From positions 62,001 to 126,000 of the forward strand of contig NC_084672.1 in NCBI RefSeq assembly GCF_028389875.1: a DNA stretch of 64,000 bases. Direction: 5' to 3'. Positions 1 to 64,000 of this stretch are shown piece by piece. This DNA comes from Rhea pennata (taxonomy: Eukaryota > Chordata > Aves > Rheiformes > Rheidae). Position 1 is the stretch's first letter. The number at the start of each line of letters is the position of its first letter. Position numbers and translations under genes: made by a program. Below the pieces are notes generated by a model that ran no database searches, had not been told where the DNA came from, and saw only the letters and a program-made list of their open reading frames with translations.

Positions 1-3000
1 CAGAAGATGACCTCCAGTGGGCTTCTGAGCACATTCCAGGAGTGCTTCAGGGTGCAGAAGGCGAGAAGAGAGCTCTGGGGCAGAAGAAAGGCTGGAAGAG
101 TAGTCCAGAGGGCACTGGGGCGAGCCCAAGCTGCCCAGTGGGCCCCCAAAAGACTCTTGGGAACAAGGTAGGAATCCGGAGGGGTTCTGAGAAGACCGGG
201 TGGTTCTGAAGGGGTCCGCAAAGGCAGAAGCCTGCTCTCGGGCCACCGTTCCATCCAAAAGGGGTGTCCAGAGAGCACAAGAGGGGTCCTCGGGGCTCTA
301 GAGGGCCAAGGGAAGACTCTGGGGCACCGTGGAGGTCAGAAGAGGGGTGCGGAGCAGAGCAGAGGGTCACAGAGAGGGCTGGAGGACCAAAGGAGTCCTC
401 CGGGGCAGAAGGAAGGCCTGCGGAGGAGCTCTGAGGGAAGTCGAGGGCTGCTAAAGAGGCTGAGGGACTAGGAGACAGCTGTGGGGCCCAAGGAAGGCTG
501 CGAGGGTAGCGCAGAGCGCACGAGAGAGGTGCTAAGGGGTCTAGAGGGACAACAGAGGTCAGCAGATGGAAAATAGAAGGCTAAACCAGAGCAGCAGGCT
601 GCTACAGGGGCCAGAGCAGCAACTGAGGGCTGCAGGGCAAGAAGAAGGGCTCCTGGGGGATTCTAAGCGGGCAAGAGGCAGGCTAATGGGTCTAGAGGGC
701 ACCAGGACAAACCCCTGGGGCAGCAGGAAAGCTGAAAGAGTAGTCCCGAGTGCTGTGCAGGGTTTCTGAGGGGACTGCAAGAGGCAAAGATGACTCTGGG
801 GAAGAAGGAAGATAGCTGGAGGCATTCGGAGGAGACTAGAGGGTTCCTGAGGGAGCTGGGGAGGCCAGAAGACAGCTGTGGGGCACACAGAAGGCTGCAA
901 GGGAAGTCCAGAGTGCACTAGAGTGGAGCTAAGGGTTCTGGAGGGCCAACACAGGTGAGTCGCAGGAAAATAAAAGGCCAAAGGGGCAGGCCAAAGCAGA
1001 GCAGTGGCCTGCTGAAGCGGCTGGAGTTCCAACAGAAGGCTCAGGACAGGAAGAAGGGTCTTGGGGATTCTGAGGGGACAAGAGCGGGCCTAATGGGTCC
1101 AGAGGGCACCGGGACAAACCCCTGGGGCAGCAGGAAAGCTGAAAGAGCAGTCCCGAGTGCTGTGCAGGGTTTCCGAGGGGACACCTAGAGCCAAAGATGA
1201 CTCTGGAGAAAAAGGAAGATAGCTGGAGGCATTCTGGGGAGACTAGAGGGTTCCTGAGGGAGCTGGGGAGGCCACGAGACAGCTCTGGGGCACACAGAAG
1301 GCTGAAGGGGAAGTCCAGAGTGCACTAGAGCAGTGCTAAGGGATCTAGAGGGCCAACAGAGGTGTGCAGATGTGAAGTAATAGGCCAAAGAGGGTTTCTA
1401 AAGCAGAGCAGCGGGCTGCTGAAGGGACTGGAGCACCGATCAGAGGGCTGCACGGCAGGAAGAAGGATCCCCCTCATGCAGTATTCTGAGGAGACTCCAA
1501 GTGTGCTCAGTGGTGCAGAAGGCGAGAAGAGAGCTCTGGGGCAGAAGAAAGGCTGGAAGAGTAGTCCAGAGTGCACTAGGGTGATCCTAAGTTGTCCAGG
1601 GGACCCCCAAGAGACTCTTGGGACTAGAAGACAGCTGTAGGGCACAAGGAAAAGCAGTAGCCCAGAGTGCTTTAAAGGGGTGCTAAGAGGTCTAGATGAC
1701 CAAAAAAATTGTCTGAGAAACAAGAAAGAGATCTGGAGAGTTTCTTTGGAGACTGGATGGCTCCTAAGGCGGCTGGAGTGGCAGAAGTGAGCTCTGGGAA
1801 GCAAGAAATACTGAAAGAGTCATCCAGAGCACTGTGCAGCATTGCTAAGGTATCTAGGGGGCGAACAGAGGTCTGCAGGTGAAAGATGAAATGTGAAAAG
1901 AAGAGGCCAAAGCAGAAGAGAAGACTGTTAAAGGGGCTCCAGGGCAGGAAGGGTAGTTCCAGAGGGATTGTGAGGTCACTACAGCTGTCCTAATTGGGCT
2001 GGAAGACCTGAAGGCAGTTCTGGGGCACAAAGAAGCCTAAAAGAGTAGTCAAGAGTGCACTAGAGGGGTGCAGTGGTGCCTACATGGTGCAAAAAACTCT
2101 AGGGAACAAGCAATAAATCTGGGGAAATTCTGATGAGATTAGATGATGCCTAATAGGGTTGGGGGATCACAGGACAGCTCTGGAGCACAACAAGCACCCA
2201 GGAAGTGTTCTGAGTAGACCAGAGGACTCTTAAGGGGAAGAGGAGGCCAAGAAATAAAAAACTGGTTAACGAGACAGAAGTCAGGAGGTGCTCTAAGGGA
2301 ACAGGAGGGGATCCTATGAGATGCAGATAGCCAACAGAGGGTGCCAGGGCACAAAGGCCTCAGGAGGGCTTCTGAGCAGACTACATGAGTCCTAAGGGGT
2401 CTAGAGGACCAAGACAGAGCTCTAGGGCACAAAGTCGACTTGGATAGTCATCCAGAGTGCACTAGAGAGGTGCTAAGGAGTCTAGAGGGTGAGAAAAATG
2501 ACTCTGGGGAAGAAGAAAGATAGCTGGAAGCGTTCTGAGGAGGCTAGAGGGTTCCTAAGGGGTCTGAGGGGCCAGAAGACAGCTTTGGGGCACACAGAAG
2601 GCTGAAAGGGTAGTGCAGAGTGCACAAGAGGGGTGCCAAGGGGTCTAGAGGGCCAACAGAGGTCGGGGGGTCAAAACAGGAGGCCAAAACATAGCAGAGG
2701 GCCGCTAAAGTAGCTGGTGCACTAACAGAGGGCTCTAGGGCAGCTTGAAAGGGTTTCTGAGGCAACTACAAGGGTGTTAAGGGGTCTAGAGAGACATAAA
2801 AGAGATCTGAGGCACAGGGAAGCCTAAAAGAATAGTTAAGAGCACATTAGAGGGGTACAAAGCAGTCGACTTGGCCGAAAAAGTAACTATAGAGAAGAAG
2901 CAACAAATCTAGGGAGGTTCAGAGGAGACTAGATGATTTCTAATGGAGCTGAGGAGTGGGCACAGTACAGCTCCGGGGCACAACAAGCACTCAGAAGGTG

Positions 3001-5770
3001 TTCTGAGCATACCAGAGGGCTCCTAAGGGAACCTGGAGGCCAAAAAAATATAAACTGGGTAACAAGACAGGATTTGAAGGATCCTATGGGATGTGGATGG
3101 CCCAAAAGAAGGCTTCAAGGTATAACAAAGGTCTTAGGAGGGCCTCTGAGCAGACAAGATGAATCTTAAGTGGACTTCAGGCCAGAAGACATCCTTGGGG
3201 CATGACAAAGCCCTTTGGAAGGGTTCTGAGGGGGACTAGAAGGGTGCTAAGGGGACTAGAGGTCTGCAGGTGAAAAAGGAAAGGCCAAATAGAAGGACAA
3301 AGCACAGCAGAGGACTGCCAAAGGGACTGAAGCACCAACAGAGGTCTCCAGAGCAGAAGAGGAGCTCTGGAGGGATTCTAAGGGAACTACAGGAGTCGTA
3401 AGGGGTCTAGAGGGTCAAGACAGAGCTGTAGGGCACAAAGATTCCAGGAAGAGTCATCCAGAGTGCACTAGAGGGGTGCTAAGAGGTCTACCTGGCCAAA
3501 AAAAAAAAAAAAAAAATCTGGGGAAGAAGGAAGAAATCTGGGGGATCTGGGGGGATTCTGAGACTGGACAGTTTCTAAGGAGCCCAGGGTCCAAAAGATA
3601 ACTCTGGAGTACAACAAGTACCTAGATTGTGTTCTGAGCTGAGCAGCGCAGAGGGCTCCTGAGGGGACTAGGCGGCCAAAAAATAAAAACTGGTTACCAA
3701 GACAGAAGTCAGTGCTCTGAGGGGCAGAAGAGGGTCCTATGGGATGTGGATGGCCAAAAGAGGGCTCCAGGGCACAATAAAAGCCTCGGGAGGTCTTCTG
3801 AGTGGACTAGATGGGTCCTAAGAGGACACAAGGGCCAGAAGACAGCTCTGGTGCACGAAGAACACAGAGAGAGTCATCCAGAGCACACTAGAGAGGTGCT
3901 AAGGGGTCTTGAGGGTCAGAAAAATGACTCTGAGGAACAAGGAAGATAGCTAGAGGGGTTCTGAGGAGACTAGGGAGCCAGAAGACAGCTCTGGGGCACA
4001 ACAAAGGTCTTGAGGGATTTGGAGGTAACTACAGGGTCCTAATGGTTCTAGAGAGCCCAAATAGGCCTCTGGGGCACAAGGAAGGCCAAAAGAGGGGTCC
4101 AGGGTTCACTAGAGGTATCCTAAGAAGTTCAGAGGACCAAGAGAAGGCTCTAGGGTATATTGGTCCCAAAGGGTCCTAAGGCAAAAGAGAGGTCTTAAGA
4201 GAGCTAGCAGGCCAAAAGAGGGCTCTAGCCACAATTTTGGCCACAAGAGGCATCTAGAGTGGACTAGGGGACTTGTAAGGGGCCTAGGAGGCCAAAAAGA
4301 AAAGAAAAGGAGCTATAAGGCACAATGAAGGCAAAAGGAGGGGTCCTGATAGAAGTAGAGGGACTAGCAAAGGGCTTCTGCCTAATGAAGGCCAAAAGAG
4401 AGGTATTGAGAGAATTAGATAGGTCCTTCAAGAGGTGTTGGACCAAAAGAGGGCTCTAGAGGCACTAGGAAAGCTGCAGGAGGGCTTCCAAGAGTACTAG
4501 AGGGATCCTAAGGATTCTACATGCCCAAGAGAGACTCTGGTGCACAGTGAAGGCCAATGGAGGACTTCTGAGAGGACTGGAGCAGTCCAAGAGAACTAGA
4601 CATCATAGGCCTGTAGGGCACAGTGAAGACTTTGGGAGCAGTTTTAAGTTCATTTGATTGGAAAATGGAAGAGTCTTGAGAAGATCAGAGGGCACGCATT
4701 TGGTTCTAGAATGGCTTTTCTCTAGTACACACCAAAGGCTCATGGCAGGGGTGGAGGAGGGTTGTTAGGGAGCCAAGGGACAAAAGGAAGCATTCTGTAA
4801 GGATTAGAGAGCAAATGTGGGAGTCCTGAGGGGAAGAGAGAGCACATAGTGGGCACCAGGGCACACCAAAATGGAAAAGGATGGGTCCTGATAGGATTAG
4901 GGTGCAGAGGCCTGGAGCACAACAGGAGAACACAAGGGTTCTGAAGGGAGCAGAGAGCAATTGAGAGGATGTGAGGCACACTGAAAGGAAATGGATATGG
5001 TGTGTGCTAAGAGGCAAAACAAAGATATCAGAGAGAAACAGAGAACTCCCAAGTAGGAGCTGAGGTAGGATTTGAGGGCATTTCAGGGGCACTGGAGCAC
5101 AATGAAGGCCCACCATTTTGAGACTACATGCCACATGGATCAATTCTGACCAGACTAGAGGACATATGGAGTGTTCTGAGGGACAACAAAGGAAGACAGA
5201 GGAGTCTTGAAGGGATTAGAAGGAAGGGGGTCCTGATGAGAAAGAAGGCACACAAAATGGTCATAGGGATAGGTCATAGAGAGAACTCTGTAGTCAATGG
5301 AAAAGGAGAACTCTAGGGCACACTGAAAGGGTGCAATGAACGCATAGGATTTTGGGGTGTCCCCAATGCAAAACCAGGTGTCCCAAGGGGAGCGTGTAAC
5401 AATCCGAGGAGTTCTGATGGGACTAAAGGGCAGTGAGATGGGCCCTAAGAGGCTCAGAGAGCAGAGGCATGCTGAGAGGACTAGAGGGAAAAACAAAGGC
5501 TCTGGGATGCACCAACAGCAAACAGAGAGGTTTTGAGGGGACTAAAGGAAAAAGAAAGAGGACTTAATAGGACAAGAGGACAAACATAGCAGTCTTGATG
5601 CTACTAGAAGGTAAATAGCAGAGTAATCTTGCAGGAACTAGAAAGAAACAAAGCATTTTGAAGGGACAAGAGAACTAATGGAGTGCCTTAGAGCACACCT
5701 AAAAGCAAACAGATAGGTGTTGAGGGACGTAGGGAGTAAATGGATGAGTCCTGAGGAGACAAGGGGGAAA
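1..5770. repeat. Degenerate purine-rich minisatellite block
   Basis: The plus strand is strongly G/A-rich over nearly 6 kb. It is built from recurring imperfect phrases: CTCTGGGGCACAAGGAAGGC, GGTCTAGAGGGCCAA, AGTGCACTAGAGGGGTGCTA and AGAGCAGCGGGCTGCTGAAG. Larger copies can be followed from about 583, 992 and 1,398 (spacing about 405-410 bp), then at looser spacing near 1,908, 2,687 and 3,300. Conservation fades toward 5,770. Long reading frames here are low-complexity repeat translations. The block continues beyond the left edge. Confidence 0.85.
3498..3516. repeat. Poly-A run (19 nt) inside the minisatellite
   Basis: Nineteen consecutive A residues interrupting the purine-rich array. Confidence 0.9.
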
Positions 5771-7524
5771 ATCTGAAGAATCTGGGGCATTAACTCATCT
5801 GCTGTAATCTTCCTACTTGAACGCTGCCTCTTACCTCTGAGAAGCTGGCTTTTGCTTTCATTCCACAGGCAGCTGTCAGCTGTTGGGCAGTCTTAGCAGG
5901 CAAGTTGGGGCTCGCTGCCCAAGTAGTTGTGACCTGCAACACCACGTGTTGAGAACAGTTCTCAGGGAATCATGCAGATCCATAACCTGAAGGGTAAGAA
6001 ACAAGTATCTCTTAAGGATAGTTTTTATTTCATCATAGGAACAATTTTTTCCCTCTTTTCTCCACTGTACTGCCTCTAACAACACACCTTGTCATCATTA
6101 TTTTCTGCTGCTACTTCCACTGCTCTCAGTTGCCCCGCATTTTAGTCCTCTAAAGCGGCTGTTTTTCATCCACATGTATTTTCATATCTGGTCACTGCTG
6201 ATTCCCCCTTCCATTTGTCCTATAGCAGGCAGCTAAGACACCCTGGCCTAGTTCTTAGCTGCACATCCCTTCTAGTCAGGCCAGCAGCTCTGATAGAGCA
6301 GAGGGCAACAAGAAGAGTGGATCTAAATGTAGTAGTCCTGGGCACCAAGCAACACAGAAGCAGCAGCAAAGCATCCAAGAGATCACATCTTTCTAAAGAA
6401 AATACATATAGCTCCAAGTGACTGAGGATTCCCTTTATCTGTACCCAGGGCTCCTGCAGGTTCTTTCCACACAGTTAGAAGTACCTGAATGTGGCTGTTC
6501 CAGGGTCTCTCAGGCTGTTCAAGGATCCTTGGACAGAAACAGCACTGATCACATTTCCCTGAGGATTTTGCCTTGTGCTTCATAACAGGACAGCTCTGCA
6601 CCAAGCCTTCCCAGCACCACCGCTGTCTAAGAGGCCCCAATCCTGAGCAAAGCTATGACTACCAGGAGCCCACACCACCCCTTGCACTCCTGCTTGCCTC
6701 CCCCACTGCCAAGAGGGAAGGCCTCAGCCCCTGGGACAACCTGCCTGCTTGCACCAGAGATGGAAAACACTTTCTGCCCTGCACCAGGGAAAATAGGAAA
6801 ATTCCACTGGCCCCAGTGACCTACAGGGACTCTTGTATGAGTAGCACTTATCCAGTAAGGAGTAGACACAGCAGGCTTCTGCTGCAGGGCTGAGAAGGCA
6901 GAGGAACCTGGAGCTACAGCTCCTGATTGCCACCAAGCACAACATGGCTGGCTGTTAGGAGCCCCACTGGCAGAGAACCACACCTTCCAGTACCTCGAGA
7001 GGCACAACATGATCCCCCAGAAGCCCAGTATGGGAATGTTGTCCCAAAATTGGGTTCTGTTACACAGTGTGCAAGGAACCAAAAGACACACAGGGTTGAG
7101 ATATTTGTTTATTTCCTTTCCCTGCAGAGATGGGTGCTAAGTGGTAGATCCACAAAGGTAGCACCCCTTCTCCTTTCCTCACTCTTTATTTATATATGTG
7201 TTTTTCAGGGAGTACTTTATATGATTTTTGCTATTGGTTACAATTTTATCACATCATCCATTAACTCCATGCTTGCACTTTAACATTCCTGTTAATTAGC
7301 ATAATACACAGAGAAAAAGACAGTAATATATTAGTATGTTAATAAGCCTTAATGAACTTATAGGTTACTCTCTGTTGTTCTGCTGTTTTTGTCTTGTCGA
7401 CTCCTCACACTGTTAAGTGTTGTGGTTTCCTTGAGGTTATTCTGCTGGAACCGACTGTCTTTCGCATTACTGTTTTACGATATCCTCTCTTCCTTCTCCC
7501 AGGATTTGCACAGCCGCGTTCCAA
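5771..7524. other. Unique sequence, no gene recognised
   Basis: Mixed-composition DNA between the minisatellite and the 62-bp array. Short frames on both strands lack family similarity. I see no repeat, RNA gene or exon I can support. Confidence 0.5.
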
Positions 7525-7531
7525 CAGGAAG

Positions 7532-7550
7532 ACTATATCTCCCAGCATGC
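7532..7550 (+). promoter_or_regulatory. Canonical ZNF143/Staf-type site
   Basis: ACTATATCTCCCAGCATGC fits the vertebrate promoter motif ACTAYRNNNCCCR with its GCATGC-type extension, known as a ZNF143 site. It aligns with the ZNF143-like segment of the 62-bp units but is closer to consensus. It is followed at 7,561 by AAAATGGC (YY1-like) and by CCCGGAAG (ETS-like). Confidence 0.7.
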
Positions 7551-7554
7551 GTGG

Positions 7555-8450
7555 CAGACTAAAATGGCCTCCCGGAAGCCCCGTGCCGGAGGAACACACC
7601 TCCCGACAGGCCGCGCGAAACAACATGGCTTCCCGGAAGCCCGGTGCCGGAAGACTACCGCTCCCGGCAGGCCGCGCGAAACAAGATGGCCTCCCCGGAA
7701 GCCCGGTGCCGGAAGACTACCGCTCCCGGCAGGCCGCGCGAAACAAGATGGCCTCCCCGGAAGCCCGGTGCCGGAAGACTACCGCTCCCGGCAGGCCGCG
7801 CGAAAAAAGATGGCCTCCCCGGAAGCCCGGTGCCGGAAGACTACCGCTCCCGGCAGGCCGCGCGAAAAAAGATGGCCTCCCCGGAAGCCCGGTGCCGGAA
7901 GACTACCGCTCCCGGCAGGCCGCGCGAAAAAAGATGGCCTCCCCGGAAGCCCGGTGCCGGAAGACTACCGCTCCCGGCAGGCCGCGCGAAAAAAGATGGC
8001 CTCCCCGGAAGCCCGGTGCCGGAAGACTACCGCTCCCGGCAGGCCGCGCGAAACAAGATGGCCTCCCCGGAAGCCCGGTGCCGGAAGACTACCGCTCCCG
8101 GCAGGCCGCGCGAAACAAGATTCCTCCCCCCCCCCCCCCCCCCGGAAGCCCAGTGCCGGAAGACTACATGCCGGGGGACCGCAGTGCTCGGTGAGGTCTC
8201 AACCTGTGACGGCTGCTTTGCCCCCCTCCCCCATCCCAAACACACACCCACACGCACACGACCCGGAAACCGCCGCAGAGCCCAGATCACAGCTTCGCGC
8301 TCCCCAGCACCGGCCCCGGCTCCCCAACACCGCCACGACCGGCTCCAGGTCAGCTCTGACACTGCCCCTGCCCCCACACGACCCTCTCTAGAGCTTCTCT
8401 GGGGATCTCTCCTGCCCCTCCCTGACACGGCCCCGATCTGACCCCGGACC
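7555..8450. promoter_or_regulatory. CpG island overlapping the 62-bp array
   Basis: High GC with many CpG dinucleotides, largely supplied by the array units (GCCGCGCG in each), continuing into CpG-containing C-rich sequence to about 8,450. A possible plus-strand splice donor, GCTCG|GTGAGG, lies near 8,190. No coding exon was recognised. Confidence 0.65.
8126..8143. repeat. Poly-C run (18 nt) in the last array unit
   Basis: Expansion of the CCTCCCCGG segment of the module. It directly precedes an ETS-like CCGGAAG. Confidence 0.95.
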
Positions 8451-8469
8451 CCTCCCCGCGCTAATCTGA

Positions 8470-8850
8470 CTGCTCATTAAACTCCACCACAGCCTCAGTG
8501 CAACCCCTTCCTCCAGCGCACCCTCAGCCCCGGTGCAAGCCCTTTGTCTTCCTCCTCCAGCCCCAGCACACTGCCTTCCTCCCCCTACTCCACAGCCCTG
8601 GTGCACTGCTCTTCCCCACCTTGTCCTTGGTCCCCACTGCATGGCCATCCCCAGCCCCAGTGCAGTTTTCCCTGGCCTAGAGTGCCTCAGTTGTGCCATG
8701 TTGCCCAGGATGCTTCTGTCACTGAAACCTCCAGCATGTGCAGGACCTGCAGCCCAGCCCCCTCCCTCCCCCCCAGCCCTGCTCACCTCCTCTGTGGTGC
8801 AGCTGCTGTTCCAGTCCCAGTAGGCACTGCTCAGCAGCAGCTCCATTGTG
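8470..8850. repeat. C-rich degenerate minisatellite
   Basis: Pyrimidine-rich plus strand with recurring phrases such as CCTCCAGC, CAGCCCCGGTGCA and CAGCCCTGGTGCACTGC, loosely every 40-60 bp. It yields several overlapping proline/serine-rich frames that I regard as artefacts. Confidence 0.55.
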
Positions 8851-9039
8851 CCAGACTGCCCCCAGCATGAGCTTCTCCCAAATGCACACCCTGCTCCCAG
8901 AGTGTGCCCACTTCCTGCCTTTGCAATCAACCCAACACGTCCCACTTGGGACTCGTCCCAGCCTCAGGGTGCACAGCTGCAACCTGTCAGGGACAGCTGG
9001 GGTTGCCAGGGCACCAGAGGCACCCTGGCTCCTCAGAGC

Positions 9040-9470
9040 ACTTTCCTGAAAGCTCAATGGAGAGCCCTGGGGTGCACAGAGAGGAAAAGAGTATTCAGAG
9101 GACAAGAGAAAAAAAAATGAGAGCTATGGGTGCAATAAAAGTTAAAAAAGGCAATGAAAAAGCAAACAAACAGAGTGACTCTGGGGGCACCAAAAGACAA
9201 AGGGAGAGCCCTGGGGCACACTCAGAGGCACCCAGAAAACTCTGGGAGAGAGGGAGAGTAAAAAGCTAAACAGAACGTTGTGGCATGCTGCAAAGCAAAT
9301 ACAGGGCCCAGGGGCACACCATAAGGTACATGGGTGTGTTGGGGGCAACCCAAAACGTGAATTGAGGGGTTCTGAGGGCATCAGAGGATTAACACAGGAC
9401 TCTGAGGCAAACCAAAATACAAATTGTGTGCACCAGTGGGGCCATAAGGCACATCACAGGGCTCAATGCA
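9040..9470. repeat. Second block of the purine-rich minisatellite family
   Basis: Phrases GAGAGCCCTGGGGCACACTC, GGTTCTGAGGGCATCAGAGG and GGCCCAGGGGCACACC match the wording of positions 4,500-5,700. It appears to be a displaced piece of the same family, beyond the 62-bp array. Confidence 0.6.
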
Positions 9471-12400
9471 GCTGACAGACTGGGACGGTGCCTGCAGGCT
9501 CCCCCCATCCACATGGGGACTCCCAGCTCCAAGCAGACAGGCCCCGGCCCCAGGCACACGAGGGATGTTGCAGAGTGCAGAAAGCAAATTTGGGATCAGT
9601 CTGGGCACCTTACACAACCCTGAAGGGGCCCTGGCTTCCCCCAGGATGATGGGAATCACACCCAAGTAGTGCAAGGGAAATTCCCCATAGTCCTGTGAAC
9701 AGCACTGAGTTCCCTGGGAACCACACAGGCACTCCAAAGTACAAGGGACTTGGGCACTAGGTACTGGCCCCAGGCGCAACATGTAGCCTCCTTCCCTGGG
9801 TATCATCTTCAGGAAAAGGCACATCCAGAACCAGAGACGCGAGTGCAAAGAATAAAACAACTATTTATTGTTTTACTGTGCAGAAACGTGACCTGGAAGT
9901 GAGTCTGCCACGGAGCTGGGTGCCAGCATGCTTCCCCTTACCCTGTGACACCTGAAGAGTCATCACCAGCATCCGTCCGTCCGTCAGGGAAGGGTCAGCT
10001 CCTGCTGCTGCCCTTGACGTGGCAGGTGTCTGCGTAGCTGACGGCCTACCCCTTCTGCTTTTTCCTTTTCTGCATTTTCCTTCAGGGATAGGATTCAACT
10101 CTGAGAATTTAGAAGACTATGCCTGATCTCACCTGTCTGTGCTTTTGCCTTGCCCCAGATTAGAGCCCTGCAGGACACTTCCACAGCAATCAGCTTGCCT
10201 GTCGCATCACCAGTCCCAATGGATGGGCCTGGACCACACGAAACCCAGACCTTGTGTCAGTGCACAGAATTGAACGCTGGGTACAGGGGAAGATGAGAAA
10301 CCTCGAACGAGGGTTTGCAGCCTTAGGCTGCCTAGGCTTCAGGGCTTACAGGTTATTATCTATGGATTTTTCATTAATCAGTAAGCCCTAAGCCCTGAAC
10401 CTTAAGTGACAAACTGCACATGTTGGCACCCAAATGGTGGCTGAGGCTGTAAAATCTAGGGATGAGGTTGGATTTTAAATCCTGCACCCTGATCGCTAGA
10501 TGAGCGACCTGTGAACTGTGACTGCTAAAGGCTAAACCCCACAAAATAAAGTAAGAAACCATAACCCCTGTGTAAGAGACCCTCAACAACAAAATAAATA
10601 AACCTCAAGTGAAAAAGTCCAAACCCTTAGCTTTAAGCAAGGAAAGATGTTTCCCCTTCATTTAGAAGGGCAGCAGAACAGGAAGATGTGCACCAGAATC
10701 CTGTTACTGTTGCTGTTTATAGGCTAGCTTTTAGCCACTGTTCAAATGTGAGCACGTGCAAGAATCATGTCACTGGACTGCACTAAGCTGTGCTAACACC
10801 AAACATACCTAAACACCGCAAGCAATAATTCCTCTCTGTTACAGACCATTAATATTTTTGCTTATCTCAGCTCCATGGGCAACCATCCACAGCCAGTGAC
10901 AACTGTAACCACTAAGGGCCAAACCACCTGCAGCTTCCCAGCCCTGCTCACATACAGCGCAGCCCCAGGACTTAGCTGTGTCCATGCTGCAAGTCAGGGC
11001 TCATCTTCTGCAGCCAGCCACAGATCTCTGTAGAGAGCTCCCAGCTGTGACAATGCTCTTTCAACTGCCAGACAATGCTTCAGCACCTGTAAAGAGGCCA
11101 GAACAGTTACTGAGAGGCCAGGCAACTGCACAGCCCTCCTAGAACTACTCCCTAGTCCACAACTAGGGCTGACTGTAACCGACCAATAACCCCTTTAAAT
11201 GAAAGAAGGCTCAGAGGAGATGAACACAGGCAAGATGCCCTGATGCTCAGGAATGGTATAAGATGCAACTTGGTAATCCCAACTGTTGCACGGAGAATTG
11301 ACTTGATCTTAGCACAAAGGGGGGCAGAGGATAACCTTTGCTTTAGATAAGTAATCATATATTGGTGAAAACGTTTCTATCTAAATTCAGCAAAGGATGT
11401 GAATGTGTCTCTGAGATTAGCCAGACCAGCATGAGAGAAGTGCATACATGGCTCAGCCCAATACAGATCATGAAGCCTGAACAACTAACGAAGAAATTTT
11501 TGAAGAGAGCAACTGGCCGGAGCTGGCTTCAACCCACATATTCTTTCCTTGAAAGTGGGGGTGACCAGCGTCATGATGATGAGCACATTGTAGAGACTGG
11601 TAATACCAATTACACTTGTATTGTGATTTCAGTTTATTACTTTATCACTCCTCTTAAAAAAAAAATAACATCAAATACCTTTAAATGAAATCTTTATATC
11701 AAACATTGTGCTCTCCATATGCATGGAATATCTAAGGGAACCTCGTCAGAGACTACTAGACCCTGACACTGACCCTCTATGTGAATCAAACCACCAAGGT
11801 CCCTGGGAGACTCTCAGTTTAGAGATTTTTCCCTCCCAGAGCTTTAATGATAGTTCCCTAACCTGGGCAAATGCAGATCTCTCCCCTCCCCGAAGCACTG
11901 TAACAGTTTTTATCCTGGAGTCCCAAGTTGCTATTATGACACAAAGCAGCAAAGCAAGGCAAAGACACGTGAGGTCACAGCTTACTCATCTAGCCACAAA
12001 AATTCTTACTTTAGACCTCACTGCTTCCTCCAGGTAAACAAACCTCCAAAGAGGCAGCTGAGGCTTCACACAGACCTGGTGGCCCTGCTAGCAAGAGCAA
12101 TGCCACAATGACTGGGCTACCCATTGCTATTCCCCCTTTCCTTTCCTGGTCTGTGAATTGTGGCTTATTACCCACAATTCAGGTAAGGACACTGCCAGCC
12201 TTACTACTGCCAAAGGCTCCTTTGTCAGCACCTGGCAGAGAACCTTCCAAAATTGGCATTCAGATTCTCCCGGCTGCTCTTGACACACAAGTTACACAGG
12301 TCTGAAAGCAGTAGCCTGTAGTTCTTCATGGCAGCATATAGTCGTTCCCAGCTGTTCTGAATGCCAAGGATTAACACAATTTATAAACACAAAAATACTA

Positions 12401-13790
12401 CCACTATACAGCATAAAGCCAAGCTAAAATATCTGCAACCTCTTTGTGTCCAACAGAATGAGCCGCGTGCATCAGCGCCTACAGCTCAAGGCCAGCAACA
12501 CCTCCCGGGCAACGTTCTTCTGGCAGGCTCTCTACCTGAACGCCTCCGCCTTGCCTAGGAGTCTCCACTGGGACGTTATAACTTTGTCAGCCAGCACTTG
12601 TTAATGGAGGCACAGTGAAATCCTTCACCCTACAAAAGTACAGGGTGAATTAAATCAATCAAAGCTCTTCAGAAAACCGTAAGAATCCAAAGTTGTTTAT
12701 AAGCACAAAAGCAGCTCTAACACACACACACAAGCAAGGTAAACAGGGAATATGCAACTCACAAAAAACGCTTCCCCCAACTCTGCTTTGGAAACGATGA
12801 CAACACTTAAGTTTGCTGCAAAAGGGAAGTTAGACTAAGCAGCTGCTAGAGAATAATCCTTCAGAAGCCTTCTGCACCTGCATTTTTGGCTCTGCCGTGC
12901 TCTGCCCCTCAGTCAGTTCAGACAGGCACAAGATCCCTGTCCCGTAACACTGGCACAGTAACCCCCCGCTTGTTAAGATGAGTGCCCACTGAACCACCTG
13001 GATAGATGATCCCCTGCTGTCTATTCCTATGCCTGATGTTACTACTTTAGAAGGACCTGCGCACATTGGATTGCCTCTGTGCTATCAAAGGGAGAAGTCT
13101 CAGAGACAGTTACAGCCCAGAGTGCTGCTAAACAGTCTTTCTCATAGCCAGATTCTGGCCCCAAAGGGGATGCGAGGATGATGCTACCGGCTCCCGCTTT
13201 CCCTTGCTGCTGTTTTCTAAGGGTGCTACTCCCCTAGAGTCAGCAGATGTGCAAAGCATTACTGAGAAGGCTTGCCTTGTCCTGGGAATTTGAGGGCAGG
13301 AAATGTTAATTAATTCCACGAGGCTTTAATGTTTCCTCTATCTGCTGTCTTCCTCTTTCCCCAAATACCACTGCCAGGTAACTAAGTGGGGGCTGCACTA
13401 ACTGAATGCCTCTGAAAACGATCTCTTAATTTTACAGTTCACATGCTTTCTCCCTCTCTCTCCCCCTCTCCTTCTTCAGTAACTCTGGCCACTTGACTAT
13501 CATTCTCTTAAGATAATAATTTGCTGCCTTGTAGCTTTTAAAATAGGATCTTTTGTAGGCACGTAAAGTCACACACACAGAAATACACGTACGTAGCTTA
13601 CTTGTTGTAAGGCAGAGCGACCTTCCGTTATACATCGGTGATCTGTTATTCCGATCGCTCTTAATGGTGAGCCTTCCTAGTCAGGAAGGATGGTCTTTCC
13701 TTTGCAGTAGACAGAGACAGCTCTCAGTTGGTTCCATTTGGTTTTCTCACTTCAGCTCGCTTATGTTTTTCTGGTCTCTTCAACTTCAGC
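9471..13790. other. Unique sequence, no gene recognised
   Basis: Over 4 kb of mixed sequence. AATAAA-type hexamers occur on both strands near 9,851-9,868, where a 77-codon minus-strand frame (ending SRFCTVKQ) runs. I found no similarity that would make it an exon. A short (CA)n lies at 12,720-12,732. Confidence 0.5.
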
Positions 13791-15270
13791 CGCGACAATT
13801 CGTCTGAAAGGGTAAGTACTGTATCCTTCCCTTTCTATCTACGCGTGTCCGCTAACAAAACAGAACAGCCGAAGCAAAATTAAGGCAGATGCAGTTAACA
13901 ATATTCACAGGGCAGAAATGGGTTGCTTAGCCCTCAGCACTGCCTCTGGGAGGCCGAAATAACAAACAGTCGTTACCAGCAGTCACCTTACTTGCCCACG
14001 GCAGAACACCTCCTTCCGCAGCAGTTGCTGGGGATATCAGAGGTCTGCTGTGCTTTTGATTTCTTGTCTCATTCACTTCATCCCTTAGATATTAATCTCA
14101 AAAAGACCGTTTGTCCAGCTTTCCTCTCCGTCAGCAATTGGTATCGTTGGTTCCAGCTCTGTAACAAAGAGAGAAGCTGCATTTTACTCTCAATGAGAGG
14201 CAACAAAAGCCTTATACATGTACTTTTTCTCTTCCCCATGTTCTTTTCCCTTTTCCTTCTTTCCTTTTTTTTTTTTCTTCCTCCTCTCCTTTCACTTTAC
14301 CTCAGACGTTACAGGGTAAACTGTCGAGAAACTCTGCGTACAGCAATTAGGGCTAGGTTATTAGACAGGCAGACGCATCACCTAATGCTTACCTATGCCA
14401 TCTTCAGCGAAGCCTTGTTTTTATCTTGCTTCGGTACTATCGTTACTGTTCCATACTCTTTCTCAAACCCTTGCACATGCCCGCTTAACTGACAATTCCC
14501 TCAGTCTTTAACTACACCGAAGAAGGACAGCACTTGGTGCGCCCATCTCTGTTTCAGACCTATCACCTTTTCAATTCAGCTCCCAGATTCCCCTTACGCT
14601 CGGATGCTTGTCTCACGGGTGATGACCAAAGCGAACAGCTGGACCACTAGGTCTAGCCGCTTCTCTTCAAGATGTCCCCTTTCGGGGGACTACCCTGCCA
14701 AACAAATCCAAGACAACTCATGAGGCCACTAGGTTTTAGACACAGCCTCCTCGAGGCTTTCTGCATGATGGACAAAACTGCTTCTCTTCATACTGCTCGC
14801 AGCTATGCTCATCTATTACTTAGGCTAAACTGGTTCTACTTTAAGAGGGGATTCTTGTTTGTTGCAACTTTGTGTAGAGTCCGTAACTTGCTACACATCC
14901 TCTCCAGTCCCTTCTGCTTTCACAAGGCTTTCTGTAACAAAAGGTGGTAATTAGTCGCAGCCATTCTCTCACAGGCTGGATTAAGACATTCCTCCTGCTC
15001 TGAGGAGGTGCCTGAAAGCCAGGCTCTTTTCTGTAGCATCCCTGGGGCTTCCCAGGGCCCATCAGTGTTCTTAGGCTTCTCCCAGAGCCTTCTATTTTTT
15101 TAAGTGACTCCTTAGCCTGCCATTTTATGTTAGTGTTCCCCTTAAGCATTGGGCACAGCACAGTTATCCCAGACCAGCCACCTCTTGCACGTACAGAGGC
15201 TTCTGAGAGTTGGCTCAGAAGAAAAGAGAGAAAGATCGGTTTGCCATCTGTGCCTCCACTCACCAACTTA
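13791..15270. other. Unique sequence left of the CpG island
   Basis: No recognised coding exon. A strong donor-like sequence, AAAGG|GTAAGTACT, is on the plus strand at 13,811/13,812, following CpG-containing sequence. On its own this is not enough to call an exon. Confidence 0.4.
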
Positions 15271-16477
15271 CTTCAGGCTGTGCCTGGCGGCAGAGAACCC
15301 TTCAGGGCGTCCGGGGACATCTTTCTTCTATACGTCCGCTCGCTCGGCCTGGCCACACTTCTTAAGGGAACAACTCCGGGCTGCGCTAACCGTACCTGAC
15401 TGGTACGGTTCTCCTTCAGCTGGTTTGCTCCAGAGGGTAGAAGCTTCCCGTGACTCACCAGCGCTCCAGGCCACACCTGCCGACGCCGTGCAGAACCCCG
15501 CTCTGGGACCCCACTCATCCGGGCTGTGTTCGCATGGGCGAGCGCACACCGGGCAGGAGCCAGGGCCCTAAAGGCGAAGCCAAAGTCAGACCCGTGCCGC
15601 GGCAAACGGGATGCCGCGCAGGCAGCCTCCATGCAGCGACGGCCTCAGCGGACAGGCGGCAGCCCGCGGCCACACGAAGGGACACGCTCGCCTCACGGCC
15701 GCCCCTAGATCCTCCACCTCAGGCGGCCTCGGCCCTCACCCGCCGCCGCCACCGCGGGAAAGCTCCGCCCCTGCTCGCCGCCATACTGCTCCCTGCCGCC
15801 GCCCGCGAATGCGGCACAGCCGCAGCAGCAGCAGCCGCCCGGCGGCCGAGCAGCGCGCCGGGCCGAGGGCGCGGCAGGCGAGACCCAGGGGGAGCGGGGC
15901 GGGGGGGCAGGCGAGACCTGGGGAGGCGCCCTCGCGTGCTCGCGGCGCGGCGCTGCTTCCGGGCGGCTCCCGCGTGCGAACCGCAGTCCGCTGCGGCCCC
16001 GCGGGGCTCGCCCCGAGGCTGCTCTGCCCGTGCCCGAGAGACCGGCGGCGATCAGCGGGCAAGCTCTGGGGCTGCCCCAGAGCGAGAGTCGCGCGGAGCC
16101 GCTCCGGGACGGCACTGTCCGTCCCCGCGGCACCCGGGAAGCAGCGATAAGGAAGAGTTCTCTGCGCTACCGGCCCGAGCGCGCCGGGAAAGGGCGAGGA
16201 GCAGGGCCCATGCGCTTACCCGTGAGCGAAACAGCGGAGAGGAGCGGTGAACACGGCGAGCGGCGCTGTGCGCGTGTGCGACGGCTGCCGGCCGTATTCT
16301 CCGGTCGCGGCCGCAGTACTGGCTAGTGGACACGCGAGGGCAGCAGTGAGCGCGGCGGAGCGAAGTGTGCCTGCGGCAGGCGCGTTCTGGTGCAATACCG
16401 CCTGTTGAACACGCGGTGGCAACAAGGAGCACGGCGGAACGCCGTCCGCATGCGCCTGCTGTTTCGGTGGCAGACGA

Positions 16478-16720
16478 CCGAGATGGCCGCCCGGAAGCCC
16501 AGTGTGGAAGACTACCGCTCCCGGCATGCCGCGCGAAACAGACATGGCCGCCCGGAAACCCAGTGACGGAAGACTACCGCTCCCGGCATGACGCGCGAAA
16601 CAGACATGGTCGCCCGGAAGCCCGGTGCCGGAAGACTACCGCTCCCGGCATGCCGCACGAAACAGACATGGCCGCCCGGAAACCCAGTGCCGGAAGACTA
16701 CCGCTCCCGGCATGCCGCGG
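16478..16720 (+). repeat. Second composite promoter-module array (4 units, 61-62 bp)
   Basis: ATG landmarks at 16,483, 16,544, 16,606 and 16,668. Units share CCGGAAGACTACCGCTCCCG with the 7.5-kb array and lie in the same orientation. Here the ZNF143-like segment keeps CATGCC rather than CAGGCC, and the YY1-like part reads ACATGGCCGCC. Units are more divergent from each other than in the first array. Confidence 0.93.
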
Positions 16721-17065
16721 GGGTGCTCCGCCGCGCTCGAATTACTTTGACCCTAGGGCGATTCCGTTCCGTCTCGACCCACAATACTGCCCGGGGCCCC
16801 TCCCCCGACCAGCCGTCCCGCCGAAGTACTGCTCTGTGGGCATACTGGAGCAGGAGCCTTTTCTGCGATACAGGTTCGTTATCAGGAGAGCAACAGGGAG
16901 CATAGCGGGGACCGCGTCCATATTCCAGAACATTGGGTTGTGGTACCGCTTTCTGGTGACACGAGGGCTGTTGTGAGTACTGCGACGCCAGGGCGCTCGC
17001 GCGGCACACTTCCTTGCTGTGCGCGTTCACAGGAGGAGGGCAGCCGTAAGCCCGGTGGCGCCACG

Positions 17066-17075
17066 GCGCATGCGC
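17066..17075. promoter_or_regulatory. NRF1-type site GCGCATGCGC
   Basis: An exact copy of the NRF1 palindrome core within the CpG island. A second exact copy is at 17,285-17,294. Such sites are typical of housekeeping promoters. Confidence 0.65.
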
Positions 17076-17284
17076 AGGACGAGTGGCTGTAGTAGCGCAC
17101 ACGGTGTGGTCACACGAGAGCCCACGAAGCCACTGTGCACCCGTAGAATTCTTGCTGCAGCTCTGCACTGTGATCGCAGGAGAGCAGCAGTGAGCAAATA
17201 AGCGCTGGGCGCTTGCGCCGGACCCTTCGCTGCAGTACCGCACTGCGATCACGTGAGGGCAGGAGTGACCCCGGTGGAGTCATA

Positions 17285-17294
17285 GCGCATGCGC
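17285..17294. promoter_or_regulatory. NRF1-type site GCGCATGCGC
   Basis: Second exact palindrome. An E-box CACGTG lies about 35 bp to the left, in GATCACGTGAGG. Confidence 0.65.
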
Positions 17295-17675
17295 GGGACG
17301 CCGGGCTGTAGTACCGTGGTTACCACGCGGCAGGAGTATGGACGTGCAAGTGCGCATACGTAGCACTTCTGCAGCAATACCTTTAGAGAACAGGGGCGCA
17401 GTGAGGCTTGCGGCGCCATGGCGCATGCCTGCCAACATCACGCACTGGAGTCGGGCTGCGGTACGCAGTGCGGTGCGCTCAAAAAACAATCCCGCCAACC
17501 TGGGCGCCATGCGCGGCTCAGCCTTAGCTCCGCGGGGACGCAGGCTTAGCACCCTTTTTTTTTGGCATTGCTGCTTTCTCTGAGGGAAGAAAAGCGCACA
17601 CAGCAGAGGAAGACGGACTGGAGCCCTTAGGAGCGGGACCCAACCTCTGCCCAGCCCTGCAGCACACAAGGACCC

Positions 17676-17689
17676 GGGGGGGGGGGGGG
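17676..17689. repeat. Poly-G run (14 nt)
   Basis: Follows GACCC. Nearby, at 17,706-17,722, is a C-run followed by CACACACACACA. Confidence 0.9.
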
Positions 17690-17879
17690 AAGACACCGTT
17701 ATTACCCCCCCCACACACACACAGAACCCCCTGCAGCAGCCCACGTTTATTACTCCCCGAGAAACCCTCGCAGCCCATGAACATCCCCTCCCCAACTGGC
17801 TCCAGCACCTGCAGACCAGTCATCCTCCAAGCTCTGACTACTCCAGCCCCATCACTCTCTGGGGTCAGGGTCATAGCAG

Positions 17880-18690
17880 GTCTGAAGGGATGGGTGGAGA
17901 GACAGGGATGGGCAGAGGAAATAAATGGTTGTGGAGAGAGAAAAGGAATGGATAGAGGGGGTGGAGAGAAGGGGGGTTAGAGGGGCATGAGAAGAATGAG
18001 CAAAGGGATAGGATCCAGCAAGAGAAATGAATAGAGATGGGTTGGGGAGAGAGATGAAGGAGGCACATGGAACAAGGGGGGGGCTGGAAAGAGAAAGGGA
18101 TGGGAGACATGCAGAGGCACAGGGAGCTGGGCAGAGTGACGATACAAGAAGGGTAAGGATAAAGAGCTGGACAAAGGAATGGAAAAAGGAAGAGAAGGAC
18201 AGAGACCTGGACAGAGGAACAAGGAGCTAGACAGAGGGACTGAAAGTTTGTGCTCGAGGAGCAGAATAGAGGAAAAGTGGGATGCAAATGTGACAGAGGA
18301 AGAGAAACAGGAAAGGGGAGCTGGACAGAGGAATGGAAAACTCAAAGATGGGGAGATAGACAATGGGTTGGGGAGTGAAGCAAACAAAAAGAGGACTGAA
18401 GAGCCAGGTAGATGACAGGAAGGATGCACAAACCCTAGGAGGGAGGGAGGTGCGATGAAGAGAGATGAAGCTGTAAGGGATAGACAACTAGAACCACTGT
18501 GAGAGGGATGAGGGAGAAAAGGTGGAGGGATGAAGAGCATGACAGAGATGGAGGCATGGACACGGGGGAGGCAGGTGGGGATGGGGGGAGTGGGAGTGCA
18601 CTGGGGTGGAAGGATAGAAGGAGGGAGGAGCAGCAGGGAGGGACAAGCAGAGAGAGGGAAGGAGCAACAGAGACTCACCATGGTCTCTGC
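17880..18690. repeat. Purine-rich low-complexity block
   Basis: The plus strand is dominated by G and A, with recurring GGAGAGA, GACAGAGGAA and GAGCTGGACAGAGGAA phrases (period roughly 25-35 bp where visible). The opposite strand gives Ser/Pro/Leu-rich frames that are composition artefacts. Confidence 0.65.
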
Positions 18691-18799
18691 TCTCCACCAT
18701 CCAGATGCTGGGTCCCCCTGCTCAGCACCAGTATTCCTCTTTCAGAGCCCCTGGAGGGGGGTGCCCCCTGAGAACCCTGGATCTGCTACTCATCTCCCA

Positions 18800-19100
18800 C
18801 CTCTGCCAGCCCTGGGGCTGGGTCTGTTTTGGGGGCCCTGGGCAGGGTTAGGATATCTCAGGTCAAGTTTAGGGGTGCTTGGGGACACCTGGGCATGGCT
18901 TGGAGGGTGTTTGGGGACCCTGCAGCAGTTTTGAGAGGAGGCAGTAGGACCTTTGGTGTGGCAGTCAGTGCAGGGTGTTTGGCAGTCAGAGGGAGTTTTG
19001 GGGAAGGGTTTGGTGTGCATAAAGACCAGTAGGAATTTTGGGGCACTATTTTGGTGTCCTGGGGCAGGGCTTGAGGATATTTGAGGTTTGTGAGGCCACC
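18800..19100. repeat. G/T-rich degenerate repeat
   Basis: Loose repetition of TTTGGGG, GGTGTTTGG and GGACACCTGGGCA-type phrases. Not clearly periodic. Confidence 0.35.
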
Positions 19101-20185
19101 ACACTCCCAGTGAAAGTGGCAAGGAGGACCCTGGTCCAGTACAATGCCTGTGGGAGTAATGCCAGGGTACAGTAGTGCTGGAACTGAGCAGCCTGCAGGA
19201 CGATACGACAGGGCCTTGCCTGTTTAATCAAATCTAAAAACATCCGTGCTGATTGAGAATAAAGGGCAGTTGTAGGCTGCCTTGTGCTTTTCTTACTGGG
19301 GCAGAGCTGGACAGTGCTGAGAAGGATCTTCTAAGAGTACTATAGGGCTGCAGAGGGGACCTTGGTGGTATCTGAGACTGTGCCAGGTCCATGAGAAGTC
19401 TGCAGCTCCACCAGCAGTGCCAGGGCATCTGTCCCGCTCCGCCAGAGCATGGGACATAAGGTATACAAGCCATCCCAGCCAGCACTGGGAGTATTTGTAC
19501 TGTTCAGGCAGGATGTAGGGGTTCAGTCGCTTTAGGGATGGTGGTGATGGGCAAGGTTATGGAACTGGGGATTTTGGGGGCTGCTTTGCAGGGGACATTC
19601 ACTGTGCTCTTGGGAGGGTTGGATTTGCACGCAGGAACCTGGGCATTGGGAATTGCATCCCAGTGGGGTGCTAGTGCCTTGGGTACTGTGTGTGGGTCTC
19701 CCCATGGGAGACCCCAGAGGAGAAGGAAGCCCTCAGAGACCTTGTCAGGGATGAGGAGCTTATACCTCATATTCCTTCAAAATCTCTTCCGTTATCCTTC
19801 TGCCCATATTTGCCACATTGCACTCTTAGGCACCCAGAAAGGGAGATGGAGGGCCACAGGGATTCCGGAGAGGTTCTGCAGGCAGGCAGCTCACACATGT
19901 GCACTGCTGCCCACTCTCCTTGCTGCTGGGAGCCCGTGCTCTGGGCACAGGCCATGCAGCCTTGCTGCTGCTCTCCAACATCCTGGGAATGGGCAGTCCA
20001 GCCCACCATGGCTGCTGCTCCCTTCAGTTTCCATGGCAGCCACTTAGCCTTCCTGTGATTGCCGGTACTCCCCCGTGCAATGGGGGCAGTTGCCCCTGTC
20101 ATGCTTCCTGGAGTAGAAGTAGAGCTCTGTGGCTTTTGCTGCCAGGTCACCACTGCCCCCCTGCAATCACAGTTCAAATAATAGC
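19101..20185. other. Interval between repeats and IQGAP1 3' end; no gene recognised
   Basis: GC-moderate sequence with a 169-codon plus-strand frame (19,538-20,047) that shows no domain, no repeat structure and no similarity I know. It is treated as non-coding. Confidence 0.45.
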
Positions 20186-20189
20186 ACCC

Positions 20190-22552
20190 ATGGGGACAAA
20201 TGATTTTTTTTTATTTTGATGTGAGTTACAAAGGCAAATTTTACCAGCAAAGAAAGAAGACATGCCTTCTATTTCTAGTTACTCCCATGGTAAATACAAT
20301 GGTGCAAGGGAGTAAGCAAAGCTAAACGACCAATAAATTACAAAATACATATATTCAGTGCTGAGACTGCATATTTCATCAGAGCTTTTCTTTTTTAAAA
20401 AAACTCCACCATTTCATACTGTTACTCAGCTAAAATGAGTAGACTCCCATTTTTTTTATGATTATTTTCAAACAACCAATTTGGTTTCTTTTTTTAATTT
20501 TTGCCAAAAGCCTGATTTTTTGATATGTGTAGACAATAAGGCAAATCTTGTAAAGCAACTGTGAGGATGCTTTCCTCATGGGTACTATACTTGATTAGTA
20601 GAAGACCACTACTAACACCTCATTACCTCATCCCATCCTTGGGTTACCTCATCCTCTCTTGCGTTATAGTTTAAAGGGTTTTAGCAGACATTGGAAAGTG
20701 TTGTTTTTTATTACTTCCCTCAAAGGGGTAGGGATTAATCTCTTGTGGTTTGAAAGCTTGCAGAGTATAGCTGTATTTCCTTAGTGATCGTTCCATAATG
20801 TTCTACTATGATTTTCATCATCCTCAATACGAAGAATTAAAGTTAAGTCCTTCTGTTATACATCAAATTCAGAGACAGCTAAAAATCTATGCAAGACATA
20901 CTCCTAATTCTCACCTCCTCTTCAGATACCACTGGAAGAGAAATCCAATTCTAAGGTTTCTCTCTTTCAGAAGATGATCTACACAATGTTTCTTGGTTTT
21001 GGTATGTAAAAGGAGGAATTTTTGGTATTGGGAGTAACATGCATCAGTATTAAAATATATTTAAATACATTTAGACATTGCCAGGCTGAAATACATATTT
21101 AACTCTTAAAGGATTACAGAAAAGTTATCCTCAGACATGCGGCATTTCAAATACTGAGTGGCTTTCATTAGAAAAAGATCTGAACTGGCATTACTAACTC
21201 AGTGCAGATCAGAGAGATAAGGCAGCTCAACTAAACCCAGTTATCTGAAAGAATAGCACAAGTGACCTAAGAGTAACTTAAAATTTGCATTTCAGAGAGA
21301 TCTTTTGCCCTTTTTTCTTTTTATTTCTTCTTCTTCTTTTTTTATTCTTAAAAAGTGGTGGCGTGGAGTGTCTTTCTGGGGCAAGCATCTTTAGCCTACA
21401 AGCAATTTTAAGGCCAGATGTTTTTATGAGTCTCTCTGCATTTCTGTTGGATATGGCAGAACAGCCAGCACCACCACCAAAACTGAATTAAAAAAAAAAA
21501 ATCTAAGTAGTTAAAAAAGGGGGGGGGGGCTTAGGTATAGCTAGCAAATTGAAACTTTTTAACAGCTGACCTACTTAAGACAGTCATCTTCCTTTGACAA
21601 CTCTACAGGTAGAGCCTAGCGTTTATTGCATCAGATACAGATACATGGAGCATTGTTCTAAATTGGAAAAAAGCAAATTTTTATATTTCAAATGCTGTGC
21701 AAGCAACACTGAAAATTAACATCTCATATTTTTTAAATTTCCCTACCATTCTCCAAAAAGCTTTCCCCCTCCCTCCTTATGCACTAGTAAATACGTTCCA
21801 CAGTCCCTCTATGTAAGGGGCCACCTGTAAATTATTACAGTGTCATTAAGAGAAATAAATTTGAGAAAAATGAGCCACTAAAACTGTTCTATCTGCCTAT
21901 CGTACGTATATACGAATCATTCAGCGACTATTCTTGACACTTAACAATTCCCTAGTCTCTAATGGTTCTATTTCAGCAATTGGCTGCCACCACCACCACA
22001 AGCTCACGTACAAATGGGTAACCTAGACCTTGACCATTTTTTATTTCATTCCTTGCAGTTAAGAGAATAACCAAAACCTGAATACAATCTGTAACCTTTT
22101 TTGCTTTTAGAAAGAAGCAGACCGATTGCTCTGTAGTGCCATCTTTCTCTTCATACAAGCAACAAGAATTCAAGCCTTACAAAGCACATGCTTAGGCAAA
22201 TAAAGCACACAGATGCCCTATGTATACTCTAACACTAGTTTAATCCCCAGTGCTCTGTAAAAATACATTCTAAATTAACCTCCTCTCAAGGAACCTTCAA
22301 AGTAGACGATACAGATCATAAAGACAGAAGAAACCAACTCCCTGCAGACTCAGTCAGGGTCAATTCACTGAGGTTCTCATTCTTCCTTCATGATACATAT
22401 GATATACTCTAGCAGGGCATGGGCATATATTGATACACATAGCTATAGCCTTTCAAGATAATGTCCTCTATTCTGAGAGCTAGAGGAGACGTTAAAAGAT
22501 GTGCAGATTTTTCTTTTATCTCCCCTTTCACAGACTTGCTGGCAGAGGTTAG
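20190..22552 (-). other. IQGAP1: IQGAP1 3' untranslated region (approximate 3' end)
   Basis: AT-rich sequence following the stop codon, with no other coding signal. The length to the most distal AATAAA is about 2.3 kb, similar to my recollection of the human 3'UTR. Other AATAAA hexamers on this strand (for example near 20,707 and 21,320-21,345) could give shorter forms. A poly-A/poly-G interruption lies near 21,490-21,531. Confidence 0.7.
20210..20215 (-). terminator. IQGAP1: Candidate distal polyadenylation signal of IQGAP1
   Basis: AATAAA on the minus strand in an A-rich context. It is the last such hexamer before base composition shifts to the GC-richer region on the left, so it is the best candidate for the gene end. 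Cleavage would fall near 20,185-20,195. Confidence 0.55.
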
Positions 22553-22666
22553 TTATTTCCCATAAAATTTCTTATTCAGAAGGAAGATCAGAAGGTTGAC
22601 ATTTACTTTTGCTCTGTCAAACAACTTCATGACTGCAACGCCTTCATACTGCAGCTGCAAAAGATC
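22553..22666 (-). CDS. IQGAP1: IQGAP1 exon e31: C-terminal coding segment and stop
   Basis: 114 nt coding, phase 0 start after TTGGTAG, ending at TAA (22,553-22,555). It encodes [20 protein letters not shown], then [17 protein letters not shown] and stop, the invariant IQGAP1 C-terminus. The exon continues into the 3'UTR without a visible intron. Confidence 0.96.
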   Translation of the reverse strand, partial: DLLQLQYEGVAVMKLFDRAKVNVNLLIFLLNKKFYGK

Positions 22667-25600
22667 CTACCAAAGAAAATACATTTATCAGTGAGAAATC
22701 CTCCAGGGCTAATCAAGAATCTGTAAGACCCTAGGATACAAGGGGCTTTTGAGGACGATCTCATGAAATATATGGCATAAGTTAGGAAAATGAGTGGCTT
22801 AAAGATCTACCAGCACTGCTAAAACCACTCTAAGACAAAAGATCTTCATCTTTTTTAAATGTTTATGAAAACGTTTCATTGAAAACTGTGAAAGAGAGCA
22901 GAAAACAGTTCTAAGAAAGCCAAATTTCAAATCTAGACATCTCCAGGCTTTTCACTTCCTCAATTGCCATAAGGTCGTCATAATTTTTAAAGCGCGTTTC
23001 TCTATATGCCTAACCATATTAGGTACCCGTGAAACATTATATTCCACAGCATGACTTTATAAAAAGCTGAGCGGCCACAGGCCTTACAGAGGCAGTTTAG
23101 GGCACTGCGATCTAAGGCAGTCCTTCACGAGGACTAGAAACAAAATGCTGATTCAGTGATGCATCAGAGAGGGGAACAAAAAGACTCTCCTGATCTGTCT
23201 CATCAGTGGACTTATGTCAGCAGCCCCACTCTTGAATACCAAATACTGGAGGAGGCATTCATCCAGTGCTACTGGAGGGAATAATCTGTCTCCTGCTGCT
23301 GTCCAGTCTAGGTGACACTGGAATAAGTAATTATAAAACTACTACTCCTGTTTTCCATAAAAATTTTGACAACGACAATGCAACTCTTTTTACTGATGCC
23401 ATTGTTAATGCTATACTTGGATTAGTGCAGTCAGATTCCCCGCTCTCAGAACATTTGCATTTTCTGCAAAGCAGCGCTACAGAGGAGTAGTGGTACAGCA
23501 ATCTGTATGTATTAAGGGTGAATGACCTGGGGTAACCAAATGAACCAAGAAGTTCACAAACAGCTCCAACAGATTAGAACTGAAATGAACTAGAAGAGTC
23601 CTCTGAGCACTTATAGGGGACATGCACTGCAGCGGTGCCTCCTAGCAGCCAATTAGGGAACATGTGAAGGAGAGGAGATACAGACTTATCACGATGCACA
23701 GCGCTCCTGCACATAATCTATTTCAAGACCCCTGAGGCACTAGAGATCAAAAAACCTAGTGATGCCTAGGGAGCAAATTTTGGGGGACACCCAGAAGTAG
23801 AAGGAGTGGACAGAGATGTCAGGCATAACAGTACCAGTGTAGGAGGCACAATGGAGACTGTTTGGAAAAAGTTAGGTCTGCGTGCCTTTTCCAGTGGCCT
23901 GGAGTAACTAAAAGCTGAGGACTCCCAAGAAGTCGGCAGCTAAAGAAGCCAGTTAACTGCAGGGTGGCAGGAAAAACACCAGTACGCAATGAGTGGCAGA
24001 AGCCAACATGCCCAAGCCCAGCTGACCACTGCAGCAGACTCCTGATCTCTTTGCTGTAATGGAAAGTTGTGAAGCGCACACATGCGTGGATGTGTGTAAC
24101 TATGAACACAGATCGGTATCAGGAAACAAACAAATTAGTCTGAATCTCCCACTTGCATTACATCCGTTTCGCCTGCAAAAGGGTTGTTTTTAAGTGCATT
24201 TTTCACACTGCCCAGGCAGAAAAATATGTGATTAATATTACAATAGTGTCTGGCAAGCAGAAAAAGTATTTGCCGGCCGCATGCAGCCACAGAACTTACA
24301 GATCATACATTTTCAATGTTAAACAGGACAGTTCTCACCTGGTAATGTAACATAAAGGTTTCCATCTGTACTCCCATGAATTTTGCTTTTACCTCAAAAT
24401 CTCCTACTTCCTCTGTTGGACTGATTTCAAATATCACATTTTTAAACCTATGAAATTTGAAAAATGGAAACAGTTCATTACTGAACACACAATTCCTAAT
24501 GAAACAAGAAGGGAATACACCAGGTGAACTCAGAAGAAAAATTTCCAAGAATCTCATTCTTAACTCTAATTCTCTCTCCCTATTTAGAATGAGACCATAA
24601 AACCAAACCAGACTCAGGAGAATAATGAACGGAAACACAGTCTATGTCTACCAGAGCACATCTTTATGAAAGCAGTAATATCCTATCATAGGAAACAGGA
24701 TACTTTAGCACTTGCATATCAACACCCTCTTTAGTGTGCAAAGCACAAAACAGCATTCAGAGTTGGAAAAATTCTTGAAGCAGGTAGCTTTTAAATATTC
24801 CACAAAAGACATGACAAATTCTCAAGGCTAACACAATGCAGTTGGACAAATCCAAACTAACAATAAGTTGATTTTTTTTTTTCAACAGTGAGAGTTCTAA
24901 CTATTGGAGCAATTCACTAATTCACTTGAGGAGGTACCCTTCCCTGACTGCAGGGGTGGGGGGGAGAGAGGGGAAGCGATCATCTTTAAATTTTGCCAAA
25001 CCTCTCTATCAAAGATCCACTTCAGTTCACCCAGAAATAACAGAACTGAAAAGAGATCACTATGTAAGGTTTCCTGGCCCTTGCTACACAGGGATGCCAG
25101 CCTAGATAATTAAAACAATTTGTTCAGCTTTGATAGCTAAGGCTACAAACAATGCTGAATTTCAAGAGTTCAACCGTAAAGCAATCTGTCATGATCTCAG
25201 ACAAATATCAAGATCAATAGAACACAAACACTACTTGCAGCCCCCCAAAGGGATTATGTTCCTCAAGTCTGTGCAAGTTACAAGTAAGAGACAACAGAAT
25301 TTAACATACCTGTTTCCCTCTTCCCCCAGAGAGCTTACTTACCTCTTAAGGTTAGATTTTAAAGAGAAACTCACTGGTTAACTTGCAGGTCTTCAATCTC
25401 TAATAGCACTCCCTTCTCATGAAGTCGAGCTGCCGTATATTTTAGAGATATCTTTTTACTATTTTTGCCTTTCATCTCTCGAGGTTTCTTAGAGACCCTG
25501 TGACAAATAGATGATGAGTCAATGAGTAGGGAAATCCAATTTGGGCAAGTAGCTAGAACCAGTATAGCTAATAAACTGTAACTAACACTGCTGATAAACT

Positions 25601-28600
25601 GACTAGAAGAAATACATCATCCACCTACATCACATTTGTAGCTTGGATGTTATCTGGGGCAAAAGCCATGTCTTTGTACGCTAGAAAATGAGAACAGGAG
25701 CATGTGACTCGCCTAATGCATGAAATCTTTAATTTCCTACTACTTCCCCAAACTCTTACACAACAGGAGGAAAAAAAAAAGAAAAGAAAAGAAAAGACAT
25801 GGTACTTTATAGGAAGCAGTTCCATTTATCATTAGGCAAAAGTGAATCTTCTTAAGGTTAACAAGGCATTTTATTCGTATTCTGAAAATGGACCAGCAAC
25901 AGCAATTTCTACACAAACAGAAGTTAAAAAAGTAAGTGTAGCTGATTAATTCGATGATCCAAAATTACACACATCAGATATACTTACGCGTGACCTATGG
26001 CCCTGACTGGTTTACACTGTTTAAAATCTTCCTCTTCAATCTCAGTGTTCCTACTGCATGTCCAAGGGGAAAACCATTACAGTTGTCCTCCTTACCCGTT
26101 AGACTAATCTCTCCCTCACTGTCCATCCTTAACTGCTGCCCTAGGGTTTGACTTTCTCCATGTCTATTTGAGAAAACACAAAGACCCATTCTATCTTACA
26201 GTTCAAGTTCTACTTTAAAGTAGGTCTGCTTATCATGCCAGTAGTTACAGGCTTAAATTCCCCTACATCCCCCTGTTTCACATCTCTATGCTTCACCCTT
26301 TCCAGTAACAATTCACAAGGGCCAAAAAGCCACCTCTGAAATCTCTTCAAAACAGAAAATTCTTTCTGCAGCATGTTCAGATGAAAAATGTAACAGAAGA
26401 ACATCAAAGGAACTGCTGCTTTATATCAGAATGACACAAAGTGGGATTTCTCTCACTTATATCAGCTGTCAGAAAATTAGGAGAATATGCCAAACTTTCT
26501 CTATGGCCAATTGCCAGAAATAGGCACCTCCAAGAGGGCACGCAAACCCATTCCCCCCCCCCCCCCCCCAAAAATAATCTCAGCCTAAAATGGACAACAG
26601 TTCACTGCCCGTCAAAGCAAAAGGAAGTGATGAATTTAGGAGGAAGATATCACTTTTTGTCAGGAAAACCTCAGCACCTGAATTGGCTTCCATTGAAATA
26701 AACAACTCAGGACAAAAAATAAGACAAATCTTAATCAATGCTTGTAAGTAATCAAAATAGAGAACTTAAAAGTTAGATTAGCTTCATTCTCTGCTTTTAG
26801 AAAGAACGACAGGACAGACTGAGCAGCAGATGTGTTATTTGGGCACCTCACTTTATTCCCCCTGCTTCTATGTTCCCCTCTCCCAGAAGGACAAAAAATA
26901 TTTTAATATGTCTTTTTGACCTCATTCAGGGCACTGCCCTCTCCCTGGTATTTTCACACCATTGGTATGATCCTTCTGCAGGATCATTAGTTTGGTAAAG
27001 TGCTTAGACCAGAATCTCTGAGCAGATGGCAGTCCCATTCTTCTTAGCATTGACATATAACTTTATTCTTTAAGGAGTGCTTCTAGAGCCACAGCTCCAA
27101 GGTCCCAAGATACTTACTTGCCCTTGCTTGCCAGGTTATCCAAGCAGGTTTTGATGTAGCTTTTGTAATAATCCACTTGTTCCCCATAAAAGGTAGCTTT
27201 GGAGTTCAAGGCACTGTACGTCTGCTGCAGCTTCACCAGCTCTGCCTTTCTTCTCTGACGGTATCTACGCTGATTTCGGATATCCTACAGCACAGAACGA
27301 CTTAGCAGCCACTGCTGGATGCTCTCTGGCAGTTGCTCAAGCCCAGCACATTGAGACAGACTATTTGAAATGCACTATTTTGATTTGGCTTAGCCTTGCT
27401 TTAGGCTACAAGCTGTAGCGAGATTCCCCAGTCATACTTGCCCCAGTTTAAGCTTCACCACCTCTTCTGTGTGTTGACTATTTATGGAACTAACCAACTC
27501 CCTCCCCACAGCAGTTTATTTGAATGCGTTTTTGCTTTCTCCAACTTAGATGCTGCCAGAGCTGCAGTGACTAGAGCGGGCACTAGCAGTAGGGGAATCT
27601 AAGGGTTGCGTCAACTTCTACCTTCTCTGAGTAAAAAAGAAATCCTACAAACGCTATAATCATACCAACGCACAAAATTTCCTCATCTTTCTTTGTCAGC
27701 CAGCCATTTTAAAGCATATGTTACATTAATAACTGAGCAAAAAAGTGTCACACAGTCAAATCAACTTCCTTTTTCTTTTCTGATGCTTATTAACTACTTG
27801 ATGATTGATTCCAACATAAATAAATAATCACCTTTAGAAGTCATGTTATGTACATAATCTTTCTCACACATTACCTCGGTGAATTTGTGGTACAAAATAC
27901 ATCCTCGCCATAGTAATGAACAACAGTATGATACCAATTTTGAAAGATTTTTTGTCTCCTGCTTTGCATTTTAGGAATTGTTGGATGGGTATGTTTAAAT
28001 ACAAATACTGCTTAGGATTTCTTTTAAGTTATGTGCAAGGTTTTCTTGTGTGACTAAGTTTGTAGAGGCACTATTTAAACTAGTGAACAGCAATAGGGGG
28101 AGGAAAAAAAACCTCAACAGATTAGGGTTTCCCCCAAGCCACAGTATTTTTCCTTATAAAGTGCCCGAGATCCTACCAGCACAAGCATTTGAGAAGATAT
28201 GAATTTCTCATTAAGATAAATGACTTTCTAAACACAAAGAGGTGAAAACTCAGCAACAAAGAAGTATGTTTCATGTTTCTAAAGTAACTAATGCAAAACT
28301 TACTCCTGAAAACTCCATAGACTAGTTTCACAACACTGCAAATTGTGGAAAATCATAATCACGACTACTAGGAAACCACTGATGGAAATACCTTTGCAAT
28401 ATCATTGATTAGTTCCTGGTATTTATTTTCTGCATTCACAGTCCCCAGTTCTGTCAGCTTCTTCAAGCCTGTCTTGATTTTCTCTTTTTTTTCTTGAAGA
28501 TTTAAATTGCTGTCTTCCTTTACGGATATAGACTTTTTCATCTTATCAGGAGTTTTAGCATCACGAATGGCCCGTTTCTGCATAGCTCTTTGATGCTCTG

Positions 28601-31600
28601 CTTCCTAGGGAAAAAAAAAAGCAACAAAGCTACAAGTTCACAAACAGATTGATTTTAAGGTGATTGGGAACCACTCTGACTTCCAGCATAACACAGGATA
28701 GAAAATTTTGTTCAGATATTCCTTTACTGAAGCCAGTGAATGCATTTTTGGCAAACGCATTCATGTATAGGAACCAGCACTAGCCCACCTGCTGTTTAAA
28801 ACAGCCTTCTAGATAGACAGACAGACAGACATTTAGCAGCTATCAAAAATGTTAAGTTTATGCATACAATGTATTTCCATTATATTCCCTTCCCATCGTT
28901 GTGACACGCATTTCCATCATCAACATGTCACAGCCCCACTGTAATACACAACCTCTAGGCTTCGATGCAGATTCCCAAGTATACCCGCATATGTCTGGAT
29001 AGACAATAATTTCTCAGTCCAAAAAGAACGTAAGGAAGCAAATTCTTCATACTTGCTCTGAAGTAGCTGGAGTTTCTAAGATTTCAGTCAGGGTTTCTCC
29101 TGGTTGGAAGCGGATTACATCAACAATTAAACGCTTTGTACTGCAAAGAAATCAAGGAGAATAGGCGAGAACATTTAAGGCTGAAAGACCTTCAATATTC
29201 TTGCTTTGCAACAATGACAAAGCATCACCAATTTCTCTAGTCACATTTTCACTGGATGCACACTTGGCCTATCATAAACCAGACCAGATCCCTGATAACT
29301 CAGTGTCAAAAAGTAAATTACTTTTCAGAAACTAGTTCCCTGCGAGGTGCTCTTATGCAGTACACCGGTTTGCTCCCCAGCACCTTCGTAAGCACTGGGA
29401 ACATTACCCTCTATATTCCAAGGCAGCCCCAGTACTGCTATCTGGACCACAGAGGCTGCAATTCTAAGGTGAAAGGCAGAACAGGTAGCAGCAACAGCAA
29501 TCTCATGTAGCCAGAAAAAGTCTAAAATAATACCTATCCATAAGTGCACTTTAGTGCTTTGTAATAGGTATCAAACATCTCCATAGGGACTATTTTTTTA
29601 CGTATAGAGTAATTGAGCCCAACTGGGTATCTGTCTCCAATCTGGAGCAAGACAGTGTTGTTCCTTGACCTCGGTTACGATTTAATCACAATCAGTGCCC
29701 AGTCCGATGCAATCTGTCCCTGAAGCAGATGATGAAACCAAAGCGTACTTTCAATACTTTGTAGTGAGGTTGTCATTATTTCTGGCATCACACAAAGTCT
29801 GTCAACACCTTTCTTTATCATCAATATCTTTGATTACTACAGGCACAGGCCCAAAATCTTTTCTGTTGTAATCAGTGTTAGATTCTTTTGGTGGGTGGGG
29901 AAAATACTGATATATCTTTTGAGAAACCCAGTTAATGTAAGTTATTCTTGGAAGGGTGACTTTTTTTCGGGAGGTCACTGCTCCGGCAAGACCCAGTGTA
30001 AACCAACCTGAAGACTTCTCAGTTTAACTATCTAGCATCTGAGTAAGAATGTGTATTCACCAGAGCAGGTGAATATGCAACTGAATGCCAGATAGCTGCT
30101 CTACACATCTCAGCAATAGGGGCTTGCTTAAAACTGGCCAAGAGATAGGAAATAGTACTAAGTCCTCCCAGATGAAGAGTTTGGTAATAATGAAATCCTG
30201 ACTGTTCATTGCTCTCTTTCAATTAGGCTCACATCGCTTCTTTTCCCAAAAAGCTATTAGGCTTCATTGGATAGAGTCAGATTTGAGGAATACAGAATCT
30301 AGAGAGAAGGGGACCACATCAATTAAATAAACCAAAAAAAGGACAAGAACAACAGCAAAGATATCTGAAGGAGATACTTTCCCCAATTAGGGGAAAAGCT
30401 ACATAGAAAGAAGCTAATTCTGTAAGAACTGGCTAATTTAGCAGTACAGTACAATATTACTCATATGTACTAGACTTTTGGTTACTCACAGATTTTCCAT
30501 ATGTTCCTCATTTTGTATTAAAAATATTTGCATAAGGCATTATATAGGCAACACAAATATCAATACATCTAAATTTTAGATCTGCAGACTTCAGGGTTAA
30601 ATTGTGATAAACACAATGAATTACTTCAGAGAGCCTTTATGAATTATTCACATACAGGTAAATTTGCCTGCTTTGGTCTCACTCACATCCAGAAGCTTTT
30701 TCTGACAGTTTTCCCCTCCAGAACCAGCAAAAAACAACAACAAAAGCCAAAACAAAAACTTTTAAAGGAAGCTAAATTCTACTGTGACAGAGAACAAAAC
30801 AGAACAAATTTAACAGCCACAGAATTTCAAGGACATGGCTATAAGCTCACTGTATTCTGAGTATCAGCCCCACCTTAGCTTAAATTAAATTTCGATTCTT
30901 TTATTTTCACATACAGATTAGCTGTAAAGATTCAGCTTCTACCCTGCGCATTGTCTGAGATATGTGCCAGGCAGTTACCCCTCACTTACTTCAGCAGAAT
31001 TGTCCTTGCATCCATCTCTGCGTTCTCATCACCAGGAACATCAAATTTATTAGTGAGCGTGAGAGAAACTTCAGTCTTTGCTAGCATTTCCTTGCTGGGG
31101 TCATTAACATTGCCAGATCCTTCCCCTGCCAAGTAGAAAAAGGTGTTATACATTTGATTGTATTCTTCTCATTCTTGACTGCTAGAGCTTTGTAATTTTT
31201 CCTACTTAACAGACCACAGAAAAATAACACTGAGCTTCCCACACTGTTAAAATGATATTTCATATGCCAATAATGGATTTTTAAAACATTATCTTGAATA
31301 TGTCAGAGGATTTTTCTTCACAAAACTGACAATGAATGGGCCACGAAGAGAAAGGTAGCAAGTAATCTCAAGTCTGTAGACCTTACAAACGGGGTATATC
31401 TTGCACACTATATCTCAGCCTCTCTTTCTCTATAATGAGAAGTCTACCTGGCCAGCCAAAAATATGTTAAATAGAAGTATCGGTCTGCTTTATTGCCCGT
31501 GTCATCATTAGAATGAATTTTTAAAGCAAAGAGTAAAACGCTTATTAGAAACCAACCTTGTAATCTTCTATTAAACAAACTAAACTATCCTGTCAAAAGG

Positions 31601-34600
31601 AATTTCAGCTGCTCTAATTGTATCTGAGCTTTCTGTCAGAACACTTGTTAGGATGTGTTTTTCCAAACATTTGTCCCCCTTTTCCAGAGAGCTAGAAAAA
31701 GATAAAACTGAAATATTAACCACACCAATACAGTATATAAAGAAAAATGAAATGAAGGGGCACTTTCTAGTTAAACTCAAAATCTAGGTTCTCTCAGATA
31801 ACACCTTCCTCTGTTGTTCATGAGCGCTTGGAAGAAAACAATCATTCCTTTAAAAGGCTCTAACCTTTCTCATCAATCAATTTATAAGTAAACATTTTGC
31901 TGGCAAACCATCTTCTCCAAAACATCCTCACCCCCAAATGGCAGACTTCACGCTCCCAATAGCTGCAACATGAAAAATCAAGGAAGGAGAAAAGCTCATG
32001 CGACTTTCCAGTGTTTGTCATCTCATGGAGCAGTGAACTGTAGGGTCAGATCCAGTTTTCAGAAAACTGTCACAGATTAGCAACAGTAGTGTTAGCTTCT
32101 TCCTCCTCCATTAGAAGAGGGTAAAATTCTCTCCTTTATCAGATATTCATTAATGTATAGAAATAATTGAATAGGAGGGAAGCAGTTACCCTACCAACCA
32201 TACCAAAGATCTTTATAGGAACACACGTTCCTTTCAAAGTTCAGTAATATATGTAAGTATTTTACATTACAAATACAGATCTCTAGAATGAAGAACAAAT
32301 CCTTTCAAGTAAGCTGGGGCAGAGCGGGGAGATCCAATATAAGGGAAGAAATAAAACATTTCAAAATTTATTTCTTCTAGAAATTCAGGGAAGTGGAGGA
32401 GAATGGGGCAGAAAGAAATGAGGCTAGTGAGGTTGTTCTTCCAGTGTAACAAATTCTGTTGTGAGAAAGAACAAACGAAAAAATTTGTTGCTGCTCTCTT
32501 AGAGCACCTGCTTTCAAATGACCTATGACGACTCCTTATATAGCTTCTTTACTGTATTTCGGATCATTTACGGCAATATCACATATTTCTTAAGTAAAAT
32601 AAAACAGATCACCTATTAAGGACTCAATTGTAGGAACCTCTCCCAGATCATCCAGCAACTCATGGATCGGATCATTGTGCTCTGGAGCAATTGCATCTTG
32701 ATGGTCTAAGAGCAACTAGATGAACAGACAGAATTTGTTTATTTTTTTTAACCACAGATCCTTTTCTAGCCAATGAAATGATCTCACTCAGAGCTGGTTT
32801 CTTTTAGAAAGAGACCTTATTTCATCCCAGTCCAAAGCAGCAATATCAACATTATCATATACGTTATTATACACTTACACACTTTCAAAACAACTTAGAA
32901 AAAATCATAAGGAAATTACTGAATTCTATAAATTGACAAGCTTTTACACACTAATGACAGTTTTTACCTTTAAATTTGGTAACCTGGATTTCAACTCAAA
33001 AGTAGAATTTTCTTTGTGAGCATTGCTTATAAAGAGCAAATGTAACCAATGCATACTTACAGTATGTGTATTGATGATTTCACCAATGGAAATATAAATA
33101 ATTGGTTTAGTGAGAGTAACTAAGTCAGAATATTCATCAATATTAAATTTATCTTGCAATTCAGGGACCTCACAGGCAGCCTGAAAAAAACGTCTTTGAA
33201 AAAAGGAGGAGAAAAGAATCAGTATAACTCTATGAGTCACATGACATATCAAGAGCATTAACTCCCTGTGACAATCCCAAGCAAAACCACTGTTCTATAA
33301 TCTTCTGTACATCACAGCATGCTACAATTTGTCGACTTTAGTGTACCACAAAGTAAACTCAAAAATTTAATTATTGTCATTGAGCATGTTGACATTCGCT
33401 CATTTTCAGCATCCACAGCACAGGTCTGTGACTCAAGGGACTCTGTTCACGCATCCTCCTGCCTTCAGTGCAAGAACAACTCCTCCTTCCCCCCTTCCCC
33501 CACCCTGCTCCCAGCTGCCTTTGGTTTTCCTTATTACAAAACATGAAAGGTTGAAAACAAGAGTTCTGGAATGAACATTTGATTTTACTACATAAACAGC
33601 AAAACACCAACCCTCTTCAATTTCTGAGCACCAGTTAGCTTTTACATGAAGGCAGGGTTCATACAGGAAAAAAGAATGGGGTATGTCCGTATTAGCTGTC
33701 TATGTCCATAGTATCACGATAAATACAGAGAAAGTCAACCTTAATATTGACTTGTCATAAATCAGAATACTTGACTTGGCAATCTCATTAATATACTACG
33801 CATGGTTTGTGAATTCTGGGTACGCATTGTATTTGCCATTGTCACCGATGTTTATGTAACTCTGGGAGTGCAAACTCTTATTTTCAATAGGCTACTTATT
33901 TAACAGAGATGGAAGTTATATTTACAATTTATTATTATCCCTGTCAAACCTCCCGACTTAGTTACGGTCTTCTACCTGAATTTCTGATATGACTGTGAAA
34001 GGTATTCATTAATGATGCTTAGATGCGCATTGTCTCCCATGAACATCTTATTGGATGCAGCATGCTGTAACATCTTTGCAATGGAACCAAGGTTTCTGCG
34101 TTGATCTGTAGTCAGCTGACCTCCAGCTGAAAGATCAATGATGTCAAACGCATCTGGTGCAACAATGGCCGGATTCATGTAGCGATAATAGAGTAAGTTG
34201 CCAACAATCTGGGAAAAGTTGAGTAGAGAAACATGTCAATAAACAGAGGTATAGATCACAACTACATTTTCCTGAAACTATTCTGACTGTGCTTTGATTA
34301 ATTATTTTTGTGCAAGCTGTAGGCCCATTTCAAGATTAAAGTTCCACTGTCCTGTCAAATACAAGCATATGCTATCCCAAGAATCTACAGCGTAAAGAAG
34401 ATTAAGATGCAGTAGGATGTTAATCACAAAGAGGGAAAAACGAGCATGACTAGCTACAGGAATATAAGGCTACAGATATGCCTATGTATAAAGATTTAAA
34501 TTTTTAATCTATAAAATGTATGGACAGGAGATATTATCAAGTTATCAACGCACTACTTACGTGATCATGAGAAAATTTACCATGGGAATTAAACAGAAAT

Positions 34601-37600
34601 GAGTTAGTCTGACAGAGGGCAGAACAATGACTGTACAGACAGAGGAAGCTAAGATTGTAGTCCAAATATAAGACAAGAGCTAGTTCTTGGAGAAGTGTGC
34701 AAAACAGGCCGCCATCTCCAATAAAGCAAAAATGGTGAAGCATGGCAAAACAAGGAGCCAAACTGAGAAAACTAGTGGCTGTTTTCCATTCTTTCTCCAA
34801 ACCCCTTTTCTTTTTCAAAATAACTCAGGAAGCCAGCAACAATTTCAGACACAGTCCCCCAGTTAAAAAGAAGCTAGTGTAACTGAGAAACCATTTAATC
34901 CAGAGATAATAAATGCAGAAGCACAAAAGATTAGTGTTATTCACTCGAAACACTGTTGTACTCCCTCAGGTTATGTCACAGGATTACAGCAGTCAAAGCT
35001 GTTTCATGGAAGGCAATAAGAAAATGCATCTGTGAGAAAAATCATATTAATAACATCCAAACTTAGGAGATGGGAGAACAGAATAAAAGGTACTACCCAG
35101 GTAGCTTTTGTTCCTAAAAATTTACTTGTACTCATTGCACACACTGCAGTTTTGATTTTCCTGTGGACAGTTACACTGTTTCCACAAGGACTAATGAAAA
35201 ATGCAGTTTTCCACCTAAATTTACAGATGGAAAAAATTAATTCACCTGCATAGAAAGAATCGATGCCTCAGAATGGGAAAGCACAGAACTAGAAGAGAGA
35301 AGAAAACAGCATTCAGATTGGTAAATATAATTTAATGAAGTAGAGGGCAGAAAAGTTTAAAGAGACATTGTCAAGTATTCTAAGATAAAAAGTTTATTTA
35401 ATTAACAAGCAAAGGATTTATGGACATAAAGGCCACAAAAAGCTATTAAAAAAAAAAAAGAAAAAGGAAAAGGAAAGAAATTTCAGTGAAAACCAAAAAG
35501 CTATACTCATTTGAGTGCCTACTCTGAGCATACTTCTAGTTCTCCAAACATACTGGAATGCAAAATACAAAATGGACTAGAAATCATGAGCAATTGTTGC
35601 TGTTTAAATGTTCAGGACTGTTACAAAGTATGGGAATTAGGAACATCAGAATTTTTAGTACAGAGTTTTTTTACTTGACATTGTCTCTTTAAGAAAAGAC
35701 CAGCTAGCTGTGATCACTCCAGCAAAAACAAGGTTTACTTCCTAGAAGGAAGAGTACCCCAAGTCCAGAAACCTAAAGGACCAAATATACAAAATATTAC
35801 AAGCAAAGCAGAAGCAAGAGAATGCGTCCTTTTGAGCACTGTATTACATCTCAGGTGTTGTATATGAAGCTAACAGTCAAACACCCAATGTGAAACATTT
35901 TACGTAAGTTAAAAAGTAATATATACAGCTGTACATACACTCCTATACACATGTGTGTGCATGCGCATGTACACAGGCGAAGAACAGGATACCCTTGCCA
36001 CAGCCAAGCTGCTGGCAGTTATTCCCAAAGGTGCTCAGGTCCTTACCTTCAGAAGTTCATCCTCACCAGCATCAGGGAATTTCTCATGCAGAGAGTCTTT
36101 TAGCACTTTGGCAATGAAGCGCATTCCATAACTTTGGAAGAAAGAAAAGGCAAATAAAACTGTTGCTAGCATTTTTATTACATCAGCAATTTCTTCAGAA
36201 CAGTACTGCAGTACACCAGACTCACGGGATTTTATCCACTGAACTAACAATAGCAGACAGGAATTTGTCCGTCACTGTCCTCATGTTTCTGATTGAGGCA
36301 TCCAGGCGCGTCCTCACCTCTTCATGAGTTAGCGCTTGTTCAGGTGTAACATCATATGGCAGTTTGCTATTTGAAAAAGATCAAACCTATGAAGTATTTG
36401 TCAGGCCAGCATTTTTCAGAAACAGAGCTAGACAGAATTTCTAGGTAGAAACAGAAACAAACTAGCTTACATTCACTTGGTTGCCAAGGGCTGAGCATTG
36501 CCTTCAATCCACATTTTAGGCACTAGAAGAGTTGAAGATTTCTTGCTTTTACTTTTGCTGCTTGCCTTGCTCTGGACATTGTTAGAATAAGACTCAGCTA
36601 ACTCAAAATTGTACCTTTTGTACAGCATAAAGACATACAGTCCAGGCAAAAAAAGGTGCTGTCTGCGGCATGTAGTGTTTCAGGCTACATAAAAGTCAGT
36701 GAAACAGCAAACTACTCATTTCAACATTGAGCTGATAAAAACTTGGGTATAAACCACAAGTTAAAGCAATTTCTAGAAAAACTGACATCACCTGCTATCT
36801 GCAGGAAGTGGTGCCAAATAAGTGGGTATGTTTTTTCTATAAGCTAAATTTACTTCATTTTGTATGGTTTTTTTTAAGTGCATTTAAAAAAAATTAAAAA
36901 AAAAAAAAGAATCCTCAAGATTTAGCACAGTCTCATGCATTGAAGTAAAGAATCCAGAACAACTCTCTTGAACAAATAAGCAAAAATCATCTAGCACACA
37001 GAGGTCCTGCAATCTAATTCTCATCAGCAGCTGACATGAATTTGAAAGATGTTATGACTAAGAATTTCAATATTGTGCTTTTGCTCCAATAAAGGAGGCT
37101 TTGTATGCTTGCAGATAGTATTTAAAGCTTGCACAGGGTATATAAGAAAAGAACAAGGGCTAATATGGAACTGATTCCCAAGTACTTTTTCTCCCGTGAT
37201 CTCTTCTAGGTTACACGGCATCTCACAGCTAACTTTCAATTCAGCACAGTTCAGTGCACAAAGAGCATTTTCTCTTCCATTTCCTAATGAGATCTTCCAA
37301 CACCCTCGGCACCGCTGTCAAAACATGATCTTTCTCACTCTCTGATGAAAGCTGATTCGAGGAGAAAAAGCCAGTATCAGCTGGACAGATGCATGCAGCG
37401 AAGCCAAGAATAGTCTGAGAGGATTAGCAGAGCAGCACAAAGGAGCCAAGAAATGTTTAGAAAAACATAATAGTAACGGTTCTCATACCTGGCCTCACCA
37501 GTTTGAGACTCCATCTGGTTAACCCAAGACTTGTAAATATCCACAGGATCAGTTTTGATATTGAGTGATTTGTCATCAATGATTTCCTTCACAACCGGTG

Positions 37601-40600
37601 CCAGGATCTGCCTCAAGGCATTCTGACCACGGGCACCACGGTTGAAACTCACCACCATTTTAATAACGGTAGGATTCCCAGTCACAATCTCATGTATTTG
37701 ATCTACTTTTGATCTGCAGAAGAAAGAATCTGAATGAAATATGAAGTACACATAATTCTATCTGTTATACATAGACTTCTCAGCATAAAGGAAAGCGTTA
37801 CAGTGTTACCATCAGGAAACATGCATTTGTACTAAAATCTTTATACAGCAATAATCTGCAACACTGTATAAGAGTAATATTGGAATATTTTTCAAAATAG
37901 ATGAGATAAGGAACTTATGCCTTTTGCTTGGGAATTGCAACACAGTCTGCCAGTAGCCAGCCTGATGTCAATTAATTATAATCCAATTGTACACTCCATT
38001 TGACAATGTGATTCAAAAACACGAAGGTAACAGAGAGTGGTTGATGTAGAGAGAAGAAAAAGAACTGTACGTTTCTTCCAGTACTCAAAATAAGTAAGCT
38101 ACACCAACAAAAGCCATTCCTAGTATTCCACCCCAGGGAATATAGCAGCAGAGGAAAAAGCATCTGCATTTCCCCAGACCATTCCGAACATGAAGAAAAG
38201 AAAAAAAAAAAAAAAAGAAAAAAACACCCTCTTTCAGCAGTTGTTGCTTGCTTCGGGGCATACACTATCTTCATGGTTAAAACACATTCTAAAGAAATGT
38301 TAGAAGAATAGTCCTCCCAAATTTTACTACACATTGTTCTTCAGCAAGTTGTGCAACTCCGCATTATAAAGAACTGCAGTCATGTAACATCAAGTTCCTA
38401 AGGCTCAACTGACCAAACAAAATGCACCTAAGGATAGCCAGGTTTCCTAAGACTGACATTCAATAAGATGACCAAATAATACAGCTTCTTGGTTTCAGTA
38501 TCCTCATCATTAGTTTTTGGAAATCTAGTTAAAAAAACAAAAACAAAGACACGCTTACTGTCAGCTTTCTCCCTGGCTGGCAAAGCTTGAGTTGCTCTAG
38601 ACAAAAGAGCAGTTTATTAGAGGTTTTTATAATCAAACATTAGAGAATTGAGGTTAGACTGAATTTTAGGATGACTTTGCATTATATCAAAGGAAATTGC
38701 CTTATTGTGTAGCAAAGTCTTGACTGCAGTGAAGAGCCATCATCCTTAATGGACAGACTCAACTCCTCCCTTCTAGATTGCATTAAGAACAGATATGAAA
38801 TGGAAAGAGCAGAAAGAATGGTCAGTTCAGTATTACCTGCATACTAGCATGAGACACCATGGGAAATCTGCCTTAGTTCTAGAAATTCCCAGAACTGATT
38901 CAACAACAAGGCTATACTATATGCTACCACATACTTGATCTCTTCCTGCAATGCTGTTTGGAAAAGCCTCAACAACAGGTATTCCTCTCTCTGGTTGGAT
39001 GCATAGTTATACAGTGTGAAGATCACAGAATCCATGAACTTTGTGGATTTGTTCTGAGGCATCTGAAAAATCAGCTTGGCCAAGTAGGTGGGATTAGTCT
39101 GCAACAAGAAGGAAAATTCAGTGTGCATTCCCCCACTATCACTGGGAACTAAGATGGCTCAAAAATATAACACATAAGCAAGGACTAGGCCAAAACATAT
39201 AAGCCTCTAAGACAATAGGTCACTGAATGCTTTAAGAGCAGCATTAAAAGCTGTGTACCTGAAGTAAGTAAAACAGATGTTGATAGGCTTCCAGCTTTTC
39301 TCTCTTCTCCTTGCTCAAAGCTTTCAGACCTCCCCTTTGTTTATTCAGCATCATCATGTCAGAGAGCTGTTCCTTGTTCTTCTTGGTAAGCTTTTTGCTA
39401 TGAGAAACAACATCCTAGAACGAAAGAATACAGGATAGCTTTCACTCTAAATATTTAGTAGCATGCAGTACTGGAGAACAGTTGCATCTGAGAGCCCGCT
39501 TTTCTTGCACATGGAAAGGCAGAGTCAAGGTATGCATGATGCCTTTAAAGTGGAGCATGATATGTTAGGTCAGTGATTTCTTTGTACTTTATGTCTGACT
39601 TCCTGAATTTGTCATGTGCTCCTAGAAGGGTTAGCCACTCTTGACAGTAATTAGTATCAGAGCTGACAGCATCCTGAAGATGTCTGAAAATGTTTTCTTT
39701 TAAATTGGGCTTGAACCCTCAAAATCCTGTCCTACATTCCGCTACCTCACTATCTCTACATACTCTGTGAACAATAGTTCTTTTCACTGCAGACACCTAC
39801 CCAAAAGGTGCAGCCTCTATCACAAATGAAATTTTACTAAACTAATCCAGATCTTACATGGAGACCAGATTCATGTCATGCCGCCCAGGACCAAATCAAA
39901 AGCTGACTAGAACTTCAGCTTGAATAAAGACACTGCTGTATCTGCAAGAGATTGCTTTTCCGTTGTTGTTGTTTTTGTGGGGGAGGGGGGAGAGGGAGGG
40001 AAGACTGTTTTCCGCTTTTTCTGTGGAATTAATTACATCAGCCAAGTGATAGACTGGGCCTCCTTTAGCCTAAAAGCAGGCATATGTCTCCTGCCTCGGA
40101 AATCATCTCTCTCTCTGTTACAGCATCCCAAAATAAGAGCAACTAAAATGTGCGAGCTTGTGTGTCACTTGTTCAACCACAAAGGAACAACAAAGCAGAG
40201 TTCTCAAAGCCTTCAAACACAGAAACTCCTGCTCTCATTAGGTCAAGATAGTCTGATGTGGGTTTTCTTAGTTTATGCTTTTGTTCTGTTTTTAAAGCTT
40301 CAGGTCCCTTCTCCTCCCACAGTTTTGTTTCTGGCACTTCGCATTAAATGAGTGGACTGGAATAAGAACTTACAGGAAGATAGTTTTAAGTTGACATCTG
40401 GAAAGGCGAATAGAATAGCTAATTAAAAATTATCATATTTGCTTATCTTTGCAGATCTAGGGCAATAGATATGCCCTAGATTAGATAGTCCCAGAGCAAC
40501 TGAGCAACCAAGGCCAAGAGTTCTCCCTGCTAACTGCCACTCAGCTCAGTTCAATCTGTAGCTGGTCTCTTTCTGGCATATTTCCTACCTGCAATGTAAT

Positions 40601-43600
40601 TTTGTTTTTCACTAGCAGCCCAATTTTGATGTCCATCAGATTGAGGTCATTTTCCAGTTGCTGATTGGATCGGATCAAAGTTACAACTTCCTCGCGCAGT
40701 TTCATTAGCTCAAGCTCCTCCTGAAAATCTTGGTCACTTTGATCGAGCAAGTGGACAAACTTCCGTACCACAGCCATAGGTGGGTTTTCAGCATTAACTA
40801 AAAATAGGTGAGAAAACATCAGGGGATAGAATCACAGAATGGTTGAGGTTGGAAGGGATCTCTGCAGACTATCTAGCCAACCCCCCCTGCTCAAGCAGGG
40901 TCACCTAGAGCACATTGTTGAGGAAGCACTCTGTCCAGATGGCTTTGGATTATCTCCAAGAATGAAGACTTCACAACTTCTCTGGGCAACAGACAACAGA
41001 AATTAATATGTGCTTCATCAGTGTTTAAATAGCACATGAGGGAGCAGTCTGGTCAAAACAAAATTAACACCACCAATTCTGAACAACTTCTGGCAACATT
41101 TGAAATTTCCTGTTTTGGTTAAATCATGAGAGAAAAGGAACTGCAAAGAATCAAGCAAATATCAACCTAAGATAGTCCACACTGCTGAAGCTGATTAGAA
41201 AGTTGCAGTTCTATTTCTCAGCAACAAAAGCAATGTCTGGAATCAAGTTTTCCTTCAGCCTCAAGAGCACCCTACTCATTGCACTCTTGCTGCTTCTTCA
41301 AAATTGTCCTGATGTTACAAAATACAATAGCAACATCCCTTGCAAATACAGATGCAAGGCACGTAAGTTTTACTCTTTCGGTAATACTTACTTAGGGTTT
41401 TGTAGTCTTCTCGTGCTTTATTTGCTCGAATAAAGGCTTGAATTTTTATAACATCATTTATCTAGGATATAAAAAATATGAGCACTTGAACTCGTTCACG
41501 GCACAGTGCAAAAGTCAGATACTGCATTGATTTAACAGAACAGCCTCTTACATGGTCTCTGAAATACTGCAGACGGTCTCTGTAACGCCTTCTGGCTTGG
41601 TACATTCTGGTCATTGATTGAATCTATGGAAAAATAACCATATTCTCAGATAAAAACTTTCTACAAAATGTTTTTTACAAAATAAAACAGCAGGGATTCA
41701 GAGAAATACAACTATAACAATTAGCGAAGAGTGGGAAAGAGTGAGAAAGAGTTAAGAAAACCAAGGCTAAACAAAACATTAAAGCAACAACTATATACTT
41801 TTTGCCTCAAGTACCTGAGTTGTAAACACCTGGTAAATCCCAATAATTTACAAATTTTACAAAAATTAACAATTATAATTTTGAGAGGGTAAATAGATTA
41901 GTACAATGAAAGAAGAGGGCAATTCTGAGTGATGGGCTGAACTGTACAGAAAGGAGGTTGTAGTCAAAGTTAGGAAACACTTCTTGAAAAATAGAAGACT
42001 ATTATATTCCTCTTCCCTCCTATCCACCCTCCTCCCCAAAAAAGGAACAAATGTCTCTCCTAGTAACTTTAATAGACAAAAGTTCTTACACTATCTGGAC
42101 TGTGATAAGGGATGATTAATAATCCTGATATCTGAAATAATCCAGACAGTGAATAAGTCTGTAGGTCATCTTATATAACCTGAATATTATTTTCTATTAG
42201 TAACTGTTTTATGGCATTTGGAATAGGCTCCCCCTCAGAATCATACCTTCACTACTTGGTCCTTGTGTGCTCGTAAGTAATCCAAACGAATTTGATATGC
42301 CTTCCTCTGCTTGTAGCCACGCCACTGGGACTGAAAACAAAAAACATGCTCACCTGCTTTGCTTTTCAGAGTAAAGCAAGGTAATTATAATTCTGAGATT
42401 CTTTCTGCTCCTCAGTTTTAAAGTTGCCTTTTGGCTGAACGTAAAACGTGACAGAGACATACTTATCTTATCAAACAAACTGTAGGAGACATACAGTGAA
42501 TCATTAACTACTTATTTCACCAGCTGTAATAATGAGAGACTTCAAATTACCTCATGAAGGGCCCAGACCTCCAGAAGCAGAGTTAGAGAATAAAGGTAGA
42601 GCTAAATAGGCAAACTGACATAAACTATTCTACTGGGGCCACATGGTAGATGCTGCTGCTGGAGAGAAGCGATGTAAAATTACAAGTCTTCTGAGCAGAC
42701 TGGCTGCTACTAATACTTGGAACAAAAGTTAAACAAGTGTTTGGAAAGACCTAATCACTACGCTTAAAGGGAGAGGATGTTATTTTAATCAATCGGAAGG
42801 TTTTATTTTTATATATACATATGTATGTATACAAACACATACATGTGTGTGTAACACAAGTGTGTGTGTGTGTTAAATGTACGTGTTACTTAGGCAGGAA
42901 AGAAAACACATATACCACTCAGATAATAAAGTCATGATAATGTACAAAGCACATACTTCATTTATACATATTCCAGTCATAACATTGGCAAAAGATTTGT
43001 TTGTTGTTCTCCTACAAGCGCCCAACCTCACCCTGAATACCCTACCATCTCCTTTCATCTCCTCAATCCTCCAAATCCCTGGAGGAATTAAAACAGGAGG
43101 ACAGAAGGGGAATCTTAGTCTGGAATACTGAAAAATATATTGCTTCTTTTCAATTTGTCATGAATCACATTAGTAACTCATCACACTGTATTATCAGCAT
43201 AAAGACAGGATATAATTGATACCGCCCTATTCTCAAAACACTGAACTGGTTAATAAAACGATGGAAAGATCTTCCTCATTTGTTCTTCTCCCTGCAATTC
43301 TGTCTGAGGATAATTTATTCATTTTATATCACATGCAAAAGCAAATCATATGCAAAAACTCATTGGGAAAAGGAAATATCTTTAGAAAACTTGCAAAATG
43401 AGGCGGAAATCACTGAGCACTATAATTGAATTGAACAGAAACAGTCAAAATGTGCACGTATAGAGAGCATCTGCAGAGTACAAGCCTCAAACAGAATTAA
43501 AGGACATCATTACCTGGATGCAAGTGATTGCTGGGACTTGTTTCTTCAAAAAATTCATTCTTGAGTTGAATTCCTGGCGAACAAGATATCCTCGACAGCA

Positions 43601-46600
43601 AGCCTGAAGTTTTGTAATCAGATTCTCATTGGCCAGCCACAGTTGTTCTCGGTTGTATGCAGCAGTGACTCCAGAGATAGTGCTCTAGATTAGTATTATG
43701 ACAGGAAGAAGCAGCAGTTAAAAAAAAGAGAGAGAGAGAGAGAGAGAGAACTGGAACACAAGGAAAGTCGGGTTATATTAGCTTTCTGTACTGGGTACAA
43801 GAGAAACTTCCAAGTTGCTTTTTAGTGAACAGCAGCATCATGGTCATTTACCAAAAAGATTAATTTTCTGATATGAGACATGGAATTTTGACACAAAGTC
43901 TGATGATGCAAAATGAAAAAAAAATGAGTTACTAAGCTCGCTGACATTACATAGAAGACAATCTATTGCGTTAAAGCATTAGCTTTTCCAAGTTGCATTG
44001 AAGACTAGAAGGATGGGAACTTCAACTTTTCAGAGAAAGAATCTGTATTATCTACCCTACCTGTATCTCCTCCCGCAACAGCTGTGTATCATTTTGTACA
44101 AATCCGTCTGGTTCATCCCATCCTCCCTCTTTGGTCTGCAGGTTATGGTAATAATGATAGCCTCCTCTCACCCAATGTTTAACCCATTCACTGCTATTGC
44201 CCCCTAAGAACAGAAACCGCAGTGTAAGTCTCAAAAACAAATGTATTGTTTTTCCAGCTTACAAATATTACAATTAGGAAGTAAACATATGCAGATGCAC
44301 CTTTCCCCAAACAAGAGGACATGCGTTTTTCTGAGATCCCAATGAACTAATATGGCAACTACCTAATGCAATACATTCTACAAATGGAAAAGATTCTACT
44401 ATTTATTACTAGTGATATGTACTAGTAATATCTACTATTATTTTTTACTTTAGCTTACAAAGAAACCCCAATTTCCACCTAAAACACAAGACTTCTCCCA
44501 AGAGACTGATTTTTCTCTGGCTCCTGTTCTGCATGCAGTAATCTTGGATTTATTTGCTCTCACCAACAATAAGCTATTTGAGGTTCACCTGCTGCCCTTT
44601 TTCTTCTCTTGACTTCTGCCAGCTCTCGATGGTACGTCTCAGCACATTCAGGAGTGACTCCGTATAACCCAACATCCGGTGAGCGCAAAGCACTCAGGGT
44701 CAGGCTAATATCACCACGGTCTACTGCTTCATTAATGGCCAGAATTCCTAAGGAAACTGACAACACAAGGAAGCAGGTTACCTTGGCATTCAGGGGCTCA
44801 GTGATTCACAGCAAACAAAACAACGGAATGGAGGAAGGCAGTATGCACATGTGCACACACTAACAGTGTGCGTGTGCACTGCTGCATACAGGTGTGCCCG
44901 TGTTTGTGTACATGCAAATATAAATAAAATGCACACACACATAAGAGTGAGACATCTTGCAGTATAGAGGCATCTTGAGTATAGTGCATCCAGTCATACA
45001 CAGCATGGTACCTCTGAGCACATTATTTGTGGGCCCTTCCATGTCCTGGTGTGATGCAAATTTAGCCACAATGTTTTGCTACATTTCATCCTTCCACCTA
45101 GCTCTACTCTGACAACAGTTTTAGTTGAGACAGCTTCTCCTGGCAGAGCCAAGCCACATTGCCTAACTGAATAAAAGGGTTTCTTTCAACGACTAGTACC
45201 ATCCCCAGCAGTAACAGCAGCAGCGTGAATAAGTCGTAGATTGTAAACAAGTCAAAATCTGAAAAACTGGGGGCAGAGAAGGGCAAGAGATGAAGACGTA
45301 GGAAAGATGCAGTTTCATGGGTACTCAAGAACTGACTCAAAACCCAATATATTCGCAAGAGAAAAATGAGCAAAGGAATTAAACTATCACAGCAAAGATG
45401 AGCTATAGTAACTTTCAACATTAGATAATACTGCAAAAATGCCTGTTCAAGTATGGAAAACTACAGGTATTTGAAGTTTTTATTCAAGTTTAAGGGAACA
45501 CAAGTAATCCTGCATTTGACCAAATGTTCCTTGGTATGATACTCAAGCTGCTGCCTTGCCCAGGTGCTCATGAGGGTGGGGAAATAGTGCGTTATACTGG
45601 TACTGCTGGGAACAAATACTAAGATGAAAAGGTAAAGCTCTGCTCTATCTCTTTTTTAGACAGTTAACAGCAGAATTCACTGACCAAATATTGGCATCAA
45701 AAACAAGTGAACCAGGCCATGTAGTAGGATAAAAACTGATAAAAACTAATTACTTTCATTTGAAACACAACATACCCACAGCTTTCTGTGCACCTGTTGT
45801 TTTTGCTCCCTTCTAGAACATCTATAAACAAAAAGGGACAAGGCACAAATATAAAAGCAAACTCATTTCTGAGTTAACAGAGTGAGGATGGGAGGAATCA
45901 ACTGTGTTACAAAACCTACATAACTGACACACTGATGCATGAAGTACTTGGAGGGATCTCGGAGGTACTACAGTCCAACCTTCTGCTCAAAACAGCTAAC
46001 TACAACACTGGATCAAGTTGCTCAGGGCCTTGCCTGAAAATTTGAATTTTGAAAAATGTCAAAGGACAGAGATTCCACAACTTCTCTGAACCAGCTGTTC
46101 AAGAAGGAAGATAGCACCATCTCCAAAACAATTCCAGACTCAGATTAAACTTTTCAGTTTCCAGTACAGTTAGATGCCTAGACGAAGCAAAATTGGAAGG
46201 GAATAATCATGCATCTTTGGAAAACTTTAAGCATCAGTGTAATATCAAATTAGAAGTCTAGAAAATGGAAAATAAAGAATCTTATCAACACACCAGAGAT
46301 GAAGATGCAGAATAAAGAAAAATAAGGTCACTATAAAGAAAGAAAACAATCAGTTCACTAATGCTGCACAAATCAAGCAAAGCAAGCTAGCAGGTACAGA
46401 TATTAAATGGAACAGCAAATTAGAGATTTAGGATAAATAGAATAATATCATATTGGAAAAACATATAAAAATAAGCTGTCTGAAACAAGTGGTACCCAGC
46501 AAACAAACAGCATTCACAGGGAACAGATGAGCAGAAAGAGGGCGGAAATTAAAACCAAACAGACCGCAACAAAAAACCTCATCTTATTACGAAGAAAACT

Positions 46601-47021
46601 TCCATCAGGAACAACAACAAAATTAGTTTATTGCTTCTGGAGGCAGAAAATAATATTATAATAAGACTAGGATGTAATGATAGGTTGGTCAGTTCACCAC
46701 AAACTGCAATAAGGAGGAAAGGTGGATATCACTGATGTGTACAGTGGTCTGTATTTTAAAAAGGTCTGATGTAGTCTAGAAACACTTGATAGAACTGAGA
46801 CAAAACAACAATACACCACACAAATAATAAGCTAATGTGCAGCAGACAATAACATGTAAGTTGTGCACATGCACATTCTCACCACTTAGCTACCAACCCA
46901 CAGGAGATACACAATTAGCTACAAACACTAATCTTCTTCACAGAGATTTGTCCAATGAGCTAACATGCTCACAGGCAAAACCAGAAAAATGATATATATA
47001 TTAAAAAAATAAATAAATTAA

Positions 47022-47055
<34 letters not shown>

Positions 47056-50000
47056 AGTTGAGTGAGAAATTCAACATATAAAGAATTTGACATCCATTCC
47101 TCAAAGAAAAATTACCACATCCAAAGCACAAAAGTGTAATCGACTTCCTTTGCCTATTTACATGGCATTTTTAGCTCTGAACCTTTCCCTAGGTAACTAG
47201 TATTTGGTTGATAGCAGGGATGAATTGAAATATTTACTACAATACTTACATCTCTGGGACTCCTCTGTGTCCTTGTTAGCCCTATGAATCCCATCCTGAA
47301 TTTCATCTAGCCAAAGTACAGCTGTCTCATCCTGAGTGTCCTAAAGAGAATTATGAGGAAAAAAGCAGTCATCTTCACTGTATTTTTGTGAAGTGGAATA
47401 ATCTATACTCAGTAACAGACAATACATCAGTTTTCAGTATCAAAGGGAAAGAGAAGCATTTCAATATCTTTCTAATTGATTTCACCACAAAGACATCATG
47501 TGTTTTTGTGACCAGCAAAGACTACTACAGCATTACCAGACCCAATACCGCCTCTCAGACAAAAACCAGTCCTAAAGCCATATTTACTAATAAGATATGA
47601 CCTTTCAGGAAAATAAGTTAGCTCTTTTACCAGAACACAGATACAAAGAGTTCTTAGAACAAAAAGGTACCAATTTGTGCGCAGCAGCTGAAAGCTCTGG
47701 GTAACTAGTGACACATTAGACTGTTCTGGTCTCTATCCATAAAAATTCACATCATTGTACAAACTGGAGGACCAAAAAGCATTGTACATATTGTGGCTGG
47801 ATGTAAATATATAACACTAAAAGCTACGCTACAAGTCTGTTTTAACAGATTGCTCATTATGGAATAGTTATTACACAGTATCCTGTATTTTGTCAGAGTG
47901 TCGAAGAAACCCAATAAACTAAGCTTACATGCAGAAGTTTGAGAAAAAGAAAAGAGACAAAAGTTTGGCAAGTCCCAAAACATACAAAAAGAACAATGAT
48001 TCAGCAGTTGCCAAGCATAGCTTGTCTCCACCCATTGTTGCTTCCTGTAGGTAATTACTATAAGAAATCATAATAAGCAACTGCGACCCTCTCTAACAAC
48101 AGTTGTTGTACAAACAGAACACAGGAAACATTTGCTTCTGGTACGCAGTAATAACCACACAGCATGAAAAAACACTATTTGGAGTATTAAAGAGCTTTAG
48201 GGCCAGACTGAACATAAGCATTTCCTAAACACATTCTCTACATTTTTCCCATCATATCTGTGGGTTTGAAATTGATATCCTTAATGATCTTTCATTCAAG
48301 AGACGAATGTATCCGATACAGGAAGATTTCATACGAAAGCCCAGATAGTCCCAAGAGAGTATCAGGAAGACAAAATTCTGGGCTGAGGTGGGGTGGGGGG
48401 AATCATCAAAGAAACAGCTTTCTCTATTGTAGTCTCTACTCACAGAAGTCAACTCACAGACCATCAAAACCATCCTGTGCTTTTCCACTCTTTTTCTGCT
48501 GAAGGCTTTCAGGCAGGTGCACACAGCACATCATATCACAGGGTCTACCTTTTTTGTACTTAGCCCATGAAAAACATGTATCATACAACGCTCCACCGCT
48601 CACACAAGGAGCTGAGGAGTGCCTTCACTGCCAACTATAATCCTTCCCAGTCTTGAGGTTCAGAAATTACTAGTTGGTAAGTAACTTAAGATTGACTTAA
48701 GGTTGATTCAAGATTGTGACCATTTTCTCCAAAACATCTTTTGGTAAAATAATCTCAGAGTTTCTGAAACTACTGCAATGCTGCTGGGAGGAGCCCTGAA
48801 TTTAACATATGCCTAAATAAGGTAATTTCACACCAACTGACATTCCCAGCCCCCAGCAAAAACCTGAGTGCACACTTTAAAAAGTTCATTATTTCATTCT
48901 GACTCAGCAGGAAGAAATGCTTCAGCACAAAATGGGTTCCTGAGGAACATTAACCCTTTCAAGTCCCTTTTTAAGGAAGCTGCTCAGTGATCTTCATCAG
49001 TAATGTATTCAGTTTTCAGCTATTGCCATTATGTGAGTTTACATTTACTGAAAAAAAGAAAGATCAGCCCAAGATAGCTCTTAGTCTAAATGTAGAATTC
49101 TGTACAAGCTCAAAGCAGAAAAGGCTACCGAAAGCAGAAAAGTTGGCTACTTCTTTGGAATTAGATGAGTAAAATAAAAATTAGCCTTTCATCCACACTA
49201 CTCAAAAATTAGCAGTGCATATGTATGCGTGCACACACACACACGATCATCCTCCTTCCTAAATCCAGTAAGATGAGACATGCTCTTCTTTTCCCTATCT
49301 CCACCTTAATATTTAGCCAGTTACCCAATAGCAACTCTTTAGAAAAGGATAGCCACTCTCAGCTAACAATATAGACAACTACCACCAAAATTATCCTTAT
49401 CAAGAAAAGCCTCACCAGGTGAACAGTAAGGATTGGTATACTTTTGGCCAGTAGCACTATATCTGCCTCACTTCTTTCTCCAAACTCATCACTAAATAGA
49501 TTCTTCATTTTCAGAAACTTACCCCCCCCCCATAAAAGTGTATACAACAATTCCTCCAGACAACATCTTACATAAAGGACTCTCTAAAAAAACAAAACAA
49601 AATAAAAAAGTTTTAAGGTTGCAAGGGAGTTATTTTCAGAAGTTCAGATCTACTAGAATTAACATGATCTCCCTGTGAATATAGAAGAGGCAGTCATTAA
49701 TTACATATTATTTCTCTCCAAACAAGATCTTTCTCTCATTGGGATTGTAGCAAAATATTTCATGCAGTTAATATCCTTACAGTCATCTCCATAGTTCGTG
49801 AACATGCACAGAATCTGCCTGCAAATCTCTTTTTCTCTAGCATAGAAAGTTCTAGACTGACTGGGTGAGATCTGTTAAACACATGCAGAAGGCCCAGCTC
49901 TCCACTTCCAGTTTTGTTTCCTGGATTTCTGGACTCCTGCTGCGATAATCACACCACATAGATAGCAAGGCTTTTCATGAGATGCATTTAATTTCACTCA

Positions 50001-53000
50001 CCTGTGCTTTCTCTCTCTTGGCTCGAAGTAGTGTATCCTGATAGTGCTGTGCTACTTTTGGGGTTACACCCTCCAATTTTGCTGCAGGAATCTGTAAGGC
50101 TTGAATTGTCTTTTTGGTGTCTCCCTCATCTAGAGCTTCATTGATAAGTCCAATTGCCAAAATCCCTGGGGATGAAAGGGTGGGGGGAGAAGTATAAAGA
50201 TCCATTTCTAGTTAACAAAAAGAATCACAAGCAATGCTCCAAAAAGTGCAATTAAGTCTTTCAAAACCAAATATCAGCCAAGAACTATAACATTGTTAAT
50301 AGAAAACAATTTTTACTAGTTAAGAAAGCAAGACTATTTTTTCACTTTAAAGTGGCCATTAAATGTATGGGCACTGTAATAAAAACCTAATCACTCAGGG
50401 AGACCATATGAAGGGTCATAACAGAGTCCTCAGGCATTCAGCTCAGAATTGTGAGAAGAGACAACTATCAAACCCCCAAATGGCTAAAGTTCACAGGTTA
50501 CAGGTTTCCAAGATACTGGCTTCTCTGAAGAGAAATCTACACAGCTGAAGACTTGCATGAAATACAATTTAAAAATACAGTAACTTCACATTTTAGAAAT
50601 CTACTTTACTGACTATATATAGCGTTAATTATGTTACTAGAGATGCAGATACTATTCAAGTACAGTTCCATTCAGCTAAATAAATAGCTTATGGTTAGTT
50701 ACATGGGAACAGAGTCTACATCATCCATGCCCTATTAACAGCAACTGACAGTAATTTAGGTTGGAACAGACCACTGGAGGTCATCTAGTTCAATTCCCTG
50801 CTCACACCAAATCATGGTTTGATCACTGCGAAACAAAGAGGTCTTTAACAGAAAAGAAAGTAAGGAACTCAGCGTGGTGTTTTTCAACTTTCGTCAATTC
50901 GTCCAAGGACCATGACTTTGTTCTACACATGGAGAGAGAATCACAGAACTAGCACTTACATGAAAAACAGAACATTTTAGCATAGAATGGCTATTTGGAT
51001 GGAGATGAGATTAAGAAAAACAATAAATTGAGAACACTACAAGAACCAGGAGTACTAATACACTGGCATGGTTGCCTGTCAAACAGCATCATTTAAACAT
51101 TTAATCTCCTTCAGATCCCAGGGAAGTGCTTCATGAAAACAAAATTAATTTGAAAGGAATAACAGGAAGACACATAGCCCAGAACTTCACCAACTGTGAT
51201 ATTTTTCATCAGTTCTCACCAAATTTCAGGTAACTTTTTAACTGGATATGACATGCAGCTCATTTGACCACAGACACAAGACGAGATAAATAGAACAGAC
51301 ACAAGATGAGATAAACAGATGTAGGGGGATAAACATTATTGGAGATCCACTGAAACCTTCAGTGCAAGAGTCTAGTCTGACCACTCACACAGCGCAAGTC
51401 ACGGGTTCTCAGATCTGTCCCCTATCTGGGTATGCTTCTAAGAACTAATCTGAGTGCACTCTTCAGTAAAATTCTGTATGACAGAACTCACTACAGTTCC
51501 CAATCAGCTGTCTCAAGTGGTTAACTAACTTCAAAACAAAAAATTCCATCAAGCTTTTTTCTCACTTTAATTTCTCTAGTTTCAGTTTCCAGACTGGTAC
51601 AAATTTACTTGTGGGAAGACCTCTTTTAGAGAACTGGGACACAAACTTCTAGCACTTACTGCTTCCAAAATGCCTAGCTTTTATGCTAAAACGAGAGCAC
51701 ACTTTGTCATCATCACAATGTGACTATCACCCACTTTTCTCCGATCAGAATTACTTAGAGATGTCAATAATACAGAAAAAGAAGAAATGTTAACTACCTG
51801 GTAGCAAACAGAGGCTACCAGTAGAATTCTTTTGCTATTAATTTACTTCATCCCCTTCCAATTACCCTCCACTTCCTTCTTTTGCATACTCTTTTTTAAT
51901 ACACTCTTTTACTTTTCCTGTGAGGCTGGGTTGCTAGTGAAATATTTTTATTTCATTCTCAATTACCCTTATTCTTCTAATTCATTTTGTTCTTTCATGT
52001 AAATTATTTGTTTTGTAAAACTCAGCCCTGTAAAAACCCCACATATCCATGCTACCATACTACAGCTAATTCTGTGCTCACAGACATGTTAGTGAACCAT
52101 AATCATCTGCAAAGACTTCCATGATAAGCTTCTTATTGATCAAGATGAGAAAGATTGCAGACAGAAATCTTTGGTTTTGTTATAGAAAACCATAGGATAG
52201 GACTGGATGGAGCATCTACGTATCCTCTGATTTATTCGCTGCTCCACTGTTTTTGGCAGCAAAGTAAGTTAAAAATTCCAAGGACGTCTGAGTAGAGAAT
52301 AGTACCACAGAGGCCACTTAAAGTGACATCCCTTTCTTCCTCCTCCTCAATTCTATAGTGGATTTCTTCCGTAATTTCTCTACTGTTCTTTATTATGATT
52401 TGACTGCCTATCACATATATAAACAAATACCTGATTGTATGCTTTCTCTTGGAGCATCAAATAATATCTATTATTTGCTCTCAAAATTGCTAATAACTCA
52501 GATCTTCCAATTACATTTCCATATTACTAACTAGATAAAATTTGTCCAATCTGACCTGTTAACCAGTTTCTCGGAACTGATGCATAGGCCATAACAGAAT
52601 TTCTTTTCTCTGCATCTCTTGGATATAGCCTCTTCTTTATTCCTCTCTATATTATCTTAGATTTTAAAATGTTTTCATTTTGCTTTCTTTGTTCTTAATT
52701 TGACAGCCTTCCAGGTCACGTAGGCAGACAATGGTACAGACTGCTTGCTCCCTCTCACAGCTTGCATACATTCATCTTAAAACATACTCTTCTCCCTAGA
52801 AACCCCCAGAAAACCTGGGATTACTTGCTCTGAGGAAGACTAAGGAAGAGCAGATATCATATCTGTTCAACCTAGGAAAGGGAACAGAAGATAAACAGGA
52901 ATTTTATTTGATTTGTTTGCTAATGTGGGCAAGAGAAGACTACTCCATGATACAGTAATATGTTAGAGCTCCTCACTAGAAAGTAACTACTGAATTTGAA

Positions 53001-56000
53001 ATCATTTACCAGGATAATGGAAGGGGAAAAACATATGCTTGTATGGTTTCAGAACTTTCTCAAATTTATGCATAGACAGGAGATAAAAGTGTCCTTGCAT
53101 GAGGGTATATACCAAGCACCAAAAGATGAAAGAATTAAGACATTTCCCATGAGAATAGCTTTTGTCATTACAGGACTTCCTGTAACTTTCATTAAAGAAT
53201 ATGGAGTGCTATAAGAAGCAGGATATTGGACTACATGAACTTTTATGCTTCTGCAGTGATCTCTTATATGCACAAAATACTGTAGAGCTACTGTCTTGGT
53301 GCGTGCATATGCCTATCTCAGTCTACGTGCATGTGTGGTTTCAACATATCTGCTCACATGACCCAAACAGGAAACCCAGAGCCTATTGGAGATCCAGGAA
53401 GCAAGCTAATCAAGACAGCAAGTTCTTAAATTAAAATCTAATTCTCTCTAGATTATAAGAAGTCTTTTCAAAGTGAAACAAAGCTCAGCAACTATGCAAC
53501 GAGCAATATCAGAAGATACTCGCTTGTCTCAGCATCCACTGATGAGCTTAATCTTCATCTCCACATTCGCGACAAACCTTTTCCCTCCTATCACATAAGG
53601 CATTGAGTTAAATATTAAGAAGACAGCTTGAATGTCTAGATTATACTACTTGCATATACAGGATGTTTTCAGGACTAGTTATAATCGAAAATTACAGTTC
53701 CTTTATGGAACTCAACAAAAATTAATAGAAAATGACACTAGGTAGTACAGAACCTCACAAGGAGCTACCTGAGAATAGCTTACTTAATTGTGCTAGGACT
53801 CCTCTATTTCCATTCTGGATTTCAGTCAACTAAAACTGTCTTGGAGAACAGAAAGTTTACCCCATTTTCTGTTTTGCTGGTATTTTCACCATTATGCCCA
53901 ATGTCAGTCTTTCATCACTGCTAAAAAGAGAGACACTTAATAGCGTAAGCAGTACCTTAAGTACTTAAACTGAAATTTAAAAAATGTAGAAATAGAAGTA
54001 GAAATTAGGTAAACACCAACTCACATTTCTCAGTTTGCAGCAGGAATTCCCTTCTTGATTATTTTAGTTAAGAAATCTAATACTGGCACTTGCTGGTGTG
54101 TTTAAAATTGTTATAAAGGTTTTGTTTATACATGCTCTTTCTCTACTCATCAACAGGTCAGTTACCAGGCAATTCAGCTTTTGTAGACCCTAGTTCTAAC
54201 AACTAGCAGTCATACACAGCTTTAAAACAGAAAATAAAGGCTTCTAAATTTCTTTACAGAACTAGTTGCAAACAAACAACTTTTGAAATGAGCAAAACTT
54301 TCCATTTCAATTCTGACTTGAGATTTGAATCCCAACACCTGGAACATAAACTTTTTAGTAAGGACAAAGATTTGAATACATAAGTGAAAAATCAACATTT
54401 TAAACCCAACTTTTTTGGTTATTGCTGTTTGAGTTATGACTTAACTAATATGAAAAAACATATTTCTTTGATGCTGTTTTTGCCTCACTGATCTTCAAAG
54501 AAGCTGTAGCTTGGAAGCAGTGTTAATACAGCCAGGAGTTAAAGGACTGCAAATAAAACCTGGAAGTGTATTCATTTCTCTGTTGTTTATTCAAGCTCCT
54601 TATCCACCATACAAATGCATCTGAAAGACCATTAGATCTAAGAGTCATTGACACAGAGATGACTTGCAGATAGAGTAGGGAAAGAGGAGAGGGGGATCCT
54701 GGACTGAGTTTGTGGAACTTTTACTAAATACTGGAGAGGGAAAAAAGGCCCATTCAAAAGAGGGATCAGAAGAGAGAAGAAAACCTGTACAGGGCAGAAA
54801 TTATAGCCAAAGAGTACAAGATTGCAAGAAAAATAACTTCTACTGAAGGCAGCATATAAAGGCGAAGGAACATGGAGTACTTCAAGATTTGGCTACAATG
54901 AACTCATTAGAGATTTTGGCAATACTAGTTTTAATTAAGTTTGAGGGATAGAGGCCAAATTTAAAAATATTTGAGACTAATGCTAGACACTGATGGCAGA
55001 CAGCAGATGTCTATAGAAAGGATAGCAAAATGCATTGGAGCAATTCATAGGATCAGTACGGTTGGAAGGGACCTCTGGAGATCATCTAGCCCAACCTCCC
55101 CGCTCAGCAGAGTCACCTAGAGCATGTTAGACAGGGTCGCGTCCAGGCAGGCCTTGAAGATCTCCAGAGAAGGAGACTCCACATCCTCTCTGGGCAACCT
55201 GTGCCAGTGCTCCGTCACTCTCACAGTGAAGAAATTCCCCCTCGCATTCAGGCAGAACTTCCTGTGCTTCAATTTCTGCCCATTGCCTCCTGTCCTGTCA
55301 CATGGGGCAACTGAAAGGAGTTTGTCCCCATCCTCTTGACACCCTCCCTTCAGGTACTTAGACACATTGATAAGATCCCCCCTCAGTCTTCTCCTCCCCA
55401 GGCTGAAGAGGCCCAGCTCTCGCAGCCTTTCCTCGTAGGGCAGGTGCTCCAGCCCTCTGATCATCTTTGTAGCCCTCCGCTAGACTCTCTCCAGTAGATC
55501 CAGGTCTCTCTTGTAGTGGGGAGCCCAGAACTGGAGGCAGTACTCGAGATGAGGCCTCAGCAGGGCTGAGTAGAAGGGCAGGATCACCTCCCTCAACCTG
55601 CTGGCAACACTCTTCCTAGTGCACCCCAGGATACCGTTGGCCGCCTTGGCCACAAGGGCCCATTGCAGGCTCATGGTCAGCTTGTCCAACAGCACTCCCA
55701 GGTCTTTCTCCGCAGAGCTGCTCTCCAGAAGGTCAGCCCCCAGCTTGTACTGGTGCCTAGGGTTATGTTTCCCTAGGTGCAGGACTCTGCACTTGCCCTT
55801 GTTGAACCTCGTGAGGTTCGTCTCCGCCCAGCTCTCCAGCCTGTCCAGGTCTCTCTGAAGGGCAGCACAGCCTTCAGGTCTATCAGCCACTCCTTCCAGC
55901 TTGGTATCATCAGCAAACTTGCTGAGGAGGCACTCCATCCCCTCATCCAGGTCACTGATGAAAAAGTTGAACAGGATGGGACCCAGCACCGAGCCCTGGG

Positions 56001-59000
56001 GGATGCCACTAGCCACAGGCCTCCAACTAGACTGCACGCCACTGATGACGACCCTCTGAGCTCCGCCTTTCAGCCAGTTCTCAATCCACCTCACTGGCCA
56101 CTCGTCTAACCCACACTTCCTGAGCTTACGTAAGAGGATGTTATGGGAGACAGTGTCTAAAGCCTTGCTGAAGTCAAGGTACACAACGTTCACTGCTCTC
56201 CCCTCATCTACCCAGCCAGTCATTCCATCATAGAAGGCTATCAGATTGGTTAAGCAGGATTTCCCCTTGGTGAATTCATGTTGGCTACTCCTGATCACCT
56301 TCTTTTCCTCCATATGTCTGGAGATGACGTCCAGAATGAGCTGTTCCATCACCTTTCCAGGGATGGAGGTGAGGCTGACCGGCCTGTAGTTGCCTGGGTC
56401 TTCCTTCTTGAAGACTGGAGTGACACTGGCTTTCCTCCAGTCCTCAGGCACCTCTGCAGTTCTCCACGACCTTTCAAAGATGATGGAGAGCGGCTTGGCA
56501 ACAACACCCGCCAGCTCCCTCAGTACCCGTGGGTGCATCCCATCCGGGCCCACGAATTTGTGGATTTCTAGCCTGCCCAGAAGGTCTCTAATCATATCCT
56601 CCTCAACCAAAGGAAAGTCTTCCCTTCTCTCGACTTTCTCCCTCACATCCAGGCTGCAGGATTCATGAGGGCTGCCCTTAGCAGTGAAGACTGAAGCAAA
56701 GAAGGCATGCAGTAATTCTGCCTTCTCTGCATCCCTTGTCACCAGGGGCCCTGCCCCATTCAGTAGCGGGCCCACATTTTCCCCAGTCCTCCTCTTGCTG
56801 CTGATGTATTTGAAGAAGCCCTTCCTATTGTCCTTGACATCCCTTGCCAGATTTAATTCCAACTGGGCCTTAGCCTTCCTCGCAGCAGCTCTACATACTG
56901 ACGAACATGCTGTTTTAAGATACAGATGGCAACACTAAAAATACTCCTGAATGCTTTATCTATCAACAGTTCTGCTACAGGACTCCGTTAACAACAGACC
57001 ATCAAATCTTTCTCATACTAGGTTCTTCCCAGATATACAGTGTATGATACAACTGCGAGTCCATCATCAACAACTTTTGGTATTGATGCACCTAGGTTTA
57101 ACGCTCTTTAAAATCTCAAGTCAATCTAGCATGAATTAAGCAGAACAACTTACTTTCATGTTCTTCGTGCACTACTATGTTCACACGATCAACACATGAC
57201 TGGATATCATTCCATGTGATAAATTCGTTTCCTTCTATACGTGTCTGAGCTTTTAGCTTCATCAAATCATCAATGTATCTGTCAAAGAAAAAACAAAAAC
57301 AGCAACAAACATCACACCCGAGCAAGCCGGACAGGGACCACACAATACAGTGTGAAGACCATACACAAAATGGAAGAGGTAACATAAGGGTTGAAATGAA
57401 GCAAATGCAAAAAGAGGGAAGAAAACAAAGATGAAAGGCTGTATACAGGATAGGACAGCCCAAACAAATGCAAGAAGAGTGAAATAAGCGACAAAAGCAC
57501 TAAAACACCAAATGAGGGATCAGGGTAAAGGATTCTGTGGGTTGAACTGGGTGAGTACCAGTGACAACCAAAAAGTATTTGAACACAACTTTAGTGTGAA
57601 ATCTGAGAGGAGGCTTCACGAGAGAGCAGAGAAATCAGACCAATATGAAGTGATAACAGCAAAAACAAGACAAAAGGACTAAAAAAGATGAAATCAAAGC
57701 TGTGACAAATAATGTATAAAGAACCTAAAGGGTAAGAAAAAAAATCAAAAAGTCAGATATTAAAATATTAAAGGCAGATATGACTCTTGGAAATACCCAC
57801 CTCTGGGAGTTTTCATCCTCAATGTTAGTGAGTCCTGTGACTGGACTGCTCAGCTGTTTCCAGGCTGTATTCACATCCCCTGAATCCAAAGCCCTATTAA
57901 TGAGGGCCACAGAAGACAGCATCTCTACAGCAACAGATAGTTCTGGATGGGTGAGGTTACCCTGCATACAAAGAGGACAACAAATTCATTATACTCACCT
58001 GTCACAAACTACTGCTGTATGTAAAACACAAGAGAGTAGTTGTCAGAATAGGGATGTAAGAGACAAAACAGAAGGACAACCAGTATGATGCTGAAGTGGA
58101 AAAGTGAGTATCATGAACAAAACCAGAATGCCAAGCAAGAGAGTAAAACAGAATCTTACAGTGCTGAATAGCTCAAGACATATGGATTAAACACCACATC
58201 GAAAAAGACTGAACATCAGTGCAGCTCTATGAATCCTCAAAATGGGTTTGTTCCAGAGAACGTTTAACAAGCCAGACAAGGTGGCCCCTATGATCCACAT
58301 CTATTTCTAGAAATAAGTGAGAATGTGGTACTTACTTCAGGGCTCTGTTGCTGCAAGGTGGCCAGCTCCTTTTGGTAAAGGTCTGCAGCAAATGGATAAA
58401 CCTCTGGTAGCTGGGCCTCTGGATTCATTAACTCTGCCACAGTCTTCTCAGCATCACCCGTTCGAATTGCAGAATTAATTCTGGCCACTGCTGCCAGCCC
58501 TAGAAGTTCAAAGAAGAGGCAGCACAAAGAATCAGGAAAGCGAATTCCCTAATAATGAGAGTACTTTTACTCCACTTAGTAGTCAGATACCTGATAACAA
58601 TAATAAAATCCCTTAGCTATAGGAAATGACTGACATTCTTTGATCTGTGCTTCCCAAGTTAGCCTTCCATTGCTGCAGACAAATAGACCACATAATCCTT
58701 TCTTTAAATGATTATTTTTTAAAACCTGTTCACCTTTTTGCTTGGCTAATCTATCAGAGGATTGTTTTTCTATTTCAGTCTTCTGATAGTCAGAAGCCTC
58801 TGAATTGCCAATATTTTCCATGGACAGTTAATAACAACTTTTCTCTCTCTGTCTTGTGTCTATACTCATCAAAGCTATAAGGGGTACTTTGTAGCATATA
58901 CACTTTGGCTACCATTAAACTAGCTGAGGTAGGTAAACAAATGCTGAGCAAGTGAGGTATTTCAAAGATAGTTTCCAGTTATTAAACATCCACTATTTTC

Positions 59001-62000
59001 CTTGTGTAATCTAAACACTGTATCCCTGGATCTCTAATAGCCTTATTTCTACCTATTGCAAATTGAACCAATCACTCTTGGGCAGCCAGAACTGAGATAA
59101 CTCAACAATTTAGCATACAGAAACAGCTAAAAGTTCTGTAGATCAACCCAAATAATAGCTGGAGAAAAAACACTAAAATAATCATGGAAACTATATCTAT
59201 TTAATGTTCTTAGTAGCCAAGATACTTGAAGAACATTCATAATGGTCTGAGACCTGATATATCCCCACACAGACACAAATTGTTGTGCTGTCTCATCTTT
59301 CTGATCATATCCCATAATTACTTTGCTGCAGCAATTTCTGCTGATGCTTACTTTGCTGATACTGTTGTGCTGCACTGTTAGCAGCATCCACTCCCAACTG
59401 CAACTCTTCCTTCTGCAGAGGACCTGTAAGGCCAGCCTGGGAAAAAACAAACCACAGACCAGGGAAGGGAAATGTCAGCTCATTCACACAGGTCAGAGAA
59501 AAAGAGAGGGGGGGAAAAAAAGCAGCTTTTCCTTAGAGTACTTTAGTGTCACAGCCTCTGCACAGAATGCCACACATATGCTGGAGACAGAAATTCCACA
59601 CTAGATACTCTATATAGATACTATAGTGAAAGACCATGTGGCTACAACCTAATGCCATTTAGAGTATTAGAAGTACAGTCCCACAAACACACCAATTGTT
59701 AAATGAAAGACCTGACTTCCAAAATTATGGAACATTTAATACAAAGGGGACAACTATGTGAGAAAAGGCTCACTGAAATGAGGTGTGTGCTGGAGAAAAG
59801 TTAGCACTTACATAGTTTTGCCATGAATCCAAACATCAGTTAGTGTTCTGTTTTTTCTCTGAGCAAAAGAAGCTATTGTAACATCAAAAACTGACATTGT
59901 GTAGTTTTGGCTTTATATATATATATGTATATATGTATGTGTATATATACACACACACACATATACATACATATATACACACACATATATGTGTATGTAT
60001 ATACACAAACACACACACACCCCTTCTTGGACTGTATAGTACCACATGAACACAAACAGAAAACGAGATTGAACAATATAAGAGCAGGAGGACTTTCAGA
60101 ACCTAAGTACTAGCTGTACAGGCAACAACCTTTTGTAACATAGAGTAAAGATGATTATTCTCCAGAAACAGCAAGAGACCAGATTTATATTTTGAGATAT
60201 TTCAACTGTTTTTTGAAGAATTTGCAATCTGGCTTTGCAGTTTAGAAAACAGCTGCCTAAACTAAAATGTTTGGTAAAAACATTCACAGTCTTATTTCAT
60301 GACTAGAGGCATCTTTGAACAACTAGAGAGTGCTTCCTATGTCAAAGCTTGACAGTACATTTAAAAAAGCCCACATTTGTCCTATCTTGTCTGAACTGTA
60401 GGTCTCAAGGAACATCACTTTTTAAGACCTTCCTTCAGAGATAAGTGACAAATCTTCTGACTAGCAGGAGCTGCTGAGCTATGTCCATGCTGTACAAAAG
60501 GCCGTCACTTAATTGCATTACAGCAACAAACACATCATTCAGCTTCTTCATTAATGTAAAGTCCCAAGTAAGGGACAACCACAAAGCATGGCAGTGGATT
60601 CTGGCTGATGAAATCATCATTCCAAAACAACATTATTTTAACAAATTATATTTGAGGAAAATTATTCAGCTATCAATCAACTGAATCTAACATCATTTAA
60701 AAAAAAAAAAAAAAAACCCACTCTACACACACACACACAAAAGCATGGTTCTGACTTTGTTTCAGATTCGAGGAGCCTGCTGAACACAAAAGTCAATCTG
60801 CACTCTAGTGGAAAAAGCTGTAACATTCTGGGGAAGAAGTGTATCAGACATGCAATAGATTGATCGACTTAAGCAGACACAGATTTTGGGGGGGGGGGGG
60901 GGCAAGGAGGAGAACATGTTAAGTTAATTGGGCTGTTCATCTCAATGAGCCCAGTGCAGACCTTCTCCAAAGTCAGTATATGTCAGATCACATGAGGCAG
61001 GTACAGTCACACAGCTGTGTAGGTCTCATACCCCTCCTCATCGCAACTGTATCTAGTCCTGTGCTGAAACAAATTCAGAAATTGTATGACAGGAGCTGAA
61101 TCGACTGAACTGCACCTAAGTTTTCCAACAAAAAGATAGGGACTCTGTCTGAAGGCTGTTGCCTAGGTAAGTATTGCAATCAAGTCCCAGAAACATTAAG
61201 GTGGAAAGTTTCTTCCCTTCCCAGGAAAGCTTAAGTTTTAAACAACACTGCCTAAAATCACAGAAAAATTGAGGTTGGAAGGGATCTCTGGAGATCACCT
61301 AGTCCAAACCCCCTGCTCAAAGCAGGATCAAGTAGAACATGTCACCCAGGACAATGTCCAGTTGAGTTTTGAATATCTCCAAGGACAGAGACTCTGCAAC
61401 CTCTCTGGGCAACTTGTTCCAGTGTTTGACTACCCCCACGGTAAAACAAAGTTTCTTCTTATGTTTAAATGGAATTTCCTGAATTTCAGTCTGTGCCAAT
61501 ACTTCCTGTCCTCTCACTGGGCACCACTGACAAGCTGTCTGGTTCCATCTTCTTTATTCCCTTCCATCAGATATTTATACACATCGATAAGATCCCTCCA
61601 ATGCCCCTCTCCCCAAGCCAGCTCTTCTCAAGGCTGAACACTCCCAGCTTTTTCAGCTTGCCCTTGTGTGTCAGACACTGCAGTCCCTTAATCAGTTTCT
61701 CAGCCCTTCAGTAGACTTGCTTCAATATGCCCATGTCTCTCTTGTACTAGGCAGCTCAGCACTGGTCACAGTACTCCAGATGTGGTCTCACTAGTGCCTT
61801 GACCTGCTGGCAACATTACCCCTAGTGCAGCCAAGATGCTTTTGGCCTTCTTTGCCACAATGTCACTTTGTTGGCTCACAGTCAACTTGTCCACCAAGTG
61901 CCACCAAGTCCTTCTCTGCAAAGTTATTTTCCAGAGGATCAGTCCTCAGTTTGTACTTGTACATATGCATAAGCACTGTATTTGCATTTCATATGCAGAG

Positions 62001-63728
62001 GTTAAAACTAAATGACAAGTACATTTACTGTATGCTTTTCACTGTTTGCATTACACATTACATTTTTCAAAGTAGCAGTAAATTGTATGCAGATATATTG
62101 TGAATAATTATTACACAACGGTATGGTGAAAGGACCAAAAAAAAAAAAAAAATTAGGAATCATGGTGATCAAGACTTTTCCATACCTCCTGTTTCTGCTG
62201 TCTATCACTCAAAAATTGCTTGAGATACCAGTCACAGTTTTCTCGTAGTAATCCTCGGAGTCCCAGGGCTGGTGTTGCCAAAGCTTCATATAATGCTAAT
62301 GCATTTCCTTGTTCCAAAGCTAGACCAATCTTTGATATAGCTGAATGTGCTAGTAACAAAGCAAAGCAGAGTTTTGAGAAAAAAAATTATATAACCTACT
62401 GTTCAGAAAAAAAATACGCTTAGACTTGATGGTTGACGAGTTAGCTATGGAACCTGAACAGAAGTCTTCCAAAGTCAATTTCAAACTAGCACTTTAACAA
62501 GTGGTTGAAGAACAGAAATAACATGTATTACTCAAGGAAGATAATTTAGTGAAAAATCATTCAGTTCCCCAAAGACTGGGCACCAGAAGTCAAAATGAAT
62601 TCAGTTTATAACTATGTACGAATAACATATAAAACAAAAAGAACAGGAAAACTGCCTTCCACTTCTGTTAGCATTGTAGCAAGTGAGGAGCAGGAGAGGT
62701 TTTGCTTTCAAGTATTCTTTAACTAGGACTATAAATTTAGCATGATACCTACTGTTCACTTTATTGATGTTGCCCTGAATCTCAGCTTGAGTCAGAAGTT
62801 CTTCATAGACATCTCTCTCTCTTTCTGAATTTTCAGAGGCAATCTGAAGATAAAATAAAAACTTATCAGTCTGTTTGTACAATTTCTTTGGCATTCATAG
62901 GTTTTTTATGGTCCTCTCATGGAAAAAGACAGGGAGTAAAACTCTCTATCTATATAGAGCTGTGACAGGGTGTTTAAGACATGATCTTTACACATGCAAA
63001 AAGAAGCCCTAGAAGTAAAAACATATAAAATAAGTATACTTATACTCACTCTCTGATACAGACAGCCAAGAGCCTTATTTCAATGTAATGGTTCTAAAGA
63101 AACACGCAGTACAGCTCCAGAACATATAGAGCAGTAGATATAGCTAGGCATTAGAGATGTAGAGTTCTAAAACTGCAATTCCCCCTTCTGAGAGAGTCAG
63201 ATGGCCTGCTATGCACATCATTTCATTATTTGAAAGAAGTATCGGTACTGTCTGAAAATAAAGGGATACCATTTCTAATAAATAAAGGCTGACGTGAAGG
63301 CTGTTCATTAATGAGATCCATATTTTAGACAGCTAAATACAGTAATGTAGTTATGGCTACCTATCTTCTGCTGTAAGGAAACAGGTTACTGGGGGCCACA
63401 GTAAAATATCAATAGAAATAAATCCACCCAACACCATACACAGGGGACTGTCCAACACATACACTGTTGATTCCTCAGTTTACTCTGCAGGATAAAAGAA
63501 TCTACTGCAATGCACACAAATAGATGGATTGAAAGAGGGATGGATTTACCCTATTTTTCGCATTCTCCATCTTGTCTTGCTTTGCTCTGTAGAGTGTGTC
63601 TTGGTAAGCAGATGCCAATAGGTCATCGAGATTTACTAGCATGGCATTAGGATTCTTCATTGCCATAAGAGTGTCAGCAGGAATTTGATGGTCAATTGCT
63701 TCATTAATGGCAATAACAGCAGCATGTA
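22553..63728 (-). CDS. IQGAP1: IQGAP1, partial coding region (31 exons joined, 5' end outside window)
   Basis: IQGAP1 is a cytoplasmic and cortical scaffold that binds Cdc42/Rac1 (without GAP activity), calmodulin, actin, CLIP-170, E-cadherin/beta-catenin and MAP kinases. Thirty-one exons on the minus strand, all with GT-AG borders and consistent phases, total 4,331 nt including the stop. They match human IQGAP1 (1,657 aa) from about residue 217 to the C-terminus. Order: internal IQGAP repeats (e1-e10), WW domain (e11), four IQ motifs (e12-e15), linker (e16-e17), GAP-related domain (e18-e23), C-terminal RasGAP_C region (e27-e31). Identity is high in the GAP-related domain, where long stretches match human. 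IQGAP1 rather than IQGAP2 or IQGAP3 is called from near-identity in e16, e18, e22 and e30. No frameshift or premature stop was seen. By inference these are exons 8-38 of the 38-exon human layout. The calponin-homology domain lies off the right edge. Confidence 0.97.
22667..24338 (-). other. IQGAP1: IQGAP1 last intron (e30-e31)
   Basis: 1.7 kb with no recognised repeat or gene. On the plus strand a 74-codon frame at 23,266-23,490 begins with a hydrophobic stretch ([14 protein letters not shown]). I see no family similarity and treat it as chance. Confidence 0.6.
24339..24447 (-). CDS. IQGAP1: IQGAP1 exon e30: RasGAP_C region
   Basis: 109 nt, phase 2 to 0, acceptor TTCATAG and donor GTGAGA. 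It encodes [20 protein letters not shown] then [16 protein letters not shown], identical to human by eye. Confidence 0.96.
25375..25497 (-). CDS. IQGAP1: IQGAP1 exon e29: RasGAP_C region
   Basis: 123 nt, phase 2 to 2, acceptor GTCACAG and donor GTGAGT. It encodes [20 protein letters not shown], then [20 protein letters not shown]. Human has Lys where Asn is found in KGKN. Confidence 0.95.
25771..25797. repeat. A-run followed by (GAAAA)n
   Basis: Short microsatellite in the e28-e29 intron. Confidence 0.85.
26553..26569. repeat. Poly-C run (17 nt)
   Basis: Homopolymer in the e28-e29 intron; G-run on the IQGAP1 transcript strand. Confidence 0.9.
27118..27284 (-). CDS. IQGAP1: IQGAP1 exon e28: RasGAP_C region
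   Basis: 167 nt, phase 0 to 2, acceptor CTGTAG and donor GTAAGT. It encodes [20 protein letters not shown], then [20 protein letters not shown] and [13 protein letters not shown], the start of the C-terminal RasGAP_C domain, which takes part in cadherin/catenin and CLIP-170 interactions in the family. Confidence 0.96.
28392..28604 (-). CDS. IQGAP1: IQGAP1 exon e27: phosphoserine region
   Basis: 213 nt (71 codons), phase 0 to 0. It encodes [20 protein letters not shown], then [13 protein letters not shown] and [18 protein letters not shown]. The two serines match human Ser1441 and Ser1443, reported PKC targets. The residue between them is Ile here (codon ATA) where human has Lys. Confidence 0.96.
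28811..28830. repeat. (GACA)n tetranucleotide repeat
   Basis: Short AGATAGACAGACAGACAGAC run in the e26-e27 intron. Confidence 0.85.
29053..29140 (-). CDS. IQGAP1: IQGAP1 exon e26
   Basis: 88 nt, phase 2 to 0, acceptor TTTGCAG and donor GTATGA. It encodes [20 protein letters not shown] then LETPATSEQ, the segment between the GAP-related domain and RasGAP_C region. Confidence 0.95.
30990..31125 (-). CDS. IQGAP1: IQGAP1 exon e25
   Basis: 136 nt, phase 1 to 2, donor GTAAGT. It encodes [20 protein letters not shown], then [20 protein letters not shown] and TILL. Start-of-exon differences from human (Ser to Gly, Leu to Val, Asn to Ser, Ala to Met) are conservative or in a flexible loop. Confidence 0.95.
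32613..32715 (-). CDS. IQGAP1: IQGAP1 exon e24
   Basis: 103 nt, phase 0 to 1, acceptor CATCTAG and donor GTGATC. It encodes [20 protein letters not shown] then [14 protein letters not shown]. Identical to human as far as compared. Confidence 0.95.
33061..33193 (-). CDS. IQGAP1: IQGAP1 exon e23: end of GAP-related domain
   Basis: 133 nt, phase 2 to 0, donor GTAAGT. It encodes [20 protein letters not shown], then [20 protein letters not shown] and NTHT. One of the most conserved parts of the protein. Confidence 0.96.
33976..34208 (-). CDS. IQGAP1: IQGAP1 exon e22: GAP-related domain, [10 protein letters not shown] motif
   Basis: 233 nt, phase 0 to 2, donor GTAGAA. It encodes [20 protein letters not shown], then [20 protein letters not shown] and [24 protein letters not shown] is the IQGAP version of the RasGAP FLR signature. 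The upstream intron (34,209-36,046) shows no exon or repeat of note. Confidence 0.97.
36047..36131 (-). CDS. IQGAP1: IQGAP1 exon e21: GAP-related domain
   Basis: 85 nt, phase 2 to 0, donor GTAAGG. It encodes [20 protein letters not shown] then AGEDELLK, matching human residue for residue as far as I can compare. Confidence 0.96.
36226..36366 (-). CDS. IQGAP1: IQGAP1 exon e20: GAP-related domain
   Basis: 141 nt, phase 2 to 2, donor GTGAGT. It encodes [20 protein letters not shown], then [20 protein letters not shown] and DKI. The next intron, to e21, is only 94 nt. Confidence 0.96.
37489..37713 (-). CDS. IQGAP1: IQGAP1 exon e19: GAP-related domain core
   Basis: 225 nt, phase 2 to 2, donor GTATGA. 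It encodes [20 protein letters not shown], then [20 protein letters not shown] and [20 protein letters not shown]. Nearly identical to human. Confidence 0.97.
38935..39098 (-). CDS. IQGAP1: IQGAP1 exon e18: start of GAP-related domain
   Basis: 164 nt, phase 0 to 2, donor GTATGT. It encodes [20 protein letters not shown], then [20 protein letters not shown] and LQEEI. The segment RLFQTAL aligns with the arginine-finger loop of active RasGAPs but has Thr in place of the catalytic Arg, as in other IQGAPs. This fits the family's role as an effector that lacks GTPase activation. Confidence 0.96.
39259..39414 (-). CDS. IQGAP1: IQGAP1 exon e17: basic helical linker
   Basis: 156 nt (52 codons), phase 0 to 0, donor GTACAC. 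It encodes [20 protein letters not shown], then [20 protein letters not shown] and [10 protein letters not shown]. It leads directly into the GAP-related domain. Confidence 0.95.
40589..40797 (-). CDS. IQGAP1: IQGAP1 exon e16: linker after IQ motifs
   Basis: 209 nt, phase 1 to 0, acceptor ATTTTTAG and donor GTAGGA. It encodes [20 protein letters not shown], then [19 protein letters not shown] and [10 protein letters not shown], almost identical to human. The CR1 tail begins about 28 nt upstream of this acceptor. Confidence 0.96.
40826..40990 (-). mobile_element. CR1 LINE 3' tail fragment
   Basis: The plus strand reads as the reverse complement of a CR1 3' end: AGAATCACAGAATGG, GTTGGAAGGGATCTCTG, then the leader-like CTCAAGCAGGGTCACC. 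The element is severely 5'-truncated and in the same orientation as IQGAP1. It sits in the e15-e16 intron directly upstream of the e16 acceptor. Confidence 0.9.
41392..41461 (-). CDS. IQGAP1: IQGAP1 exon e15: IQ motif 4
   Basis: 70 nt, phase 0 to 1, donor GTAAGT. It encodes [20 protein letters not shown] then KTL, containing the fourth IQ motif ([11 protein letters not shown]). The following intron contains a CR1 tail. Confidence 0.94.
41552..41623 (-). CDS. IQGAP1: IQGAP1 exon e14: IQ motif 3
   Basis: 72 nt (24 codons), phase 0 to 0. It encodes [20 protein letters not shown] then FRDH. The exon opens on the Ile-Gln of the third IQ motif. The next intron, to e15, is only 90 nt long. Confidence 0.94.
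42247..42330 (-). CDS. IQGAP1: IQGAP1 exon e13: IQ motif 2
   Basis: 84 nt (28 codons), phase 0 to 0. It encodes [20 protein letters not shown] then AHKDQVVK. Together with the Ile-Gln ending e12 it completes IQxxWRGYxxR. Calmodulin and myosin light chains bind this region in the family. Confidence 0.95.
42811..42872. repeat. TA/CA/TG microsatellite cluster
   Basis: Mixed ATATAC, GTATGTATAC and (TG)n units in the e12-e13 intron. Confidence 0.85.
43514..43684 (-). CDS. IQGAP1: IQGAP1 exon e12: IQ motif 1 and start of IQ motif 2
   Basis: 171 nt (57 codons), phase 0 to 0. It encodes [18 protein letters not shown], then [14 protein letters not shown] (an IQ-type calmodulin-binding helix) and [13 protein letters not shown]. 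The exon stops exactly after the Ile-Gln of the second IQ motif. A (CT)n tract on the coding strand lies about 43-65 nt before the acceptor. Confidence 0.95.
43727..43749. repeat. (AG)n microsatellite
   Basis: In the 376-nt e11-e12 intron; read as (CT)n on the transcript strand, upstream of the e12 acceptor. Confidence 0.92.
44061..44203 (-). CDS. IQGAP1: IQGAP1 exon e11: WW domain
   Basis: 143 nt, phase 1 to 0, donor GTAGGG. It encodes [19 protein letters not shown], then the WW hallmark [13 protein letters not shown] and LLREEIQ. In human IQGAP1 this WW domain (about residues 680-710) is the reported ERK-binding segment. The aromatic block and the GGWDEP turn are intact. Confidence 0.96.
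44589..44756 (-). CDS. IQGAP1: IQGAP1 exon e10: last internal IQGAP repeat
   Basis: 168 nt, phase 1 to 1, donor GTGAAC. It encodes [20 protein letters not shown], then [20 protein letters not shown] and a basic end (KRRKRAA). The intron to e9 (44,757-47,249) includes a CA/TG-rich tract, a CR1 remnant and an (AG)n run. Confidence 0.95.
44845..44942. repeat. CA/TG-rich imperfect microsatellite
   Basis: GTGCACACACTAACAGTGTG and related imperfect alternating purine-pyrimidine units in the e9-e10 intron, just upstream of e10. Confidence 0.7.
45945..46110 (-). mobile_element. Degenerate CR1 fragment
   Basis: Weak but ordered similarity to the CR1 3' region: GGAGGGATCTCGGAGG, CAGTCCAACCTTCTGCTCAA, then GATTCCACAACTTCTCTG. 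It is more diverged than the other copies. Located in the e9-e10 intron. Confidence 0.65.
47032..47055. repeat. (AG)n microsatellite
   Basis: Follows an A-rich stretch in the e9-e10 intron. Confidence 0.92.
47250..47340 (-). CDS. IQGAP1: IQGAP1 exon e9: linker exon
   Basis: 91 nt, phase 0 to 1, acceptor TCTTTAG and donor GTAAGT. It encodes [18 protein letters not shown] then the Asn-Lys-Asp-Thr segment. The VLWLDEIQ core is conserved with human; flanks differ (human begins Glu-Ile-Gln-Asp-Glu-Ser). Confidence 0.94.
50002..50165 (-). CDS. IQGAP1: IQGAP1 exon e8: internal IQGAP repeat
   Basis: 164 nt, phase 1 to 0, acceptor TCCCCAG and donor GTGAGT. It encodes [20 protein letters not shown] ... 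[10 protein letters not shown] ... [15 protein letters not shown], nearly identical to human over most of its length. Confidence 0.96.
50752..50830 (-). mobile_element. Degenerate CR1 remnant
   Basis: A short match to the CR1 tail: AGGTTGGAACAGACCACTGG, then AGGTCATCTAGTTCAA and TCCCTGCTCA. No terminal repeat is left. In the e7-e8 intron. Confidence 0.6.
55040..56905 (-). mobile_element. CR1 LINE retrotransposon, long 5'-truncated copy
   Basis: About 1.9 kb. The left edge shows the CR1 3' end (CATAGGATCAGTACGG, GTTGGAAGGGACCTCTGG). The body encodes the reverse transcriptase, and the 5' endonuclease is missing. Similarity fades near 56,905. It lies in the e7-e8 intron, same strand as IQGAP1. 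The open frame suggests a recent insertion. Confidence 0.93.
55117..56862 (-). pseudogene. CR1 ORF2 reverse transcriptase (one in-frame stop, N-terminus missing)
   Basis: A non-LTR reverse transcriptase fragment. Visible motifs in order: [39 protein letters not shown] (first catalytic Asp), [13 protein letters not shown], the FADDTKL catalytic box and [15 protein letters not shown] single TAG at 55,480-55,482 interrupts the frame. The same frame continues with [13 protein letters not shown] and ends LDATLSNML. The endonuclease half that precedes RT in full elements is absent, so this copy cannot act on its own. Confidence 0.9.
57154..57278 (-). CDS. IQGAP1: IQGAP1 exon e7: end of repeat and linker
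   Basis: 125 nt, phase 2 to 1, donor GTAAGT. It encodes [11 protein letters not shown] ... [15 protein letters not shown] ... HEEHE. It precedes the largest intron of the window (50,166-57,153), which holds the full-length-like CR1 copy. Confidence 0.95.
57801..57961 (-). CDS. IQGAP1: IQGAP1 exon e6: internal IQGAP repeat
   Basis: 161 nt, phase 0 to 2, donor GTGGGT. It encodes [20 protein letters not shown], then [17 protein letters not shown] and the Asn-Ile-Glu-Asp-Glu segment. Linker and repeat are fused in one exon here, unlike the separate exons elsewhere in the block. Confidence 0.95.
58336..58499 (-). CDS. IQGAP1: IQGAP1 exon e5: internal IQGAP repeat
   Basis: 164 nt, phase 1 to 0, donor GTAAGT. 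It encodes [20 protein letters not shown] ... [19 protein letters not shown] ... LQQQSPE, close to human IQGAP1. The repeat hallmark is a short helix with Ile-Asn-x-Ala followed by Gly-Asp. Confidence 0.96.
59352..59436 (-). CDS. IQGAP1: IQGAP1 exon e4: linker exon
   Basis: 85 nt, phase 0 to 1, donor GTAAGC. It encodes [20 protein letters not shown] followed by SAAQQYQQ. It pairs with e5 as a linker-plus-repeat unit. The intron upstream (to e3) contains a CR1 fragment and microsatellites. Confidence 0.95.
59913..60020. repeat. TA/CA compound microsatellite (about 108 bp)
   Basis: Alternating ATATAT, GTATGT, CACACACA and ATACATAC units in the e3-e4 intron. The largest simple repeat in the gene. 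Confidence 0.93.
60698..60739. repeat. Poly-A run and (CA)n
   Basis: A-run near 60,698-60,716, then (CA)n at 60,725-60,739, in the e3-e4 intron. Confidence 0.85.
60888..60902. repeat. Poly-G run (15 nt)
   Basis: Homopolymer in the e3-e4 intron; C-run on the transcript strand. Confidence 0.9.
61254..61960 (-). mobile_element. CR1 LINE fragment, about 0.7 kb
   Basis: Begins AAATCACAGAAAAATTGAGG, GTTGGAAGGGATCTCTGGAG, CACCTAGTCC and runs through the RT C-terminal part with several breaks. Older than the 55-kb copy. In the e3-e4 intron, same strand as IQGAP1. Confidence 0.88.
62186..62349 (-). CDS. IQGAP1: IQGAP1 exon e3: internal IQGAP repeat
   Basis: 164 nt, phase 1 to 0, acceptor TTACTAG and donor GTATGG. 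It encodes [19 protein letters not shown] ... [10 protein letters not shown] ... [15 protein letters not shown]. It has the same length and phase pattern as e5 and e8, consistent with origin by exon duplication. Confidence 0.95.
62753..62843 (-). CDS. IQGAP1: IQGAP1 exon e2: linker exon
   Basis: 91 nt, phase 0 to 1. It encodes [19 protein letters not shown] and then [10 protein letters not shown]. The first codons read Ile-Ala-Ser where human has a single Thr, so the protein is two residues longer here. The donor is taken as A|GTAGGT, because this restores the Val-Asn-Thr join to e3. Confidence 0.93.
63550..63728 (-). CDS. IQGAP1: IQGAP1 exon e1: first internal IQGAP repeat
   Basis: 179 nt. 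It begins with 2 nt completing a split Leu codon (acceptor TTTTCAG) and ends in phase 0 before GTAAATC. It encodes [11 protein letters not shown] ... NPNAMLVNL ... [11 protein letters not shown], the first helical IQGAP repeat that follows the calponin-homology domain in the family. The upstream exons are outside the window. Confidence 0.95.
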
Positions 63729-63789
63729 CTGAAAAACAAGTCACATCCTACCAGTTAGTCACCAACACAATAGCTCTAACCGTAACAAG

Positions 63790-64000
63790 TTTAGAACAGA
63801 CTGAGGGGGGATCTTATCAATACGTATAAGTATCTGAAAGGAGGGTGTCAAGGGGACGGGGACAAACTCCTTTCATTTGCCCCGTGTGACAGGACAGGAG
63901 GCAATGGGCAGAAATTGAAGCACAGGAAGTTCCGCCCGAACAAGAGGGGGGAGCACTGGCACAGGTTGCCCAGAGAGGATGTAGAGTCTCCCTCTCTGGA
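63790..64000 (+). mobile_element. CR1 LINE fragment, opposite strand, runs off the window
   Basis: Reads in the CR1 sense direction: GACTGAGGGGGGATCTTATC, then AGGACAGGAGGCAATGGGCA and GCACTGGCACAGGTTGCCCA. It is close in sequence to the 3' region of the 55-kb copy but inverted relative to it. It lacks about 25 nt between GAGGGGG and GAGCACTGG. It lies just upstream of e1. Confidence 0.9.

What the first reader, a model, noticed from the sequence alone, without database searches (positions are those of the whole stretch)
7525..8170. Tandem array of a 62-bp module combining E2F, YY1, ETS and ZNF143-type motifs
About ten direct units each carry GCGCGAAA, AAGATGGC, two CCGGAAG cores and ACTACCGCTCCCGGCAGGCC. 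All four are known housekeeping core-promoter motifs, here fused into one repeating unit. A block of up to about 20 ETS cores and 10 ZNF143-like sites in 0.65 kb is not an ordinary minisatellite. It could be an amplified promoter, a strong bidirectional promoter, or a transcription-factor sink.
Basis: partly seen in the sequence, partly recalled or inferred. Interest (0 to 1): 0.75.

Follow-up and report, generated by a model that had tools for sequence, protein, structure and literature searches.

The report
Promoter-like repeat at bird chromosome ends
A short repeated DNA block that looks like a string of housekeeping-gene switches turns out to sit near many chromosome ends of this bird, always pointing the same way relative to the tip, which makes it a candidate switch for RNA made at chromosome ends.

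Summary
The array is real: a 62-bp unit, about ten copies, 7527-8173, with ETS, ZNF143/THAP11-like, E2F and YY1-like sites that shuffled units do not reproduce. It does not look like a local gene promoter. The window starts 62 kb from the start of a 25-Mb contig, and the array belongs to a subtelomeric family: 87 listed matches, 39 merged loci at 31 contig ends, 39 of 39 in one orientation relative to the nearest end, 38 of 39 within 100 kb of it. A second array at 16477-16719 lies in a CpG island with NRF1-type repeats; the ~8.9 kb from array to array matches a tandem element on another contig end. Two copies elsewhere abut interstitial telomere repeats. Across 15 array consensuses from 12 contig ends, the ETS and ZNF143 part varies less than the rest. 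I read it as a subtelomeric Pol II promoter-type CpG island, resembling human TERRA promoters (61-29-37 repeats), which also carry NRF1 sites. Transcription, direction and factor binding are untested. The outermost array lies 14-17 kb from the telomere tract on three measured ends, farther than human TERRA starts, and YY1, E2F and NRF1 sites are not shared by all copies.

The parts
7527..8173 (+). Array 1: ~10 units of 62 bp (ETS, ETS, ZNF143/THAP11-like, E2F, YY1-like). The contig-end (telomere) side is the low-coordinate side.
7532..7556 (+). Edge unit with an exact M4 (THAP11) motif ACTATATCTCCCA and an SBS with 2 mismatches; a similar first unit (by eye) starts the array that abuts telomere-like repeats on contig C1
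7654..8087 (+). Seven homogenised 62-bp units differing only at one C/A site
8088..8172 (+). Last units, broken by a poly-C run and (by eye) by loss of ~10 bp inside the ZNF143-like site
7001..7526 (.). Telomere-side AT-rich flank of two cassette subfamilies; in the 400 bp next to the array 96-99% identical within and 79-80% between subfamilies
8174..8500 (.). Centromere-side CpG-island flank, 67-70% identical between subfamilies
8174..16476 (.). Body of one tandem subtelomeric element (~8.9 kb array to array); window 8333-16280 is collinear with the stretch between two arrays on contig C5, 76-77% identical over most of it, less in the first ~1.2 kb, with gaps
15300..17600 (.). Second CpG island (GC 0.57-0.83 per 100 bp)
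16313..16466 (+). Two ~75-bp NRF1-type repeat copies on the telomere side of array 2 (no exact NRF1 site in these two)
16477..16719 (+). Array 2: ~3.8 units of 62 bp, SBS with 1-2 mismatches, GTGGCAGAC just before its first unit as in array 1
16940..17428 (+). Further NRF1-type repeat copies with exact NRF1 sites at 17066 and 17285
22553..57499 (-). IQGAP1 exons, the first recognised gene inward from this contig end (context, not part of the element); one exon by PDB match, the others by recalled peptides

Best explanation
The array is a subtelomeric CpG-island repeat with the make-up of a housekeeping core promoter. Shown: it recurs at many contig ends in one orientation, keeps high CpG, and its ETS and ZNF143/THAP11 part varies less between copies than the rest. 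Inferred: GABP-type ETS factors and ZNF143/THAP11-HCF-1 (and NRF1 and YY1 in the copies that have those sites) bind it, hold it nucleosome-free and unmethylated, and start RNA polymerase II transcription of noncoding RNA in the subtelomere. It would be a functional counterpart of the human 61-29-37 TERRA promoter. Copies spread as ends of tandem ~8-9 kb subtelomeric elements by exchange between chromosome ends.
For: 87 listed matches, 39 merged loci, 31 contig ends, 30 contigs; 39/39 one orientation to the nearest end, 38/39 within 100 kb; leaving out six contigs under 1 Mb, 33/33 and 32/33. Terminal telomere repeats at 8 of the 30 of these ends that were read. Two arrays (C1, C25) abut interstitial CCCTAA. 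CpG o/e 0.86-1.40 in 11 of 11 arrays measured. 15 of 15 consensuses have an SBS within 2 mismatches, 11 of 15 two exact ETS cores, 4 one; ETS+ZNF143 columns vary less, Fisher p=0.0008. Unit consensus 89-92% identical between subfamilies whose flanks are 67-80% (the short C14 array is an exception, 80-82%). Array 2 and the C5 array 89-91%, the element around them ~76-81%. NRF1-type repeats on the telomere side of arrays on C5, C7, C13 and C61, as NRF1 sites occur in human TERRA promoter repeats (PMC6600276 passages).
Against: No transcription, chromatin or binding data. Outermost arrays lie 14.7, 13.6 and ~16.9 kb from the telomere tract on the three capped ends measured (the third span holds 5000 N); one paper's introduction puts some human TERRA starts 1-2 kb away (PMC3928237 passage). 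Exact M4 in 0 of 15 consensuses; array 1's SBS core is changed; exact E2F in 6 of 15, no exact YY1. No exact NRF1 site in 12 of 12 flanks of other types. The p value is post hoc and the copies are related. Motif orientation and base skew disagree on direction. 12 of 30 ends read show no telomere and 10 read only N, so 'subtelomeric' rests partly on contig ends.
Confidence: 0.58

Rival explanations
1. A passive subtelomeric satellite. A housekeeping promoter fragment was captured at a chromosome end long ago and amplified by unequal exchange; its motifs are relics with no present role.
For: Array 1 interior has a changed SBS core and no exact M4 site; edge units of array 1 keep array-2-like states while the middle is homogenised (by eye), as neutral turnover predicts; matches span ~9.4 kb on C22; a 10-kb block 94.7% identical is shared by the C10 and C14 ends.
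Against: Flanks diverge more than units in most comparisons and ETS/ZNF143 columns vary least; CpG is not depleted in 11 of 11 arrays, which needs germline hypomethylation or constant renewal.
Confidence: 0.3
2. A recombination product. Birds lack PRDM9 and cross over at CpG islands, so the islands themselves bred minisatellites from promoter DNA; the arrays are scars of hotspots near chromosome ends. This is about origin and does not exclude promoter function.
For: Two different repeat families (62 bp and ~75 bp) grew in one CpG island. Literature: recombination rises at CpG islands and transcription starts in birds (PMC10781513 abstract and passages; PMC5698624 passages).
Against: Does not explain fixed orientation and end restriction of one sequence family.
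Confidence: 0.2
3. The promoter of a neighbouring protein gene, single or bidirectional.
For: CpG islands, ETS/ZNF143 motifs, a splice-donor-like CTCG|GTGAGG with its GT at 8191 (seen by eye).
Against: IQGAP1 ends at ~22.5 kb and runs toward the array; nine ORFs beside the arrays match no Pfam family, though a true IQGAP1 exon ORF in the same call did not either; regexes for recalled CRTC3 and other peptides found nothing; the same kind of array sits at 31 contig ends.
Confidence: 0.04
4. A sink that titrates ETS/ZNF143 factors.
For: Many sites: 260 full-length units in the loci read, some C22 units counted twice.
Against: No positive evidence; ZNF143 is credited with over 2000 promoter regions (PMC7154149 passage), so a few hundred imperfect sites would titrate little (inference).
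Confidence: 0.02

Closest known systems
Human TERRA promoters, the 61-29-37 subtelomeric repeats
   Same: Subtelomeric, CpG island, tandem units of about 61 bp, on many chromosome ends (37 of 46 in T2T-CHM13, PMC12242772 passages), NRF1 sites in a second repeat (PMC6600276 passages)
   Different: No sequence comparison made; here ETS/ZNF143-based; outermost array 14-17 kb from the tract on three ends; NRF1 repeat seen in one cassette type only; transcription not shown
HCF-1/ZNF143/THAP11/YY1/GABP CpG-island promoters of housekeeping genes
   Same: Same set of motifs (title of Michaud 2013 in a reference list; a mention of it in PMC7154149; the paper itself not held)
   Different: Tandem array, on C22 spanning ~9.4 kb, and no gene recognised; ZNF143 and M4 matches imperfect
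Yeast Y' subtelomeric elements (recalled)
   Same: Tandem elements of several kb near chromosome ends; two junctions carry interstitial telomere repeats
   Different: No helicase or other Pfam family in the ten window ORFs tested; bounded by CpG-island arrays
Chicken CNM and PO41 repeats (named in PMC9974502 passages)
   Same: Avian tandem repeats
   Different: CNM unit is 41 bp and lies at centromeres; PO41 is named there for part of chromosome 29; no promoter motifs described in the passages seen

Membership tests
Human-type TERRA promoter | Lies in the subtelomere | tested here: met
   38 of 39 loci within 100 kb of a contig end (32 of 33 without contigs under 1 Mb); of 31 ends 8 are telomere-capped, 12 show no telomere repeat, 10 read only N, 1 not read
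Human-type TERRA promoter | Fixed orientation relative to the telomere | tested here: met
   39 of 39 loci; two more arrays not in that list, window array 2 and one on C14, agree
Human-type TERRA promoter | CpG island made of tandem repeats near 61 bp | tested here: met
   61-62 bp units; CpG o/e 0.86-1.40 in 11 of 11 arrays measured
Human-type TERRA promoter | NRF1 sites in the repeats | tested here: inconclusive
   Exact site in the telomere-side flank of 9 of 10 NRF1-type copies (the window's own has its exact sites on the other side), the nine from 4 contigs; 0 of 12 other flanks
Human-type TERRA promoter | Within a few kb of the telomere tract | tested here: not met
   14.7, 13.6, ~16.9 kb on the three capped ends measured; only two internal copies abut telomere-like repeats
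Human-type TERRA promoter | Transcribed toward the telomere into UUAGGG-containing RNA | not testable with these tools
   no RNA data
Human-type TERRA promoter | CTCF site by the repeats | tested here: inconclusive
   recalled core consensus, <=1 mismatch: 1 hit in each of 3 and 0 in 1 of four stretches beside arrays on C1 and C45; not compared with chance
Human-type TERRA promoter | Sequence homology to the human 61-bp unit | not tested
   human sequence not held
HCF-1-type CpG-island promoter | ETS/GABP cores | tested here: met
   two exact CCGGAAG in 11 of 15 consensuses, one in 4
HCF-1-type CpG-island promoter | ZNF143 SBS and THAP11 M4 sites | tested here: inconclusive
   SBS 1-2 mismatches in 15 of 15; M4 1 mismatch in 14, 2 in 1, exact in none; exact M4 in the window edge unit and, by eye, in the C1 edge unit
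HCF-1-type CpG-island promoter | Factor occupancy and initiation | not testable with these tools
   no ChIP or CAGE
Y'-like subtelomeric element | Tandem multi-kb elements at chromosome ends joined through telomere repeats | tested here: inconclusive
   Array spacings of about 8-9 kb on C1, C5, C7, C13, C25 and C10; interstitial CCCTAA at 2 junctions; collinearity checked for one pair only

The most novel reading that the evidence does not exclude
This is the bird's TERRA promoter system: a CpG-island repeat built from ETS, ZNF143/THAP11 and, in one class, NRF1 repeats, that evolved independently of the human 61-29-37 repeats and transcribes chromosome ends in the germline. If so, mammals and birds each assembled a chromosome-end promoter from tandem housekeeping motifs.
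Probability: 0.33. Interest if true: 0.85.

Novelty: new variant of a known kind. Interest (0 to 1): 0.66.

Why it matters
How chromosome ends are transcribed outside mammals and yeast seems little known (recalled). A sequence-defined, end-restricted promoter candidate in a bird would make avian TERRA testable at single ends, offer probes for subtelomeres, and show whether NRF1 control of chromosome ends arose more than once. If it is only a satellite, it is still a clear case of promoter-like DNA turned into a subtelomeric repeat.

Tried and rejected
Local gene promoter: no gene start recognised. RNA gene: no Rfam or tRNA match in the window. Protein-coding repeat: all three + frames are open through array 1, but 62 is not a multiple of 3 and the two such frames given to Pfam matched nothing. 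Homologous flanks of arrays 1 and 2: no local alignment beyond shuffles; C5 then showed that the arrays border one element. Patterns of the unit in viral contigs and genome contigs: 0 hits, which says only that it is not there. Base skew as a direction test: the centromere-side 500 bp is C-rich on the + strand (-0.35 to -0.43) at 7 of 8 arrays but +0.04 at array 2; not decisive. PRDM9-free recombination: kept as an origin rival.

Limits of the genome list: one search scored 39 of 134 candidates, and two arrays found otherwise (window array 2, one on C14) are not in it, so counts are lower bounds.

Several listings were cut (for example 15 of 24, 20 of 37). No listed row names an avian subtelomeric promoter repeat, but most subscription papers are not held, so this is weak evidence of novelty. 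Papers seen as passages only: PMC4203960, PMC4992247, PMC5698624, PMC7154149, PMC6600276, PMC12242772, PMC7787181, PMC3928237, PMC10448526, PMC7360632; passages plus abstract (or parts of it): PMC10781513, PMC5006282, PMC9974502. Others: listing only.

Full report
Array 1 (7527-8173) has a 62-bp unit in about ten copies, seven of them differing at one site only, with degenerate edge units. ETS cores, an E2F site, a YY1 core and a ZNF143-like site recur in most units: 19 exact CCGGAAG, 9 E2F and 7 exact AAGATGGC in 7500-8200. In 3000 dinucleotide shuffles of the unit none gave the ZNF143-like 19-mer at two mismatches, and at most two of four motif classes occurred together, once. Motifs were chosen after the fact and partly recalled. 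Against published consensuses the interior ZNF143 site has two mismatches, one in its core, and of the array units only the left edge one has an exact THAP11 M4 site.

A second array of the same unit, about four copies, lies at 16477-16719 in a 2.3-kb CpG island that also carries a diverged ~75-bp repeat with exact NRF1 sites at 17066 and 17285. The word GTGGCAGAC occurs twice on the + strand of the window, each time just before an array's first full unit, and once on the - strand at 9903. Edge units of array 1 carry some states typical of array 2, while its middle is homogenised (by eye). The only gene recognised, IQGAP1, is on the minus strand and ends near 22.55 kb. Ten ORFs, nine beside the arrays and one in an IQGAP1 exon, matched no Pfam family; since the IQGAP1 exon was missed too, this is weak evidence of absence.

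The decisive result is. The window is contig C10:62001-126000 of a 1.27-Gb assembly, and the array-1 query lists 87 matches on 30 contigs. The first look had 134 candidates, of which 39 were scored, and two arrays known from elsewhere are not listed, so the list is incomplete. Merged, it gives 39 loci at 31 contig ends: + strand near contig starts, - strand near contig ends in 39 of 39; 27 within 30 kb, 38 within 100 kb, one at 236 kb (the two contig lengths missing there came). Six of the 30 contigs are shorter than 1 Mb; without them 33 of 33 are so oriented and 32 of 33 lie within 100 kb. At most 2.8% of the genome lies within 100 kb of a contig end. Of the 31 ends, 8 show terminal telomere repeats, 12 do not, 10 read only N and one was not read. 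Contigs C1, C45 and C14 carry 2.4, 5.3 and 2.5 kb of telomere repeat.

Cassette anatomy, telomere on the left: on C1, C45, C26 and C14 an array sits 17-20 kb from the contig end, 14.7, 13.6 and about 16.9 kb from the tract on the three capped ones (the C14 span holds 5000 N), with the same AT-rich flank on the telomere side and GC-rich flank on the centromere side. Two subfamilies exist: A (this window, a second copy on C14, C19, C24; the C19 right flank is only 73% like the others) and B (C1, C14, C26, C45). Between them the left flank is 79-80%, the right 67-70%, the unit consensus 89-92% identical, except the short C14 array, 80-82% to all. Telomere-side flanks of 20 further arrays were B-like 5, A-like 3, interstitial CCCTAA 1, NRF1-repeat 8, other 3 (NRF1 type). 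With C1's inner array, two arrays directly abut interstitial telomere-like repeats.

The NRF1-type arrays (C5, C7, C13, C61) match the repeat of the window's second island (best E per copy 4e-11 to 4e-8), so that island is one of them. An exact NRF1 site occurs in the telomere-side flank of 9 of 10 such copies (the window's own has none in that 201-bp stretch) and in 0 of 12 other flanks. The nine come from four contigs and the site is part of the repeat, so this describes the class and is not independent proof. On C5, window 8333-16280 aligns collinearly, with gaps and at 76-77% over most of its length, to the 8 kb between two arrays; array 2 aligns to the C5 array at 89-91%. Arrays 1 and 2 thus delimit one copy of a tandem subtelomeric element; spacings are about 8-9 kb on C1, C5, C7, C13 and C25 too.

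Constraint: in 15 array consensuses from 12 contig ends (11 distinct) the ETS plus ZNF143 columns vary in 10 of 40 and the rest in 15 of 21, Fisher p=0.0008; an earlier set of 8 distinct gave 8 of 40 against 11 of 21, p=0.018. Copies are related, the columns were defined by eye, and mostly-gap columns were dropped, so this is moderate evidence. SBS within two mismatches is kept in 15 of 15 and two exact ETS cores in 11 of 15; exact E2F in 6 of 15, YY1 within one mismatch in 11 of 15 and exact in none. CpG o/e is 0.86-1.40 in 11 of 11 arrays measured, suggesting germline hypomethylation or recent renewal.

Interpretation. Location, orientation, CpG content, unit length and NRF1 repeats parallel the human TERRA promoters, where 61-29-37 repeats in subtelomeric CpG islands drive RNA toward the telomere and NRF1 acts on the 29-bp repeat (PMC6600276 and PMC12242772, passages). 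The motif set is that of HCF-1-type CpG-island promoters (PMC5006282, PMC7154149 passages). Against full membership: distance to the tract is larger, NRF1 repeats are in one class only, direction is unresolved (YY1 orientation would point inward, a recalled rule; base skew at 7 of 8 arrays fits outward transcription), and no RNA was seen. I therefore claim a subtelomeric promoter-type CpG island (0.58), the TERRA reading at 0.33, and keep a passive satellite as the main rival (0.3). That the species is a bird rests on gene content, CR1-like repeats and genome form, by recall; the tools gave no name.

Noticed in passing
window 1-6000; C10:16000-62000: G-over-C skewed degenerate repeats; on C10 between contig start and array 1 many ~1.5-2 kb stretches match the same part of the C14 end (list cut at 60 rows).
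   Followed up: partly
C22:9370488-9379904: Matches to the array run over about 9.4 kb, the longest in the list.
   Followed up: partly
C1:2421-3637, C45:5469-5823: A G-rich minisatellite lies immediately inside the telomere tract, with strand asymmetry opposite to the CCCTAA strand.
   Followed up: no
window 794-10823: 94.7% identical over 10 kb to the end region of contig C14, suggesting a fairly recent exchange between two chromosome ends.
   Followed up: partly
window 55117-56934 and 61242-64000: CR1-type LINE remnants inside or near IQGAP1 introns (identified by eye from ORFs and self-matches).
   Followed up: no
window 8126-8143: An 18-base poly-C run interrupts the last unit of array 1; could be slippage or a sequencing effect.
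   Followed up: no
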